DNA of 60,530 bases, taken from IMG/VR virus record IMGVR_UViG_3300042938_000567, positions 1 to 60,530 of that record. One strand, written 5' to 3'. Source of the DNA: a virus. Under the pieces are notes generated by a model. The model searched no databases, had not been told where the DNA came from, and saw only the letters and a program-made list of their open reading frames with translations. Positions 1 through 60,530 of the stretch are shown here, piece after piece (within the stretch, counting starts at the first letter, position 1; the number at the start of each line of letters is the position of its first letter). Position numbers and translations under genes: made by a program.

Positions 1-884
<884 letters not shown>

Positions 885-916
885 AGTTTATTATTAATCG
901 TTGAATTGCGTTTTTG

Positions 917-1132
917 TCAAGCGGTTATCTCAGGCTCAATAGGCCAATGCAACCCTTCTTTGGCTATCTGTGCTTCACACTCTTGTTGGGTTCCAACAAA
1001 CAATGTGCCTCCAGTTGCGATTGACTGATCTGTCTGTTCGTAAAACACTATTAGTTTATCGTGATATACTAATTTCCAATTCCCTACAGAAGCGTCATAC
1101 GACCAGCCATTTTCGTCAGGTGGGATTATCAT
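917..1132 (-). CDS. 71-residue fibre-cassette protein, copy 1
   Basis: Small soluble protein starting MIIPPDENGWSYDASVGNWK; paralogue of 54779-54994, with about two thirds of residues shared. Its start overlaps the stop of the upstream fibre gene by four bases (ATGA), so it is translationally coupled. The family is not recognised. Its fixed place between the autotransporter-repeat fibre and the collagen-like fibre in both cassettes suggests a fibre chaperone or accessory subunit, which is inference. Confidence 0.75.
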   Translation of the reverse strand: MIIPPDENGWSYDASVGNWKLVYHDKLIVFYEQTDQSIATGGTLFVGTQQECEAQIAKEGLHWPIEPEITA

Positions 1133-2004
1133 GGGACTGTTACTGCGAGAGTTGAGGTTGCTGAAGTGTAAGTTGCCGTTGTTCCTACTGGAACGCCTGT
1201 TAAGCTAATTACTCCCGGCGCGTAGGACTGAACAGTTGTTCCTTGGAAAAATCGAAAATTGGTTGTTGTTGCTGCTGGAGGAGAAACATTGAAAGCAACC
1301 GCCAAACTTGCATTTTGAAAAGTAGCTGTTGCTGTGGAAGCTCCAACAGTTTTTATAGTTCTGAGAAACCCTGCGGTGATTCCTGTAGACCCCGTATAGC
1401 TTAAAGTTCCGTTTAGGTGGAGTCTGCCAGTAGATGTTTTGCTAATACTTCCACTACCAGCGATTGAGCCGGGAATTGTTAATGTGATAGTTCCAGAAGC
1501 AACGCGGAATTGCAGAGAGTTACCAGTATTTATTTGAAAATTATTAGTCAGCGTTGACGTTGCGTTGCAAACTATTTGCGATGGGCCTGCTGAGGTGAAT
1601 AACCCAGTTCCAAAAGCATTGTTTTGCGAAAATGGAATTGTTCCTGTTGCCGCAGATGGTGCAGATAATGTTCCTCCCGAATAGGTATTGCTACCTCCAA
1701 TGGTTAAAGCTGTTGTTCCAGTCTTTGTAAGTGATCCTGCCCCGCTAATAACTCCATTCAAAGTCGATGCGCTTGAAATTGCAATTTGACCAGCATTGAT
1801 TTGGGTAGGCCCAGTATAGTTGCATACTCCAGAGAGCGTCAGTCCACCAATTCCGTTCTTTATTAAGCCAGTTGTTCCAGAAATTGCTGCTGAAATTGTT
1901 GTGCTTACATAGCACATGAAATGACGGAACGATGCCGTTGAAGATGCAATTGCATTTACATTGCTTACACCTACTTTTGCTGCGTTGGAATTAGTTAAAA
2001 TCAT
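1129..2004 (-). CDS. fibre protein with autotransporter-type beta-strand repeats, copy 1
   Basis: A 291-residue Gly/Ser/Thr-rich protein. Segments such as GGLTLSGVCNYTGPTQINAG and LTIGGSNTYSGGTL match the pattern of autotransporter-associated beta-strand repeats, which in bacteria build beta-helical passenger domains at the cell surface. No signal peptide or membrane beta-barrel is present, so here it is probably a beta-helical virion fibre. Paralogue at 54991-55854. It overlaps the stop of the upstream gene (2001) by four bases. Confidence 0.75.
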   Translation of the reverse strand: MILTNSNAAKVGVSNVNAIASSTASFRHFMCYVSTTISAAISGTTGLIKNGIGGLTLSGVCNYTGPTQINAGQIAISSASTLNGVISGAGSLTKTGTTALTIGGSNTYSGGTLSAPSAATGTIPFSQNNAFGTGLFTSAGPSQIVCNATSTLTNNFQINTGNSLQFRVASGTITLTIPGSIAGSGSISKTSTGRLHLNGTLSYTGSTGITAGFLRTIKTVGASTATATFQNASLAVAFNVSPPAATTTNFRFFQGTTVQSYAPGVISLTGVPVGTTATYTSATSTLAVTVP

Positions 2005-2588
2005 CCTACAATTATGTAAACTGTGTTAGAATTAATACCTGCTCCAAGTGCGTTGTACCCAGCTAATGTGATTTGCATCATGTTAGTCAAGGCAGTTGCT
2101 CCTGTTGCTCCGCTAATATTGCTACCAATCTTGCCGTTTAGAGCGGTCTGCGTAGCGGTTGAAATTGGTTTATTATCATCCGAGGTGTTGTCGCAATTGC
2201 CAAGACCAACATCAGTCTGGTCGATTGTAACTGCACCAGTTCTTGTATTAACTGAGGTTACTCCCGCGACACTTCCAGTAATGTCACTCAGCGTAGCTAT
2301 AGTACCAGATGCACTAGGTAGAACGAAAGTCTTTGTAGCACCTCCTGCCGTTATGGTGAGGTCGCTATTGTTTTGCAGTTCTAAGACCTGACTGCTATCA
2401 GGAGAATAAAGTTCGTCGTGCGAATGCACAGACATACCACCAATTTCTTGGATTGCACCCGTAGATGGATGCTTGGCATAGAGTTTTTTATCGGCGTGAT
2501 TTATGCAAATCTCACCAGCTGCAAGATCGGAACTCTGCGGAATTTTTGAGATAACCGATTTTTTAGGGACTATGATTGGATTAGCCAT
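2001..2588 (-). CDS. tail fibre protein (LAAGEICINHADKKLYAK type), copy 1
   Basis: 195 residues. The N-terminal MANPIIVPKKS plus SDLAAGEICINHADKKLYAK is the common start of phage fibres that attach to a baseplate or connector. The middle has the SGTIATLSDITG and VTSVNTRTGAVTI modules. The C-terminus GYNALGAGINSNTVYIIVG is the tip module that the paralogue at 56915-57892 lacks but the collagen-like fibre at 53226 carries, so tips have been exchanged. It follows a conserved hairpin at 2604-2630. Confidence 0.8.
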   Translation of the reverse strand: MANPIIVPKKSVISKIPQSSDLAAGEICINHADKKLYAKHPSTGAIQEIGGMSVHSHDELYSPDSSQVLELQNNSDLTITAGGATKTFVLPSASGTIATLSDITGSVAGVTSVNTRTGAVTIDQTDVGLGNCDNTSDDNKPISTATQTALNGKIGSNISGATGATALTNMMQITLAGYNALGAGINSNTVYIIVG

Positions 2589-2603
2589 TATGGAATGGGG
2601 TTG

Positions 2604-2630
2604 CCTCCAGAGGGGTTGAACCTCTGAAGG
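2604..2630 (-). other. intercistronic hairpin between fibre genes, copy 1
   Basis: Arms 2604-2613 and 2621-2630 pair over ten positions (one G-U in the transcript) around a seven-base loop. The same hairpin is at 57908-57934 in the duplicated cassette, fully paired there. There is no U-tract, so an RNA-processing or stability element is more likely than a terminator. Confidence 0.6.
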
Positions 2631-2646
2631 GCTTGGGGTTTAGGGA

Positions 2647-3264
2647 CTAGTAAGTTCCACCATCAATGGTGGTTTCAAGCGCAGTTACACGCGAATCGAG
2701 AGCCGAATCAGCCGATTGACGATCCGATACTTCGGAAGCCAACGCAGCGTTGTTGCTCGTTACATAACCAGCGAATGCAGAATCATTTTCCGTATCAACA
2801 GAATTGATCAAGGAAACGATTTCAGCAAACGAATCACTGTCTGCGCTTGCGGCAGAAAGGATTGCGTCGATGCGGCCTTTTTCAGTTGTGATTTTGCCGT
2901 CGAGGGCCGAATCAGCACTGGTGCGAGCGGAGGTTTCGGTAGCGAGATCGGAAGCGATAACGCCTTCAGCGGCGGTAGCGCGAGAAACTTCGGTAGCGAG
3001 ATCACTGGTTAGTGTGCTGTCAGCAGCAATACGAGCGGCTTGCTCTGCTGCGATAGCGGCAGTAAGCGTAGTGTTTGCATCAGAAACAGCGGAGTCAGCA
3101 TAAGCCTTGGTAGCGAATGTGCCTTCGCCGCCGACGATGAGTACTGATCCGTCAGCTTTACCGACGAAGAGGTTTTTATTGGTTAGGTCGATTGCCAACT
3201 CGCCAGAAGAAAGACTTGCGGGAGCGGAAGAACCACGTTTGATACGAATGATTGGGTTTGCCAT
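2647..3264 (-). CDS. coiled-coil tail fibre protein, copy 1
   Basis: 205 residues. The N-terminus MANPIIRIKRGSSAPASL-SSGELAIDLTNKNLFVGK is a recognisable fibre attachment module. The rest is an Ala/Ser/Asp-rich heptad-like repeat (AAEQAARIAADSTLTSDLAT), predicted to be a trimeric coiled coil. Paralogue at 57951-58622, one repeat longer. No Shine-Dalgarno; the start follows an A-rich leader. Confidence 0.8.
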   Translation of the reverse strand: MANPIIRIKRGSSAPASLSSGELAIDLTNKNLFVGKADGSVLIVGGEGTFATKAYADSAVSDANTTLTAAIAAEQAARIAADSTLTSDLATEVSRATAAEGVIASDLATETSARTSADSALDGKITTEKGRIDAILSAASADSDSFAEIVSLINSVDTENDSAFAGYVTSNNAALASEVSDRQSADSALDSRVTALETTIDGGTY

Positions 3265-3311
3265 ATATATTTTTGTTTTGTTTTTTGGTTTTTCTGGTTA
3301 TTCAGAAAGTT

Positions 3312-3488
3312 TTACTCTGGGGATGAGCTATATTCTCCAGCATCTATTTCAGCTACATTTGTAAGTTCGCCATTGTCTATTTGAGCAACAGAATTTCCAT
3401 TAGGCAATGTTCCATTTTCGCTGATTGTGAGCGAGGAACTAGGACTAAAGTCTAACTTGCCTGTAAATGGATTGAATCTAACTGCCAT
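3312..3488 (-). CDS. 58-residue NPFTGKLDF protein, copy 1
   Basis: Short ORF beginning [18 protein letters not shown] and ending in an acidic stretch (EIDAGEYSSSPE). The [11 protein letters not shown] start is the same module that opens the collagen-like fibres ([14 protein letters not shown]), so this looks like a fibre attachment peptide without a shaft. The paralogue at 58679-58852 keeps the frame and most residues, which supports real coding. Its ATG is three bases from the neighbouring stop. Confidence 0.7.
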   Translation of the reverse strand: MAVRFNPFTGKLDFSPSSSLTISENGTLPNGNSVAQIDNGELTNVAEIDAGEYSSSPE

Positions 3489-3491
3489 AAA

Positions 3492-3767
3492 TTAAGGGTA
3501 TGTTACAGTTATAGTCGTTAGATTTGCGTCATTAGTTGTCGGAGGATTAACTGAGTAGAACAAGTTTAATGTAGCTACTGGAACTCCAGCATTGAGGTAT
3601 TGCACTGTTGCAATGTTATTTGTAGTACCATAGTACGCAATATCAATCTGATCGTAGGCAGGAATATCAAATCCCGCGATCTGTTTTAGGGAATCGTAGA
3701 TATTAAAGTTCTGTTGATCTAGTGTTAGATCAACAAAGCAGGGTTGTGATAATGCTGGAGTAGCCAT
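3492..3767 (-). CDS. small beta-rich virion protein, copy 1
   Basis: 91 residues with the motif FDIPAYDQIDIAYYGTTNNIATVQY followed by VATLNLFYSVNPPTTND. Proteins with a YDxIxxxYxGxTNNIxTVxY pattern are common in phage structural regions; function unknown. Paralogue at 58854-59117. A perfect 16-bp palindrome (3775-3790) ends eight bases upstream of the ATG, where a ribosome-binding site would lie. Confidence 0.7.
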   Translation of the reverse strand: MATPALSQPCFVDLTLDQQNFNIYDSLKQIAGFDIPAYDQIDIAYYGTTNNIATVQYLNAGVPVATLNLFYSVNPPTTNDANLTTITVTYP

Positions 3768-3774
3768 AAGATTG

Positions 3775-3790
3775 TTATCGTTAACGATAA
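3775..3790. promoter_or_regulatory. palindromic site 1 (TTATCG-TTAA-CGATAA)
   Basis: Perfect palindrome between the stop of 3791-4054 and the start of 3492-3767, next to that start codon. Member of the genome-wide TTATCGKWWMCGATAA family. Confidence 0.8.
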
Positions 3791-4054
3791 TTAGGTAACA
3801 GGAAGCGCAGCAGCAACAGCTTCGTTAAGAACAAAGAGTTGTTGGTCTTCCGTTGTTTGCACAAAACAGTTTTCAGTTACTGGAGTAAGTGAGCCGATTG
3901 TAGCAAAAGCTAGATAGAATTGATAGAGTTTGGAAGCGTCACTAGCTGCATCAAAGCAACCAAAAGAAATTGGAGTAATACCAGCAGCAGCAGACACCGT
4001 AATCAGAAGTGGGTATAATTTATTGCGGTAAGGTAAGGATGTAAAGCAAGCCAT
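3791..4054 (-). CDS. hypothetical structural-region protein, 87 residues
   Basis: Begins MACFTSLPYRNKLYPLLITV; Ala/Thr-rich with three Cys. No family recognised. It has no counterpart in the second cassette. It lies between a head-region protein and the duplicated small beta protein, on the same strand, so it is probably virion-associated. Confidence 0.6.
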   Translation of the reverse strand: MACFTSLPYRNKLYPLLITVSAAAGITPISFGCFDAASDASKLYQFYLAFATIGSLTPVTENCFVQTTEDQQLFVLNEAVAAALPVT

Positions 4055-4072
4055 AATTTTAAAAAGGGTTAT

Positions 4073-4102
4073 GGGCAGGGAGGGTTAAAGACCTCCCTAC
4101 CC
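4073..4102 (-). other. intercistronic GC-rich hairpin
   Basis: Arms 4073-4083 and 4092-4102 pair over eleven positions with one wobble in the minus-strand transcript. No U-tract follows. It sits between 4119-4733 and 3791-4054. Confidence 0.6.
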
Positions 4103-4118
4103 AATAATGGGGAATTGG

Positions 4119-4733
4119 TTAGTAGTAGATACCAACAACGTAGGCGTTCACATAAAGTGCGCCAACACGTCCGGCAGTATCTGCACCAGAAACAACGTCA
4201 ACACCAGCGTTTGCATAGGTGAAGGTAGTTGCATTAACAACAATTACTTCAGCTTGCAAATCATCAAAGGTGCTATCGGTCATGCTGGCAATCGTGATGA
4301 CATCACCCGTGGAGAAACCATGAGCAAGTGCGGTAACGATTGTAGCAACGCCCGAAGTACGGGAACTAGTTGCGGTTGCTTGACCAGCACCAACAGTTGT
4401 CTTGTGAAGACGAACGCTACGGGAGCCAGTGACTACAGGAGCGTTAGCAAGCAAAGCCAATGTGTTTGATGTACCTTGGTTATCAAGAGCATCAGTGATG
4501 GTGAGTGAGGAGGTGATGTTTTCGCCAGTGGTTCCGTTGTCAACGATCACAATTGGATCGGTGGCAGTGGTTCCGCGAGCATAGGCAGTCTCCAATACGA
4601 TGCTTGTTGGAAAGAACTTAGTTTCTTGGTCATTAAGAACAAGAAGATTAGCGTCTCCAGCAGCGAGAAGGTTAACGGCAATCGGGCCAAAAAGGTTAAC
4701 CCGATCATAAGCGAGTGGTCGTGAATTAGACAT
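4119..4733 (-). CDS. putative capsid-associated (decoration-type) protein
   Basis: 204 residues following capsid-like protein 1. The N-terminal half is Asp/Thr-rich. The C-terminal half has ATIVTALAHGFSTGDVITIA followed by ATTFTYANAG, a beta-sandwich module seen in many phage structural proteins. A head decoration or minor virion role is inferred from position and from this module. No second copy follows capsid-like protein 2. Confidence 0.6.
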   Translation of the reverse strand: MSNSRPLAYDRVNLFGPIAVNLLAAGDANLLVLNDQETKFFPTSIVLETAYARGTTATDPIVIVDNGTTGENITSSLTITDALDNQGTSNTLALLANAPVVTGSRSVRLHKTTVGAGQATATSSRTSGVATIVTALAHGFSTGDVITIASMTDSTFDDLQAEVIVVNATTFTYANAGVDVVSGADTAGRVGALYVNAYVVGIYY

Positions 4734-4754
4734 ATTATTTTTATTTAAGGTTGT

Positions 4755-4778
4755 GGGGAGAGGCTTTCGCCCCTCCCC
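4755..4778 (-). other. strong GAAA-capped hairpin after capsid-like gene 1
   Basis: Arms 4755-4764 and 4769-4778, nearly all G-C, close a four-base loop that reads GAAA in the transcript. No U-tract follows, so it may protect or process the abundant capsid mRNA rather than end transcription. Confidence 0.6.
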
Positions 4779-4786
4779 TATTTAAC

Positions 4787-6199
4787 TTAGCAAGGCACAA
4801 CGATGTCACCTACACCAGCGCAGCTATAGCAATCCTGATTGTTCTCAGGTACGATATAGGTCTGCACTTCGCAGCAGGAACCATAGAGGTTTTTGCTCTG
4901 TGGCATACGATGCAAGAAGGTGTGCATGATGGTTGGGTCTTTAACTTGTGCGGCAAGACGGAACTGGGCTTGATAGAAGCCCGATTTACGCCAGCGGTTG
5001 CACTCCCAATCTGGGTTCTTCCATTCCCAATCGCCAGCGTAGTTCTGGGTCATTTGTTGGGCTTGGCCGTATCCAGTCGAGGAAGGCATTGTCCACTTGC
5101 ACATTGCTTTGTTAACCATAGCAACCGAGATGCCGAAATCGGCAGTGCGGTAAGCGCGGTTAGGGATGTAAGCACATCCTTGTTCAAGCACAGTCTTGAT
5201 GTAACGAGGTACACGAACGAGACGCGCCCATGTTGCAGGGTCAGCTTCGTTATAGGCTGGAAGTGTTGCGTTGAATGCCGAATCAGCATTGAAACGAGCG
5301 GAGTTGATGTCGTAACCGAAGGCGTAATCGCCGATGATACGATTGATTCCGAGTTTCAAGCGGGTAAGACGCTCGTCGAAATCAGTGTTTGCATCCCAGT
5401 AACCGTTGTTGCGTTTCGCTTGGAAATAAAGCGCACGTCCAACTTGTGGGTCAGGGATAACGATGTCGAGCAAAGGCTGACCAGTTGCGTCTTGGAGATC
5501 AAGGCGGAAAGCGTCATCTTCGTCTTGGAGATCAACGAGTGCATCGTCGAGCATATCAAGCGAGAGATAAGCAATTTTGCCAAGGTCAGCAGGAGCGATC
5601 TTAACGCGAATAGCGCAGAGGTCATAACCAGCTTCGTTGTTGAGCGTATGCTCTGGAACGAACCATGCGCCGTCATCGACGAGGCCGCAATAGGTTCCGT
5701 CATCCGTAGTGATACCCATCCACTTGTGACCAGATTGGCCAATGTAGTTGGAGCGAAGAAACTCTTCATGCACGTTCTTAGTGATACGGGCATTCGACTC
5801 TTCAAACTGGAGGATTTCTTCTGCTGGGAACAAGCGATAGAGCAAGCTCTCAACGCAAATCCAGTCAGTAGTCATTTCCTTACGGAGCAACTCGAAAGTA
5901 TAGGACTCAGTGCCGGGGCGTTGAATCACTTCGGGTTTGCTATCGCAAGAATCAGTCTCGCAGTAGGTGTCGGTGATCTGACGGAAAGGCGTACAAGGAT
6001 CGTGGAATCCACGTCCGAAGCGGAACGCTTTCTGTTCAGTTGTGTGGTTAAGAGGCCATGCTTGCTCCTCGAAACGTGTGAAGTATGCGCTGTTAGTGAC
6101 AAGTTTCTTTACATAGAGGTCGTTGAAATATTCGCGGCCCTCACGAAAGAAAGAATCAATCTCTGCACAACTGTTGAAATATAGCTGATCTGATGCCAT
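4787..6199 (-). CDS. major capsid-like protein 1
   Basis: 470 residues, directly downstream of the scaffold candidate and portal in transcription order, the usual place for the major capsid gene. The C-terminal region (WEWKNPDWECN...FYQAQFRLAAQVKDP) aligns loosely with the C-terminus of 59187-60380 (LEWTYFRDNDCN...IYQIQRAIQPIRP), as do the middle parts. Cys-rich C-terminal tail (CCEVQ...CYSCAG). It has its own promoter (6434-6461) and a long structured leader. HK97-type fold is inferred, not demonstrated. Confidence 0.7.
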   Translation of the reverse strand: MASDQLYFNSCAEIDSFFREGREYFNDLYVKKLVTNSAYFTRFEEQAWPLNHTTEQKAFRFGRGFHDPCTPFRQITDTYCETDSCDSKPEVIQRPGTESYTFELLRKEMTTDWICVESLLYRLFPAEEILQFEESNARITKNVHEEFLRSNYIGQSGHKWMGITTDDGTYCGLVDDGAWFVPEHTLNNEAGYDLCAIRVKIAPADLGKIAYLSLDMLDDALVDLQDEDDAFRLDLQDATGQPLLDIVIPDPQVGRALYFQAKRNNGYWDANTDFDERLTRLKLGINRIIGDYAFGYDINSARFNADSAFNATLPAYNEADPATWARLVRVPRYIKTVLEQGCAYIPNRAYRTADFGISVAMVNKAMCKWTMPSSTGYGQAQQMTQNYAGDWEWKNPDWECNRWRKSGFYQAQFRLAAQVKDPTIMHTFLHRMPQSKNLYGSCCEVQTYIVPENNQDCYSCAGVGDIVVPC

Positions 6200-6256
6200 A
6201 ATAATTAGTTTGTTTGATTTTTGGTTTTAGTTTTAGTTGTTGCACCCATGACAAGT

Positions 6257-6383
6257 CCGAAGAATGCCAAAGCGAGTGCTTCGTTTTTCTTCGGCTGGAT
6301 TCAACCCCGAATCTCTCTTGCGAGAGCAGTCCAGAAACATCTTTTCATGCGAGTGATGTTACTCGCCAGTCCGGGTGAGACTG
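6257..6383 (-). promoter_or_regulatory. structured leader RNA upstream of capsid-like protein 1
   Basis: Four consecutive helices can be drawn: 6257-6264 with 6287-6294 (8 bp), 6295-6299 with 6330-6334 enclosing 6313-6317 with 6322-6326 (GCAA loop in the transcript), 6349-6354 with 6361-6366 (6 bp), and 6367-6371 with 6379-6383. No long ORF or SD lies here. Likely a cis-acting RNA or transcript stabiliser; it matches no riboswitch family that I recognise. Confidence 0.5.
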
Positions 6384-6394
6384 AATCCCTAATA

Positions 6395-6410
6395 TTATCG
6401 TAAACGATAA
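6395..6410. promoter_or_regulatory. palindromic site 2 (TTATCG-TAAA-CGATAA)
   Basis: Lies 24 bases downstream of the -10 of the promoter at 6434-6461, just inside the expected transcript, where a repressor could block the capsid promoter. Confidence 0.8.
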
Positions 6411-6433
6411 TCTCGGATATCCCGTTTGATCAA

Positions 6434-6461
6434 AACATAAGAACATTATTTAAGTTGTCAA
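6434..6461 (-). promoter_or_regulatory. promoter of capsid-like protein 1
   Basis: On the minus strand, TTGACA (6461-6456), a 16-base spacer and TATGTT (6439-6434). It lies between the terminator at 6471-6504 and the structured leader, so the capsid operon can be transcribed separately from portal and scaffold. Confidence 0.55.
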
Positions 6462-6470
6462 GCGATAAAA

Positions 6471-6504
6471 CAAAAAAGGTGAAAGATTTTTTACGTCTTT
6501 CACC
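6471..6504 (-). terminator. rho-independent terminator after the scaffold candidate
   Basis: Perfect 9-bp stem (6478-6486 with 6496-6504) followed on the minus strand by a T-run (6477-6471 and beyond). It ends the portal-scaffold transcript just downstream of the scaffold stop codon. Confidence 0.75.
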
Positions 6505-6530
6505 TTTCCATGTTTCAACTGGTTTTGGGC

Positions 6531-7814
6531 TTATGCAGTTCGTGGGCCGAAACGTGCAAGTTTCGCTGCCAGTCCCTCCGACAGACTCATCAGTTGTGAT
6601 GGAGAATTTGACTTGGGTGATGCGGTGATTCGCGAAGAACCTTTTAGTTTTTCAATGTAATCATCCTTCTCTTTAACCATACTTTGATAGGCTTTAAGTT
6701 GTGCTTGTAGCTTCTTGTATGATCGTCCTTGGTGAATCAAACGATTCATCTCCTCAACGGAGGCTTCTTCGGTAGACTGCTGTGTAGCAGAAAGCGCAAT
6801 GGCTTCATCCCGGCTAATGTCGTATTTGATTCCCTTCTCCTTCATGTATTCCGAGATGTGATCTGGAATAGATGTTTGACTGTCTATTTCTTCTTGAGTT
6901 GTTTTGTAACTGCTTTTCCACTCGTTAAGGAATTTGTTGCGTCCATCTTGTTCACGTTGCTTTGTTGTTTGAATGATGTTTTGCTTTGTTTGTTCAAAGT
7001 TAAGCAAGGCGTTGTGGTGGCTTTGGGTTGCTTTAATGAAGCTATTGACTTGCTCCGCGAATTGGTACTGCTTGAATTGCGATAGCGAGTTCGTGATTTC
7101 GTCGAACGCTTCGTCCCTTGTGGCTTCTGCTGCCCTGAGGTCTTCTTCGGATGTCGCATTGTACATGGCGGCATTTGCTGCTGTAGCTCTGGCGTACACA
7201 GAAAGAAGCGTTGGATCATTGTTAAGCAACTTTTTAGCAGAGTCATAAGTTTGCTTGATGGGTTCAACGTAGTTCTTTTTGAACTCTGGATTGCTGGTGA
7301 TGTCGTGAAAGTCCAGTTTTCCACGCAAGTCGTTGACTTGTTCTGACAACTGCCTTTCGAGTTCTTCTTTCTCTTCACTGGCTTTCTTAAGTTGTTGTTG
7401 GTAGTGATTCGTTTCTGTTGTTGTTTTACTTTCAGATGCGAGCCTTTCAAGTTCTTGGATTTTGGTTTCAAATTTGGGGATTTCCTCTTTACGATATTTC
7501 TCTAGTTCTTCTTTTAGTTTGCGGTTCTCTTCGATTTGTCGTTCAACAAATCCTTTCTTTTTACCTTTGCGGTCAGATGTAATGTCTTCCTTATTGACAC
7601 TATATGACTCTTGTTCAGCTTCGTAATCAGATGGTTCTGATTCTTCTTGTTTCATTCCGAGCATTGGATCACCTACGTTCGTTGAACTTGGCTTGCCTTC
7701 GTCGGCTTGTTGTTTGCTGAACTTCTTTAGGAAGTCAGATGTATTTCCTTTGATAGCAATTTGTGGTTTGCTTTTAAGGTCTTGGATGATGTTGTCTGTA
7801 TCGCTTTCGCTCAT
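6531..7814 (-). CDS. putative capsid scaffolding protein
   Basis: 427 residues, highly charged. Long coiled coil from about residue 90 to 160 (RQIEENRKLKEELEKYRKEE) and a further coil near the end (KAYQSMVKEKDDYIEKLKGS). Acidic, disordered N-terminus and basic C-terminal tail, the usual architecture of phage scaffolds, whose basic C-terminus binds the capsid protein. It sits between portal and capsid-like protein 1, which supports the assignment. No protease motif seen. Confidence 0.65.
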   Translation of the reverse strand: MSESDTDNIIQDLKSKPQIAIKGNTSDFLKKFSKQQADEGKPSSTNVGDPMLGMKQEESEPSDYEAEQESYSVNKEDITSDRKGKKKGFVERQIEENRKLKEELEKYRKEEIPKFETKIQELERLASESKTTTETNHYQQQLKKASEEKEELERQLSEQVNDLRGKLDFHDITSNPEFKKNYVEPIKQTYDSAKKLLNNDPTLLSVYARATAANAAMYNATSEEDLRAAEATRDEAFDEITNSLSQFKQYQFAEQVNSFIKATQSHHNALLNFEQTKQNIIQTTKQREQDGRNKFLNEWKSSYKTTQEEIDSQTSIPDHISEYMKEKGIKYDISRDEAIALSATQQSTEEASVEEMNRLIHQGRSYKKLQAQLKAYQSMVKEKDDYIEKLKGSSRITASPKSNSPSQLMSLSEGLAAKLARFGPRTA

Positions 7815-7817
7815 ATT

Positions 7818-8069
7818 TTAGTTTTCTTCGTCTAGGTCTGGGTCAGAATGAAACATTTTAGGTGCTTCCTTCTTGTTGCTTGGTTTGTTTTTCTTAAACT
7901 CTACTGCTGTATCTTCTCCGATTGAATTGATTCGGTTGATTACATCTCGTAGAGTTGTGATTCCTTCTGATGGCGTTGCCGTCATTAGTAGGTAAGTTTG
8001 CAAAGCATACCAGTCTTCGTGAGAAGCTATAGCAGCGCAGATGCTTTTGATTTTGTCTGTTGTACTCAT
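7818..8069 (-). CDS. hypothetical protein between portal and scaffold
   Basis: 83 residues, MSTTDKIKSICAAIASHEDW; helical N-terminal half and Lys/Asp-rich C-terminal tail. It overlaps the portal stop by four bases, so it is coupled. No family recognised; a small head-assembly factor is possible. Confidence 0.6.
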   Translation of the reverse strand: MSTTDKIKSICAAIASHEDWYALQTYLLMTATPSEGITTLRDVINRINSIGEDTAVEFKKNKPSNKKEAPKMFHSDPDLDEEN

Positions 8070-10510
8070 TGTGGAGGCATTGGCGTAATATTCGTTTGTT
8101 CTGGAGTTTCAATCTCAACTTCTTCAACTTCTTCTACTTCTTCAACTTCTTCTTCGCCCTGCATAGTTGCCATCTTTGCCTTTTCCTTCTGGATTTCTTG
8201 GCGAGCTTTGGCTTTCTGTAGAGCAAGCTGAGTGATACCTTGTTCCTTGCGTTGTTCTGTGCGTTGAGCGTGACTGATAGCAGCCTTGCCAACGGAGATG
8301 TCCGCGAGCTTCTTCTTGGTGTCGATCTCGATGCCCGATTTGGCAGCGAGGTACTGGAGCTTGAGTTCTTCTTCCGAAGATTGTTTGCCTTGCTGGGCTT
8401 GTGCCATCTCTTGGTACACACCAGCGATTTCGTCTGCTGCACCTTGAGCCTGTTGCATCCCTTGCATGAACTGCTTGAGGAAGTCTTGTTTGGATGGGTC
8501 TTTCTGAATGAATCCAACGTGCGCCATGATGTGACCACCCTTGAATTGCACGGAACGTACAGTCTTAGCGAGTTCGTTAACGTCTGGTTGACCACCTTGG
8601 ATCATCTGCATACTCGTTTGAATCTGCATCATCATATCCTGCAAGTGACCGCTAACGTGTTCGATGTGTGGATCAGTTGGTAGTACTGGGAAGTTAGCTG
8701 GGTTAACGAATACATCCGTCATGCCAGCGTTCTCAAACCCAATGATACGCATCGTGTCATCAATCTTAGTTGGCTTAGTATTACGATACCTAGCTACGTT
8801 ATCACGTCCAGATAGTGCGGCAATGGCGTCCTTAACAGCGTTCTCTTGACCTTCGTTGGCTGGAGTAATAGCAGTGATCTGCAATAGCTTCTCAGCCGTA
8901 ATCAGTTTAAAGCTAGGACTACCCGCTCCGTTGATAAGGTTAGAACGAATGCTAGTGATGTTCTTCCATTGGGCGGCTTCCTTGGGTGTTCCCATTTCCT
9001 CTAGGATTTCGTAGAACTTTTTAACGTATTCATACCCATCGTCGCTGGACTTAGAGCTTACAAACCTCTTGTAGAGTTGTTTGAAGTACAATGTTTGGCA
9101 CTCATTGAATCGACGAATCTGGGTTCCAGATAGTTTTGCTGACTCAGCGGCATCCAGTTCTGCTTCTCCTTTGGTGCGTTGTTTTCCACCAGAAGTAGGG
9201 GAATTAATGCGATACTGACCCATGCCCCTGTACATATCTCCCATGAAGAACTGCATGAATCCCATGCTCTCTGCTACTGGGAGTTGGAAGCGGTTCTGGA
9301 TGAACTTAGCCCCATCTGGCATAACAGAGATTGGTAGCCACTCCATTTGTTTCAGCATCTTGGTAGAGTCTGGCCCTTGTCCCTCGATCATCAGCATGGA
9401 GTTGAGTCGAACGGCATCAACCAGTCCGTTCATCGTGAAGTCATACTGACGACAAGCAACGAACGCCGATTCCGCTTGGCTCTTAATGTCTTGGAATAGA
9501 CCAGAACCAACAGAATCAGTGAGCATATAAAGAATCTCATCCCATGAGTTATATGCACCTACTTTAAGCATCATAAATCCATGCTCACTACGAACATCGT
9601 CTTCGCTCAGTTTACCAGACCCCTTGACATTGGAGTTGATGTATTGAGCGATAGGTTGGTAATCCTGTAGGATGATTGCTTTAGAAATAGTTCCATCGAA
9701 CTCTCTCCAGTAGACTTCATACAGATCAATCTTTTGGTTTACAGAAAGACTCCAGTTGAATCCAGCCTCACTAATCGTGCGGAAGAAGTCTTCGCGGGTC
9801 TTGCGGTGGTTAGTGAATGCGCGGTGGAATCGGATAGCGTCAATAGCCGCATCTACATTCCAACCCATTGCTTCAGCAGCAGCGCGGTTCTCGATCTTCT
9901 TGTACAACTCGTAAGGAGTCAGGCGGACACGGCGCACAAACTCTTCAAGGTTGCAGAAGTCGATACGAATATCATCTGGGAAAAGAAGATCAGATAGGAA
10001 AACGTGTTCGGGCATCCATCCCATAGGGCTATCCCACATTCCGATACCTTTTCCGTACAAGAGCATTTCTTCTAAGTCTTGTTCTGTATTGTAAAGGTAG
10101 CCGGGCCATTCGCGGATGGCTTGGTCAAATGCCGTTGAGATGTTTTCAGAGTTTACTAAGCGTTCTTTTTCGTTGCCGAATTTGCTTTTGATCGTGCAAC
10201 AAGCCTGACGCTCCGTAATGACATCATAGTAACTGGACTTCTGGTTATCTACGATAAATCCAAGTTGTCCGTAGTTCACGTCCGATTGCCAAGGCAGTTT
10301 CTTTTCAGCGATCTTGCTGTACCCTGTCGGGGGGAACATTTTATACGCTTTGTAGATACGGATGCGTTTGTTTTCCCTTCCTACATTAGCCAGCCTCAAG
10401 TTGTTAGCAATATTCCACGCATGATTCCCATTGGAGATTCGCGTTGCTGGAGGCTTGCCATTTTCGTCTAGTGTTGCAAGTGAGAAGTTGTCGTTTCCTA
10501 TTGAGAGCAT
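8066..10510 (-). CDS. portal (head-tail connector) protein
   Basis: 814 residues, the size of large podovirus portals. It shows the expected mix of an N-terminal alpha/beta region (WPGYLYNTEQDLEEMLLYGKG, then LSDLLFPDDIRIDFCNLEEF), a middle with YRGMGQYRINSPTSGG, and a long Gln-rich helical C-terminal barrel with a Glu/Val-rich tail near residue 790. It lies next to the terminase and upstream of the scaffold candidate. It forms the dodecameric DNA channel at one capsid vertex. Confidence 0.75.
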   Translation of the reverse strand: MLSIGNDNFSLATLDENGKPPATRISNGNHAWNIANNLRLANVGRENKRIRIYKAYKMFPPTGYSKIAEKKLPWQSDVNYGQLGFIVDNQKSSYYDVITERQACCTIKSKFGNEKERLVNSENISTAFDQAIREWPGYLYNTEQDLEEMLLYGKGIGMWDSPMGWMPEHVFLSDLLFPDDIRIDFCNLEEFVRRVRLTPYELYKKIENRAAAEAMGWNVDAAIDAIRFHRAFTNHRKTREDFFRTISEAGFNWSLSVNQKIDLYEVYWREFDGTISKAIILQDYQPIAQYINSNVKGSGKLSEDDVRSEHGFMMLKVGAYNSWDEILYMLTDSVGSGLFQDIKSQAESAFVACRQYDFTMNGLVDAVRLNSMLMIEGQGPDSTKMLKQMEWLPISVMPDGAKFIQNRFQLPVAESMGFMQFFMGDMYRGMGQYRINSPTSGGKQRTKGEAELDAAESAKLSGTQIRRFNECQTLYFKQLYKRFVSSKSSDDGYEYVKKFYEILEEMGTPKEAAQWKNITSIRSNLINGAGSPSFKLITAEKLLQITAITPANEGQENAVKDAIAALSGRDNVARYRNTKPTKIDDTMRIIGFENAGMTDVFVNPANFPVLPTDPHIEHVSGHLQDMMMQIQTSMQMIQGGQPDVNELAKTVRSVQFKGGHIMAHVGFIQKDPSKQDFLKQFMQGMQQAQGAADEIAGVYQEMAQAQQGKQSSEEELKLQYLAAKSGIEIDTKKKLADISVGKAAISHAQRTEQRKEQGITQLALQKAKARQEIQKEKAKMATMQGEEEVEEVEEVEEVEIETPEQTNITPMPPQ

Positions 10511-10527
10511 AATATTAAGATTTCAAT

Positions 10528-10543
10528 TTATCGTTTACGATAA
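10528..10543. promoter_or_regulatory. palindromic site 3 (TTATCG-TTTA-CGATAA)
   Basis: Overlaps the last codons of 10535-10924, upstream of the portal start. Confidence 0.75.
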
Positions 10544-10924
10544 TGAATTTAATGCGTTCCTGCGTCGATTGCAAGAAGAACATCCCCTTGCTTTGTGTTC
10601 TAGTTTAGTTCCAAGAACCTTGTCTGTAACCGCCGCTACAGTGTGAATGGCTTGCGCGATTCTGTCTCCAATCCCATCAGCATACCAGCAACGATCACTT
10701 GGTTGGCGTTGGCAGATTTGATCTTCGACAAGTTGCTCAAGGTTACTGGGAACATCAATCCCATTTGATCGGCAATCTTTTTGGATATTTGAAATCAAGT
10801 TGCTCCATGTGCTTCCGTATACAACCGCTGGGAAGGTGAGTTTATCACGCTTGATCTCGTAGCGGTAGTACCATGAACCAACTGGAGCTAGGTTTCTATT
10901 TTTGAGTTTCATCTTGCCTTTCAT
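10535..10924 (-). CDS. hypothetical protein upstream of the portal
   Basis: 129 residues. C-terminal KARGCSSCNRRRNALNSLS carries a CxxC-R-R-x-x-LN motif that recurs in small proteins near terminase and portal genes of environmental phages. Divergent from the terminase, with 24 bases between the two starts. Function unknown. Confidence 0.6.
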   Translation of the reverse strand: MKGKMKLKNRNLAPVGSWYYRYEIKRDKLTFPAVVYGSTWSNLISNIQKDCRSNGIDVPSNLEQLVEDQICQRQPSDRCWYADGIGDRIAQAIHTVAAVTDKVLGTKLEHKARGCSSCNRRRNALNSLS

Positions 10925-10948
10925 CTGAAAATATATTTTATTGTTGAT

Positions 10949-12799
10949 ATGTCAAGAATTTTTTCTGGAAACACAGGCATTCAAAAGTACGGTATCAAAT
11001 TCCCTGAGAACATGGACGAGCTTGGTGTAGAGCTATACTGCTACGCTATTAGTAAGGGTGAATACGGAAAAGATTACTGCAATAAGCACAATATAAATCT
11101 TTCAGATTTTAAATTGCTTACTCCATATGAACACTTCTTGAAGGCAGTAAAACTCCAATGGCCCACTGAAGTTTCTATTGTCAATCGAGGTTATACCAAT
11201 AATCAGTTATTGAGAACTCTGGAAGAACTCTGCAACAATGATGACATCTGTTTGGCTGGCGCGGCCTCGATGGGAAAGTCGTTTCCAGTTGGGCTTTGGG
11301 TCTACCTTGACTGGTGTTCTGCACCGCATTGTACTTCGTCTTGGGTTGCTACAACTACTCTTGGCGCGTCCGAAGATCGTATCTGGGGTATCATTTCTAA
11401 GTTGTGGAAGTCTGCTGCTGTCCAGTTTGGGAAGTTAATTGACTATCGCCACATGATTGTTTGGGGTGGTGGATCGAATGATGAGGATAAGGACTATCGC
11501 AATGCCATCAAAGCTCTTGCTTTTCAGTCAGGTAATGAAGGTCAGAAGGCTATTGATACTACCCGTGGACGTAAGAATGATCGGATTAGACTAGCTCTTG
11601 ATGAGTTGCCCGAAATGGAACTGGGCGCGATTACTGCCCGTGTTAACTTGTCAGCTAACAATGATGTAGTCTTTATCGGTATTGGAAACCCATCTGCTGG
11701 TGACAATCCTCACACCCGATGGGCTATGCCTAAAGGTCAAAGTAACTTTGATACTGTCAGTCCAGAGATGGATAAGTGGGATACGGAGACTGGCGTTTGC
11801 CTGTTCTACAACGGAATGAGGTCACCTAACTTCGCTGCTCCTGAGAATGAACCCTCCCCGTTTCCGTTTTTGATGGATCGAAAGAAACAACAAGTCATGC
11901 TCAAGCAGTGTTACGGAGACGAGAATGCGATTGATTATGTTCGTAACGCTATTGGCTGGTGGCCTAAATCTGGGTTCGCGCAGACTATTCTAACCGCTGA
12001 TCTCATTCGTAACGCTGATACTAACGAAGAACCACTCTGGGATTCAGAAGGATTTCATAAGATTGCTGGCTTCGATACCGCTTTTACAGTTGGTGGAGAT
12101 AGGTGTGTGCTTACTATAGCTAAACTGGGTTACATTCGCGGGACTCGCAATCGTGTTATGTGGTTGGAGAAACAGAAGGTTATTCAGCTATCTGCCCGTG
12201 AAGCTGCTGAGTTTGAGGTCGGTCTAGCTAAGGAAGTAGTCGAGCTATGCCGGGCTTCTGGAGTTCAGCCTACCAAATTTGGTATGGACGTGTCTGGTGA
12301 TGGCGGTCGAGTCGCACAAGCTATCATCCGCGAGTGGTTGAAGCATGATTCTAGTGGTCATTCTATCGCGCTTATTTCTTCTATGGGTAAACCTACTGAG
12401 CGTATGGCAGCAGAGGTTGATAAACGCCCGTGTAAGGATGTTTATGATAGATTGGTATCAGAGTATTATTACTCTTGTTATCATGCATTCAAGAGCCGTA
12501 CTCTTTTTGGTGTTGATCCATCTTCTGAATTAGCAAGAGAACTTTGTCTTCGTAGATACACAATTAAAAATAAAAAGATTTCAATTGAAACAAAAGATGA
12601 TCTTAAGGGAAGAACTGGTTATTCTCCTGATTTAAGTGATAGTCTAATATATGCATTAGAAATGGCTAGAAGAAGTGGATTAGTGTTTATCGGAACCGAT
12701 AAACCCGTACCTACAAATAGATTTTGGGCAAGAGACGAAAAGCCAACTGAATCCATTATGGATGATGACTACTCTACCGATGATTGGGGAGAGGATTAA
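10949..12799 (+). CDS. terL: terminase large subunit
   Basis: 616 residues. Walker A AGAASMGKS with Lys110, a Walker B-like RIRLALDELPEME, and a C-terminal RNase H-type nuclease with acidic positions in IAGFDTAFTVGGD, FGMDVSGDGG and YSPDLSDSLIYAL. It is the motor that cuts and packages phage DNA through the portal. Start ATG follows TTTATTGTTGAT with no Shine-Dalgarno. Base composition becomes visibly more A/T-rich from about 12510 to the end. The small-subunit candidate is far away, at 24468-25043. Confidence 0.9.
   Translation: MSRIFSGNTGIQKYGIKFPENMDELGVELYCYAISKGEYGKDYCNKHNINLSDFKLLTPYEHFLKAVKLQWPTEVSIVNRGYTNNQLLRTLEELCNNDDICLAGAASMGKSFPVGLWVYLDWCSAPHCTSSWVATTTLGASEDRIWGIISKLWKSAAVQFGKLIDYRHMIVWGGGSNDEDKDYRNAIKALAFQSGNEGQKAIDTTRGRKNDRIRLALDELPEMELGAITARVNLSANNDVVFIGIGNPSAGDNPHTRWAMPKGQSNFDTVSPEMDKWDTETGVCLFYNGMRSPNFAAPENEPSPFPFLMDRKKQQVMLKQCYGDENAIDYVRNAIGWWPKSGFAQTILTADLIRNADTNEEPLWDSEGFHKIAGFDTAFTVGGDRCVLTIAKLGYIRGTRNRVMWLEKQKVIQLSAREAAEFEVGLAKEVVELCRASGVQPTKFGMDVSGDGGRVAQAIIREWLKHDSSGHSIALISSMGKPTERMAAEVDKRPCKDVYDRLVSEYYYSCYHAFKSRTLFGVDPSSELARELCLRRYTIKNKKISIETKDDLKGRTGYSPDLSDSLIYALEMARRSGLVFIGTDKPVPTNRFWARDEKPTESIMDDDYSTDDWGED
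12687..12702. promoter_or_regulatory. palindromic site 4 (TTATCG-GAAC-CGATAA)
   Basis: Perfect arms inside the 3' end of the terminase gene, in coding sequence. Confidence 0.75.
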
Positions 12800-13023
12800 T
12801 CCAGAATACCTTGAAGCTCTAGCGTGTTTGCTACTTCCTCTGGTATAACAATACGAATGAACTTACGTCCTTCATGGAAGCCAAGTGTTTCCATTGTCTT
12901 GATGTCAGCTTTCTTTACCCAGCATTGATTGAATTGCTGTTGGAAAAGAATCTTAGTTTGGTTCTCATCTTCATGGTATCCCTCGCAGATGATCATTGAA
13001 ACGAATGTATTATTTGAACTCAT
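12796..13023 (-). CDS. hypothetical protein, 75 residues
   Basis: MSSNNTFVSMIICEGYHEDE; convergent with the terminase, overlapping its last bases. It overlaps the HNH gene by 14 bases. Mixed alpha/beta composition with no known motif; belongs to the short minus-strand group 12796-13727. Confidence 0.55.
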   Translation of the reverse strand: MSSNNTFVSMIICEGYHEDENQTKILFQQQFNQCWVKKADIKTMETLGFHEGRKFIRIVIPEEVANTLELQGILD

Positions 13024-13306
13024 ATATTAAATATCCTAATTCTCTTGCCCACGCAGGATTGTCGTGGATTCTGTTATGACAAATTCTACAGGTTGCCATA
13101 AACATTTCTAGGTTGGAAAGGTTCTTTCCTCTCTTAGCTTTGTGGTGAATATCTGTAGCTCCAGCCCCGCATACCTCGCAGTTTGGGTGAGTAGTAAAGT
13201 ATTCCTTTCTCGCTTCAGAGTATTCTTTGTTCAGAACCTTACGCTTATCTGAAACAGGCTTTAATCTTGCCCCCGTTTTTTTGAACCCTTTTTTTCTACT
13301 GAGCAT
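13010..13306 (-). CDS. HNH endonuclease
   Basis: 98 residues, with CEVC (Cys43, Cys46), the IHH core (His54, His55), Asn63 and CRICHNRIH (Cys73, Cys76, His77): a complete zinc-bound HNH domain. Small HNH proteins beside terminase genes take part in DNA packaging cleavage in many phages; here it lies within 250 bases of terL, so a packaging role is at least as likely as homing. Confidence 0.75.
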   Translation of the reverse strand: MLSRKKGFKKTGARLKPVSDKRKVLNKEYSEARKEYFTTHPNCEVCGAGATDIHHKAKRGKNLSNLEMFMATCRICHNRIHDNPAWARELGYLIYEFK

Positions 13307-13485
13307 TGATAGTAATTTGTTAGCTCTTGAAGTCCGATGGTGGCCAACTCCAATGACTCGTACTCTGGCTTGAGGCTGTCTGGGAAAGGCTTTCCTCGTT
13401 CGTGCATGGGGCTGGGGTTGCTGGCTGAGTAAGGACTGACTCGGACGTAGTAGTTGCCGTTTTCGATTTCGAGGAAGGTGTGCAT
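13261..13485 (-). CDS. hypothetical protein overlapping the XRE regulator
   Basis: 74 residues, MHTFLEIENGNYYVRVSPYS, with a basic tail (KKGSKKRGQD). It overlaps the regulator gene (13320-13727) by 166 bases in another frame and the HNH gene by 46 bases. Its sequence looks more protein-like than the Ser/Thr-rich tail of the regulator, so the overlap may be true overprinting. Function unknown. Confidence 0.5.
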   Translation of the reverse strand: MHTFLEIENGNYYVRVSPYSASNPSPMHERGKPFPDSLKPEYESLELATIGLQELTNYYQCSVEKKGSKKRGQD

Positions 13486-13727
13486 AGTTCGATCACTTTA
13501 TCTACTTGTTCTTTCTTCAGAATGCTCTTGGAGTTCACTTCAATCTGGTTGATTAACGATCCAGTTACGCCGATCTTGTCACCTAGTTCCCTGACTGTCA
13601 TTCCTAGCTTCTTGCGAGTTTCCCGAAGCTGATTAGCAAAGGTCTTGCGTCCAATAGAACGAATGTAGCGAGACTGCTCGTATGCAGTCATGCAAGATTC
13701 ATAGGCTTCGTATAGTGGATGCTTCAT
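13320..13727 (-). CDS. XRE-family helix-turn-helix regulator
   Basis: 135 residues. The HTH covers about residues 30-80 (FANQLRETRKKLGMTVRELG, then GVTGSLINQIE), the Cro/cI type. The last 55 residues are low-complexity Ser/Thr/Pro and overlap another ORF. Transcribed divergently from 13790-14164 across an inverted repeat that contains both -35 boxes, the layout of a phage genetic switch. It is the best candidate in the window to bind the 16-bp palindromes, but this is inference. Confidence 0.7.
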   Translation of the reverse strand: MKHPLYEAYESCMTAYEQSRYIRSIGRKTFANQLRETRKKLGMTVRELGDKIGVTGSLINQIEVNSKSILKKEQVDKVIELCTPSSKSKTATTTSESVLTQPATPAPCTNEESLSQTASSQSTSHWSWPPSDFKS

Positions 13728-13735
13728 TTCAATTA

Positions 13736-13781
13736 AAAGTAAACCAATCCTATTGACAAGTCAACACTTTTTTGATAGTCT
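13736..13781. promoter_or_regulatory. divergent promoter pair with shared inverted repeat
   Basis: TTGACAAGTCAA (13753-13764) supplies a -35 in each direction: plus TTGACA, 17 bases, TAGTCT (13776-13781); minus TTGACT, 17 bases, TACTTT (13741-13736). The arms TTGAC/GTCAA could also be an operator for the XRE regulator. Confidence 0.5.
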
Positions 13782-13789
13782 CTTTCTAT

Positions 13790-14164
13790 ATGGATAACAC
13801 CAATGATGATAAAGTTATAGATAAAGAAGCGGAGCGTATGCTTGCCGCAGTTAGACAAACAGTTCTAATTACAAATATGTCTCTTGCTGCTGCCCTCAAT
13901 ACCAGTCTACTTGCAGAATATGAATCTGAAGAAGGCATCTGTAATATGGCACTCAAACCCAACAATACTGCGATCCTTGCAACTACCTCTGCTACTGGTT
14001 TGACGATTTACAAATCCCACTTCTTCATCAAGGATGATGCTATCGGTGAACAGCGTCACATCTACAAATGTGAGAATGAAGATGACGCAGATACGCTCTG
14101 GGCCACCATCAACGACAAAATGTTTGAATGGTCAAGGGGTGAGATTAAGTCCGTTGACATCTAG
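13790..14164 (+). CDS. hypothetical early protein, 124 residues
   Basis: The ATG at 13790 (MDNTNDDKVIDKEAERML) is chosen over a TTG six codons earlier. Helical N-terminus, then a beta-rich part (ILATTSATGLTIYKSHFFI) and an acidic C-terminus. No family recognised. Divergent from the XRE regulator, so it may be the first gene of the opposing programme. A palindrome follows four bases after the stop. Confidence 0.6.
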   Translation: MDNTNDDKVIDKEAERMLAAVRQTVLITNMSLAAALNTSLLAEYESEEGICNMALKPNNTAILATTSATGLTIYKSHFFIKDDAIGEQRHIYKCENEDDADTLWATINDKMFEWSRGEIKSVDI

Positions 14165-14167
14165 TCA

Positions 14168-14183
14168 TTATCGTTACCGATAA
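14168..14183. promoter_or_regulatory. palindromic site 5 (TTATCG-TTAC-CGATAA)
   Basis: Ends 18 bases upstream of the TTGACA at 14202; the same geometry as site 11 at 31957-31972. Confidence 0.8.
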
Positions 14184-14201
14184 AAATATTGTAAAAAACA
14201 T

Positions 14202-14229
14202 TTGACACTATCACTAGATGTAGTAGTGT
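14202..14229 (+). promoter_or_regulatory. replication operon promoter
   Basis: TTGACA (14202-14207), 16-base spacer, TAGTGT (14224-14229). It lies upstream of the long leader that precedes the replication genes. Confidence 0.5.
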
Positions 14230-14238
14230 CTGTCTTGT

Positions 14239-14382
14239 ACGAGCAATCGTGCCTTCGGGGTGAGAGCCGAAGAAAAGTCAGGAATTAAATTAACAAATAA
14301 AATATATGATCCCTTGTGGTGGTAAACCACTCTCATGCGTCAGTTGCCGCTTCCTGTCGCCATCACAAGGGGTCGCCTTTTT
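14239..14382 (+). promoter_or_regulatory. structured leader with attenuator-like stem
   Basis: Three helices: 14239-14242/14247-14250 with a GCAA loop; 14253-14258/14267-14272; and a 15-bp stem, 14308-14322/14360-14374, with two wobbles, followed by a T-run (14378-14382) only a few bases before the ATG at 14386. The last looks like a terminator placed in the leader, so attenuation or antitermination may control the replication genes. An in-frame ATG at 14335 lies in its loop. Confidence 0.5.
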
Positions 14383-14385
14383 AAA

Positions 14386-14655
14386 ATGATTATTAGAAAT
14401 ACACCAGCGTTTATTACACATGAACACTTCGATAACATTAGATTGTCTGTATGTGCCATTGGTTTGTTAGCTCATATTGCACGATGGATAAATGACGGAT
14501 TTAACACAGAAGAGATATTAGATGAAATCTATGATATGTGCCATCATGATAAATGTGCAGCAGTAGGATACATAGAACTTTTAAAGGAAAATATTATCCA
14601 CAATTTCTTCCAAGAAGACGAAATGGATTCAATCAAATCACTTGCTAAAAGATGA
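14386..14655 (+). CDS. hypothetical protein heading the replication operon
   Basis: 89 residues, MIIRNTPAFITHEHFDNIRL; mostly helical with acidic segments. The ATG at 14386 is preferred because the in-frame ATG at 14335 lies inside the leader stem-loop. It overlaps the next gene by four bases. No family recognised; position suggests a replication accessory or regulatory role. Confidence 0.6.
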   Translation: MIIRNTPAFITHEHFDNIRLSVCAIGLLAHIARWINDGFNTEEILDEIYDMCHHDKCAAVGYIELLKENIIHNFFQEDEMDSIKSLAKR

Positions 14656-15539
14656 AACCAAGAAAACTAGGGAGAATCGTGCTTAGAGAAGAGTTTTTTT
14701 GCATCACTCAATGCATGGAAGAAGCAATGATTTTAAATCAGATGTGTTATTGGTCTGAGCGAATTGAAGACATAGATAAATTCTTAGAAGAAGAATACAC
14801 GATGCTAGTAGATCACGTTCCAGTACTATCTCATGGATGGATTTATAAATCAGCTTCACAATTAGTTGAAGAAATGTTCGGAGCTATCAGCGAAAAAACG
14901 ATGAATAGGGTTCTTGATAGATTAGTAAAAAAGAATTTTCTTCATAGAAGAGTTAATCCAAATCCACGGTATAGGTTTGATAAAACCTATCACTATAGAG
15001 TCAATTTTGTAGAAATAATTTCTCAATTAAACGCTAAGAATATGCCTTTAAGTGGATATGCAATAATTGAAGAATGTGCAGAAAGAATAAACAAAGGTGT
15101 CGCTCCGATCCGTCAAAATGACGCTTCGATTGATCATTCTGACGGAGCAATACCAGAGACTATAACAAAGATTACATACAAAGAAGAAAACCCTATAATC
15201 CCTTTAGATAAAAAAACTGATTTATTCCAGACTGAGAAAATTGCCAAAGGCAAAAATGTTCCCCCCCGTTGCGAAGCCCCCCCAGAAAATAATTTTCCAG
15301 CGGAATTGGATTCACCAGATTTTCTTGAAGTATGGGAAGAATATCTTGAGTTCAGAAAACAGAACAAATGGAAGACAGTCGAAATCTGGAGAGCAAAACT
15401 TTTGAAGAAGCTAGTCTCTTGGGGAAAGGAAGACGCAATAGCTTCCCTCAATGCATCTATGGAGAGTGGCTATCAGGGAGTATTCCAACCTAAAGAAAAA
15501 CAAACGCAAAGTTACAATCCCTACAAGCAATCCTTCTAA
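14652..15539 (+). CDS. winged-helix replication initiation protein (helicase loader type)
   Basis: 295 residues. Residues about 55-115 form a winged-helix region (HGWIYKSASQLVEEMF, then ISEKTMNRVLDRLVKKNFLH). A Pro-rich linker leads to a C-terminal helical domain (FLEVWEEYLEFRKQNKWKTV). This matches phage replisome organisers that bind the origin and load helicase. It overlaps the DnaB gene by one base, the typical O-P or DnaD-DnaB arrangement. Confidence 0.65.
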   Translation: MKPRKLGRIVLREEFFCITQCMEEAMILNQMCYWSERIEDIDKFLEEEYTMLVDHVPVLSHGWIYKSASQLVEEMFGAISEKTMNRVLDRLVKKNFLHRRVNPNPRYRFDKTYHYRVNFVEIISQLNAKNMPLSGYAIIEECAERINKGVAPIRQNDASIDHSDGAIPETITKITYKEENPIIPLDKKTDLFQTEKIAKGKNVPPRCEAPPENNFPAELDSPDFLEVWEEYLEFRKQNKWKTVEIWRAKLLKKLVSWGKEDAIASLNASMESGYQGVFQPKEKQTQSYNPYKQSF

Positions 15540-16789
15540 TGAAAAAAATACCACTAATGAAAGTAGTCCCAATAGCAACCAAAAGCGAGGCAGCAGCCTT
15601 AGCTTTAATCGCAATAGACAGAAACATCCTCGCGCAACAAACGTGGGATGTGGATTATTTCGCTCTGCCGCCCCACAGGAAGGTTTTTACCGCCCTCCAA
15701 GGGGTTCACCAGCGAACAGGGGCTTGCTGCCCGTTTTCTGCCATTGCTGAGTTAGAAGCAACAGGCGAGATCGAAGCGGCTGGAGGAGAGAACGAAGTCC
15801 ATGAGATTCTTTCTACCATGAAGATCGCTTCTGGGAAGGTTTGTCAGGATATGGCGGACGATTACCGCAAGCAGCTAGTCAGAAACAAAGGATACCGCGA
15901 TGTCATCAAGGTTATCGAGGAAGAAGAACCCAATATCCGAGTAGGAAAGTCCGATTTGAAGAAATTATCGGAAACGATAATGAGATGTTCGGAGGATCGG
16001 AGTGTCAAAGTGAAGCCAGTCAAAGATATTATCTTGGAAATCATCGACGAGATGGAAGGTAAGTCCAAAGAAGAGTGTTTCACCACAGGAATGATCCGAT
16101 TGGACAGAACATTGAGGGGCGGGCTGCATCATGGAGAGCTTTTGACGGTAGCTTCAGAGACTGGTGGAGGTAAATCCATCTTTCTAGTCCAAGCAGCAGT
16201 AGCAAATCTACTCAACAACAAGTCAGTTATCTTCTTTTCACTAGAAATGAACGCCAAAGACATCCTAACTCGTATGGCTTGCAACATGGCTGGTTATCCG
16301 ATCCGCGAAAGAGCAGAATATCTCAACGCAAACAAGGTAGAACTAGACGCAATCACCAATGCACTGACCAAATTGCATGGTATGCCACTTCAAATCATAG
16401 ATGCTATCAGCGACATCAACGATATTGAGGCTAATATTAACCGATATGTGGGAGAAAACCGCGCGGATGTGGTGATCGTAGACTATCTCCAGATCGTATC
16501 CATTGAAGGTGTAGACAACCGCGAGAATGCTATCTCTGAGATCACAAGAAGGTTAAAGGTATCAGCATCCGTTAACAAACTTGTACTGCTGACAGCCTCC
16601 CAGTTAAATGATGAGGGAAGGTTACGAGAGAGCCGAGCGATTGGGATGCATAGTAATCAGATTATTTACGTTGAGCATCTGAAAACTAAGAGCCAAGTGA
16701 CTGTCAAGAAGAACAGGCGCGGCCCGAAGGATTACAGGATAGATATTATCATGCACGGGGAGACTTCACGCATCGAGGAGGTATTCTAA
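15539..16789 (+). CDS. dnaB: replicative DNA helicase, DnaB family
   Basis: 416 residues. N-terminal DnaB-type helical domain (about 1-100), then a RecA-like ATPase: Walker A SETGGGKS with Lys212, FFSLEMNAKD (H1a-type), Walker B VVIVDYLQIVS, and the H4 region LTASQLNDEGRLRESRAIG. It unwinds DNA at the phage fork as a hexamer. A palindromic site lies within the gene at 15965. Confidence 0.9.
   Translation: MKKIPLMKVVPIATKSEAAALALIAIDRNILAQQTWDVDYFALPPHRKVFTALQGVHQRTGACCPFSAIAELEATGEIEAAGGENEVHEILSTMKIASGKVCQDMADDYRKQLVRNKGYRDVIKVIEEEEPNIRVGKSDLKKLSETIMRCSEDRSVKVKPVKDIILEIIDEMEGKSKEECFTTGMIRLDRTLRGGLHHGELLTVASETGGGKSIFLVQAAVANLLNNKSVIFFSLEMNAKDILTRMACNMAGYPIRERAEYLNANKVELDAITNALTKLHGMPLQIIDAISDINDIEANINRYVGENRADVVIVDYLQIVSIEGVDNRENAISEITRRLKVSASVNKLVLLTASQLNDEGRLRESRAIGMHSNQIIYVEHLKTKSQVTVKKNRRGPKDYRIDIIMHGETSRIEEVF
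15965..15980. promoter_or_regulatory. palindromic site 6 (TTATCG-GAAA-CGATAA)
   Basis: Perfect arms inside the helicase gene, in the linker before the ATPase domain. Confidence 0.75.
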
Positions 16790-16983
16790 TGTCAACAGAT
16801 AAAGCATACGAGAAGGCATCCAGATTCATGGATGCTGCACTCCAGATATGGGAGTCACAAGATAAAGAGAGATATTGTATAGCGGAGAATTACTGGAACG
16901 AAGGAATGAAAATCTACAACGAATACTTTATTCAGATAAATGTATTGACAGAGTTACAAGATATTGATAGTTTGCTTCCATGA
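16789..16983 (+). CDS. hypothetical protein, 64 residues
   Basis: MSTDKAYEKASRFMDAALQI; helical and acidic. It overlaps its neighbours by one and four bases within the replication operon. No family recognised. Confidence 0.55.
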   Translation: MSTDKAYEKASRFMDAALQIWESQDKERYCIAENYWNEGMKIYNEYFIQINVLTELQDIDSLLP

Positions 16984-17135
16984 GTGACACACCAGAGACA
17001 GATGATCTCGCTAGGGGAAACCATGTTGTTCCGACCGAGTGGGCGCAGCAACTTGAACGCGAACGCGACGAGGCGCGGGAGGAAGTGAAACTTTTAAAAG
17101 CAATTTTAGACTTAATCAAAAAGGATACAATATGA
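16980..17135 (+). CDS. 51-residue coiled-coil protein
   Basis: MSDTPETDDLARGNHVVPTE, then a charged helix (QLERERDEAREEVKLLK). Both ends overlap neighbouring genes with ATGA junctions, which supports translation. The pattern of an acidic start, a WAQQLERERDEAR segment and a helix is common among small phage proteins of unknown role. Confidence 0.6.
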   Translation: MSDTPETDDLARGNHVVPTEWAQQLERERDEAREEVKLLKAILDLIKKDTI

Positions 17136-17461
17136 TCAACTCAAGAGCTAAAGGAGCCAGAGGTGAGAGAATGTGGAGAGACCAACTCCGCGCCGAAGGT
17201 TACACCGCTAAACGTGGACAACAACACGCAGGAGGACAAGACTCCCCAGACGTAGTATGCGAAGAAATGAAAGGTGTACTCCACTTTGAAGTTAAATGCG
17301 TACAGAATTTAAATTTAGATAAGGCTTGCGAACAGGCCGAGCGTGATGCTAATGGCATTGCGTGGGCTGTCGCTCACAAGAAAAACAACAAAGACTGGAA
17401 GGTTACTATCTCTGCCTCCACGTTCTTTAAACTATTAAGAGATGGAGTAGACGGACTATGA
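17132..17461 (+). CDS. Holliday junction resolvase-like nuclease
   Basis: 109 residues. The N-terminus KGARGERMWRDQLRAEGY, the Gly-rich QQHAGGQDSPDVV and the FEVKC motif form the PD-(D/E)xK core (Glu in GER, Asp in SPDVV, Glu-x-Lys in EVK) of Hjc-like resolvases, followed by a helix (KACEQAERDA). Such enzymes cut branched DNA before packaging or during recombination. Its place after DnaB fits. Confidence 0.65.
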   Translation: MINSRAKGARGERMWRDQLRAEGYTAKRGQQHAGGQDSPDVVCEEMKGVLHFEVKCVQNLNLDKACEQAERDANGIAWAVAHKKNNKDWKVTISASTFFKLLRDGVDGL

Positions 17462-17634
17462 AAAAACCAACCGCTAAACAAGCGAAGATAGCTAAGGTCA
17501 TGGGTGAGTACAAACGTGGGACACTCCACGCTGGTATCAACCCTAAAGGCCCGAAGAAAGCACCACTTGCCAAGAGCAGAAAACAGGCATTGGCTATTGC
17601 TCTTCGCTCTTCTGGAGTTCCAAAGAAGAAGTAA
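17458..17634 (+). CDS. 58-residue basic protein (KVMGEYKRGTLHAG type)
   Basis: Lys-rich. The KVMGEYKRGTLHAG and SRKQALAIAL segments match a small protein family that recurs in many phages, role unknown. First of a run of short basic proteins (17458-18733) that is interrupted by an antisense homing endonuclease. Its last 41 bases overlap the 3' end of that endonuclease. Confidence 0.65.
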   Translation: MKKPTAKQAKIAKVMGEYKRGTLHAGINPKGPKKAPLAKSRKQALAIALRSSGVPKKK

Positions 17635-18136
17635 CTAAACTCAATTCTAATTTTTGATGTTCAGAATTACTCAAAACTTGTAGATTTTCTATTCTATTAT
17701 CAAGTCCGTTTCCATTTATATGATGCACGTGTTCCCATGTTTCAAGTTTTCTTCCAAGATAACATTGCATGATATGCCTGTGTTCTCTAATTCTTTCGCC
17801 ATTAATGGTGATGTAATTATATATTCTTGTAGCGCACTTACCAGCCCTTGCCATAAGTGGACTGACATCTCTTGCTTTTTTTGTATTTTCAGGATTGGCA
17901 ATAGATGTGCATCTGCGAGAGCAATAAAGGGCTGTAGGAATTCTATATTTAGGAACATAAAAAGATGTGGAGCAAATCTTGCAAATTTTTGTTATTCCAT
18001 TTTTTCTTTTTTCTCCTCTTTGTTTCCCAAATCTTTTTGCAACATCAAATCCCACACAACTTCTACAGCAAAATTTTTGAGAATTGCGCCGAGGAAGAAA
18101 TTCTTTATTGCAATGAGAACAAGTTTTAATTTTCAT
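17594..18136 (-). CDS. HNH homing endonuclease (antisense insertion)
   Basis: 180 residues from the ATG at 18136 (MKIKTCSHCNKEF). Two zinc-binding CxxC units (CSHC/FCCRSC and CKIC/YCSRRC) precede an HNH domain (EHVHHINGNGLDNRIENLQV). It lies antisense between two members of the basic-protein run and is more A/T-rich than they are, as expected for a mobile endonuclease. An in-frame upstream start at 18187 would add a hydrophobic segment overlapping the next gene, so I prefer 18136. Confidence 0.75.
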   Translation of the reverse strand: MKIKTCSHCNKEFLPRRNSQKFCCRSCVGFDVAKRFGKQRGEKRKNGITKICKICSTSFYVPKYRIPTALYCSRRCTSIANPENTKKARDVSPLMARAGKCATRIYNYITINGERIREHRHIMQCYLGRKLETWEHVHHINGNGLDNRIENLQVLSNSEHQKLELSLVTSSLELQKSEEQ

Positions 18137-18179
18137 AGCATGAAACATAGCAATCGTAGTTAGTAAAGCAAGTAAAAAT

Positions 18180-18335
18180 ATGAACAAAAAACCAAAAGGG
18201 CTTTATGCCGCAATCAACGCTAAACGCAAACGTATAGAAGCGGGTAGTGGCGAGAAGATGAGGAAGGTTGGAGCCAAAGGCGCACCAACTGCAAAAGCAT
18301 TCAAACAATCAGCAAAAACAGCAAAGAAGAAATAA
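18180..18335 (+). CDS. 51-residue basic protein (LYAAINAKRKRIEAGSGEKM type)
   Basis: Contains LYAAINAKRKR, GSGEKMRKVG and GAPTAKAFKQSAKTAKKK, a pattern known from many unrelated phages as a tiny Lys-rich protein. Possibly nucleic-acid or virion-core associated; function unknown. Separated from the similar gene at 17458 only by the inserted endonuclease. Confidence 0.65.
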   Translation: MNKKPKGLYAAINAKRKRIEAGSGEKMRKVGAKGAPTAKAFKQSAKTAKKK

Positions 18336-18336
18336 T

Positions 18337-18468
18337 ATGAAAAAATCAGGTACACACAAAATGCCAAACGGCAAAATGATGTCAGATTCCGCACACAAGA
18401 AAATGCACGAAAAAAAGGAATCTAAAGCCATGAAGAAAAAAGAAACCAAGCGTGGATACAAATCCTAG
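18337..18468 (+). CDS. 43-residue Lys/Met-rich protein
   Basis: Begins MKKSGTHKMPNGKMM and is very basic. The start at 18337 follows the upstream stop directly. The KKSGTHKMPNGKMM motif recurs in phage genomes next to the previous family. Role unknown. Confidence 0.6.
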   Translation: MKKSGTHKMPNGKMMSDSAHKKMHEKKESKAMKKKETKRGYKS

Positions 18469-18508
18469 TTATAACAAGTTTAGTGAGTTTACACAAAACT
18501 TATAATAT

Positions 18509-18733
18509 ATGGAAAAGAGATTCGCTAAAGTAGTAAAGAACCCAGCTACTGGCAGGACTAAGACTGTCAAGTATGGGCAGAAAGGCGCGACGATCTCTCC
18601 GGGGACGAAGCGTGGTGATAGTTACTGCGCTCGTTCAGCTAAGATCAAAGGAGATTGGAAGTCAGACCCCAATAGCCCGAATAACCTATCCCGTAAAAAG
18701 TGGAAGTGTAAGGGAAGTAAATCAACTAAATGA
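18509..18733 (+). CDS. 74-residue basic protein (GDSYCARSAKI type)
   Basis: Contains GDSYCARSAKIKGDW and NSPNNLSRKKWKC, a conserved small phage protein pattern. Two Cys could bind a metal with a partner. Last of the basic-protein run. It overlaps the next gene by four bases. Confidence 0.65.
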   Translation: MEKRFAKVVKNPATGRTKTVKYGQKGATISPGTKRGDSYCARSAKIKGDWKSDPNSPNNLSRKKWKCKGSKSTK

Positions 18734-18936
18734 AGCGATGCCCTAAGTGTGGATCAAACTCTAGTGTCTGTGATTCTAGGGAACAAGGAGATAGAATAAT
18801 GAGAAGGCGCGACTGCACCAAGTTAGGGTGTAGGACGGGCTGGACAACCTACGAAGTAGACTCTTCTTACATTAAACATATTCAAATGTTAGAAGAGAAG
18901 ATTAAACAACTTAAAGAATTAATGACAAGCATATGA
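18730..18936 (+). CDS. NrdR-like zinc-ribbon protein
   Basis: 68 residues. CPKCGSNSSVCDSRE, RRRDC and CRTGWTTYE (Cys4, Cys7, Cys29, Cys34) match the N-terminal zinc ribbon of the ribonucleotide reductase repressor NrdR. The ATP-cone domain is replaced by a short coiled coil. It may be a small DNA-binding regulator derived from that ribbon; target unknown. Confidence 0.6.
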   Translation: MKRCPKCGSNSSVCDSREQGDRIMRRRDCTKLGCRTGWTTYEVDSSYIKHIQMLEEKIKQLKELMTSI

Positions 18937-18974
18937 GATTCCACGCACTGGGGCTTCCTCATTTTATGTCTTGA
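18933..18974 (+). pseudogene. 5' stub of the glycosyltransferase gene
   Basis: A 13-codon ORF, MRFHALGLPHFMS and a stop, resembles the start of the glycosyltransferase at 19736 (HRYHILGLPH). The DNA agrees at GGGCTTCCTCA in both places. The endonuclease gene between them appears to have separated the old start from the gene and supplied a replacement. Confidence 0.6.
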
Positions 18975-19004
18975 CTAAAACCTAAAACGTGAAATAATAC
19001 TTGA

Positions 19005-19739
19005 ATGAAATATCAGTTATGGCGCAAGTATTGTAAGAAATACATTTCATTGGTTAAATCTTCACAGATTGAAAATGAGGAGTTGATGGAAAAACATCAT
19101 ATCTTCCCTCAAAGTATATTTGGTAAAAATAAAATAATAGTTTCACTTACTCCCAGACAGCATTTTGTGGCACATAAGTTGTTGCATAAGATTTTTCTTT
19201 TTAGAAATGGCGGAAATTCTACAAGGTGTTTTAAAATGGCAAAAGCATTTTGCTGGATGCAAACAAGAAATTGTGTGCAGTTTAACTCAAGAAGATATGA
19301 GTTTTGCAAAAAAATGAGGAGTGAATCAATGCGGGGACAAAATAACCCATTTAAAAATTCAAAATCATTTTCAGCAGAACATAAGAGAAAAATTAGTGAA
19401 TCACTTTTTAAAAACCCTCCAATGAAGGGTAAAAAACATTCTGATGAAACAAAATCAAAAATAAGTAAATCATTGCAAGGAAGAACTTTTATTCATTCTG
19501 AAGAAACAAAAAGAAAAATATCAGAAAAAAATAAAGGAAGAGAAATATCCGAAAAAACCAAAATCGCAGTTAGTGAAAGTAATAAAAAAAGAAAAGGTTC
19601 TAAAAGAACAATTGAAACAAAAGAAAAAATGAGAAATGCACAAATAAATAAACCAAAAGTTAAGTGCCCTTATTGCAATACTATTGGACATTATGCAGCA
19701 ATGGGCAGATGGCATTTTAATAATTGTAAATCAAAGTGA
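19005..19739 (+). CDS. HNH homing endonuclease with NUMOD3-type repeats
   Basis: 244 residues. HNH-like core KHHIFPQSIFGKNKIIVSLT with FVAHKLLHKI, then three or more NUMOD3-type DNA-binding repeats (HSDETKSKISKSLQGR, HSEETKRKISEKNKGR) and a C-terminal zinc finger (CPYCNTIGHYAAMGRWHFNNC). Strongly A/T-rich. Its stop overlaps the start of the glycosyltransferase gene, whose original 5' end is stranded upstream at 18933-18974. Confidence 0.8.
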   Translation: MKYQLWRKYCKKYISLVKSSQIENEELMEKHHIFPQSIFGKNKIIVSLTPRQHFVAHKLLHKIFLFRNGGNSTRCFKMAKAFCWMQTRNCVQFNSRRYEFCKKMRSESMRGQNNPFKNSKSFSAEHKRKISESLFKNPPMKGKKHSDETKSKISKSLQGRTFIHSEETKRKISEKNKGREISEKTKIAVSESNKKRKGSKRTIETKEKMRNAQINKPKVKCPYCNTIGHYAAMGRWHFNNCKSK

Positions 19740-20848
19740 AACACCGATATCATATTTTAGGGCTTCCTCACACAGTCTCATCTAAACAATTTAACGCCTG
19801 TGCTTATACACAGAAAGTAGTTAAATTCGGAAAAATGATGACCGAACGTGGGCATGAAGTAATCCACTACGGGCATGAAGACTCTGACCTACCATGCACT
19901 GAACACGTTACTGTATTAACCAATGATGACTTTAAAAAATCCTATGGTAGCCATGACTGGCGTAAGACATTTTTTAAGTTTGATACTGGTGATCATGCTT
20001 ATCAAACCTTCTACAAAAACGCTATTAAAGAAGTAGGTAAGCGCAAACAAAAACATGACTTTATTCTCCCCTTCTGGGGAAGTGGAGTCAGACCGATATG
20101 CGATGCCCACCAAGATATGATCGTAGTTGAGCCGGGCATTGGATATGCTGGAGGTCACTGGGCTAGATTTAAAGTGTTTGAATCCTATGCCATCTACCAT
20201 GCTTATGCTGGTATGCAAGGTGTAGGTTCCTGTAGACAAGACTGGTATGAAGTAGTCATACCCAACTATTTTGATATTGATGATTTCGATTATAACGAGA
20301 AAAAAGAGGATTACTATCTTTACCTTGGTCGGGTATATTCTGGTAAGGGAGTGGAAGTTGCTATTCAAGCGACTGAAATCCTCGGTAAAAAGCTAGTCAT
20401 AGCTGGGCAAAAAGAGGAAGGTTACGAATTACCTAAACACGTTGAGTATGTAGGGTACGCAGACGTTAATATGAGGAAGAAGTTAATGTCTAACGCGACT
20501 GCTTCTTTCATTCCTTCGATGTATGTAGAACCCTTCGGTGGTGTCCAAGTAGAGAACTTACTATCTGGTACTCCTACCCTAACTACAGACTGGGGATGCT
20601 TCGCAGAAAACAACCCACATGGGATCACAGGATACCGATGCAGGACTATGGGGGATTTCATAGATGCCATGCACAACATCAAGAAGATCAGACCAGCGGA
20701 CTGCCTAGCCTTCGGTAAAAACTTCACCTTAGATAAGGTAGCACCAATGTACGAGAAGTACTTCAATGACATCCTTGATATCTACACGGGTCGGGGATGG
20801 TACGCAGACGGAAACGGACTTAACTCACTCTACAAATACTATCCATGA
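19736..20848 (+). CDS. glycosyltransferase, GT-B fold
   Basis: 370 residues. The C-terminal half has YLGRVYSGKGVEVAIQATEI, KKLVIAGQ and SMYVEPFGGVQVENLLSGTP, the E-x7-E-type region of family 4 retaining enzymes. It would transfer a sugar from a nucleotide donor; target (host surface glycan, phage DNA or virion) unknown. Followed by methyltransferase-like and dCMP deaminase genes in overlapping order. Its 5' end was remodelled by the inserted endonuclease. Confidence 0.8.
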   Translation: MKHRYHILGLPHTVSSKQFNACAYTQKVVKFGKMMTERGHEVIHYGHEDSDLPCTEHVTVLTNDDFKKSYGSHDWRKTFFKFDTGDHAYQTFYKNAIKEVGKRKQKHDFILPFWGSGVRPICDAHQDMIVVEPGIGYAGGHWARFKVFESYAIYHAYAGMQGVGSCRQDWYEVVIPNYFDIDDFDYNEKKEDYYLYLGRVYSGKGVEVAIQATEILGKKLVIAGQKEEGYELPKHVEYVGYADVNMRKKLMSNATASFIPSMYVEPFGGVQVENLLSGTPTLTTDWGCFAENNPHGITGYRCRTMGDFIDAMHNIKKIRPADCLAFGKNFTLDKVAPMYEKYFNDILDIYTGRGWYADGNGLNSLYKYYP

Positions 20849-21387
20849 GCTTTGAATCTGAATACTGGGGAGACTGCTGTAATACCTTCGACGAGGATCA
20901 GAAACACTACGTCTATGCCCAGTACATGGGAATAATGACAGTAGGGTATTCGTTCTCTATGTCAGGGAAGTCGGTAGTAGACATAGGGGGAGGGCCAACT
21001 TCGATGTTACTTAAAACAACTAACCTAGGAAAAGGGTTGGTTGTCGATCCGCTACTATATCCACAATGGACTTACGCTAGGTACGATGCTAAGAAAATAG
21101 ATTGCTTAGTCATCAGAGGGGAAGATTTTATCGGTAACGATAAATTCGACGAAGCGTGGATTTACAATTGCCTCCAACACACAGACGACCCAGAGCTAAT
21201 AATCCAAAACGCAAAACGCGCAGCTAAGATAGTCAGACTCTTTGAATGGGTAGACATCCCACCCCACGAAGGTCATCCCATAGAACTCACAAAAGAAAAC
21301 CTAGACCAATGGTTAGGTAAGGAAGGCAGTACAACCCAACTAGCAAGAGCAGGCTGCTACGGAAAAGCCTACTACAATATAGTATGA
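20845..21387 (+). CDS. SAM-dependent methyltransferase-like protein
   Basis: 180 residues. KSVVDIGGGPTSMLL is a class I motif I and GLVVDPLLYPQW resembles the following acidic loop. EAWIYNCLQHTDDPELIIQN matches the post-motif region of small-molecule methyltransferases. It is coupled to the glycosyltransferase by a four-base overlap, suggesting a shared sugar or surface modification. A palindrome lies inside at 21128. Confidence 0.65.
   Translation: MSFESEYWGDCCNTFDEDQKHYVYAQYMGIMTVGYSFSMSGKSVVDIGGGPTSMLLKTTNLGKGLVVDPLLYPQWTYARYDAKKIDCLVIRGEDFIGNDKFDEAWIYNCLQHTDDPELIIQNAKRAAKIVRLFEWVDIPPHEGHPIELTKENLDQWLGKEGSTTQLARAGCYGKAYYNIV
21128..21143. promoter_or_regulatory. palindromic site 7 (TTATCG-GTAA-CGATAA)
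   Basis: Perfect arms inside the methyltransferase-like gene. Confidence 0.75.
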
Positions 21388-21773
21388 ACTGGGACGAATA
21401 CGCTATGAGTATAGCTGAGGTAGTAGCTAAGAAAAGCAAAGACCCGTGGAGACAAGTCGGGGCAGTCATACTCAGAGAAGACAATTCAATAGCCTCAGTA
21501 GGCTACAACGGATTCCCCCAAGGTATAGAAGAAGACTGGTCAGACAGAGATGAAAGAAGAAAGTACGTCATCCACGCAGAACAGAACGCCCTCAGATACA
21601 CCCAACCCGGCGAAGGAAAGACACTCTGCTCCACATTACTACCATGCTCAGACTGCTTAAAGACCCTAGTAGCCTATAAGATAAAAAGAGTTATCTACAA
21701 AGATATCTACCAAACAGACCCCACCGCCCTAGTCACAGCAGAAAAAATGGGAGTCACCCTAATCCAATTATGA
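21384..21773 (+). CDS. deoxycytidylate (dCMP) deaminase
   Basis: 129 residues. Zinc and catalytic motifs HAEQNAL (His64, Glu66) and PCSDC (Cys88, Cys91), with the N-terminal WDEYAMSIAEVVAKKS helix of the family. It converts dCMP to dUMP for dTTP synthesis during phage replication. Overlaps the methyltransferase-like gene by four bases. Confidence 0.85.
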   Translation: MNWDEYAMSIAEVVAKKSKDPWRQVGAVILREDNSIASVGYNGFPQGIEEDWSDRDERRKYVIHAEQNALRYTQPGEGKTLCSTLLPCSDCLKTLVAYKIKRVIYKDIYQTDPTALVTAEKMGVTLIQL

Positions 21774-21829
21774 TCTACCTACTCCTACTACTAGACTCCA
21801 TCCTCATATACAAAGCATTCAAAAAATGA
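21770..21829 (+). CDS. 19-residue membrane micro-peptide
   Basis: ATG overlaps the deaminase stop and its own stop overlaps the next ATG. The peptide is almost all Leu/Ile/Tyr with a basic end (KAFKK), long enough for a short membrane helix. First of three such peptides in this stretch. Confidence 0.4.
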   Translation: MIYLLLLLDSILIYKAFKK

Positions 21830-22005
21830 AACACAATAAACTCAACCTAGAACAAAACGTATCCCCAAATGACGCTCGAGCTGGATACAAAACTGTCACC
21901 AATGGAGAAGATGTCAAAAAAGCCTGTAACAAATTCCTAGAATCCCGTGGCATCAAACTAACCTCCTTCTTCCAAAAGAACAAGAAATGTCCTACCAAAC
22001 CCTAG
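21826..22005 (+). CDS. 59-residue hypothetical protein
   Basis: MKHNKLNLEQNVSPNDARAG; basic, with CNKFLESRGIKLTSFFQKNK. Joined to the micro-peptide genes on both sides by overlaps. No family recognised. Confidence 0.5.
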   Translation: MKHNKLNLEQNVSPNDARAGYKTVTNGEDVKKACNKFLESRGIKLTSFFQKNKKCPTKP

Positions 22006-22067
22006 CCCTACTCCTAGCTTGGTTAACCCTAGTAGTCTGCCTCCTCCTAGAGAACAAATACAGATGA
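21987..22067 (+). CDS. 26-residue membrane micro-peptide
   Basis: MSYQTLALLLAWLTLVVCLL followed by a charged end: one hydrophobic helix of about 18 residues. It overlaps the preceding gene by 19 bases and the next by four. Confidence 0.45.
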   Translation: MSYQTLALLLAWLTLVVCLLLENKYR

Positions 22068-22141
22068 TACTACTAACCCTATTCATAGCCTACCTACTCT
22101 ATCTCATGTACACCACCAATCATGATCTAGATGGTTACTAG
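22064..22141 (+). CDS. 25-residue membrane micro-peptide
   Basis: MILLTLFIAYLLYLMYTTNH; one hydrophobic helix with a polar tail. Third in the ATGA-linked chain and the last gene before the non-coding region. Confidence 0.45.
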   Translation: MILLTLFIAYLLYLMYTTNHDLDGY

Positions 22142-22883
22142 CAAATAAAGGGATGGTTACATCCCAGTATTGACAGGGTATTTTAGGGGTTTGTGTAGAT
22201 AAAGAGGAGTTTCTGGATTTGGGAGGCTCGCGAGTTTGGGCTGTGTGGGGAGTCCACCCATGCCCTCAGTCTCCAGCCACAAAGAGATTCCTTTAAATGC
22301 TAGGCCACGCTGCACCTAGTTTGATCTGCCCCCTCTCGCTGTCCCGCCTGCTTAGTTTGATTATGTCCCGCCTGATCTTGGCGTGGAATAATCTTTGCCG
22401 ATAGTGTCCGGGCTGTCGCGTGATTGGCTGGCTGGCTGGCTGGCTTATCGTGTCGCATCGAATGTGGCGAGATCGTGACAATGTGAGGCATGAGAGAATA
22501 GGGTGCGAGATTTGCAGAAATAGGCATTTGCTATTTAGTGCAGCGATGCCGTGATTTTGGCTCATGTTGTAAAAAAGGCTACTTTGCTGTATATAGCGAG
22601 ACCGAGCCAGAAAAACATCGCGCTAGAATGGCGCTGGTGACCTTTGTTTGAGTGGAGCTGTGTATTGTCATTGCCTGATTTCGCTCTTATATTCATATAT
22701 CGGTCTATAGCGATATATCGTTGGAACATGACATATCATAATATTCGAATATGTGAATACGTTACTTTGCTTGCTATGTTTCCCCGTGTTTTTTGTATGG
22801 CATGATATGTGCTAATACTTTTCTATTTACAAGCTGGCATAGTTCCTGCTTATGGGGGCTTAAAATAAAACAACATTTGGGTG
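22142..22883 (+). other. long non-coding region, possible origin or control region
   Basis: No convincing ORF. Contents: a TTGACA at 22170; direct repeats TAGTTTGAT and TGTCCCGCCTG, each twice (22317-22375); a five-fold GGCT run (about 22421-22442); and an A/T-rich part (22685-22760) with CGATATATCG and ATATTCGAATAT palindromes. Direct repeats followed by an A/T-rich segment resemble a replication origin. The minus-strand frame at 22293-22565 looks non-coding. Confidence 0.45.
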
Positions 22884-22911
22884 TTGACATATTCAATACT
22901 TAGTGTATTCT
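22884..22911 (+). promoter_or_regulatory. promoter of the accessory gene cluster
   Basis: TTGACA (22884-22889), 16-base spacer, TATTCT (22906-22911). Upstream of a 100-base leader and the genes from 23014 on. The best match to a sigma-70 promoter in the window. Confidence 0.6.
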
Positions 22912-23013
22912 CTCTCTCGTGATGTTCGTTGAGTGGCTCTGAATGAGCCTTAGCGGACAACTTCACAAATTGATCTTTGAAGAAAAAAACTTTTGCACCT
23001 GTCTTTTGATAGG

Positions 23014-23196
23014 ATGCGAACCAATCCAAACCTTGACGCTTTCGAGCGTCTCACATTAGAAAATCACATGACAATCATCAATCACATCCTATCCCTTCCT
23101 GTGTCAGATGACACAATAAACCTTGCTCTAATATGCGCGGCTCTCGTAGTCGTGCGCGTTGGGCTTTCCATCGTTCTTCACAATCTTTCCCGCTAA
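23014..23196 (+). CDS. 60-residue protein with C-terminal membrane helix
   Basis: From the ATG at 23014, MRTNPNLDAFERLTLENHMT, then INLALICAALVVVRVGLSIV, a hydrophobic helix. An in-frame TTG at 22993 and an internal ATG at 23068 are alternatives. Function unknown. Confidence 0.45.
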   Translation: MRTNPNLDAFERLTLENHMTIINHILSLPVSDDTINLALICAALVVVRVGLSIVLHNLSR

Positions 23197-23198
23197 TT

Positions 23199-23540
23199 AT
23201 GACAACAACAAATAACATCACCCTTGGTTCAGTAATTCATGGCACACATCGAAGTGAAGATTTGCTCAGTGCATTCCTGTTTGCCTTAGAAGATATTAAA
23301 TCTCCCGCTGCCGCGAGATACAATGCAGAGCTTATTGAGCTTGGTTTTGGTCATTCAATGTGCGGGGTTTGCGGGATGGGAAATCGTGAGGAATGGCCAG
23401 AGGGGTTTGATGAGCATATAGCGCAGGAAATCATCTCTGAAATGATGGACGCTTTAAATGATCATGCGCCGGATGGCTATTATTTCGGTGTTCATCTCGG
23501 CGATGGTTCGGACTTTGGATTCTGGAAATGTGAAGAGTAA
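23199..23540 (+). CDS. hypothetical protein, 113 residues
   Basis: The start MTTTNNITLGSV at 23199 is chosen because the 22 preceding codons are a shadow of the upstream gene. CGVCGMGNREEWPEGF could bind metal. The C-terminus DGYYFGVHLGDGSDFGFWKC resembles small proteins of plasmid and phage accessory regions. Richer in G/C than the virion genes. Function unknown. Confidence 0.6.
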   Translation: MTTTNNITLGSVIHGTHRSEDLLSAFLFALEDIKSPAAARYNAELIELGFGHSMCGVCGMGNREEWPEGFDEHIAQEIISEMMDALNDHAPDGYYFGVHLGDGSDFGFWKCEE

Positions 23541-23623
23541 AATCGAAACGGGTTCGCCCGTCTTTGCACCTTGGCAAGTGCAGACTGAAGAGAAAGCCAA
23601 AAACTAACTAGAATAATACGAAA
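23541..23623 (+). promoter_or_regulatory. leader with two short hairpins
   Basis: ACGGGTTCGCCCGT and TGCAC-CTTGGCAA-GTGCA form hairpins ahead of the gene at 23624. CTTTGCACCT echoes TTTTGCACCT upstream of the gene at 23014. Possibly a shared leader element. Confidence 0.35.
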
Positions 23624-23989
23624 ATGAAAATGACACTTAATACCTACCAAATAGCAGATGAGTTGAAGCGCGACACTTGCGCCCGCTGGTCTTACAATGG
23701 CTCACTTGCCCTTGCGGAATACCTTGAGGAATATGAGGCCGATAGTGGAGAGGAAATGGAGCTGGACACTTGCGCGATTCGTTGCGACTTCTCCGAACAT
23801 TCCTCCCTCTTAGAATGGGCGCGGGAACATTTCGGCACTACGAACATGGTCGGGGAGTTTTCCATTGAATCAAGTGAAGATGAAGAGGACGTTGACCCCG
23901 AAGGAACGGACGCTAAGATCAAAGCATACATTCAAGACCACGGGACACTCATTGAGTTTGAAGGCGGAGTTATCGTTTCATCGTTTTAA
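23624..23989 (+). CDS. acidic hypothetical protein (ALAEYLEEYE/IRCDFSEHSS type)
   Basis: 121 residues, strongly acidic. ALAEYLEEYEADSGEEMELD, AIRCDFSEHSSLLEWA and TLIEFEGGVIVSSF form a pattern found in small phage and plasmid proteins, sometimes listed as antirestriction-like because of their acidity. This is not a clear ArdA or Ocr protein, so a DNA-mimic role is only a possibility. Confidence 0.6.
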   Translation: MKMTLNTYQIADELKRDTCARWSYNGSLALAEYLEEYEADSGEEMELDTCAIRCDFSEHSSLLEWAREHFGTTNMVGEFSIESSEDEEDVDPEGTDAKIKAYIQDHGTLIEFEGGVIVSSF

Positions 23990-23993
23990 TCCT

Positions 23994-24104
23994 ATGACTA
24001 CCTTCGACAAAATAGCTGTCTTCTCAATCTTCGCTGTCTTTGCTTATGGGATGTTTTCCCTATTCGTTGCCTTCTCAAAATATGTGGAAAGGTTCGGACT
24101 ATGA
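23994..24104 (+). CDS. 36-residue single-pass membrane peptide
   Basis: MTTFDKIAVFSIFAVFAYGM, then FSLFVAFSKY: one long hydrophobic helix. It overlaps the next ATG by four bases. Upstream in-frame codons are a shadow of the previous gene. Confidence 0.5.
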   Translation: MTTFDKIAVFSIFAVFAYGMFSLFVAFSKYVERFGL

Positions 24105-24295
24105 AAAAGCTCTCCAAAGAATATTATTGGGAACTCGCGCAGTTTTGCATGGATTATCACGGCGGCCAATGGTCGCGGGGTTATCGGCTCATGTGTCGAT
24201 TGCGTCCCGCTAATTTCTCCTCCTCACTCTCTGAAGAGTTGAGAGAGTCCGAGGCTTATATGTGGCTTGTGGATAATTACGCGAGCAAAATCTAA
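24101..24295 (+). CDS. hypothetical protein, 64 residues
   Basis: MKKLSKEYYWELAQFCMDYH; basic and aromatic-rich, helical. Last gene before the terminator at 24308. No family recognised. Confidence 0.55.
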   Translation: MKKLSKEYYWELAQFCMDYHGGQWSRGYRLMCRLRPANFSSSLSEELRESEAYMWLVDNYASKI

Positions 24296-24307
24296 TCCCT
24301 CCACATT

Positions 24308-24342
24308 GCGGGGCGGTTCTATCCCTCCCCGCTTTTCTTCTT
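24308..24342 (+). terminator. rho-independent terminator
   Basis: GCGGGG (24308-24313) pairs with CCCCGC (24327-24332), followed by TTTTCTTCTT. It ends the accessory cluster that begins at 22884. Confidence 0.8.
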
Positions 24343-24419
24343 AATTGGCGATTCCTGCCCTTTTCAGCCCTTCACCTTATCATTCACCTTCCGATTCCTC
24401 CGCCGCACTTTGCGCGGTT

Positions 24420-24435
24420 TTATCGGTTCCGATAA
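24420..24435. promoter_or_regulatory. palindromic site 8 (TTATCG-GTTC-CGATAA)
   Basis: Perfect arms, intergenic, between the terminator and the 3' end of 24468-25043. Confidence 0.75.
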
Positions 24436-24467
24436 TCTTTCCCTCCACAACCCACTTTTCACTCATG

Positions 24468-25043
24468 TCACTCTGTATCCAATTTCGCGTTATTTTCCAA
24501 GCCCTCCACCGCATCGACATATTGCGTGGACACAATTTCGACTTTATCCGCTTTCGTCGGGCCGCTGACGTGCAGGGAAATCATCGCGTTTACAGATAAA
24601 CCTTTCTTATCGTGCATATTATTCTCATCCAATCCCAGCGCACGTGTCGCGATTTTCTCATATTCCGCAAGCACGTCCAGACGTTGCGCCTGATCTTTAA
24701 TGTTTCCCGATTTGTGTCTCGTCTCAATCTGCACCCTCTCCGCCGCAATCTCTCTCAGCATAAACGCATAATGGGCAATCGTTTCGCTTGCCATTGCGTC
24801 CTCCAACTTCGGAGCGACCACATTTGCCACTTCTTCCCTCAGCCGTTTCCGCTTGTCTATCCACTTACCTTTGACCATGCAGTTCTTCAAATAGAACTTA
24901 GACATGAGGCTAAACTCTGGCAGCTTCAAAATGTCACTCATCTCCGCTCCACCCATGAATAACGATTCAATCTTATCCATGTCCCACTTTTTACGCTGTC
25001 CACGGCCTAGCGTTTTCGCATCCAACTCTGGCGTTTTGTTCAT
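24468..25043 (-). CDS. putative terminase small subunit
   Basis: 191 residues, opposite in strand to its neighbours. An N-terminal helix-turn-helix-like region (about 20-60, WDMDKIESLFMGGAEMSDIL, then KGKWIDKRKRLREEV) is followed by a helical oligomerisation region and an Arg/Lys-rich middle, as in small terminase subunits that recognise phage DNA. It is far from terL. A TTGACA on the minus strand at 25073-25078 may drive it. It could instead be another HTH regulator. Confidence 0.45.
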   Translation of the reverse strand: MNKTPELDAKTLGRGQRKKWDMDKIESLFMGGAEMSDILKLPEFSLMSKFYLKNCMVKGKWIDKRKRLREEVANVVAPKLEDAMASETIAHYAFMLREIAAERVQIETRHKSGNIKDQAQRLDVLAEYEKIATRALGLDENNMHDKKGLSVNAMISLHVSGPTKADKVEIVSTQYVDAVEGLENNAKLDTE

Positions 25044-25115
25044 ACTTTACTATTGCCAAAATTCTGCCAGATTGTCAACAGATTTCCCTCCACAACACAA
25101 CAACACAACACAACA

Positions 25116-25343
25116 ATGAAAAATACAATGAGAACAATAGACAAAGCAATCATCGACCAAATACGCGGAACCGAAACACGCCACACCATCAGGCTTACAA
25201 ATTGCCTAGATGGTTATGAGACTTGCATCCTGTTAGATCAGGAATGCGGGGATATGTGCATTATCCAATCCTATGATAACAAGATAACGACCACGCACAT
25301 TGATGAAAACGAAGTTGCAGCCCTTAAATCTGTCCTACTATGA
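25116..25343 (+). CDS. hypothetical protein, 75 residues
   Basis: The ATG at 25116 (MKNTMRTIDKAIIDQIRG) follows a long ACAACAC-type A-rich leader. Beta-rich (HTIRLTNCLDGYETCILLDQ). It overlaps the next gene by four bases. No family recognised. Confidence 0.55.
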   Translation: MKNTMRTIDKAIIDQIRGTETRHTIRLTNCLDGYETCILLDQECGDMCIIQSYDNKITTTHIDENEVAALKSVLL

Positions 25344-25591
25344 GCTACACAATGACAAGACAAGATAAGTTAAGAGCAAAAGAACTAGACTTAATTAACA
25401 AATGCACTGCTGACCCAAGATCGGATTATTCTATCAAAGTAATACGGCATCGTGGAATGGGATCAAGCACAGTTCTGATAAAAGATAAAACTCAAGATAC
25501 TATTACGATAATTCAGAGAACAACTTCTAAAGTTTCATTAACATTTCTGCGTCTGAAAGATGATGAAATTATTTCACTATTAACCGAATAA
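25340..25591 (+). CDS. hypothetical protein, 83 residues
   Basis: MSYTMTRQDKLRAKELDLIN; helical start, then beta (STVLIKDKTQDTITIIQRTT). It resembles the previous protein in overall beta pattern. Function unknown. Confidence 0.55.
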   Translation: MSYTMTRQDKLRAKELDLINKCTADPRSDYSIKVIRHRGMGSSTVLIKDKTQDTITIIQRTTSKVSLTFLRLKDDEIISLLTE

Positions 25592-25597
25592 AATACA

Positions 25598-25750
25598 ATG
25601 AGCTACACCGAAAAAAACCAAGCAACGTGCCTCCCGCCAGAAGCCTACATCCGACTCTGGCAGAAAGCTGAAAAGACAACCGAGATGCCAAAGTTTCGGT
25701 CAACCGTCTACCCAGATAAGAAGATAACCTCTATTAAATTCGAGAAATGA
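25598..25750 (+). CDS. 50-residue hypothetical protein
   Basis: MSYTEKNQATCLPPEAYIRL; basic C-terminus. Its stop overlaps the next ATG. Part of a tight operon leading into the SF2 helicase. Confidence 0.5.
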   Translation: MSYTEKNQATCLPPEAYIRLWQKAEKTTEMPKFRSTVYPDKKITSIKFEK

Positions 25751-25923
25751 GAACACATACCTTACACAAGCAGAAGCCGTTCAGAGTTAAGAATACTTAC
25801 CTCGCTGATCCAGTTCGTAGAGAGATTGTCGATGCCCTGCAAGCGGTTGTCGATACATTCGGGGATTCTGATTCTCTCCTAGCCCTCCAATGCAGGTCAG
25901 CCCTACTTAAAGCGAAACAATGA
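25747..25923 (+). CDS. 58-residue hypothetical protein
   Basis: MRTHTLHKQKPFRVKNTYLA, then a helix (VRREIVDALQAVVDTFGDSD). Its stop overlaps the ATG of the helicase by four bases, suggesting coupled expression. Confidence 0.55.
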   Translation: MRTHTLHKQKPFRVKNTYLADPVRREIVDALQAVVDTFGDSDSLLALQCRSALLKAKQ

Positions 25924-27542
25924 ACGTCCACGATCTACTGGCAACGGTTGAATGGTCACATCCCATTCAACTAAATACGAAAAGAGGGGTCAGACTCCTC
26001 CGCAAAGCTCCCATTGAGGATGCTTTCTGGAAGGTCTACAAGATCGACCGAGAGCTATTCAAAGAGCAACTGGCAGCGGCTGGCATCTCTATGGGTAAAT
26101 TCAGAGACGAGTGGGCGTTGTCTTGGTGGTCAGATGAAAACCTCAAGTTCAAGTCCGTAATCGGTTCCGATAATGTTGAGGAGAAAGTTGAAGAACTTAA
26201 TCTAATCCCTCTGCTGCATCCCGAAAATCTCTTTGAATACCAGCAAACCTCTGTTCAGATGGGGGTGGCTAGTATGGCTAAATACAACCGAGTCCTGCTT
26301 GGACATTCCACGGGTGTAGGAAAGACCTTCTGTGCTTTAGGTATTGCTAGAGAGTTGGGTAAACGGGTCGCGGTGATCTGTCCATTAGCTGTTGTTACCT
26401 CATGGCACAGGGCAGCAAAAATGATGAATGTTGAGGTTTACGAAGCCGTTGGTTGGGAATTTTGCAAAACTGGAAAATCAAAAATTGGAAAATGGACTTG
26501 CGAATCTAAAAAGAGATTTGAATACCAACTTCCAGATGATGTCATTCTTATATTTGACGAAGCCCACAGAGGCAAAGCTCCGGGAACTTCTCAAAATTCT
26601 TTTTTGATTAGAGATAGCGTCATGCAAAATATTCAAGCTATGGCATTGAGCGCAACCATTGCGGATTCTCCAGAAAAACTTTGGGCCTTAGGTCAATTCC
26701 TTGGATTGCATCAAGGTGGAAAGGATTATTTTAGATTTCTATCTGCAAACGGTTGCAGAAAGACAAGATTTGGATTTCAGTTTCAAGGTGGAAGCGCAAT
26801 ACTTAAACGACTTCATCATAAGATTTATCCAGAAAGAGGAAATCGTTTAAGACATAGTGATTTGGGAGATGCCTTTCCAGAAACACTTATTCACGCAAGA
26901 GCTTTTGATATGGAAAATGCCCGTGCCATTGCATCAGAATATGATGAATTGTGCAATAGGGTAGAGGAACTTAGAATGGCAGAGAATTTTAGCGCGAACG
27001 TGTTAGCCGAACAAACGCGAGCGAGGCAAAAAATTGAGCTTTTAAAGGCTCCTGTAATAGCTTCACTAGCTAAAGATTATATTGAAGAAGGAAATAGCAT
27101 TTTTATTGCGGTATCATTTCGTGAAACTATGCAGTTTTTAATGAAAGAACTTAATACAGATGCTGTCATTTGTGGGGGTCAATCAAAAATGGAAAGGCAA
27201 GGAGCAATAGATTCTTTTCAAAGAGATGCAACGCGAGTAATTATAGGAATATCAGCAGCTTGTAGGGAAGGTATTTCATTGCATGATTTAAACGGGAAAC
27301 ACCCTAGAGTTGCGTTAATATTTCCTCAACCATCAGCATACGATTTAAAACAAGTATTGGGTCGCGTTCACCGTGCTGGTGGAACAACAAAAAGTCTTCA
27401 ATACATAATATATGCAGCGGGTGTTGCCATTGAAGAAAATACCTGCAATTCCCTTGATAGAAAATTAAAAAACATGGATTTGATTGCAGATGGGGAGATA
27501 GACCCATCAATTTCATTATCTACCATAAAAAATATCTTGTAA
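25920..27542 (+). CDS. SF2 (SNF2-like) DNA helicase
   Basis: 540 residues. Motif I GHSTGVGKT (Lys135), motif Ia ICPLAVVTSWHRA, motif II DEAH (213-216), motif III LSATIA, and the second domain with FIAVSFRETMQF, REGISLHDLNG and QVLGRVHRAG. Likely in replication, recombination or repair. Base composition shifts to A/T-rich at about 26430 and stays so to the end, next to a homing endonuclease gene. Confidence 0.85.
   Translation: MNVHDLLATVEWSHPIQLNTKRGVRLLRKAPIEDAFWKVYKIDRELFKEQLAAAGISMGKFRDEWALSWWSDENLKFKSVIGSDNVEEKVEELNLIPLLHPENLFEYQQTSVQMGVASMAKYNRVLLGHSTGVGKTFCALGIARELGKRVAVICPLAVVTSWHRAAKMMNVEVYEAVGWEFCKTGKSKIGKWTCESKKRFEYQLPDDVILIFDEAHRGKAPGTSQNSFLIRDSVMQNIQAMALSATIADSPEKLWALGQFLGLHQGGKDYFRFLSANGCRKTRFGFQFQGGSAILKRLHHKIYPERGNRLRHSDLGDAFPETLIHARAFDMENARAIASEYDELCNRVEELRMAENFSANVLAEQTRARQKIELLKAPVIASLAKDYIEEGNSIFIAVSFRETMQFLMKELNTDAVICGGQSKMERQGAIDSFQRDATRVIIGISAACREGISLHDLNGKHPRVALIFPQPSAYDLKQVLGRVHRAGGTTKSLQYIIYAAGVAIEENTCNSLDRKLKNMDLIADGEIDPSISLSTIKNIL
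26158..26173. promoter_or_regulatory. palindromic site 9 (TAATCG-GTTC-CGATAA)
   Basis: One arm mismatch; inside the SF2 helicase gene. Confidence 0.6.
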
Positions 27543-27573
27543 TATGCCCAAAGCATATTAGATTTTATATGAC

Positions 27574-28500
27574 ATGAAACTAAAGCGAGGCACAGAAAGA
27601 GAAGATGGAATGATCTTTTGGAACTATGATAGTAAAGCATTAAATGGAGAATATTGGGTTTCAAAAGAAAGATTTGCACATTTACAACTATGCAAAAAGA
27701 AAAGATTAAAATCAAAGATAGAATTATTTAATCAAAAAACACAGAAACTTGTTAGAGGAGCAATGCGTGAAGATGGAATGATCTTTTGGGGATACCACCC
27801 AGATTGTAAGTTTGGTGAAAAGTGGATGTCAGAATATGACTTTAATAAAAAGAAATTAGATAAACAGAATAAAATATTAAAAGCTAAAGAATTAAATGGA
27901 GTATTGAAACGCGGAGACACAAGAGATGATGGTATGATTTTTTTGTGTTATTCTCCAAGTAACGCGACTGCAGAAAGGTGGGTTACAAAAAAAGCATTTG
28001 AGAATCTAAAAATAAAACAAAAAGTCGCATCTAAAAAATTTTATTGGAAGAATCCAGAGAACGGTAAAAGGCAAACAAGAAAATGGAGACTCAATAATCT
28101 TAATGCTGGAAAAGAATATTTTCAGAAAAATAAAAAAGAAATTTATGATGCCAGAAATAAACGGATAAAAGGCAATCCATTATTAGCTTTAAGAATGAAT
28201 ATTCATAACAACATTAAAAATTCCATATCAAAACTATCTTATACAAAAAATACAAAGACAGCACAAATTCTTGGTTGTTCATTTGAAGAATTGAAGGTTC
28301 ATATTGAATCTCAATTCAAAGAAGGGATGTCATGGGAAAATCGCAATCTTTGGCATATCGACCATATCATGCCAGTTTCAATGGCTAAAACATACGACGA
28401 AGTTGTTAGGTTGAATCACTACAGAAACCTTCGTCCGCTTTGGGCGCATGAGAACCTTGCTAAATCAGACAAGACTCCAGATACACTTGTTTTATTCTAG
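27574..28500 (+). CDS. HNH homing endonuclease with three REDGMIFW repeats
   Basis: 308 residues. Three tandem repeats of about 55 residues carry RGTEREDGMIFWNY, RGAMREDGMIFWGY and RGDTRDDGMIFLCY, each ending in G/A-E-x-W-V/M. A C-terminal HNH domain follows (WHIDHIMPVSMAKTYDEVVR, then NHYRNLRPLWAHENLAKSD). The repeats are probably DNA-reading modules. A/T-rich, following the helicase gene. Confidence 0.8.
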   Translation: MKLKRGTEREDGMIFWNYDSKALNGEYWVSKERFAHLQLCKKKRLKSKIELFNQKTQKLVRGAMREDGMIFWGYHPDCKFGEKWMSEYDFNKKKLDKQNKILKAKELNGVLKRGDTRDDGMIFLCYSPSNATAERWVTKKAFENLKIKQKVASKKFYWKNPENGKRQTRKWRLNNLNAGKEYFQKNKKEIYDARNKRIKGNPLLALRMNIHNNIKNSISKLSYTKNTKTAQILGCSFEELKVHIESQFKEGMSWENRNLWHIDHIMPVSMAKTYDEVVRLNHYRNLRPLWAHENLAKSDKTPDTLVLF

Positions 28501-28510
28501 TCTAAAAAGC

Positions 28511-28549
28511 AAAAGGCCCACCAAGGATCAATCCAAGGTGGGCTTTTTG
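28511..28549. terminator. bidirectional rho-independent terminator
   Basis: GCCCACC (28516-28522) pairs with GGTGGGC (28537-28543), followed by TTTTTG; A-rich on the other side (AAAAAGCAAAAG). It separates the plus-strand block from the convergent gene at 28560. Confidence 0.8.
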
Positions 28550-28559
28550 TTTCTATCTA

Positions 28560-28841
28560 TTAAGTGATGATACGAGAAGCCTCTTCTTCCTTCTCTTCCG
28601 TATCAAACCGCTTACGGAATTGTGATTCACGGTAGTAAAAAAACGCCAATTCCATGTGCTTGATCGCTTCAAACCCTTCACCCTTGCGGGATTCAGACTT
28701 GATCACCATCATGCTTGCTGTATGCAACAAGCTGGCAAAGGCGTGTACTCGTTCGTTTAGTGTCTCGTCTTCGCATTTATGGAAACTAAAAGCTTCCAGA
28801 ATTGATTTCGAGGTTTCGTTTTGTTGGTTTTTTTCTGACAT
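28560..28841 (-). CDS. hypothetical acidic helical protein, 93 residues
   Basis: Helical throughout (HAFASLLHTASMMVIKSESR, then AIKHMELAFFYYRESQFRKR). Last gene of the minus-strand recombination operon. The LxxA...SR...AIxHxExAxxY spacing is loosely like that of small Acb2-type cyclic-nucleotide sponges, but weakly; I treat it as unknown. Confidence 0.5.
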   Translation of the reverse strand: MSEKNQQNETSKSILEAFSFHKCEDETLNERVHAFASLLHTASMMVIKSESRKGEGFEAIKHMELAFFYYRESQFRKRFDTEEKEEEASRIIT

Positions 28842-28844
28842 AAA

Positions 28845-29807
28845 TTATTGTTCCTTTGAGAATTTGACCCACTCACCTTGTGCTGCATCGAACCATGACA
28901 TATCTTGTCGGTCGATGAGGAAGTGATGGGCTTCTAGTTTATCTGGTACTGAGCGTTTGACTTCAGAGTTCCCGTAGTTGCCTACGTTCAAGACCAGATA
29001 ACGATGAGGTAGGACAGACTTATCATCCTTACCTTGCTCGTTCCTAACCCTGTTCCTGACCTCAGTAGAGGACAAACCCTCAGCTTTAGCTACCTCTAGC
29101 ATGGCTTGTTGCTTCTTGGCGTTGGTCTTTTCATCACCGAAGTTAGCGTTTCCGATCTCACGATACACCGTAAATGGTAGTGCAGCGTCACGTTTAGCAG
29201 CAGGGAAAGCCCTACAAGCCCTCGCGTAGCCCGAAACTGTGCTGTAACTCTTCTTAAAGTTAGCACAAAGTTGGTTCACTACATCATCATGTCCGGCGTT
29301 ATCCAATGCCACCACCGCATCACCGATGATCCATTGTGCGCCTGATTCTAAAGTAAGACCGAAGGCAAACGCTGCCACCCAGTCTTTCATCTCTACCTTA
29401 CCACGGGGTACGCATTGGGTCATCCCCACGCCGATGTCGAACTTCTTAGTGAAGGAAGACAACTCTAATCCTTGTTTGACGCTCTCCACTAGGGCCAAGG
29501 ATTCGTTCTCTGGTTCTTCTTCTACTACTGGAAGGTTAGCTAGGTTAATCCTCTCTTCTTCCATTTCGATTGCCATATCCCAATCAGCGGACATCTTTTC
29601 ATACATCTCCAGCATCTCATCTGGAGCGTCATCTTCAAGGTACTCGTTCTTCTGGAGCTTGGCCCATGCCTTCTTGATATGGGTTTCGTTAATAGTAATC
29701 CCGCGCCATTCTGTTTTGGCGAACTCCACCATTTGGCGGAGGTAGGTTGTTACTGATACAAGGATTCCTTCTTGTGTTGGACTGAATAGTTCTAGTTCTT
29801 TTTTCAT
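28845..29807 (-). CDS. hypothetical DNA-binding-like protein, 320 residues
   Basis: Acidic N-terminal half. Residues about 145-265 have ESGAQWIIGDAVVAL, KSYSTVSGYARACRAF and FTVYREIGNANFGDEKT, a helical pattern seen in phage and plasmid proteins with ParB-like HTH segments (AKAEGLSSTEVRNRVRN). A partition, replication or regulatory role is possible. It lies downstream of the SSB and nuclease genes. Confidence 0.5.
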   Translation of the reverse strand: MKKELELFSPTQEGILVSVTTYLRQMVEFAKTEWRGITINETHIKKAWAKLQKNEYLEDDAPDEMLEMYEKMSADWDMAIEMEEERINLANLPVVEEEPENESLALVESVKQGLELSSFTKKFDIGVGMTQCVPRGKVEMKDWVAAFAFGLTLESGAQWIIGDAVVALDNAGHDDVVNQLCANFKKSYSTVSGYARACRAFPAAKRDAALPFTVYREIGNANFGDEKTNAKKQQAMLEVAKAEGLSSTEVRNRVRNEQGKDDKSVLPHRYLVLNVGNYGNSEVKRSVPDKLEAHHFLIDRQDMSWFDAAQGEWVKFSKEQ

Positions 29808-29848
29808 TAGTGTTAGTTAAGGTTAGTTCTGGGAGGAACCGAGGGGGA

Positions 29849-30655
29849 TTAGTAGGGGATGTCGTCTGCTGGGAATGGAGCGTCTAGGTCGAGGTCAGCG
29901 GCGGCTTGCTCAACACACTTAGCGAATGGGGAATTAAACCCTTTCTCCAAGTAGAACTCATAGATTTTGGTGAGTGCTGGCTTACCGATCTCCGCGAGCT
30001 TCTTGCCCTTCTGTGTGCCACTAGGGACTACAGCAGATGCCCAGTCAGCAGGGTCTAACTCTTGTTCTACTACCTTTGGCTCCACTTTGGGTTCAGCCTT
30101 AACCTCAGACTTGAATGCGATTCCCTTGCGGTTGGCTTCGATGAAGACCGATGAGACGTAGGCTCGCAGGGTTTCTTCATCTTCCACTCCCTTGTAAGCA
30201 TGGCGGACGAGTGAATCTACATACTTATGTAGCTCAACGATCTTATCCAATGCCTCCACAGGATTATCGGTAACGATAACTTTGGGTGTTGAAGTGACTC
30301 TGGCTGGTTCTTCACTCTCAAACTCAATCTTACCAGTAGCCGTAACCTTGATGATGTCACGATCTACCTTGCCATTCTTACCTTCGTATGACTCATGCTC
30401 TAAGGTAACTCCAGTTAGCCCATGCTTGCCCCTAACTGAGGATAGCGTGACCACGTTGTTTTTGATGCTCTGTTCTTGATTGTTATTGAAGAACTTCAAC
30501 CCATAGGTCTGTCCATCAATCTCAATCTCTCCACCTTGGATGACAAACTCACCCTTGGGTCCGTTGAATGTCTTTGGTTCCCACAATTTAGTGACCTTAC
30601 CAGTCACTCGTTTGATGATGTCTTTCTGTTCGATTCCGTCTAGTTGGTTACTCAT
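29849..30655 (-). CDS. putative single-stranded DNA-binding protein
   Basis: 268 residues from the ATG at 30655 (MSNQLDGIEQKDIIKRVTGK), eight bases inside the nuclease stop. The N-terminal part is a beta-barrel-like stretch (KGEFVIQGGEIEIDGQTYGL) of OB type. The C-terminal end is acidic with aromatic and Pro (DLDAPFPADDIPY), like the tip of SSB proteins that recruits partners. The neighbouring exonuclease supports a recombination pair. A palindrome lies inside at 30264. Confidence 0.55.
   Translation of the reverse strand: MSNQLDGIEQKDIIKRVTGKVTKLWEPKTFNGPKGEFVIQGGEIEIDGQTYGLKFFNNNQEQSIKNNVVTLSSVRGKHGLTGVTLEHESYEGKNGKVDRDIIKVTATGKIEFESEEPARVTSTPKVIVTDNPVEALDKIVELHKYVDSLVRHAYKGVEDEETLRAYVSSVFIEANRKGIAFKSEVKAEPKVEPKVVEQELDPADWASAVVPSGTQKGKKLAEIGKPALTKIYEFYLEKGFNSPFAKCVEQAAADLDLDAPFPADDIPY
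30264..30279. promoter_or_regulatory. palindromic site 10 (TTATCG-GTAA-CGATAA)
   Basis: Perfect arms inside the SSB-like gene. Confidence 0.75.
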
Positions 30656-31517
30656 TAGTTTTATAGTTTGCTTGGTAGTAGTGGCAGAAGGGAGCGACTG
30701 AGCAATAACGCTCACACCGCATATCTCCACCGTTTCGTTTCTCTATCGAATGCTTCGGCCCATAGGTAGATAGAAGGTTCTCTGCCTCTTCCTTGGTGTC
30801 GCATACTTTCGCTGCTCTCTTGTTACCATCTTTCTTGATGGCGTAGGTATCTGGTTTAGCCCAGCGTTCACTTGGATCACAAGCCGGGATGTGGTCATCT
30901 GCCATTGCTGCCGCTGCTTGGTGCATCTTAACACGCTCAGTAGCGTAGCGGATAACTTCTTCATTATCCCAGAGTGGAATGTCAACGATGTGGACTGCAC
31001 ATTGAGGATACTCTTTGTCAAACTCAGCCTTACTCGCTTGCCAGTCCCGAAGGATAGCTACGATCTGACCTTTCTTGACTTCGTATCCGTACTCTCTCCA
31101 GAGCATAGCATTCAGATTGATCTGCGCTTCCCACTCCTGCTTGGTTCCAAGAAGGAACGAGAAGACCGATGTTACTTTGAAGTCTGAGATGGTATGGTTC
31201 TCAGTCTCGTAGAGATCAGTCTGACCAGTTATTGTCCAGTCATTGATCTCCATGTAGAGACGCTTCTCTGTCATCTCAGTCTCGCCGCCAGCCAGTTCGA
31301 CTACTTTATGTACGGACTGACCTAGTAACGCCCACACTCTGTCTGCTGCGTCTTCTACGATCTGCTCAGAGTAACGCTTCTTGAGTTGGTTGATTTTCGG
31401 TGGCCCGATTAAACTTGTCACCGAGATATTGGCTTGTCTTGTGCCAGCCATATACCCATCGTGCGACAATGCTCTATACATTGGGGCGGGAAGCCCGTGA
31501 TTATTCGTTATCGTCAT
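30648..31517 (-). CDS. Cas4/RecB-like PD-(D/E)xK exonuclease
   Basis: 289 residues from the ATG at 31517 (MTITNNHGLPAPMYRAL). GQSVHKVVE, ITGQTDLYE, ISDFKVTSV and QINLNAMLWREYG give the His, Asp, Asp-x-Lys and QxxxY-type order of RecB-family nucleases. The C-terminal Cys cluster (CERYCSVAPFCHYY) may hold an iron-sulphur cluster as in Cas4. Likely the exonuclease of a phage recombination system with the SSB-like partner downstream. Confidence 0.7.
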   Translation of the reverse strand: MTITNNHGLPAPMYRALSHDGYMAGTRQANISVTSLIGPPKINQLKKRYSEQIVEDAADRVWALLGQSVHKVVELAGGETEMTEKRLYMEINDWTITGQTDLYETENHTISDFKVTSVFSFLLGTKQEWEAQINLNAMLWREYGYEVKKGQIVAILRDWQASKAEFDKEYPQCAVHIVDIPLWDNEEVIRYATERVKMHQAAAAMADDHIPACDPSERWAKPDTYAIKKDGNKRAAKVCDTKEEAENLLSTYGPKHSIEKRNGGDMRCERYCSVAPFCHYYQANYKTNE

Positions 31518-31644
31518 CAGTAAATAAGTTGGGGTCGATGCCTTGATCCATGTCACGCATAGCGCAAGTATGAATGAATGCTTCGTGCCTTGCTTCTTCT
31601 ACTTCTCCCGATACGTCCGTTTCGTCCCAGTCTCGTTCGCTCAT
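31501..31644 (-). CDS. 47-residue acidic protein
   Basis: MSERDWDETDVSGEVEEARH and an Asp-rich end (LFTDDDNE). It overlaps its neighbours on both sides (ATGA at 31641-31644, 17 bases at the other end), so it is likely translated. Function unknown. Confidence 0.5.
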   Translation of the reverse strand: MSERDWDETDVSGEVEEARHEAFIHTCAMRDMDQGIDPNLFTDDDNE

Positions 31645-31871
31645 TTGAGGCACTGGGTCAGCAGTTCGGCTACGCCACGAAGGTGATCTCCCTGATTAAC
31701 TACTGCCTTTGCATTCGGGAGCTTGCCGAGGTCGAACTTTCCGTCCGCCGCTGATGCTGAAATCAAACGAAGATAAATCTCACGCTTGAGTGCTGAATCT
31801 ACTACTGGAGTTGATTCTGTTTTCACTTCTGTTTTCACTTCTACTTCTGTTGTTGTTGGTTTGTCTTTCAT
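31641..31871 (-). CDS. hypothetical protein, 76 residues
   Basis: MKDKPTTTEVEVKTEVKTES, then a helical domain (KREIYLRLISASAADGKFDL). First gene of the minus-strand recombination operon. An in-frame ATG at 31904 is possible but lies close to the promoter -10, so 31871 is preferred. Confidence 0.55.
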   Translation of the reverse strand: MKDKPTTTEVEVKTEVKTESTPVVDSALKREIYLRLISASAADGKFDLGKLPNAKAVVNQGDHLRGVAELLTQCLK

Positions 31872-31911
31872 TAGTTTTTTGTGGACGGGTGTTGTGCCGC
31901 GCACAAGGGCA

Positions 31912-31939
31912 AATCTACATAGGATAATTCTAGTGTCAA
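31912..31939 (-). promoter_or_regulatory. promoter of the recombination operon
   Basis: On the minus strand, TTGACA (31939-31934), 16-base spacer, TAGATT (31917-31912). Palindromic site 11 lies 17 bases upstream of the -35. Confidence 0.6.
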
Positions 31940-31956
31940 TAGATTATTTTCAGAAA

Positions 31957-31972
31957 TTATCGGTAACGATAA
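31957..31972. promoter_or_regulatory. palindromic site 11 (TTATCG-GTAA-CGATAA)
   Basis: Between the terminator of the virion operon and the recombination promoter, the same distance from TTGACA as site 5. Confidence 0.8.
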
Positions 31973-32008
31973 AAAAGAAGCGCACCCCAGATTTCTCTAA
32001 GGTGCGCC
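31968..32008 (-). terminator. rho-independent terminator of the virion operon
   Basis: GCGCACC (31981-31987) pairs with GGTGCGC (32002-32008). On the minus strand the T-run TTCTTTTTTATC follows and runs into palindromic site 11. It ends the long transcript from 60380 to 32084. Confidence 0.75.
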
Positions 32009-32083
32009 ACCTAATGAATGAACACGAATGAAAACAGCAACAAGCTGCACAAGCACACTACTACACGATGTAGAGATGTCAAG

Positions 32084-35000
32084 CTATCTATTCGGCAATC
32101 GCATCAAAAACTTTTTGCGATTGGATTCATACTGCTTGGCTAGCTTCTCAATCCCAGCGTATTTCTCTGGACTCATTTTTGTTTTAGCCCACTTCAAGAA
32201 TGCCCTCTTCTCTGCTTCATCCATTGGGCCACTACCCAACCGCAGAGGCTGACGATTCCTAGCTCCAGACTCCATACTCTGAATTGCATTCTTACGATCT
32301 TCTTTCGGTAATGTCTTGAGATATTCTTTGGCATAAGCCGCCGCTGTTACTGGATCATTCTTTTGTAGGTAACTCGAAATCTCTCTGTTGATCGGACTCA
32401 TCTTGCTAGGTGCAATATCCATTGGACGTTTAGTTCTGTACTCAAGTCCAGCAGATTCAGCCCAGCGACGAGCATACTTATTGATGTCAGCAACCTCTCT
32501 CCTGTACATCTCTTCCGCTACTGTTGGTGCGTCTGAGAAGCCCAATCCACTAGCTGATGTTTGGTATAGTTTTTGACTCACTCTATACATAGAAGACATC
32601 CGATTCAGATAATTATTGATGTCTCCTTTGGTGAGTGTTCCTTGGTCAGCTACGTTTGTAATGAGAGTTCCAGTCTCCTTCAATAGACTGAGTGCTGGTG
32701 GGTCTAGCGGGTTCTTGACACGCTCACGATCCTGCCAGTCCATGAAGAACTGACCATAGTTGCCGATCAATCCTAGCGCACCGATGCCAATGAGATTGTA
32801 CCATGCACGTTGAAGTCCGAGATAAAGTTCATCATCGTCTTCATCATCTTCAAGTGCTTTTAAGATGTCTTCGTAGTCTGGCCCCTTCATCATTACGCCA
32901 AACAAAACATCCCTTAAACGTAGGATAGCTTCACCACCTACATACGCAGAGGCAAGCCACATCATCACAGGGATGAGAGTTAATGCCTTTGCTTCTGCTT
33001 TGGATACCTTCTGTGGTATCTCATCCAATGAAATCTTTCGGTTATCTCCGATCTCCTTAGCTTCTGCTAGTCTGAGCCTGTATAGTAATTGTCTCGTCTC
33101 ATCTGGTAGTTGCATTGTCTCACCTTTAAACGTGACGGCTTTCCATGCTGGCTCAAATGTATTCTTCCATGCTTGACGCATGACTTGTGTAGAGAACTTC
33201 TGATACTTGAAAAGGAATTTACCAGTCGGTGTATCAATGAAGATAGGAGTCTGTGAAATCGTATAACCACCCTGAGAAGCGGTAGCGAAGTAGCGCATCA
33301 ACTTGTCTGTCTCTGGGCCGCTTCCTTGCTCAACTAGTAGCTTATCAATGTCAAAGTTGTTTCGACTTAACCATGTCGATGCTTGCTTGGAGAATGAACT
33401 ATCTGGATTCTGAGCGAAGCTAGAGAGGGTCTTTCTTAAGAATGATTTTCCGATAATCAAACTCTGTGTTCGGATCATCTGCTCTACTGGAGTGAAACCT
33501 GACCACTTCAATAAGAAGTCAGCTGTCTTCTGGCCTACCTTAGCGATTCCGTTTTGATCTAGAACTTGTTGGTGATCTCCGACGATATTCATTAGATCAC
33601 GCGAGATGATTCCTTTTTCTCTAGCGTCTTTGAGATTACTGCCTAGCTTGCGTAGCTCAATAAGGGATTCAACGTAGCTAGAAGCCGCTCCCGGCTGTCC
33701 GATCATAGCATTAAGCGTAGTGCCACCAACCATGTTCATTGTGGCTGATGCTGGGTTTCCTAACTGCAATCCCGATGCCCAGATGTTTAATGCTGCCATA
33801 CCTTTTTGGAATGGATCATTTGGAAAGTATCCTTCTACTCGTTCTTGGGCAGCGGTAATATAGTCGATTGTCCTGCGATCTCTAGTTGATGCTCTTGATC
33901 TATCCCAAAGTGTCATCGAGTTCTCACCAAGTTTCTGACCAAATTGTTCGATTCGACTAGCGTGTTGTGACCATCGTGCAACGTAATCAGTCATCACTTG
34001 CATGGAATAGTCATACAATTCCTCTGGGAGTGCTTGACCACGGGCAGATTCAATACCTGAGAAGTAGTCTTGTTGAGTACCAGTTCCCTCGTAGTTAGAA
34101 ATATAACGCTCCGCTTCTTCTGGCTTCTCGATTCTTCCAGACTTAATCAAAGCATCTACAATCTCGTTGTATTCCTTCTGATACTTGTCTGGTTCCATCA
34201 ATGCTCGTTTGTACTCTGGCTTGAGAATACGAGGGAAGAATTTCTGTATACGCCCGATTGGTCTATACCTTTGTAGCCCACGATCAAAAACTTTGATTCC
34301 GATTCTTTGGTTATCTTTACCAGATTCTTCACCAAACTTCTGCCAAGCAGTAACAATCTTCTGTGTAACTGGGTTCAGTTCATCAAAGAACTCAGCCGTA
34401 TCACGCTTGTTTTCCTGCGCGGCATAGAACATCTTAACTTCTTCATCAATCTTTTTCTTGTTTGCTTTAGATTGTTTTGCGTACTCATCAAAAGCTGGGA
34501 GAAGAATCTTGTTAGCGAATCCAAGTCGGCGTTGAGCTTGGTCGTAGTAATCATCAATAGCTGTAGCTAGTTTTTTAAACCCTGCTCTACGCAACCTATC
34601 ACTAGCAGACTCAAAGAACCCACGGACAACAGCGAAGTTCTTAATATGACTCTCAATCTTATTGTTGATTGGCATATTGTCTTCTTTGCCAATATCCAGA
34701 CCTTGAGCCATTGCTTCGGTGATTGTCTCTGCTTCTGGTTCTATTGGGGCTTCTGTTATAGCGGGAGTCTCGGCTACAGGAGTAGGCGTGATAGCGGGAG
34801 CTTTTGGGGCAACTGGCAAAGATTCCTTAATAGTTGGGGTTGGTTCTGCTTGAGTTGGTGATTTAGGGGCTTTTTTTCCCTTTTCTCTAGCAATATTTTC
34901 CGCAATTCTTTCCTCTACTGTTCCTGTTGTAGCTGGAGCTTCAAGTTCAGCCAACGCAAATGATGCGTCTATAACGGCAGCAGCCATTGTGTCGCTTTCA

Positions 35001-37723
35001 AATCCAAACAAATCTTTAATAATCCTTACGAATTGTTCAAAGATACTTGGTTCGTTTTTAACCTTGATACTTTTCAATAGGTCTTGAAACGATGGAGAAC
35101 TCCATGCCTGCGCTACAAATTCATCCAAGTTTGCCAAGGCATATAGTTCAGACCACCCAATCTTTTTGCCTGTAAATTTATTGATTATTGGTTTTTTTCT
35201 TCTGAATGCTTTTTTCTGTGAAGATGTTGCATCAATTGAAGCAAGCCCGTTTGCACCGAAATAATCATTCGTTAAACCAAGTTCATCAATAGCTTTCTTA
35301 TACAGAGAGATTAACTTCTTGATTTGCTCTGGTGTATTTTGATCTGACAATGAGTTATCTAACGCCCTTAAATACTGACTGCCACTCGCTCGCATTTTTG
35401 CTCTATCAAAAACATATTTTCTTACAGCATCAGCAGTTAGAGTATGACCAACTTCATGCACAAGTGTTGCAGGGTCTTCATAATATATTTGACCGCGATA
35501 TGTTGCTGGTATGCGAATAAATCCTTCATGAGCACGATATGCTCTGTTACCACCTTTCCCACTCTTTATGAAGTCTGCATCAAGAATCCTAAGTGGAAGT
35601 TTTGCAATCACGGAAGCTGCACGTTGCATTTTTTGAGAAGTGTTAAGTGGTCTTCCTTCACGCTCCAACTCCGATGCTCCTAGATTTTGATCTGCTAGAT
35701 ATTGCAATGCCTCTCTTGCAGTCTTGCCAAATAGTTTATTTGCAGGCAAAACATTCCCGCTAGTTATTTTTGGTTTTCTTGATCTTTCTGCTTCTTCTGC
35801 TGCAAAGTCAATAGATGGAGGCGATACTTCTCCTGCAACAGTTCTAGCGTTTCCTGCAACTCCAAATCGCTGATTCCACTTTGCTCTTGCTTCGGGGGTG
35901 GCGGCATTGATTTCTTCTGTAGTGAATCCCTGTTTTTTTGCTTCGAGTATGTATGTTGTAGCATCAGTTTGATTTACTATTTTTTCAGTTGATAATTCTC
36001 CAGCCAATGCAGCCCTTTCAAGTATGGATAACTTGCGAAGTTCAGCTTGCGCTGGCATTCTAATTTTTACAATCGCAGGAGGTATTGCAAAAAACTTTCC
36101 TTCGTATGCTTCTGTAAACCATCCATCCGGCAATCTTTGAGATTGCCTTGATTCAAATGGTTTGTTTTCAACAATAGCTTTTGCCCCTTCTGGAGTCGCG
36201 CCAAACTCTTTTGCTGTTGTGTCAATCTGTTCTTGGGTAACTTCTATGGTTTTTATTTCGTCAGGAGTTACAACTTCTGGAGTGACTTCTGTTGTGGCAA
36301 CAACTTCAGTAGTTGGAGTTACTTCTGTAACTGGGGCGATTACTTCTGGAGTAACCTCTGTTATAGGCGCGACAACTTCTGTTACTTGTGGGGTAACTTC
36401 GGCGGGTTTCTCTACAATCTGCTTGTCCAGTTCAATCTGTTGCCTCTCTGCTTCAGTTATCGTTTCCGATAATCCTAGTTTGTTAGCTTGTTCTTTGGCT
36501 TGAGCTAAAAGTTTTTGGTCAGCGGCAATGTCTAAGCGTAGTTTCGTTGCTTCTGGTGAGGTAGATTCAAGTAAGTCTAGGTCTTTTCTCTTGTTGTCTA
36601 TCCCACGCTCAAGGTTCGTAATCCCTGCTGCTATCGCTTGTGATGCTATATCTGGGGCTTCTAGGTCACGCGCCTTACGATTGGCTTCTTTGTTAATCTC
36701 TACTTCAGCCTTCTGCTCTGGACTCATTGCTTCAAATGCACCCAATGGGCCACCTATAAATGCACCAGCTACCGCGCCTGTCGTTGCACTCTCAATAGCA
36801 CCCTTGAATGTAGGAACATCGACTCCTTCTCTTTGTAGGGCTACATTCTTAGTAACTTCTTGTTGTAAGCCTTGAACAGCTTCAAGTGGCGATTCTTCGG
36901 CAACTCCCTTTAAAAGTCCTTTGATAGCACCACCAGTAACTTGTTTACCTTGCTTAGTAAGTAAGCGGGTAAAGATAGCTTCAGCACCGCGTGTAGATGC
37001 CACTGCATTCAATCCACCGCTGAGTAAAATCTGATCTAGGTTCTTGCCTAATGTTGATTGCGCTTCAGTTGCTATCGAGTTAGCTTTATCTTCAGATACA
37101 CCTTGCTCACGCAGATGTTCTAGCGTGGATTGGTAGATGTCTCCTTTAGCTTGGCCTACACCTTGAGCAAAACCAAGGGCAGCTTGTGTTCCGATAATCC
37201 CAACCTTAGTAAACTGCGCGGCCTTTCCTAGTACACCAGTGGCAAGTTGGGGAACCATATACCCAGCACTCATTGCTGTCATTTCAAGAGGAGCTTTAGC
37301 GAATGCCTCAAGACCAGCGATTACTTTATCGTAGACTCCTTTATCTTGTGCATCCTTGAGAATCCTAGCAATCTCTTCATCGTCTTTCTTGGACTCAGCA
37401 GATACTAGGCTACCAACCCACTTCTCGTATCCAGCCAATTCTTTAGACATCACATTGTCTGCGCCGAATAGATCAGTGAAACTTTTTGCAGAACTGATTC
37501 CACCTTGAGCAAACTTCAACGGAATATCTGCTACTTGTCTTAGTAAACCAGATGACTCTTCTGGTGCTGATATTGGTTCTTGAGTAACATTCTGCTTTAG
37601 GAATGTATCAATATCAAATGCAGTTTCTTTGGGTTGAACTGATTGAGGTTTCTCTGTCTGACTCTCATTTTCAACAACGCCACTTCCACTTTCTTTTAGA
37701 AAAACGTCTATGTCGAAAGCCAT
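32084..37723 (-). CDS. giant polyvalent/ejected virion protein with zincin metallopeptidase motif
   Basis: 1879 residues. The N-terminus has two FDIDxFLK modules, then a hydrophobic region (about 130-190) and coiled stretches. Residues about 445-500 are Thr/Glu/Val/Pro repeats (TEVTPEV). LVHEVGHTL gives HExxH at 756-760, with a possible third ligand in NLDEFVAQ (Glu868). The rest is helical. Large internal proteins with several effector domains are ejected with phage DNA; the peptidase could cut host protein or peptidoglycan cross-bridge. Confidence 0.65.
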   Translation of the reverse strand: MAFDIDVFLKESGSGVVENESQTEKPQSVQPKETAFDIDTFLKQNVTQEPISAPEESSGLLRQVADIPLKFAQGGISSAKSFTDLFGADNVMSKELAGYEKWVGSLVSAESKKDDEEIARILKDAQDKGVYDKVIAGLEAFAKAPLEMTAMSAGYMVPQLATGVLGKAAQFTKVGIIGTQAALGFAQGVGQAKGDIYQSTLEHLREQGVSEDKANSIATEAQSTLGKNLDQILLSGGLNAVASTRGAEAIFTRLLTKQGKQVTGGAIKGLLKGVAEESPLEAVQGLQQEVTKNVALQREGVDVPTFKGAIESATTGAVAGAFIGGPLGAFEAMSPEQKAEVEINKEANRKARDLEAPDIASQAIAAGITNLERGIDNKRKDLDLLESTSPEATKLRLDIAADQKLLAQAKEQANKLGLSETITEAERQQIELDKQIVEKPAEVTPQVTEVVAPITEVTPEVIAPVTEVTPTTEVVATTEVTPEVVTPDEIKTIEVTQEQIDTTAKEFGATPEGAKAIVENKPFESRQSQRLPDGWFTEAYEGKFFAIPPAIVKIRMPAQAELRKLSILERAALAGELSTEKIVNQTDATTYILEAKKQGFTTEEINAATPEARAKWNQRFGVAGNARTVAGEVSPPSIDFAAEEAERSRKPKITSGNVLPANKLFGKTAREALQYLADQNLGASELEREGRPLNTSQKMQRAASVIAKLPLRILDADFIKSGKGGNRAYRAHEGFIRIPATYRGQIYYEDPATLVHEVGHTLTADAVRKYVFDRAKMRASGSQYLRALDNSLSDQNTPEQIKKLISLYKKAIDELGLTNDYFGANGLASIDATSSQKKAFRRKKPIINKFTGKKIGWSELYALANLDEFVAQAWSSPSFQDLLKSIKVKNEPSIFEQFVRIIKDLFGFESDTMAAAVIDASFALAELEAPATTGTVEERIAENIAREKGKKAPKSPTQAEPTPTIKESLPVAPKAPAITPTPVAETPAITEAPIEPEAETITEAMAQGLDIGKEDNMPINNKIESHIKNFAVVRGFFESASDRLRRAGFKKLATAIDDYYDQAQRRLGFANKILLPAFDEYAKQSKANKKKIDEEVKMFYAAQENKRDTAEFFDELNPVTQKIVTAWQKFGEESGKDNQRIGIKVFDRGLQRYRPIGRIQKFFPRILKPEYKRALMEPDKYQKEYNEIVDALIKSGRIEKPEEAERYISNYEGTGTQQDYFSGIESARGQALPEELYDYSMQVMTDYVARWSQHASRIEQFGQKLGENSMTLWDRSRASTRDRRTIDYITAAQERVEGYFPNDPFQKGMAALNIWASGLQLGNPASATMNMVGGTTLNAMIGQPGAASSYVESLIELRKLGSNLKDAREKGIISRDLMNIVGDHQQVLDQNGIAKVGQKTADFLLKWSGFTPVEQMIRTQSLIIGKSFLRKTLSSFAQNPDSSFSKQASTWLSRNNFDIDKLLVEQGSGPETDKLMRYFATASQGGYTISQTPIFIDTPTGKFLFKYQKFSTQVMRQAWKNTFEPAWKAVTFKGETMQLPDETRQLLYRLRLAEAKEIGDNRKISLDEIPQKVSKAEAKALTLIPVMMWLASAYVGGEAILRLRDVLFGVMMKGPDYEDILKALEDDEDDDELYLGLQRAWYNLIGIGALGLIGNYGQFFMDWQDRERVKNPLDPPALSLLKETGTLITNVADQGTLTKGDINNYLNRMSSMYRVSQKLYQTSASGLGFSDAPTVAEEMYRREVADINKYARRWAESAGLEYRTKRPMDIAPSKMSPINREISSYLQKNDPVTAAAYAKEYLKTLPKEDRKNAIQSMESGARNRQPLRLGSGPMDEAEKRAFLKWAKTKMSPEKYAGIEKLAKQYESNRKKFLMRLPNR
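36457..36472. promoter_or_regulatory. palindromic site 12 (TTATCG-TTTC-CGATAA)
   Basis: Perfect arms inside the giant virion protein gene. Confidence 0.75.
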
Positions 37724-37726
37724 TTA

Positions 37727-39256
37727 TTATATTCCTAATTGTTGTCTGATTGCTTCGGCAGCTTGAGCAGCCTTTGGATCATTGGGATTCTTCCTTACCC
37801 ACTCTATAGCTGGTTTTAGGTTTGCCAAGATATTAAATTCTTTTTTCAGACCCTCAAGATCAGTGCCTTGAAGTGCCGCTTTTTTGGCGCGAGGTAGGTA
37901 ATCTATTGTTTCTGGCATTTCACCCTTAGCCAATCCAGCAAGAGTTTGTTCAAGTCTTGTGACTGTCTCGATTACCCTAGATACTTCTTGAACTGTTTTA
38001 TTTTTACCTGCTACAGTTTCAGTTTTTTGTATTTTTTCTAACTTTGCTGCGAATGGATTCCCTGCTGCTTCTGGGATTTGTGGAGCAACTGGGCCAGCTT
38101 GTACTGCTGGTAGTCCGGGTTGAGGCTTTGCTTTATCTTCAGCCTTACGCTTCATTGGAATATATTTAACGTCAGCAGTCTCACCAGCAGTTTTAATTGT
38201 ATTTATTGCGTCATATTCATCAGATGACAACTCCACTTCTGTTGTGGTTCCGTTGCTTGTGACTATTGCCTTATACAATCTATCGTTTCCTTCACCTTCA
38301 GTATCAAGATCAACATTATTTATTAGATCATTTCCAGACAGCTTAGTGATTGCTTTAAGGTCTTTGCTTGCCTTCATCTTTCTAGCAGCAACTTGGAGTT
38401 TATCAATATCAGTTTTGAATTTATCTGATTCCGATTTAAACTTTAATACTTCTTTTTTAGTTTCTTCTTTTGATTGGTTTCCACCAAGTTCCATTTTTCT
38501 TTTTACTTCAGTTTCAACATCTTTAATTTCTCTTTTCCCAATAACGCTATCAACGGGAACTCCAAACTCTTGAAGAAAACTTGCATCATACATTTGCTCA
38601 TCTGGCTTGAGTTGATATGTATCATCTACTTGTTGTGGGCCGACCATGACTCCTTCTGTTTCGGCTACAGGCTTATTTACATCAAATGGTGTAGTTAAGT
38701 CAACTTGTTGTTGTTGATTGTCACCGAGGACTGGTAATGGGCCTTCTGGTTGATTAACATTAGGAACAATCGCAACACCATCTGGCCCAATGCGCGGTTG
38801 TGTTGCTGGTATCCCAGTTCTTGCGGCGGGTTGTGATGGTGTGACGCTAGTTGTAGTATAATCTGTTAATGTATCACCCGTGCCATCAGTTCCAAACCTA
38901 TCAAATGCGTCCACTTCTTCTTGTGTAAGTTGTCTTCCACCAGCCTTTGCCCTAGATACATCAATCTGCTGACCCTTAAAGTAATCATCAGAAGCAAACT
39001 GACCAGCCTTGAATGCCATCTGGGTAATGTTCTGGATGTAGGGATTGTTAGGATTCTCCATAGCTATTGCCATGATCTTGCTGAATCCTGCGCCGCTTTT
39101 ACCAGAGTCGAAGTCTGTCATGGCAGATTTGAAGGCTTCTTGCATTCCGGGTAGTGCATTCTTGTATTGGTTTTGTAATGCAACAGTCTGGAATGTTGAG
39201 GAGATTTGACCACCCAGTTGTGCTAGGTTACTTGCTAATATATTATCTTCGGCCAT
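37727..39256 (-). CDS. putative internal virion (ejection) protein, 509 residues
   Basis: Helical Gln/Lys/Glu-rich protein (YKNALPGMQEAFKSAMTDFD). The middle is Pro/Gln-rich and disordered; a basic coiled segment covers about 250-300. It ends six bases before the giant protein. Position and composition match the middle ejection protein of T7-like virions; no enzyme motif seen. Confidence 0.5.
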   Translation of the reverse strand: MAEDNILASNLAQLGGQISSTFQTVALQNQYKNALPGMQEAFKSAMTDFDSGKSGAGFSKIMAIAMENPNNPYIQNITQMAFKAGQFASDDYFKGQQIDVSRAKAGGRQLTQEEVDAFDRFGTDGTGDTLTDYTTTSVTPSQPAARTGIPATQPRIGPDGVAIVPNVNQPEGPLPVLGDNQQQQVDLTTPFDVNKPVAETEGVMVGPQQVDDTYQLKPDEQMYDASFLQEFGVPVDSVIGKREIKDVETEVKRKMELGGNQSKEETKKEVLKFKSESDKFKTDIDKLQVAARKMKASKDLKAITKLSGNDLINNVDLDTEGEGNDRLYKAIVTSNGTTTEVELSSDEYDAINTIKTAGETADVKYIPMKRKAEDKAKPQPGLPAVQAGPVAPQIPEAAGNPFAAKLEKIQKTETVAGKNKTVQEVSRVIETVTRLEQTLAGLAKGEMPETIDYLPRAKKAALQGTDLEGLKKEFNILANLKPAIEWVRKNPNDPKAAQAAEAIRQQLGI

Positions 39257-39261
39257 AATAG

Positions 39262-40077
39262 TTATCTTCCGTAAACTGGTAATGTAGCTTTTGGAACAGT
39301 TCCAGTCGCTGATTGGAACATTCCTGTAAGATTTGTTCCCGGTTTCATTCCTCCTTGCATAAAGCCTCCTGCTAATGGATTAGTCATTCCTCCTCCGAAT
39401 TGGCCAATTCCACCTCCACCGCCACCGCCATCAGCACTTCCTCCACCCATCATAGGTAGTGTAGTTCCAAGAAGTCCTAGTGATGCTCCACCTGTAAATG
39501 GAGCAGCTCCAATTGCTACAGCAGTTCCTACTGCACCAATAATCTGATTGGTTTTAGATGCTTGGTTAGCAGCATTTACTTTAGCATCGTATTGTTCTGC
39601 TGCCGCTTTTTGTTGTCCATACGATTGTGATGGGCCAACAAATCCTGCTGTTTCAAATGGATCATAAGCAAATGAGTCAGCTAGTTGCTGCCAGCCCATT
39701 GCTGTGCTAACTCCTTTTTCTTGGAGTTGTGTAGATTGTAATCCGAATTGCCTTGGAACCATACCTTGCGCCATCTGGAATCCACCAGCCCTACCCGCTG
39801 TTGCTGGGTTGAATCCTGCACCACCAAACTCAGCAATGTTTCGCATGGTTTGTTCTTGTACATCTTGAGGGAGTTCTCCCCTCATCCATGATGCTGTAAT
39901 ATCACTAGCTTGCCTACGTTGGGCAGTAGCCCCCGGCATGACTCGTTCAATCTCAGCCAACCTAGCGGCGGTCGCTTTTTGCGCTGACTCAGTATACGAT
40001 GGCAAGTCTTTTGCTAACGCAACTCCGGGGCGTTCGATATATTGTGCTGTCTTAGATGTTTTCGCTTTACCACCCAT
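39262..40077 (-). CDS. putative internal virion protein with hydrophobic segment
   Basis: 271 residues. Helical N-terminal half, then IIGAVGTAVAIGAAPFTGGA, which could insert in a membrane, and a Gly/Met-rich tail. It resembles gp14-type ejection proteins that form a channel in the host envelope. It lies in line with the two larger internal protein genes. Confidence 0.5.
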   Translation of the reverse strand: MGGKAKTSKTAQYIERPGVALAKDLPSYTESAQKATAARLAEIERVMPGATAQRRQASDITASWMRGELPQDVQEQTMRNIAEFGGAGFNPATAGRAGGFQMAQGMVPRQFGLQSTQLQEKGVSTAMGWQQLADSFAYDPFETAGFVGPSQSYGQQKAAAEQYDAKVNAANQASKTNQIIGAVGTAVAIGAAPFTGGASLGLLGTTLPMMGGGSADGGGGGGGIGQFGGGMTNPLAGGFMQGGMKPGTNLTGMFQSATGTVPKATLPVYGR

Positions 40078-40079
40078 GA

Positions 40080-40430
40080 TTAAACCCCTGCCTTTCTAGC
40101 AAACTCATCCCATTTATATGCGTGTAATTTACTGCTTCCCCTACGCAACCACAAAACCCAATCTTGTTTATTTGGAAAAATCCTTTTAATATGTTCAAAC
40201 AAAGATTCACTAGTTGCGTTAGCAGCTAGTTCAATAAACCATGCGTTAGTATTCGATGTTTGCATATCTATATCTTTTGTTTCTGGATCGTAATTTAATT
40301 CGCTTGCTAGAATAAATAGTTTCTTTGTTATAAATACAAGCCCGAAATCTTTGTGCCAGTCGATTCTTTCTTGTAAAGGTTCTTCTCCATATTGTAATTG
40401 CCACTTGTTAGCTAGATCGTATGCCGTCAT
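40080..40430 (-). CDS. hypothetical protein, 116 residues
   Basis: MTAYDLANKWQLQYGEEPLQ; acidic and aromatic with WVLWLRRGSSKLHAYKWDEF. A/T-rich. It overlaps the tail adaptor gene by four bases. No family recognised; coupled to the tail genes. Confidence 0.55.
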   Translation of the reverse strand: MTAYDLANKWQLQYGEEPLQERIDWHKDFGLVFITKKLFILASELNYDPETKDIDMQTSNTNAWFIELAANATSESLFEHIKRIFPNKQDWVLWLRRGSSKLHAYKWDEFARKAGV

Positions 40431-41389
40431 CTATACAAGAAGTAGTCGTTAGCTGATGGAGAAAGTAAATCAGAACCGATTAGGTTCTCTGCTCTGCTAT
40501 AGTTAGCAAAGCGAATCGGAGCGGCAGTTGGTATCTCTTCACCTTCCATTTCCTTCTCTTGCTCTTTGATAGCAAGGTCTAGGTTCATCAAGAACTCTTG
40601 CGCCTTCCTGTTGTCTCTGGAGTTCAGAGCAAGGATAGCGTAGATCATTGCATCTGGGATGAACTCGACTAGTTCTTGTTCATCTACCAGATCAAAGTAT
40701 CTCTTAGAAGCATACAGAGTGATGCACTCGCACGTTTTTGGTGCTTTGAATCTACGGAATGATGGGTTAACATCATTAGGTTGGTAGACAGAGATTAATG
40801 TTTTTGCTTCCAGCGAGGTATCGTAAGCATAGATTCTTACTCTTCCTTTGGTTGCTGGTTTAGATACTGATCTAACTCCTTTGATCAATAGATCAGATTG
40901 AGCTAGTGTTGGAGGATTAACCCCAGTTACTTTGATTGTATGATAGGTATCATACTGGTCTTGTACCTCAAATGTTAGAGTCACGCCGATGTCTTCTGCG
41001 CTTTCTAACATCACTCCCAAACGATAGAAGTGGGTGGTGTAGTCTCTGAAGAGAACGTGCTTTCCTCCTACCTCCGTAATCAAACGATGGCAAGATTGAT
41101 CAGCATTCAACGCAAAAGCATTGGTAGCATTGAACCATTCATCAGCTAACGATGCTGATTCATTCCCTACCCACGCGAGCTTGATTTGCTCATAGCGGTT
41201 AGGCAGAGTGAAGCAGTCGTTAACGCAACAAATCTGGACATACTCTTCTTGGCTACTCCATGCCCGTTTATTCCATAGCAAGCGTCTAGCCTGATTGATT
41301 GCTTTGAAAGCTCTCTCATCAGAACACACGCCACTATCTCCGACAAAACCCTTAACGAGTTCTGCCATCTCTTTGAGGGTATCACCCAT
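40427..41389 (-). CDS. tail tubular protein A-like adaptor
   Basis: 320 residues. The helical N-terminus (FKAINQARRLLWNKRAW) is followed by a beta-rich body and a helical C-terminus (DAMIYAILALNSRDNRKAQE), like gp11/gp4 adaptors that extend the portal. It lies upstream of the internal proteins and downstream of the presumed tube B. Its ATG lies at the edge of palindromic site 13. Confidence 0.6.
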   Translation of the reverse strand: MGDTLKEMAELVKGFVGDSGVCSDERAFKAINQARRLLWNKRAWSSQEEYVQICCVNDCFTLPNRYEQIKLAWVGNESASLADEWFNATNAFALNADQSCHRLITEVGGKHVLFRDYTTHFYRLGVMLESAEDIGVTLTFEVQDQYDTYHTIKVTGVNPPTLAQSDLLIKGVRSVSKPATKGRVRIYAYDTSLEAKTLISVYQPNDVNPSFRRFKAPKTCECITLYASKRYFDLVDEQELVEFIPDAMIYAILALNSRDNRKAQEFLMNLDLAIKEQEKEMEGEEIPTAAPIRFANYSRAENLIGSDLLSPSANDYFLYR

Positions 41390-41404
41390 TATCGTTAACG
41401 ATAA
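41389..41404. promoter_or_regulatory. palindromic site 13 (TTATCG-TTAA-CGATAA)
   Basis: Perfect palindrome touching the ATG of 40427-41389, so it covers the translation start region. Confidence 0.8.
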
Positions 41405-41563
41405 TTACTTCTGGTAGCCTTGACGTGGAGTGCCAGCAGTCGTGTAGACGCTAGGCTTTTTGGCTCCAAGGTTTGGCATATTGCCCATTCCTTCGCCAAT
41501 CTTACCGCGAGTTGGTGCGCCGCCAGAGACGAGGCGAGGATCAGTTCCTTTTAGTGGTGTCAT
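41405..41563 (-). CDS. 52-residue Gly/Lys/Pro-rich protein
   Basis: MTPLKGTDPRLVSGGAPTRG, then KKPSVYTTAGTPRQGYQK. The low-complexity basic composition suggests a small unfolded virion component or peptide cement. Its stop touches palindromic site 13. No family recognised. Confidence 0.5.
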   Translation of the reverse strand: MTPLKGTDPRLVSGGAPTRGKIGEGMGNMPNLGAKKPSVYTTAGTPRQGYQK

Positions 41564-41590
41564 ATATTTGGTTTTCTTATGGCTTATTAC

Positions 41591-42118
41591 TTACGAAGTG
41601 TGAACCGCCATCCAGTCTACACTTGTTATTTCCGCAATGTTATTCTCAATGCGGATTGAAAATCCTGTTGTTGTTTTACTCCCTGTACTCAGGGAGAATA
41701 GTGGAGTTGGTTGTGCTGAAATAGTAGCACCACAGATAGGAGTAATAGATGCTCCGTAGGTCGCTGTTGGTAGTCCTGTGAACGAGACCGTTTGAATTGA
41801 GTCACCAGTGGGGATACTTGAGATAGTTCCGTATCTTACTTTAACTACTGGGTTAGCTTCAAGAACATCAATGCGTAGATCAAGTGCTGTTCCTTCTGCT
41901 TCTAACGCATCAATCTGATTCTGTTGGTCAGCTAAATCTTCTTCAATCTGAGCGATCTGTTCTGGCGTTACGTCACCTAAGCCGGGTACATTGATCGTTC
42001 CGTTGACTAGAACAACGTCAATAAATTCTTGCAAGATTTCTGACCAGTTTCCTGTAGGGCAGAAATCAATTGGAACATTTGGAAATGTTAAGGCTGGACT
42101 GGAATCTTGATTATCCAT
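41591..42118 (-). CDS. putative tail needle/fibre protein
   Basis: 175 residues from the ATG at 42118 (MDNQDSSPALTFPNVPIDF), overlapping the tube B stop by eight bases. A coiled coil covers about 60-95 (QIAQIEEDLADQQNQIDALE). The C-terminal part is a beta domain (VSFTGLPTATYGASITPICG) of receptor-tip type. It probably lies at the tail end. Confidence 0.6.
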   Translation of the reverse strand: MDNQDSSPALTFPNVPIDFCPTGNWSEILQEFIDVVLVNGTINVPGLGDVTPEQIAQIEEDLADQQNQIDALEAEGTALDLRIDVLEANPVVKVRYGTISSIPTGDSIQTVSFTGLPTATYGASITPICGATISAQPTPLFSLSTGSKTTTGFSIRIENNIAEITSVDWMAVHTS

Positions 42119-43958
42119 TGATTGAGTAGTCGTAATATCGTTCTGGGCAGCAGTTAATGTCTGGACACTCTTGATCGTTTTCTGGGCAGTCACCAATCGG
42201 AGAGTCTTCCAAATTCTTAATGTTTGCCATTATTCTTACTCTGTCCACTGTTGCTGTCCCTGTCAAGTTAATCTTTAATTGAAATTCACTTCCTTCGATT
42301 ACTGGAATATCAGAAATGTAATTACATTCAGATGGATCGGGTGAGTTAAACTTGTATCTCTTGTAGGAGTCTCCTCCCCTGCGAGGATTGCATGGCGTTT
42401 TTAGAACGGGTGAACATGGGTTACACCCATAGGTGGTAGGAACTTTAAGCTCGCTCCAGCATGGATAGGAGTCTGGTCTGAACTCAGCTTTGCTCGTTAC
42501 CTCTCCTTTGATTTCAGATAGCCACATTTCTCCACCAGTGATTCGCTTCCTCAAGAATTTGTTTGATGCTCCGCTTTGCGCGAAGTCATACCTTCCCGAT
42601 GTGAAGAAGGATTCAATTTGTCTAGTTCCATTAGCACCGAAATCACTTCCAGTAGAGTTAGTGAACTCATACAATCTATTCTTGTTATCGTTATCGAATG
42701 AGAATCCAAATCCACGCTTCTGACCAGTAATCAATGCAGACAGTAGTTGAGTTGGTCTAAAGCCCGTCCAGATGCCATTCCAGCGAAAAGAAAGCTGTGC
42801 GTCAGGTGAAGGTGAAGATGATTGGTCTAGGTCAAGAACTACCATTCCTCTGTGATACCTATTCAATCCTTCTACCCCTGCCGCCCGATAGGTTTCTGGT
42901 GCTACTGTGCTGATCAGATAGTTATCGAAGAACATTGTAGAAGCGAACTGCTTCAACCAAGGAGTATCATTTGATACCCACTTGTTCACTTCCCTAGATA
43001 GTTTACGAAGCGAGAAGTATCTGGCAAATTCAGATTGGCTATTGGAATAGAACGCCCAACCATCGTGTGATCTGAACCAAAGCTCAGAGTTAGCTAAAGC
43101 TGTAGATGGTGATACGCATCCCCGTCCAAGCAAACTGATCGTCTGCATATTGGTTGTTGCCCACTGCGCCCTTGGGATACTCACATCCATTGCGAATGCT
43201 CCGTTAGCAGTTAGGATTACCAATGCGCCTTGGGCGCGGAGGTTAGTTCCAATCTGTGGCATTACTTTCATGCCAGTGATATTCCCCATCATAGATGGAG
43301 TGGAGAACGCACCACCCTCTGCCCAGTACCCGATCTCTGTGAAGTTCTCGGTATTCTTGGTATCGGTGAATCCGTTTCCGTAGATAATATCTGAAGCGTA
43401 GATTTGGTTAAGTCTATCAGTTACGAATACTCTCCCGAAAGCATACTCCATGATAGTCCCAATCGGCATCTTCTTGAGATATGGATTTAAACGATACGCT
43501 GGTACACTCAAGTCTCCGTCCCACGCAATAGCATTTTGGTATCCGTTCTGGATGTATACCCGATCTTCAGCTTGCACGAAGAAGGTGTGCATCATGCCGG
43601 GGTCATTACCTTCGATCAACTTATAAGCGTAGGCTATGTTGTTTACTACCTTTAGGAAGTAGATCACCCCAGATACCGATAGAAGAATGCCATCGTTGGT
43701 ATTGAGGTTCGTTGCCCGATAGGGATATGAACCTTGGAAGCTACCATTCTGAATATCGTTAACGATAATCTCATCTTGTCCTTCCCCCGCTACGATTGGG
43801 ATGTTACGGATGCTGGGCCTTGTCCTGTTAATACCTCCTCGGAATGTTCTATTAACAGACTCTGCCACCATTGATGGAGGCAAATACGATGGGTGAGTAT
43901 CTGCGTCTTGCGCTACGATACTTGTGAACCCATCAAAGACTGATCCATCTGCTGGCAT
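42111..43958 (-). CDS. tail tubular protein B-like (beta-propeller) protein
   Basis: 615 residues, beta-rich. GGINRTRPSIRNIPIVAGEG, GMMHTFFVQAEDRVYIQNGY, GRVFVTDRLNQIYASDIIYG and SELWFRSHDGWAFYSNSQSE have the propeller-like pattern of gp12-type nozzle proteins. The C-terminal end is Cys-rich (CNPCSP, CPENDQECPDINCCPE), which is unusual. It would form the distal tail tube. Confidence 0.65.
   Translation of the reverse strand: MPADGSVFDGFTSIVAQDADTHPSYLPPSMVAESVNRTFRGGINRTRPSIRNIPIVAGEGQDEIIVNDIQNGSFQGSYPYRATNLNTNDGILLSVSGVIYFLKVVNNIAYAYKLIEGNDPGMMHTFFVQAEDRVYIQNGYQNAIAWDGDLSVPAYRLNPYLKKMPIGTIMEYAFGRVFVTDRLNQIYASDIIYGNGFTDTKNTENFTEIGYWAEGGAFSTPSMMGNITGMKVMPQIGTNLRAQGALVILTANGAFAMDVSIPRAQWATTNMQTISLLGRGCVSPSTALANSELWFRSHDGWAFYSNSQSEFARYFSLRKLSREVNKWVSNDTPWLKQFASTMFFDNYLISTVAPETYRAAGVEGLNRYHRGMVVLDLDQSSSPSPDAQLSFRWNGIWTGFRPTQLLSALITGQKRGFGFSFDNDNKNRLYEFTNSTGSDFGANGTRQIESFFTSGRYDFAQSGASNKFLRKRITGGEMWLSEIKGEVTSKAEFRPDSYPCWSELKVPTTYGCNPCSPVLKTPCNPRRGGDSYKRYKFNSPDPSECNYISDIPVIEGSEFQLKINLTGTATVDRVRIMANIKNLEDSPIGDCPENDQECPDINCCPERYYDYSING
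43753..43768. promoter_or_regulatory. palindromic site 14 (ATATCG-TTAA-CGATAA)
   Basis: One arm mismatch; inside the tube B gene near its 5' end. Confidence 0.6.
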
Positions 43959-44815
43959 TAGAAAACGATAAACAAATCACCAGTTGCGTTTCTATAAATG
44001 CTATTTACTGCAAGACCACCAGCAATTGCCGCTGCGTTACTTGCGTATACTGACAATCCAGTAAGAGTTATGACTCCATCAACTCTTGCTGTTCCCGCAA
44101 CATGAAGTGTAGCTGTTGGTGCGCCAGTTCCAATGCCTACATTAGCTCCATTAAAAGAAGTGGCTTTAGTTACTGCTGTGCTGGTGTTATTAAAAGCAAA
44201 AATCCCATCACTTGCTCCATCAAATACCATATCACCATCAGTTGGATGGAAAAATTCAAATGTTCCACCTTTTAAGGGATTGGTATTTGTGCTTTGAATG
44301 GTAAGAGAAGTTCCGTCTACCGTGTTAATTACAACACCATTACCAGCCAAAGATTGGTTGATAGTAAGTGCAGTTGTCGCGGATGGGTTTGTGATAGCAA
44401 CAGTCTTTGCTGTTACCGCACCAGTAGAAGCCAATGAAGTTACACTTGCCGCGCCAGTAGTCAACGAAGTTGCTGTAAGCGCACCAGTAGAAACCGCGCC
44501 AGTAGTAGTCAATGGCTGGCTACCAAGATCAACTGGGCCAACTTGAAGAACGCTATTGATCGTAGCAAACTCTACAATCCCAGTTGTGCTTTTACCAAGG
44601 ACAGTATTGTTAGCTCCGTTAGTCCAAGTCAGATTACTAGCACCATCAGTCTTCAAGACTTGCTGGGATGCTGGAGTCTGGATGGTCTTCTGGCAAGCAG
44701 CAGAGTCTTCTACTACCAATCGTTTACCATTGGCGGTTGTTTCTAGTGGCTCACACAGCAAAGGATATTCCGAATCGCAGGGTGGGCAAGGTGTACAAGG
44801 TGTGCAGAGGCTCAT
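43958..44815 (-). CDS. tail fibre protein with Cys-rich N-terminus
   Basis: 285 residues. The start MSLCTPCTPCPPCDS is Cys/Pro-rich. The middle repeats GALTATSLTTGAASVTSLAS-type strands and the C-terminus has NVGIGTGAPTATLHVAGTAR, the repeat common in trimeric fibre and intramolecular-chaperone-type proteins. It overlaps the membrane protein gene by four bases. Likely a short fibre. Confidence 0.65.
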   Translation of the reverse strand: MSLCTPCTPCPPCDSEYPLLCEPLETTANGKRLVVEDSAACQKTIQTPASQQVLKTDGASNLTWTNGANNTVLGKSTTGIVEFATINSVLQVGPVDLGSQPLTTTGAVSTGALTATSLTTGAASVTSLASTGAVTAKTVAITNPSATTALTINQSLAGNGVVINTVDGTSLTIQSTNTNPLKGGTFEFFHPTDGDMVFDGASDGIFAFNNTSTAVTKATSFNGANVGIGTGAPTATLHVAGTARVDGVITLTGLSVYASNAAAIAGGLAVNSIYRNATGDLFIVF

Positions 44816-45111
44816 AGTATTTGTAAAATTATTGCTATTGTTATTACGATCAACGAAGGAATTGTCAAGTCTGCAAAAAACGCTTTAAGCGTCCAGTATT
44901 TTGGATTAAACCCACCAAACACGCTCATGTCTTTTCTCAATTTGCTTGCAGATGCTTCGATGTTTCGATACTCGGCTTGAGATATTTCCCTGCCTGCAAA
45001 GAAGAATATTCCCGAAATAGCACCGATAAACGGATTCTTTGTCAAAGCATATCCGATTCCTTGGAGTGCAAGGCAGATTAGGATATGAGATATGTTGATG
45101 AAGTTTTTCAA
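44812..45111 (-). CDS. 99-residue membrane protein
   Basis: Three hydrophobic stretches (ISHILICLALQGIGYA, FIGAISGIFFFAG, SLIVITIAIILQIL) around a charged loop. No lysis partner is adjacent; the lysis genes are at 52169-53221. It may be a virion or entry-related membrane protein or a second holin. Confidence 0.55.
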   Translation of the reverse strand: MKNFINISHILICLALQGIGYALTKNPFIGAISGIFFFAGREISQAEYRNIEASASKLRKDMSVFGGFNPKYWTLKAFFADLTIPSLIVITIAIILQIL

Positions 45112-45203
45112 GGCTTTTTGATTAACACTTTATTCAAAGTGCCATTCTCTCTTGCGTAGATTGTTTTGCCTTTATCTGGGCTTTCGTATGTAACTTTGCT
45201 CAT
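45108..45203 (-). CDS. 31-residue hypothetical peptide
   Basis: MSKVTYESPDKGKTIYAREN; coupled at both ends (ATGA with 45200-45283 and with the membrane protein gene). Role unknown. Confidence 0.45.
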   Translation of the reverse strand: MSKVTYESPDKGKTIYARENGTLNKVLIKKP

Positions 45204-45283
45204 ACATCGTATCCTTCTTTTTCCCAACGCTCTTGTTCAATTTCGTAATCGGGTTTGTCTTTGGTGTAGTCGTAGAGGTTCAT
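45200..45283 (-). CDS. 27-residue micro-protein, copy 1
   Basis: Starts MNLYDYTKDKPDYE and ends KEGYDV. A second copy at 47002-47085 differs in only two residues while the DNA differs mostly at third codon positions, good evidence that it is translated. Each copy follows a tail spike gene. Confidence 0.65.
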   Translation of the reverse strand: MNLYDYTKDKPDYEIEQERWEKEGYDV

Positions 45284-45285
45284 AA

Positions 45286-46998
45286 TTATGGATTTCTTGG
45301 AGTTCTTGAAACTTCATACCAAGTAGTTCCTGTATGAACTAATGTAATAGTATTGCCAATTGCTGTTGTAAAATTGCCCGCATCCAAAACCATTTCATCA
45401 ATTGCGGGAGTTGGGCCTGCGGCTTGAACTGTTAATACCGAACTAAAAATAAGAGTTACATTTCTTCCAGCCCAACCATGACGCAATTTAGAAAAATTAT
45501 TTGTTCCATTAACAAAAAACACAGAACCTTGTTGCGGAATATTGCATTCTCCGGTTACAGTTGGAGTAATTGAATCAGAAACAATATTTTGCAATGGATT
45601 TATAAATGTATTTATTGATGTATTGTTTATTCCAAATTGCGTTCTTGCATTATTTACTAAAGATGTAATAACTTTACCGGTAATTAATATGCTAAAATTA
45701 TTATTAAATATAACATAAGAAGACGATTTTTGTATATTAACTGAATTTACAAGTTGACTAAAATAACAATTTGTTATTGTTGCATTTCCATTTTCTAAAA
45801 ATACTCCATTTGTTCCATTTGTAATTGATGATCCATTTATTGTTGTGCAACCATTAGCAAATGTATTATCAATATATATTCCTGTTGTGTGTGCAGAACA
45901 CTGGCAACCAATAACCCTAACATCTCCAGATTGTTTTCTTATTTTAATTGCTGTTAAGTTTGTTAAATCTATGCCAGACCACAATCCAAGATTATTATCA
46001 AAAGAACAATTAACTATACTAATGCTTGTAAAAACATCATCTGCATCCAGCCCTGTAAGGTAGCCATAAGAAAAACAATTTGATATTTTCCCCCAATCAG
46101 TTCTGTTTGAAAACCTATAAGCTGTTCCATTTCTTACAATTATTGAGCCTGGCCCCCAAGCTATAGATGCAAATGGCCAAGCATGACAGTTTGAAATGTA
46201 AAAAACATCAAGACAATTATCTATTTCAATTCCATTTACATTATCCATGTAAACATAATCAATCCTTGCTCTTTGATGTCCTGTTGAATAATATGCTTTA
46301 TTAAAACCAAGAATCATGCAATGGCTAACTGCTACATCATCATCTGATGCAATAATTGCCGTTCCAGTAAATGCGGAAGCATTTTGAACAGGGAAGACCA
46401 TTCCTTTTCTGTAGATCAGCAATCCAGAAATACTTGATCCGCCTTGCATATAAATTGAAACCCCAACAGTTCCAGCATCCAAAACAATAGCTCCACCGAT
46501 ATTATTATATGGTGCAGAACTATTGTCTTGTGGACTTCCAACAAACTTATGTGGCCCAACCAATGAAACATTTGGTTTTACAATTAATCCATTTAGATCA
46601 ATCAAACATTTCATTCCATTCGGAATTAAAACTGTTCCTCCAGCAGAACCGAGGCTATCAATTGCAAGTTGAATTGCGGCACGATCATTTGTAATACCAT
46701 CACCAACCGCACCAAAATCTTTCACATTTACCACATCAGCAAACCTGTTAGCCAAAGAACGAGCAGTCGTGCTACCAGTTGCAATCGCAGTAGAGTTACT
46801 TACATTGCTTGTAGTATTTCCAACAAACGAAACATTCCCGCTTGCATCTACACTCAACACATCCTGCGTAGTTGCTCCAGAATTTCCCCGTGCCAGCTTA
46901 ATCGTGCCGTCTGGTGACGATGGCACTGCCAGCGTAAAGTTCTGCGTTGCTGTCGGTGATTGTCCTACTTGGACTGCGTTTGCTTTGATTAGACTCAT
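45286..46998 (-). CDS. tail spike 1, pectate-lyase-type beta-helix
   Basis: 570 residues. The shared module TGSTTARSLANRFADVVNVK and DFGAVGDGITNDRAAIQLAI begin a right-handed beta-helix (VRVIGCQCSAHTTGIYIDNT). Such spikes bind or cut host surface polysaccharide. The N-terminus has SPDGTIKLARGNSG, a virion attachment module. One of three related spikes. Confidence 0.8.
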   Translation of the reverse strand: MSLIKANAVQVGQSPTATQNFTLAVPSSPDGTIKLARGNSGATTQDVLSVDASGNVSFVGNTTSNVSNSTAIATGSTTARSLANRFADVVNVKDFGAVGDGITNDRAAIQLAIDSLGSAGGTVLIPNGMKCLIDLNGLIVKPNVSLVGPHKFVGSPQDNSSAPYNNIGGAIVLDAGTVGVSIYMQGGSSISGLLIYRKGMVFPVQNASAFTGTAIIASDDDVAVSHCMILGFNKAYYSTGHQRARIDYVYMDNVNGIEIDNCLDVFYISNCHAWPFASIAWGPGSIIVRNGTAYRFSNRTDWGKISNCFSYGYLTGLDADDVFTSISIVNCSFDNNLGLWSGIDLTNLTAIKIRKQSGDVRVIGCQCSAHTTGIYIDNTFANGCTTINGSSITNGTNGVFLENGNATITNCYFSQLVNSVNIQKSSSYVIFNNNFSILITGKVITSLVNNARTQFGINNTSINTFINPLQNIVSDSITPTVTGECNIPQQGSVFFVNGTNNFSKLRHGWAGRNVTLIFSSVLTVQAAGPTPAIDEMVLDAGNFTTAIGNTITLVHTGTTWYEVSRTPRNP

Positions 46999-47001
46999 AG
47001 T

Positions 47002-47085
47002 TTAAATATCATATCCTTCTTTTTCCCAGCGTTCCTGTTCTACTTCGTAGTCTGGTTTGTCTTTTGTGTAGTCGTAGAGGTTCAT
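47002..47085 (-). CDS. 27-residue micro-protein, copy 2
   Basis: Near-identical in protein to 45200-45283 (ends KEGYDI), lying between tail spikes 1 and 2. It may be a peptide needed for spike assembly. Confidence 0.65.
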   Translation of the reverse strand: MNLYDYTKDKPDYEVEQERWEKEGYDI

Positions 47086-47089
47086 TATT

Positions 47090-48727
47090 TTAGATTGATC
47101 TTGATTTTTCATACCAAGCACTTGCTTGACCAATTAGCGTTAGCGTACTTCCAACTTGAGATGTAAAAACAGCAGATAATTTAGCAATTGCGTGTGCGCC
47201 TGTTGTTGTTGTTACGACATTCCCAGCAGTTGCAAAATATAATGTAATTTCCCTTCCTTGCCAAACATACTGAACTTTATTAAAATTACCAGCAGGAACA
47301 TTTACAACGCTTGCTTCTGGATCAATAGTTAAAACGCTTGATGCTATTGTAGATGGGGAAATTCCCATGTTTTGTCCAACAACAGATTGTGCAAATTTTG
47401 AGTAATTATTGTCATTTAACTGTATATTTGTATTTGGATTTACTACTGTAATTGGCGCAACGGCTCCAGTAAATGTATTATTAGAAATAATAAAGGAATT
47501 TGTAGTATTGTCTATTGCAATTCCAGTATTTCCATACGCTTCAAAAATACAAGAGTTAAAAGTAACAGAACCGCTGTCACACCACGCCCCACGATTTGTT
47601 ACTGTAGAAAATCTACAATTAACAAAAGATGTAATATAGTAAGTTGTGTCTGGAGTATTTATGTATGCTCCACTATCTTGAGATGAAACTTGACAATTTG
47701 CAAATCTATTCCTTAACGATGTCCCTGCTACAACTATTCCCAAAGAACCTACATATGGAGTTGGGGTTCCATCAACTGAACAATTTACAATTTGTGCATC
47801 ATCAGTATCATTCAAATGAATTCCTCTAAAATATCCATACGAAAAACAATCTTGTAAATTAGGCCAATCGGCATTTTGTATGAAGATTGCATTCCCGCTT
47901 CTATGATTTTTTAATGGATCACCTGTTTGAACTGATGTAAAAGGCCAACAATGAACAGATGTAAAACGAGAAACATCAAAACCGTTTTCAAGATATACTC
48001 CGTTTTTGCAATCTATATTAACATCTTTTATTTTTACCCTCTGTGCAGTAATAATGTAAATAGCATATTCAAATCCAAGGATCATGCTATTAAAAATATA
48101 CATATCATCAGACAAGCCATTTACTCCTGTTATAGCCTTTCCAGAAAAATCAGTTTCTCCGTTTGTAATAGGAAATACCATTCCTTTTCTGTAAATTAAA
48201 CATCCATCAATTCCAGCACTTCCTTTAACATTTATTGTTGCTAAAGGATTAATAATCAAAGAAGACACTTGATTGTAAAGTAATCCTCCTGTGCCATTGT
48301 TATCTCTGCATCCAACAGAATTAAATGGGCCTTTTAATGTTATATTTGAGTTAATTGTAATACTTGTATCAATCAAGCATTTCATTCCATTTGGGATTAC
48401 AACAGTTCCTCCCGCTATGCCCAAACTATTAATCGCCGCTTGAATAGCTGGGCCATCATTAGTTCCAGTTCCAGTTGTTGCATTCCAATTACCTATAGCC
48501 CCGAAATCTTTTACATTGACCACATCTGCAAATCGGTTAGCCAATGTCCTTGCCGTAGTCGATCCAGTAGCAATCGCAGTCGAACTTGAAATGTTGCCAG
48601 CGGAGATTGCCCCTACAAAGCTGTTTGCCGTCACTACGCCAGCGTTGCTCACAGTCATCTGGTCAACGCCACCTACTCCGATGATTGCCTGTGTTCCGTC
48701 TACTGATGCTTTAATGTTTGCGCTCAT
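47090..48727 (-). CDS. tail spike 2, pectate-lyase-type beta-helix
   Basis: 545 residues, a paralogue of spike 1 with the same IATGSTTARTLANRFADVVN module, an AIQAAINSLGIAGGTVVIPN start to the helix and a similar C-terminus (VVNVPAGNFNKVQYVWQGRE versus a KLRHGWAGRN segment). Divergence in the middle suggests a different glycan target. Confidence 0.8.
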   Translation of the reverse strand: MSANIKASVDGTQAIIGVGGVDQMTVSNAGVVTANSFVGAISAGNISSSTAIATGSTTARTLANRFADVVNVKDFGAIGNWNATTGTGTNDGPAIQAAINSLGIAGGTVVIPNGMKCLIDTSITINSNITLKGPFNSVGCRDNNGTGGLLYNQVSSLIINPLATINVKGSAGIDGCLIYRKGMVFPITNGETDFSGKAITGVNGLSDDMYIFNSMILGFEYAIYIITAQRVKIKDVNIDCKNGVYLENGFDVSRFTSVHCWPFTSVQTGDPLKNHRSGNAIFIQNADWPNLQDCFSYGYFRGIHLNDTDDAQIVNCSVDGTPTPYVGSLGIVVAGTSLRNRFANCQVSSQDSGAYINTPDTTYYITSFVNCRFSTVTNRGAWCDSGSVTFNSCIFEAYGNTGIAIDNTTNSFIISNNTFTGAVAPITVVNPNTNIQLNDNNYSKFAQSVVGQNMGISPSTIASSVLTIDPEASVVNVPAGNFNKVQYVWQGREITLYFATAGNVVTTTTGAHAIAKLSAVFTSQVGSTLTLIGQASAWYEKSRSI

Positions 48728-48732
48728 AGTGA

Positions 48733-48981
48733 TTAGCAGTCTACTGCGTCCGCGAATTCTGGCAATGTTTTTAAATGGAGGTACGCCTGTTTGATTGGAT
48801 TCTCTCCATTGATGTCTAAATCAAAAATAAAGGTTTTTAATTCAAATGGATCAGCATTGTTGTTTGCTGAAAAAGAAACAATTGCTTGAATTTCTTTTTT
48901 GTTTCCACTTATTGATACAGCTTTAATGTAACAATCATTTATCGTTACATCTTTAATCGTTTTTGTTTGTTTTAATGCCAT
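48733..48981 (-). CDS. 82-residue hypothetical between spikes
   Basis: From the ATG at 48981 (MALKQTKTIKDVTINDCYIK); beta-rich with an acidic end (HLKTLPEFADAVDC). The earlier in-frame codons belong to the shadow of spike 3. Similar small proteins next to fibre genes in other phages aid assembly; role not known here. Confidence 0.55.
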   Translation of the reverse strand: MALKQTKTIKDVTINDCYIKAVSISGNKKEIQAIVSFSANNNADPFELKTFIFDLDINGENPIKQAYLHLKTLPEFADAVDC

Positions 48982-48994
48982 AGTATTATTTAGT

Positions 48995-50869
48995 TTAAGG
49001 TCTTGTATATGCACCGCCGATTTTGAAATTAGCCGTGAATGTTGTATTTGCAGTAAGTGTTGATGCTGTATTTCCTGTAGTAAATACTCCAACACATTGA
49101 GAATATAACGCGGAATCAACTCCAACAAATACATATTTCCCATTTTGGACTGTAGCTGCATTTGATAGCGTTGCTTGAACAGGGGCAGATAATGACCCAT
49201 ATGAAAATGGATATGTAATTGTAGTTGTTGCTGTAGATGCTCCATTTAATATGGTGGCAGAAGCAGCAATATTTATTTCTGGGAAAAAGAAATCCGCTCC
49301 ACTTGCAACAGTTCCAGCCTGCACTCTAAACACTTGAATTGATGACAACATCGTTGAGTGTATATTTAAATCTTTAATAAGAAACGGCCCAGTTGTTCCT
49401 GTGTATACTAATGGTGATCCTGTTCCTACAGATGATTGTTGAATGATAGCTAATAGTCCACTACAATCATTGATATAAGTATTATTCTCCATTGTAATGC
49501 TTGGTTGCACTAATGGCCTAGCATAGTGTGTTCCAACAAACACAATCATTCCTTGATTAGCATTAACAACAATTTCATTGTTTGTTATTTGAGTATGATA
49601 ATAATAATTTATTTTTTCCCAAAAAGAGGTAGACATAGTTCCAATAACTTTATTTGAAGTTGATGAACCCATGCTTATGTAGTTTTTATCAATAATAAAA
49701 TTACTACCAACAATTTCGGTGAAATATATTCCCGGCCCACTTGGGGCTGCAAATATTTTATTATTAATATAATTTACATATTCACCAGCAATTTCTGCTC
49801 CACCATATATTTCATTGTTTTGATATGTTATTCTGGAACAATTTCCATGAACATCTGCGCTAATATCAGAAACTAATTGATCGCTTTGTGTTTTTGAATT
49901 TTGGATTGTTACAAATTTTGTTCCAGTGTCACCATGTCCACCTAACGAAATCCCATGAACAGTACCATAACAATTACATTTATCAATCAACACGCTTTGA
50001 GAATCATCAATTACAATTCCATATCTATTATCAGTAATGCCCGTTGCAGTGCAAGTTGCTTTACTTTTTTTAATAGCGCAATCTATTGAGTTTCTTATGG
50101 ATAATGATGCGCTTGAGCCACCTGAAAACTTTGAGTTTTCAATATAAGAATTTTTTGTGTATTCTAAAATACATGAATATGTTGCGCTATTTGTTGATAC
50201 AACTTCTAAATCCCGTATAGTAATTTCTACTGGAGTAATTTTTTTGACGCTTATATTTGCACCAGTTGACCATAGTGCAACTGAATTTTCATCAGTCGTA
50301 ATTGTATTTCCAACCACGCTTCTTACATTAAACAATTGTCCAGTTTTGTAATAACTTCTGTGAAGCGAAAAACTAAAATCTGTAGTATTGATTAATTGCA
50401 TTACACTTCCAGAAACAAATGAACCTCCAGTAACTGAAAATACATTTGTTCCAAAACTTGGAGCAGATGCAAGTGTGTATTGCGTTGAATCTATTACTCC
50501 CTTAAAAGCTAGGTAGCCAGTAGTGAAATTTAACTTTGAGCCATTTCCTATAATTTGAACATCCTTCGATGTAATCTCAATTCCAGAACTGCAAGTGTAT
50601 TCTCCTTTTGGGAAAATAATTGTTTTCCCTGTATTTAATGCGTCTTCAATTGCTTGTCTGCTATCAACTGCCCCAGTAGGATCGGCTCCAAAGTCCAATA
50701 CATTCACCACATCAGCGAAACGATTAGCCAGCGAACGAGCAGTTGTGCTTCCAGTAGCGGTTGCTGTAAGCGAACTACCATTGCCATTCAATCCAATGAA
50801 ATTACCAGAGATGTCTCCTCCAGTTACATTGCCAAACAAACCTGATGTTCCGTCGAGAATTAGTGCCAT
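48995..50869 (-). CDS. tail spike 3, pectate-lyase-type beta-helix
   Basis: 624 residues. ATATGSTTARSLANRFADVV, DFGADPTGAVDSRQAIEDAL and FPKGEYTCSSG give the same helix entry as spikes 1 and 2, with a distinct C-terminal domain (ATLSNAATVQNGKYVFVGVD). The N-terminus MALILDGTSGLFGNVTGGDI is a different attachment module from that of spike 1. Confidence 0.8.
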   Translation of the reverse strand: MALILDGTSGLFGNVTGGDISGNFIGLNGNGSSLTATATGSTTARSLANRFADVVNVLDFGADPTGAVDSRQAIEDALNTGKTIIFPKGEYTCSSGIEITSKDVQIIGNGSKLNFTTGYLAFKGVIDSTQYTLASAPSFGTNVFSVTGGSFVSGSVMQLINTTDFSFSLHRSYYKTGQLFNVRSVVGNTITTDENSVALWSTGANISVKKITPVEITIRDLEVVSTNSATYSCILEYTKNSYIENSKFSGGSSASLSIRNSIDCAIKKSKATCTATGITDNRYGIVIDDSQSVLIDKCNCYGTVHGISLGGHGDTGTKFVTIQNSKTQSDQLVSDISADVHGNCSRITYQNNEIYGGAEIAGEYVNYINNKIFAAPSGPGIYFTEIVGSNFIIDKNYISMGSSTSNKVIGTMSTSFWEKINYYYHTQITNNEIVVNANQGMIVFVGTHYARPLVQPSITMENNTYINDCSGLLAIIQQSSVGTGSPLVYTGTTGPFLIKDLNIHSTMLSSIQVFRVQAGTVASGADFFFPEINIAASATILNGASTATTTITYPFSYGSLSAPVQATLSNAATVQNGKYVFVGVDSALYSQCVGVFTTGNTASTLTANTTFTANFKIGGAYTRP

Positions 50870-50873
50870 AATA

Positions 50874-51179
50874 TTATACGATTGTGTAGGTGCTTCCTGA
50901 TGGAACTGTTAATACAACTCCGGGGTTTACTGTGATTGGCCCTGCTGACATGGCATTGCGTCCAGTTGTGATGGTGTAGTCTGTTACCATTACTTGGTCA
51001 TTCTCGTAGAATACTCCAAAGGTATTTCCACCAGTAGGGGCTTTGCCGCCAGATGATCCTCCCGCCGCTTCTACAGCGATACGGGCGTAGTAAGCTGCGC
51101 GATCAGCAATCGCATTCATTGCGGACTCACTTGGGCCGCATGGATTGCATTTAGAACTTCTGGAATTTCCGCAACTCAT
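50874..51179 (-). CDS. short fibre-like protein with VPSGSTYTIV terminus
   Basis: 101 residues. Cys-containing N-terminus (MSCGNSRSSKCNPCGPSESA), an Ala-rich helix, and a C-terminal beta domain (AGPITVNPGVVLTVPSGSTY). The same tip ends the collagen-like fibre at 51238, so this looks like its short relative without the collagen shaft. Palindromic site 15 lies seven bases before the ATG. Confidence 0.65.
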   Translation of the reverse strand: MSCGNSRSSKCNPCGPSESAMNAIADRAAYYARIAVEAAGGSSGGKAPTGGNTFGVFYENDQVMVTDYTITTGRNAMSAGPITVNPGVVLTVPSGSTYTIV

Positions 51180-51185
51180 AGTTGA

Positions 51186-51201
51186 TTATCGTTAACGATA
51201 G
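51186..51201. promoter_or_regulatory. palindromic site 15 (TTATCG-TTAA-CGATAG)
   Basis: One end mismatch; seven bases upstream of the ATG at 51179. Confidence 0.65.
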
Positions 51202-51237
51202 GGTTAATTGTTGTCATTGCAAGGATTATTTTTGAAA

Positions 51238-52137
<900 letters not shown>

Positions 52138-52141
52138 AATT

Positions 52142-52157
52142 TTATCGTTAACGATAA
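52142..52157. promoter_or_regulatory. palindromic site 16 (TTATCG-TTAA-CGATAA)
   Basis: Perfect palindrome directly upstream of the ATG at 52137, at the ribosome-binding position. Confidence 0.8.
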
Positions 52158-52168
52158 TTTAGCTTCAG

Positions 52169-52711
52169 TCAAGTCGTTTCCACTAATAGATAGGGAATTG
52201 TCTTTTGATTGTATCTAGTCATTTCTGAATAGACTAAATTGATGAATCCGTCCCATTGCGGCGGGTAGATCGTTTGGCAACCCAACGACGATGTGGTGTT
52301 GTATCCTCCCCGATGTATGTTAATAGCGATTCCCATATCGTCTCCAACCCCATCCCGTGTGACTGGCAGTTCTTCTTTTGCGTTAGAAGGTCGAAGCGCA
52401 GGGTAGCCGCCTCCGGGTTTACTAATGCCATGATGCCCCTTACGGAACCGATGAATGCCCGTTTTGAGAACCGCGATACCCTTCTTATGAACTGACGGAT
52501 CAGTATTCGCATTGAAAGTAGCATGAACAGAAGGAGATAAAAGTATAATCGCATCATCGTAGATACCCCTATCGTTCTTTCCCTTCTCTCCCATAGTATC
52601 ACGATAATAGCCTCTAATACCAACCAAAGCAACACGATCAACGATTCCCGATTTGATTACCATCGAGAGCGTCTTCTCCTTTGCTTGCTGCGGTCGGGAG
52701 TTTGGAACCAT
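52169..52711 (-). CDS. putative endolysin, L,D-transpeptidase-like fold
   Basis: 180 residues without a signal peptide. His133 in INIHRGG and SLGCQT (Ser142, Cys145) resemble the His and Ser-x-Gly-Cys active site of L,D-transpeptidase-fold enzymes. GIRGYYRDTMGEKGKNDRGI and DDAIILLSPS are typical of a phage lysis family with this core. It lies in the lysis cassette after holin-like and lipoprotein genes, so cutting host peptidoglycan is the likely role. The exact bond cut is unknown. Confidence 0.6.
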   Translation of the reverse strand: MVPNSRPQQAKEKTLSMVIKSGIVDRVALVGIRGYYRDTMGEKGKNDRGIYDDAIILLSPSVHATFNANTDPSVHKKGIAVLKTGIHRFRKGHHGISKPGGGYPALRPSNAKEELPVTRDGVGDDMGIAINIHRGGYNTTSSLGCQTIYPPQWDGFINLVYSEMTRYNQKTIPYLLVETT

Positions 52712-52884
52712 TAGCCTTTACGAACTACATTGATTAATCCAACAAGCCCTAGTCCTGCGACGATGATAGACTCTTGGAGTTCTGGTTCGATTTTAACCCC
52801 AACTGCAATAGCAATTAGGATCAGTCCGCGCCATGTGGAGTTTTCGCTCAGTTTTTCGAGTAGTGTAGTTAGTAGGTTTTTCAT
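52711..52884 (-). CDS. holin-like protein 1
   Basis: 57 residues from the ATG at 52884 (MKNLLTTLLEKLSENSTWRG). LILIAIAVGVKIEPELQESI and VAGLGLVGLINVV give two short membrane segments. It overlaps the endolysin start and the lipoprotein stop, as expected for a lysis operon. Confidence 0.65.
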   Translation of the reverse strand: MKNLLTTLLEKLSENSTWRGLILIAIAVGVKIEPELQESIIVAGLGLVGLINVVRKG

Positions 52885-53048
52885 TTTTTTAATCCTTTGA
52901 TTTCTGGTAGTTCGTAACATAGTGTACCATAGTCTGTTTTGAAGCATACGCTAGGTGCTTTAAACCCTGCACATCCCGTTAAGAATGCCATGCCCAAAAA
53001 GATAAATGATATTACTATCATTGCTACTACTATTTTTTTTGCGTTCAT
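52881..53048 (-). CDS. 55-residue lipoprotein, possible outer-membrane spanin
   Basis: MNAKKIVVAMIVISFIFLGM is a signal peptide and AFLTGC is a lipobox (Cys26). The mature part is 30 residues with two further Cys. Small lipoproteins in lysis cassettes act as o-spanins in Gram-negative hosts, but no clear i-spanin partner is seen, so this is tentative. Coupled by ATGA to both neighbours. It would imply a host with two membranes. Confidence 0.6.
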   Translation of the reverse strand: MNAKKIVVAMIVISFIFLGMAFLTGCAGFKAPSVCFKTDYGTLCYELPEIKGLKK

Positions 53049-53221
53049 TTTTTAATTATTTGTTTTGTCATGTAGATGCACGTTAGGACACCAGCAATAA
53101 TGCTAATGATTCCGCCCCCGATTCTAATTGACGCTTCTATTTCTGGTAACATACTTACTATAAATCCTGTTGTCGAGATGACAGTACCCATTAATCCGTG
53201 TGATGTGGCGTTATCGTTCAT
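53045..53221 (-). CDS. holin-like protein 2
   Basis: 58 residues from the ATG at 53221 (MNDNATSHGLMGTVISTTGF). Two hydrophobic segments (about 10-25 and 33-52) and a basic end (TKQIIKK), the form of a class II holin. It starts five bases past the collagen fibre stop. It may be holin or antiholin to 52711-52884. Confidence 0.6.
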   Translation of the reverse strand: MNDNATSHGLMGTVISTTGFIVSMLPEIEASIRIGGGIISIIAGVLTCIYMTKQIIKK

Positions 53222-53225
53222 TTTA

Positions 53226-54746
53226 TTATGGGCCAACAATTACATACAACGTATTTGGGTCTGGGGTCACGATTAAATCGTAGCCAGTTTGGGTGATTTC
53301 AACGAGATTGGTCAGTTGTGTTGCCTGTGTTAGACCAGTAATATCCGAGAGAACGATGTTTGCTGGGGTAACCCCCGTGGCTCCTGTGGCTCCGATCCCT
53401 GTGGCTCCAGTTGCACCTGTTGCTCCCTGTAATGCAGGAGACAATGAAGTAATTGCTTGAGCAATATTACTATTTTCAAAATGCATTGTTATTGTTCTTC
53501 CGCCAAGATCAATGGCGTAAAATTTAATAACAATTCTATCTGTAACTAAAATATTTGTTGCAGGAACTGGAATAGACCAAAGGTAAAGTTCATTAATTGT
53601 TCCACTCGTAATTGAATGAGGATTAGAAATATTTGTTGCAATTAATGTTTCTGTTCCTGCAAGGTTGCGATAATAAACCTCTCCATAAATTGCTGGTGTT
53701 CCACCATTGGAATTCATGGAAACATAAGTTTCAAAATTCCAATTCCCAGATGGAATATTTATTGCATTAGGATCATTAGCAATTGTAGCAAACGAACCAA
53801 TCAATTGTGTTCCTGCACCAGTTGCTGTTAATGTCGTTCCAACCCCAATAACAAGGTTGCGATTCATTTCATAATATCCAAGGATACTTGAAGAATCAGA
53901 AGGATTGAAATAATACACCGCACCAGAACTAAATCCTTGTGGCCCTTGTAATCCAGTAGCCCCAGTGCTACCTTCCAAACCAGTGCTTCCCGTGGCCCCT
54001 CTAACCCCGGTCAAACCAGTGGCCCCTGTGCTTCCGATATCTCCAGAAACCCCTGTTGCTCCAGTACTTCCAACATCTCCTTGCAAGCCAGTCGCACCTG
54101 TGCTTCCGACATCCCCAATAATGCCGCTCGCTCCCGTGGCTCCGACATCCCCTTGGACTCCAGTGGCTCCTGTGCTTCCGACATCTCCTTGGATTCCAGT
54201 GCTTCCCGTGGCTCCAGCATCTCCTTGCACTCCAGTGGCCCCTGTGCTGCCGTCATTTCCAGCAACCCCAGTAGCCCCATCTGGGCCAGTAGCACCACCA
54301 TCAGCAACTGGTGTCCATGAGGCATTAATTGAACCGGGTGTTGGAGGAAAGCCGGGGTTTAGTGGGTTACCAGTTCTGTAATAATACCCACCAAGATAAG
54401 TGACTGCTGCACCAAGGTTATAAGAAAATCCATTGTCGTATACTGTCGCTGGCAATGTCCAAGGAGTTGGCCCTTGTATGCCCGTAGCCCCCGTGCTGCC
54501 GTCATTTCCCGCAATACCAGTGCTTCCCGTACTACCCTGCAAACCCACCCCAGTGGCCCCAGTCGCTCCGTCATTTCCAGCAACCCCCGTGGCTCCTGTG
54601 GTTCCAGTCCCAGTTGGGCCTGTGCTTCCCGTGGCCCCTGTTGGGCCTCCAGATGGCCCTGTGGCTCCCGTGGCCCCGACTGCTGCGCTGGCTTGACTTC
54701 CAGTAAAATCTAGTTTGCCAGTAAATGGGTTAAATGTGAGTGCCAT
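53226..54746 (-). CDS. collagen-like tail fibre, copy 2
   Basis: 506 residues, complete. [14 protein letters not shown] is followed by Gly-X-Thr repeats, a short non-repetitive insert (about 90-150, [20 protein letters not shown]) and more repeats. A beta domain follows ([20 protein letters not shown] type) and the C-terminal tip [19 protein letters not shown]. It pairs with the truncated gene at 1-884. Tip and shaft differ in repeat number, which suggests slippage or recombination. Confidence 0.85.
53674..53878. repeat. second copy of the window's first 205 bases
   Basis: One difference was noticed compared with bases 1-205. Both copies encode the same part of the collagen-like fibre C-terminal domain. 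Confidence 0.85.
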
Positions 54747-54778
54747 AGTTTATTATTAATCGTTGCATTGCGTTTTTG

Positions 54779-54994
54779 TCAAGCGGTTATCTCAACCTCA
54801 ACAGGCCAAGACAATCCTTCTTTCACTATCTGTTTTTCGCACTCTTCATGCGTTCCCACAAACAATGTGCTTTGAGTTGCGATTGACACGTTGGTTTCTT
54901 CGTAAAAGATAATTACTTTGTCCGCATAGACCAATTTCCAGTTGCCTGTAGAATCATCGTATGACCAACCATTTTCGTTTGGAGGAATTATCAT
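54779..54994 (-). CDS. 71-residue fibre-cassette protein, copy 2
   Basis: MIIPPNENGWSYDDSTGNWK; paralogue of 917-1132 in the same place, again overlapping the upstream fibre gene by four bases. Function unknown. Confidence 0.75.
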   Translation of the reverse strand: MIIPPNENGWSYDDSTGNWKLVYADKVIIFYEETNVSIATQSTLFVGTHEECEKQIVKEGLSWPVEVEITA

Positions 54995-55854
54995 GGGACT
55001 GTTACTGCGAGAGTTGAGGTTGCAGAAGTATAGGTTGCTGTAGTTCCAACTGGAACACCAACCAAGGTTACTGATGGGTATGAATTTGTTGTTGATCCTT
55101 GGAAAAAACGAAATGTTGTTGTTCCAGATGGAGGTGAAACATTAAACGAAACTGAAAGACCAGTAGTAAATGATGCCGTTGCTGTTGATGCTCCAGTTGT
55201 TTTTAAGGCACGGAGCGTTCCAGCACTAATCGTTGTTGAACCTGTGTAACTCAAAGTTCCGTTTAATCGAAGCTGCCCTGTTGATGTTTTGCTAATACTT
55301 CCGCTACCAGCAATATTACCCGGAATTGTTAGTATAACCGTCGCGACATTAACGCGGAATTGCAAAGATTGTGCGGCATTTATTTGGAAATCATTTGATA
55401 GCGTTGATGTCGCAGTACAAACTATTTGCGATGGCCCAGCAGATGTAAACAACCCTGTTCCAAAAGCGTTATTTTTCGAAAATGTAATTGTGCCTGTTGC
55501 CGCAGATGGAGCAGATAATGTTCCTCCCGAATAGGTATTGCTACCTCCAATGGTTAAAGCTGTTGATCCAGCTTTTGTTAGCGATCCTACTCCGCTGATT
55601 ACTCCATTCAAAGTTGATGCGGATGTAATTGCAAGAGAGCCAGCATTGATTTGAGTTGGCCCAGTATAGTTGCAAATTCCCGAAAGAGTCAGTCCACCAA
55701 TCCCGTTTTTGATTAAACCAGTTGTGCCAGTAATAGCGGTTGAGATTGTTGCGCTTAGATAGCACATAAACTGACGAAAAGATGCCGTTGAGGACGCTAT
55801 TGTGGTTGCATTGCTTGCCCCTACTTTTGCTGCGCTGGAATTAGTTAAAATCAT
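54991..55854 (-). CDS. fibre protein with autotransporter-type beta-strand repeats, copy 2
   Basis: 287 residues; paralogue of 1129-2004 with the same LIKNGIGGLTLSGICNYTGP and NTYSGGTLSAPSA repeats and the same C-terminus (PVGTTATYTSATSTLAVTVP). Protein identity is higher than DNA identity, so selection has kept the fold. Confidence 0.75.
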   Translation of the reverse strand: MILTNSSAAKVGASNATTIASSTASFRQFMCYLSATISTAITGTTGLIKNGIGGLTLSGICNYTGPTQINAGSLAITSASTLNGVISGVGSLTKAGSTALTIGGSNTYSGGTLSAPSAATGTITFSKNNAFGTGLFTSAGPSQIVCTATSTLSNDFQINAAQSLQFRVNVATVILTIPGNIAGSGSISKTSTGQLRLNGTLSYTGSTTISAGTLRALKTTGASTATASFTTGLSVSFNVSPPSGTTTFRFFQGSTTNSYPSVTLVGVPVGTTATYTSATSTLAVTVP

Positions 55855-56282
55855 GCAACGATTATAAGTTGAGTGATTGCTTCTTGCACAACGACATCAA
55901 ATGCAAATGGAGCGGAAGGCCATGTAGAGGTGACTGCATTTGGATTGAATGCTGCGGCAAGCGTAATTTCATCAAGCCATTGTCGGATAGCCGTGAGCTT
56001 CGGGGATGTTCCACCTTTGGAACGCAGTTTGCCTTCAAGGTCAAGGCAAGTTAGGAGGCGTAACGGGGTATAGGCTTGGTTTTCTAACCATTCTTCAGCC
56101 GTGTATGTGGGAGCGGAAGGGGTGATCCATTCTCCGTTTCCCCATGTGCAGTTGTCGCTAGGTTTGTCTGGGAGCGGGGCGTAGTCGTTGGCCTTGGGGT
56201 TGCCGTTTGCGGCCCATGCGGCGAGTGTTTCTGGCGCGAGGGTGACGAGTTCGTTGGTGGTGAGGTTATAGTAATTAGGCAT
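55851..56282 (-). CDS. 143-residue fibre-cassette protein
   Basis: From the ATG at 56282 (MPNYYNLTTNELVTLAPETL), overlapping the LamG-like gene stop by eight bases. It contains NCTWGNGEWITPSAPTYTAE and a helical C-terminal half (RLLTCLDLEGKLRSKGGTSP). Absent from cassette 1. No family recognised; probably a fibre assembly or connector protein. Richer in G/C than its neighbours. Confidence 0.6.
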   Translation of the reverse strand: MPNYYNLTTNELVTLAPETLAAWAANGNPKANDYAPLPDKPSDNCTWGNGEWITPSAPTYTAEEWLENQAYTPLRLLTCLDLEGKLRSKGGTSPKLTAIRQWLDEITLAAAFNPNAVTSTWPSAPFAFDVVVQEAITQLIIVA

Positions 56283-56913
56283 AAACGCGAGGATGGTTGG
56301 AGACGGTTGTGCTGGTATCTGTGAGTGCGGTTCCAGACATGACATCTTGGGTTTCTCTGACAAGCGGAATGTATGAAACAAGTTTGTCTGGACGCACCTT
56401 GTCGGGTGTCATTCCTTTGGCAATCGCGGCGACATCAGCACCTGACAATGCTTCCTGCCAAAGACCATATTCCGCGAAATCACCCGATGACCAGTAGTTG
56501 CCAGTTTCGGAGCGACCAAACCTAAGATTATTAATTCCCGCGTTATTTGATGTTGTGCTGGGTATTGTTAGATTAAAGCCTAGCGTAAGCAGACTTCCGT
56601 TTCTGTATAATTTCATTCTGTTTGAGTTACCTGTGAGCGATCCATCGAACACAAGAGCAAAATGATTCCATCCAGTAATGTTTTGAGCTACAAAAGCGTA
56701 TGAATTAGAATTATTTGCAACCACCGGATACAAAACATTATCCGAATAATGTGTTATAACAAAGCCATTGTTTACGACATCAGTAAAACCAACATTCTGT
56801 ATAGTTCCGCTCGTTGGCCTACGAATCCAACATGACATAGTAAGCTTTTGCTGGTTCTTGTGAACCGTATAGCTCCCGCTGATCTGCTGGTTGGTTGCAA
56901 ATGCCCGAGCCAT
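56275..56913 (-). CDS. LamG/concanavalin-like virion protein
   Basis: 212 residues with LTMSCWIRRPTSGT, WNHFALVFDGSLTGN, MKLYRNGSLLTLGF and LRFGRSETGNYWSSGDFAEY: the strand order of LamG/laminin-G-like lectin domains, which bind sugars. Present only in cassette 2, where it probably adds a glycan-binding fibre part. Confidence 0.7.
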   Translation of the reverse strand: MARAFATNQQISGSYTVHKNQQKLTMSCWIRRPTSGTIQNVGFTDVVNNGFVITHYSDNVLYPVVANNSNSYAFVAQNITGWNHFALVFDGSLTGNSNRMKLYRNGSLLTLGFNLTIPSTTSNNAGINNLRFGRSETGNYWSSGDFAEYGLWQEALSGADVAAIAKGMTPDKVRPDKLVSYIPLVRETQDVMSGTALTDTSTTVSNHPRVYA

Positions 56914-56914
56914 A

Positions 56915-57892
56915 TCAAGCCGCGCTCCTTACTTCGACAGAGATCAACTCGGCATCGCCCGTCATTGTGTCGTTGACGGCATCGCTGCCAACGCGAGAAA
57001 TTCGGAGACGGTAAGGTTCACCGACTGTCACGTTGTCGATGGTGGTCAGAGTGATGCTGGTCGTGGTGGGAATGCCGCTCGTTGCGTTTGCGGCTCCGTT
57101 TGCCTCGGTGGCGGTGTCGAATGAGTCTGCATCGAGATCGGTGTTACCACGTTCTAATGCTACTCTCCAGCGCACATTTCCGCTTGTTGCGGTGGTTGCC
57201 ATCCAAGTAACCCTTACGCTCAAACCGCTTGTTAAATTAGCGGATTCGGGGATGATTGCTGGGAATGTTGCGCTCTCAATGGTAGCAGCATCAAAATCGA
57301 GGACAGTTATGGAATTTCGTGTGTCTAGCGTTGCAAACAAAGTTGACGGCGGGTTATTATCGCGGGGAGCAAAAATAGCAAAAGTTTTCGTGCCAGAGGC
57401 TCCTGTAAGATTAGGATGAGATGTGCTGGCCTTTCCGTCAAGAGCCGTTTGAGTAGCCGTAGAAATCGGTTTATTTGAATCAGATGTGTTGTCAATATTG
57501 CTAAGTCCAACATCTGTTTTATCAAGTGTCACCGCTCCTGTGCGTGTATTAACTGATGTTACTCCAGATGCGCTTCCACTAATGTCGGAAAGCGTAGCAA
57601 TCGTACCAGATGCACTAGGAAAAGTGAAAGTTTTTGTAGAACCTCCTGCTGTTATTGTGAGGTTTCCGTTGTTTTGCAGTTCTAATAATTGACTGCTATC
57701 GGGGGAATAAATTTCGTCGTGCGAATGCACAGACATACCACCAATTTCTTGGATTGCACCCGTGGATGGATGCTTGGCATAGAGTTTTTTATCTGCGTGA
57801 TTTATGCAAATCTCACCAGATGCAAGGTCTCCGTTTGCAGGAACCCGCGCAGCAATTGTGCTTTTTTTAGGGACTAGGATTGGATTAGCCAT
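56915..57892 (-). CDS. tail fibre protein (LASGEICINHADKKLYAK type), copy 2
   Basis: 325 residues. The first 160 match 2001-2588. After that the GYNAL tip is replaced by a 150-residue beta domain (VRVTWMATTATSGNVRWRVA, then LTTIDNVTVGEPYRLRISRV). A clear case of tip replacement between paralogues. Confidence 0.8.
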   Translation of the reverse strand: MANPILVPKKSTIAARVPANGDLASGEICINHADKKLYAKHPSTGAIQEIGGMSVHSHDEIYSPDSSQLLELQNNGNLTITAGGSTKTFTFPSASGTIATLSDISGSASGVTSVNTRTGAVTLDKTDVGLSNIDNTSDSNKPISTATQTALDGKASTSHPNLTGASGTKTFAIFAPRDNNPPSTLFATLDTRNSITVLDFDAATIESATFPAIIPESANLTSGLSVRVTWMATTATSGNVRWRVALERGNTDLDADSFDTATEANGAANATSGIPTTTSITLTTIDNVTVGEPYRLRISRVGSDAVNDTMTGDAELISVEVRSAA

Positions 57893-57907
57893 TATAGAAT
57901 GGGGTTG

Positions 57908-57934
57908 CCTTCAGAGGGGTCGAACCTCTGAAGG
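57908..57934 (-). other. intercistronic hairpin between fibre genes, copy 2
   Basis: Ten perfect pairs, 57908-57917 with 57925-57934, around a seven-base loop; counterpart of 2604-2630. No U-tract. Confidence 0.65.
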
Positions 57935-57950
57935 GCTTTGGGTTTAGGGA

Positions 57951-58622
57951 CTAGTAAGTTCCACCATCAATGGTGGTTTCGAGAGCAGTTACGCGAGTGT
58001 CAAGAGCCGAATCAGCCGATGTACGAGCCGAAACTTCGGAAGCCAAAGCAGCGTTGTTGCTCGTTACATAACCAGCGAAAGCCGAGTCGTTAGCAGTATC
58101 AACAGAGTTGATAAGGGAAACGATTTCAGCAAACGTGTCACTGTCTGCGCTTGCGGCAGAAAGGATTGCGTCGATGCGGTTTTTCTCAGTTGTGATTTTG
58201 CCGTCGAGGGCCGAATCAGCACTGGTGCGGTTGCTTGTCTCAGTGGAGAGATTACCAGCGATTACACCTTCAGCGGCGGTAGCGCGAGAAACCTCTGCTG
58301 AAACTGCCGATGTCAATGTGCTGTCAGCAGCAATACGAGCAGACTGTTCAGAAGAAAGATTGCTGGTGAGGGTGCTATCAGCACTGATACGAGCGGCTTC
58401 TTCTGCGGCGATAGCAGCAGTAAGAGTCGAGTTTGCAGCAGAAACAGCGGAGTCAGCATAGGCTTTGGTAGCGAATGTGCCTTCGCCGCCGACGATGAGT
58501 ACTGATCCGTCAGCTTTACCGACGAAGAGGTTTTTATTGGTTAGGTCGATTGCCAACTCTCCAGAAGAAAGACTTGCTGGAGCGGAAGAACCGCGTTTGA
58601 TACGAATGATTGGATTTGCCAT
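57951..58622 (-). CDS. coiled-coil tail fibre protein, copy 2
   Basis: 223 residues. The N-terminus is identical to that of 2647-3264; the coil has one extra heptad block (LSSEQSARIAADSTLTSAVS). C-terminus ...SRVTALETTIDGGTY-type in both copies. Length change within Ala-rich repeats again points to slippage. Confidence 0.8.
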   Translation of the reverse strand: MANPIIRIKRGSSAPASLSSGELAIDLTNKNLFVGKADGSVLIVGGEGTFATKAYADSAVSAANSTLTAAIAAEEAARISADSTLTSNLSSEQSARIAADSTLTSAVSAEVSRATAAEGVIAGNLSTETSNRTSADSALDGKITTEKNRIDAILSAASADSDTFAEIVSLINSVDTANDSAFAGYVTSNNAALASEVSARTSADSALDTRVTALETTIDGGTY

Positions 58623-58678
58623 AGTTTTTTATTGTTTTTTTGGTTTGTTTTTTGGTTTTTCTGGTTGTTCAGAAAGGT

Positions 58679-58852
58679 TTAAGGTGCTGGACTATATTCT
58701 CCAGCATCAATTTCAGCTACATTTGTAAGTTCTCCGCTTTGGATTTGAGCAACTTCATTTCCATTAGGCAATGTGCCATCAACGCTGATTGCGAGCGAGG
58801 CACTTGGACTAAAGTCCAGCTTGCCAGTAAATGGATTGAATCTAACTGCCAT
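58679..58852 (-). CDS. 57-residue NPFTGKLDF protein, copy 2
   Basis: [20 protein letters not shown]; paralogue of 3312-3488, ending ELTNVAEIDAGEYSPAP. Its ATG is close to the stop of 58854-59117. Likely a fibre attachment peptide. Confidence 0.7.
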   Translation of the reverse strand: MAVRFNPFTGKLDFSPSASLAISVDGTLPNGNEVAQIQSGELTNVAEIDAGEYSPAP

Positions 58853-58853
58853 A

Positions 58854-59117
58854 CTATGCTATGCTGACCATTACTAAATTTGCGTCATTTACAGTAGGAG
58901 GCTGCACGGAATATGTCAATGTAAGAGTAGCGACAACAACAGATGCTTTGCTGTAAGCTACAGTTGCGATATTGTTCGACGAACCATAGTAAGTCAATGC
59001 AAGTGAATCGAATTCTGGGATTTGAAACCCCTGAACAGAGTATGCAATGTTTGAAATCCCATCTAGAGCAAGGTGACGGAATTTTGCGGTGTCGAGAATT
59101 GAAGGGATATCGTCCAT
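58854..59117 (-). CDS. small beta-rich virion protein, copy 2
   Basis: 87 residues. FQIPEFDSLALTYYGSSNNI and ATLTLTYSVQPPTVNDANL parallel 3492-3767. The N-terminal 30 residues have diverged. Unlike copy 1, no palindrome precedes it. Confidence 0.7.
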   Translation of the reverse strand: MDDIPSILDTAKFRHLALDGISNIAYSVQGFQIPEFDSLALTYYGSSNNIATVAYSKASVVVATLTLTYSVQPPTVNDANLVMVSIA

Positions 59118-59140
59118 ATGTGTGAATGTTAAACTGATGA

Positions 59141-59172
59141 GGTGGCAGAGTCAAGTTATTAACTCTGCCACC
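59141..59172 (-). other. intercistronic hairpin after capsid-like protein 2
   Basis: Perfect 11-bp stem 59141-59151 with 59162-59172, ten-base loop, no T-run. Like the hairpin after capsid-like protein 1, it may protect the capsid mRNA. Confidence 0.65.
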
Positions 59173-59186
59173 GATATCAATTTAAC

Positions 59187-60380
59187 TTAAACCGCTACGC
59201 AAGGTGCTGGATTCACATCATCTTGGCAACGCTTGTAGACAATTGCCACAACATTCTGTGGACGAATTGGCTGAATAGCTCGTTGGATTTGATAGATGTG
59301 CTGACCGAAGTCACCATACAAGTTACAATCGTTGTCGCGGAAGTATGTCCACTCCAGTTCACCCATAGCGAGTTGGGGAGCGAAACGGAATGTTCCTTCA
59401 CCAACGTAGCTTTCGGGGACGAGACGCTTGAACGCATTGCCAGCAATAACGAACATGACTTCGTACGTTGCGGCAACCCATGCTGGGTTACGGCGTTGAG
59501 CGAAACCATTCGTTACGGCAGTCGAGACGATTGGGTTAACAAGGGTAAGAACACCAGCGACATTCGCGGTAGCGCGAAGGGGCTGTTGGTCGATACCGAA
59601 TGCGAAACCACGATAACCTTGGAAGGAGTAACCAGAAATGGCAGTCTCACCAAGTTTGAACGAACCAGTCGTAAGACCGATCAGATCTTCCTTAACGTCC
59701 GCATCGTTTCTGAAATTTTCGATCTGGTCAGCAGAAGCGATAACTTGGAAGAATTCACCCTCAGAGGTAGCGAATGGTTCAGCAAGCATCTCTTCACGCA
59801 GGAACGTGCCGAGTTTGTAGAGAGTCCTGAAGTTCATAGGAGCATCAGGAACTTTGTTGGCAAACAGGGTGTTGATCTGCTGCATATCACCAGTCAAGTT
59901 AGCAGAGAATGTAGCAGTGGAATCCACTACATATTTAATGCCAGACTGAAGGAGATACTGATAGCGGATGTCAGCGTTGATCAACTGAAGGATCGTCTTT
60001 TCGAGCGATACTTGAGCTTGTAGGTAAGAACCTTTAAATGCTGTGCGAGCTTGCTTTACGCAAACACGGGGGCCAGCACCACGAAGGGTCTGAAGTTGGA
60101 ACTGATACTCAGTCGAGCCAACAACGTCAGGGGTTGCACCGATTCCACAGAGGGTCGTGTCGTTAACGAAGGTAGGAGCAGCGAGTGAAGCGGCAGGGAC
60201 TGCCATTTCCTCAACTACGCTACGAACAACGTCCGATACGTTTGGAAGGGTTCCACCATCGATGCTGTTGATGTAAGGACTTTTACGAGCGAGAACCCGC
60301 CCGATTTGTCCGATGATACGATTCACGTCTTTAGACGCAAAATCTTGGATTGCTGCTAGTGAAATACATTCTTGAGCCAT
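59187..60380 (-). CDS. major capsid-like protein 2
   Basis: 397 residues. Distant relative of 4787-6199: TEYQFQLQTLRGAGPRVCVK against SYTFELLRKEMTTDWICVES, and LEWTYFRDNDCNLYGDFGQH against WEWKNPDWECNRWRKSGFYQ. The C-terminus has VVAIVYKRCQDD. It heads fibre cassette 2. Either this or copy 1 may be the shell protein and the other a minor head or alternative capsid protein. Confidence 0.65.
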   Translation of the reverse strand: MAQECISLAAIQDFASKDVNRIIGQIGRVLARKSPYINSIDGGTLPNVSDVVRSVVEEMAVPAASLAAPTFVNDTTLCGIGATPDVVGSTEYQFQLQTLRGAGPRVCVKQARTAFKGSYLQAQVSLEKTILQLINADIRYQYLLQSGIKYVVDSTATFSANLTGDMQQINTLFANKVPDAPMNFRTLYKLGTFLREEMLAEPFATSEGEFFQVIASADQIENFRNDADVKEDLIGLTTGSFKLGETAISGYSFQGYRGFAFGIDQQPLRATANVAGVLTLVNPIVSTAVTNGFAQRRNPAWVAATYEVMFVIAGNAFKRLVPESYVGEGTFRFAPQLAMGELEWTYFRDNDCNLYGDFGQHIYQIQRAIQPIRPQNVVAIVYKRCQDDVNPAPCVAV

Positions 60381-60530
60381 AATTTTAGTTTTTTAATTGA
60401 TTGTTTGTTTTGGGTTTGTTCTGCTTGAACTCCCGAAGAAAAATTCTACGGGCAACATTCAAGACGAAAAGATCCGCTATCGGTTCTTAACGATTTGTTT
60501 CTTGGTTTTGTTGCCCCGGCACGTTGGGCT
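60381..60530 (-). promoter_or_regulatory. leader region of capsid-like protein 2 (window edge)
   Basis: A/T-rich with no SD. It contains a hairpin (CCCG-a-AGAA / TTCT-a-CGGG, about 60435-60451) and a stretched palindrome-like ATCG-TTAAGAAC-CGAT on the minus strand (near 60480). No gene is seen. It is cut by the window edge. Confidence 0.4.

Follow-up and report, generated by a model that had tools for sequence, protein, structure and literature searches.

The 60,530 bases of a linear IMG/VR virus record (the window, meaning this whole stretch) contain at positions 23014–24342, the region under study, a run of small genes set between a promoter and a terminator. This arrangement raises the question of whether the genes are a moron, i.e. 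a cassette of foreign origin, equipped with a promoter and a terminator and gained as a unit, or belong to a locus that a group of phages has in common. The parts of the region and of its flanks are:

21384–21773, plus strand: dcd, a dCMP-deaminase-like gene (named by eye), the conserved left flank.
22143–22883, no strand: non-coding stretch 5' of the promoter, with partial conservation among close relatives.
22884–22911, plus strand: sigma70-type promoter TTGACA-16-TATTCT, from sequence and conserved position.
22915–23050, plus strand: leader RNA of about 120 nt, from alignment, covariation, energies and a covariance model.
22919–22966, plus strand: hairpin I of the leader, with a 3-nt bulge.
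22972–22980, plus strand: boxA-like GATCTTTGA, between hairpins I and II.
22992–23020, plus strand: hairpin II of the leader.
23035–23050, plus strand: a further hairpin, read by eye.
23068–23196, plus strand: gene A, 42 aa, probable membrane peptide (by eye), placed by homologue starts.
23199–23540, plus strand: gene B, 113 aa, acidic, phrog_29605, a swapped-in gene whose phage family is scattered.
23541–23623, plus strand: linker with two hairpins, right border of the B slot, preceding gene C.
23624–23989, plus strand: gene C, 121 aa, phrog_9974, strongly acidic, candidate DNA mimic.
23994–24104, plus strand: gene D, 36 aa, probable membrane peptide (by eye).
24101–24295, plus strand: gene E, 64 aa.
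24297–24305, plus strand: CCCTCCACA motif, between the last gene (E) and the terminator.
24308–24336, plus strand: intrinsic terminator GCGGGG...CCCCGC + TTTT.
24441–24449, plus strand: CCCTCCACA motif; relatives have further small-gene cassettes directly after it.
24468–25043, minus strand: gene F, 191 aa, the conserved right flank.
25086–25094, plus strand: CCCTCCACA motif, intergenic, between the divergent genes F and 25116.

The first-pass annotation had described five small genes, and A–E are indeed small plus-strand open reading frames. The acidic protein it had listed among them is C (net charge −21.2), and B is acidic too (−15.0); its two membrane peptides correspond to A and D, which read so by eye. 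It had started the first gene at the ATG at 23014. This ATG falls in the 3' arm of the conserved hairpin II, and homologues of A in five other records (L034 and L036 among them) begin at the equivalent of 23068, so that the gene stands and is probably 42 aa long, with its start at 23068. The cluster had also been thought to have a higher G/C content than the virion genes. Its G+C content is 0.466 versus a mean of 0.447 (sd 0.045, 31 genes), a difference with P = 0.18, the chance for a random coding stretch of equal length, and base composition was discarded as evidence for a foreign origin.

Relatives were collected in IMG/VR with a gene C search (29 loci) and a search with the flanking gene F (17 loci). 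Twenty-four records, window included, have the flanks in common, and two of these are duplicates here (L010 of L009, L035 of L034), leaving 22 non-redundant records. Large terminase identity across the group is 83–100% in near-full-length matches (20 of the 24 records, several of them fragmentary), and the terminase has no relatives at E ≤ 1e-5 among 50,697 phage records. The interval from dcd to F measures 2.7–5.0 kb in all 20 non-redundant records that span both flanks, the window having the shortest, and an empty site with dcd and F adjoining occurs in none of these 20. Upstream of the promoter, the approximately 740 nt at 22143–22883 are without a convincing gene and contain ATATATCG-type palindromes; blastn blocks with 68–80% identity to this stretch were found in L002, L003, L004, L007, and L012. 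Among the five closest relatives (L031, L032, L033, L034, and L036), dcd and F are 93–99% identical where present, while genes of the same locus reach 65–70% (C) and 67–92% (D), B is absent, and E is found in two of them at 95–97% identity. In this freshwater phage the region forms a fixed accessory-gene locus, common to its group, and not a one-off moron. It is not the sole variable place in these genomes, since the helicase at 25920–27542 also is just 76–80% identical in the close relatives; the genes next to the helicase are mostly 92–100% identical, which marks it as a second exchanged gene.

Gene presence was scored per record by tblastn (E ≤ 0.01, 22 non-redundant records). Gene C was found in 18 records, A and D in six each, E in four, with the other three copies 89–97% identical to that of the window, and B in one; L038, among the four lacking C, is truncated by the end of its contig. 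Rough gene calling across all intervals gave many more small families. A core conserved in all relatives with matching composition, the alternative raised at first pass, describes the locus and its leader and, for the most part, C (18/22), and does not describe A, B, D, and E. The borders of one exchange can be read directly. Behind A, the window reads CCCGCTAATT|ATGACAAC and then B, and L002 and L004 have the same left border with another gene (family f18) behind it; the right border of this A–C slot, AAAATCGAAACGGG and a hairpin before C, is common to the window, L002, and L004. The linker before C was found in 8 of the 18 C-bearing records, the distant L009, L040, and L046 among them, and no common fold emerged across all 18. 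Downstream of the terminator the window reads CCCTCCACA|ACCCACTTTTCACTC, where L002, L004, and L007 insert a further small-gene cassette directly behind an identical or nearly identical CCCTCCACA motif. Exchange of gene sets takes place at conserved linkers, with one slot between constant borders.

Libraries of known families returned little for the exchanged genes. Pfam gave no family for A–E at E ≤ 1; in PHROG, B and C match unknown families alone and D has a weak match (E 0.17). Ten proteins from the intervals of relatives gave no Pfam match at E ≤ 0.01, and the PHROG labels 'ferredoxin' and 'DNA ligase', which appear among the matches for four of these ten, were not relied on. None of the payload genes was named as a known defence inhibitor in the libraries searched. 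The B family, with 44 viral loci, none of them within this group, and with relatives in Pseudomonas phage KPP25 and other phages, has a conserved end, YFG..x.GDG...G.W; the predicted B model is of middling quality (pLDDT 76.1) and gave no convincing fold match. One of 34 B family members matched an NCBIfam model for a methanogenesis protein (E 0.0002), which we took as chance. Gene E had no matches outside the group in the phage collection.

The strongly acidic gene C allowed a closer comparison. The protein of the window has a pI of 4.1, and strong negative charge, as in ArdA, is a property of all 26 homologues considered (net charge −17.3 to −28.2). Pattern and tblastn searches gave at least 341 viral relatives, of which 80 were kept; among those with an annotation, proteins of Microcystis phages come closest (32–37% identity). 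The AlphaFold2 model of C is fair (pLDDT 82.4), and ArdA (2w82) ranked first with it in two structure comparisons. Foldseek gave E 0.55 at a probability of 0.33; VIA-align gave a Z of 4.7 over 99 residues with an rmsd of 5.5 (next 3.5), the tool itself calling Z values such as 4.7 common. The structure match spans C residues 1–120 versus ArdA residues 48–164. With hhalign against 12 ArdA proteins, C 28–73 aligned to ArdA 75–127 in the register of the structure match (E 0.051, probability about 1%), and with 74 C sequences a neighbouring segment aligned (E 0.034, probability 1–1.5%). As good a C–ArdA profile alignment was produced by 3 of 150 column shuffles; the global alignment was no better than shuffles (76/150). 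In Pfam, ArdA (PF07275) was matched by none of the 26 C homologues at E ≤ 1, and the 11 families that were matched are inconsistent, each being hit by 1–3 of the 26 with a best E of 0.0033. Three BFVD entries matched at E ≤ 0.001, and none of them has a known function. For ArdA as the identity of C, fold, profile, and shuffles are no more than suggestive and their scores not significant, and we therefore term C a candidate DNA mimic with an ArdA-like mode of action and not an ArdA member. On the strength of its charge and modelled fold, C may possibly act as ArdA does, as a protein that mimics DNA. Stand-alone ArdA parts inhibit type I restriction (antirestriction activity), according to a section of PMC12548430.

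Transcription of the locus is framed by two signals, both of which had been proposed at first pass. The promoter at 22884 is borne out by its spacing to the leader motif, the end of the best promoter's −10 box lying 59–62 nt 5' of the same RNA motif in 18/21 leaders (a raw count without shuffle control). Its credence derives from this conserved spacing and not from the motif scan, which found 6 promoter-type sites versus 12.2 expected from shuffles and whose count gives no weight. The terminator at 24308 likewise held, with a hairpin of −15.2 kcal/mol and a compensatory change in L004; it was unlisted by the motif scan because the scan accepts loops of 3–8 only. The leader begins at about the 5' end of the transcript, as given by the promoter position, and the first gene after it belongs to different families in different records.

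In all 21 aligned leaders hairpin I is followed by an unpaired stretch, which in nearly every case contains G(A/C)TCTTTGA, and then by hairpin II. Several columns of the boxA-like unpaired stretch are invariant or nearly so, and hairpin II is present in 21/21 single folds. Within the leader alignment (A1), 80.5% of cells pair and 16 of 26 pairs are changed on both sides. The covariation score is 0.397 versus 0.249 in shuffles (sd 0.015), 0/500 of which reached it, and slid partners scored at most 0.165. Counted per helix, pairing reaches 98.8% and 91.4% of cells for hairpin I and 65.1% for hairpin II, whose arms MAFFT aligns poorly; the RNAalifold consensus is limited to hairpin I, with 13 pairs of which 8 carry double changes. 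Mean z values of the folding energy versus dinucleotide shuffles are −2.91 for hairpin I, −3.87 for hairpin II, and −3.03 for the whole leader (21 leaders). A covariance model (R1) has a single strong match per record, at E ≤ 8.2e-17, in 23 of the 24 group records, the exception, G014, being a sequence that ends before the leader. Since the model was built from 21 of these same leaders, which match by construction, the match counts show copy number and group restriction, not independent discovery; L069, outside the training set, carries the leader too. Fifteen other C-bearing records gave no leader match better than E 0.02, and a strict leader pattern run across viral contigs returned a single record, already a group member. 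Rfam searches came back empty both across the window at gathering scores and over 22100–25120 at E ≤ 5. The leader is a newly seen conserved RNA without an Rfam entry, and a shared group feature rather than cargo; no published description of the locus with its leader was found in the open-licence PMC literature.

By analogy with nut and put sites or rRNA leaders, the transcribed hairpin I and boxA-like sequence, perhaps together with hairpin II, would modify RNA polymerase. The modified polymerase would read through the hairpins sitting between the swapped genes, and any inserted gene would then be expressed without a promoter of its own. We put forward this read-through role of the leader tentatively. 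The gammaproteobacterial boxA consensus is GYTCTTTAANA (from the part of PMC5725501 that treats it), and the site here, which reads GATCTTTGA in the window and GCTCTTTGA in some relatives, departs from this consensus, which may not be that of the host, by A to G late in the core.

Clues to the host came from several searches. The C search of genome contigs returned one locus, L069, which belongs to the same phage group and lies in a bin labelled Cellvibrio; it is a 3.6-kb contig holding this phage locus with its leader, and the bin label may be a binning error. Among rRNA leaders of the genus Cellvibrio, an ordinary boxA (GTTCTTTAACAG) was found in two loci of one genome (L070, L076), and the other loci of the genus with a 16S start left the boxA pattern unmatched in the bases examined. 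A terminase search of genome contigs gave 34 pattern stretches, none of them confirmed, and the best matches of DnaB were weak (28.5%), with Akkermansia phages first by coverage. SD-like sequences were found at 5/37 listed gene starts of the whole window (one gene being listed with two starts), and the host is therefore probably not reliant on SD.

The right part of the locus is marked by the one-way motif CCCTCCAC/CCCTCCACA. On the plus strand, CCCTCCAC occurs 93 times in the intervals plus 750 nt of the 22 records (98,289 nt) and not once across the other 242,602 nt of those loci, with three copies in all in the other orientation; it is the most enriched 8-mer. Nineteen whole records (two of them duplicates here) have 91 copies, 10 outside the locus and two inside it reversed, versus five occurrences of a backward-read control pattern. 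The window has four copies, all within 24297–25093. Many copies are inherited with homologous genes and are thus not independent events. All copies examined lie downstream of C and none in the leader; they precede terminators or CAA-rich gene leaders, or sit within some of the small genes, within the 3' part of F, and beside the promoter of F. Starts of homology blocks fall near CCCTCCAC at a rate of 0.16 versus 0.056 by chance (largest of 200 null runs 0.082), and block ends at 0.042 versus 0.056, record pairs not being independent; the block ends go against a simple joint model. CCCTCCAC may be a binding site of F, a regulator site, or an exchange joint. F itself had no family or solved-structure match, its sole PHROG row being portal (E 0.019 in 2/14 members), and it resembles a small terminase by eye only.

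Some observations concern other parts of the window. An Endonuclease VII/HNH-like gene (phrog_1035) at 27574–28500 has the opposite orientation in L003/L032 and L041 and is probably mobile. Two similar minus-strand gene sets lie near the record ends at 917–4733 and 54779–60380 (starts e.g. MIIPPDENGWSYD, MIIPPNENGWSYD) and form a duplicated module, perhaps of host-binding genes. At 19005–19739 there is an AT-rich ORF (GC 0.29) with an HNH-like motif, seen by eye, and a 40% match in L016 only, and a plus-strand open frame at 463–834 is built of repeated peptide units.

Taken together, we interpret the region as a fixed locus in which a conserved promoter and leader precede an exchanged, host-directed payload of small genes, with the leader perhaps giving terminator resistance, and assign this reading a probability of roughly 0.55. 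The payload probably consists of early anti-host genes; they would be active soon after infection begins, with counter-defence as the likeliest function, and the content is also compatible with host takeover. In a more far-reaching version, which we consider unlikely, the promoter and rRNA-leader-like RNA would form a cassette platform with protein-free terminator resistance, the CCCTCCACA repeats and hairpin linkers would be the exchange joints, and small counter-defence genes of any kind would be expressed immediately on insertion into the locus. Acquisition as a true moron is very improbable and largely refuted. Promoter, small genes, and terminator do make a unit, and B is missing from all other group records, so that the first-pass reading keeps a self-contained promoter-to-terminator accessory unit of variable content. 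A strict moron is nevertheless unsupported, because no empty site was found in the 20 records with both flanks, composition is ordinary, and promoter and leader are common to the group; the parts of the unit, moreover, differ independently between relatives.

Variable small-gene regions are common in phages, and the locus could be an ordinary variable early region whose leader merely stabilises the mRNA or tunes its translation, e.g. by blocking 5' decay or binding a phage protein, with no antitermination. That the leader begins at about the 5' end of the transcript fits such a role, as does the imperfect boxA match for the lack of antitermination; yet conservation of the unpaired boxA-like stretch equals that of the helices, more than a hairpin serving only to stabilise would call for, and we regard this explanation as rather unlikely. 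Less probable still is that the leader region lies within a replication origin or packaging site, with F as initiator or small terminase recognising CCCTCCAC and the small genes incidental. The direct one-way copies cluster around F in the 22 records and adjoin its promoter, and F is small-terminase-like by eye, but it lacks a family or solved-structure match, the CCCTCCAC copies are downstream of C and not in the leader, and the leader shows covariation of RNA type with G-U pairs. If the preferred reading, a fixed locus with an exchanged host-directed payload, is true, each gene behind the leader in other phages of the group would be a counter-defence candidate, and the leader and flanks would permit collecting them. 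The leader would possibly represent protein-free antitermination outside the lambdoid phages, and the one-way motif array raises the question of how phages swap small genes so exactly.

Known systems resemble the locus in parts. Like phage morons and accessory regions, it has its own promoter and terminator and non-essential-looking genes; unlike morons, it has no empty site, its composition is ordinary, and its promoter and leader are common to the group. Gene C is small and highly acidic, like ArdA and small ArdA (sArdC), and ArdA 2w82 is its best solved-structure match, whereas at about 120 aa it is longer than sArdA and shorter than ArdA, and it has no Pfam ArdA match. Mycobacteriophage stoperators, in the portion of PMC9283540 that describes them, are many short asymmetric sites in one orientation. 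The CCCTCCAC copies are likewise numerous, short, and in one orientation, but are confined to one 3-kb locus where stoperators are genome-wide. rRNA leaders and lambda nut sites offer a further comparison. In rRNA leaders, boxB, boxA, and boxC directly follow P2 (passages of PMC10250234). The order promoter, hairpin, and boxA-like sequence, seen here in 18/21 leaders at 59–62 nt, is the same as in rRNA operons, with the difference that the core departs from the gammaproteobacterial boxA, from which the host's own boxA may also differ. The putL site of HK022 adjoins its early promoter downstream as a structured RNA of two stem-loops, and put RNA is a leader able to act alone in protein-free antitermination (both from a section of PMC9378689). 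The window shares with HK022 put a structured two-hairpin RNA immediately 3' of the promoter; put, however, is about 70 nt long with adjacent stems, while the hairpins of the window are 25 nt apart and enclose a conserved boxA-like stretch.
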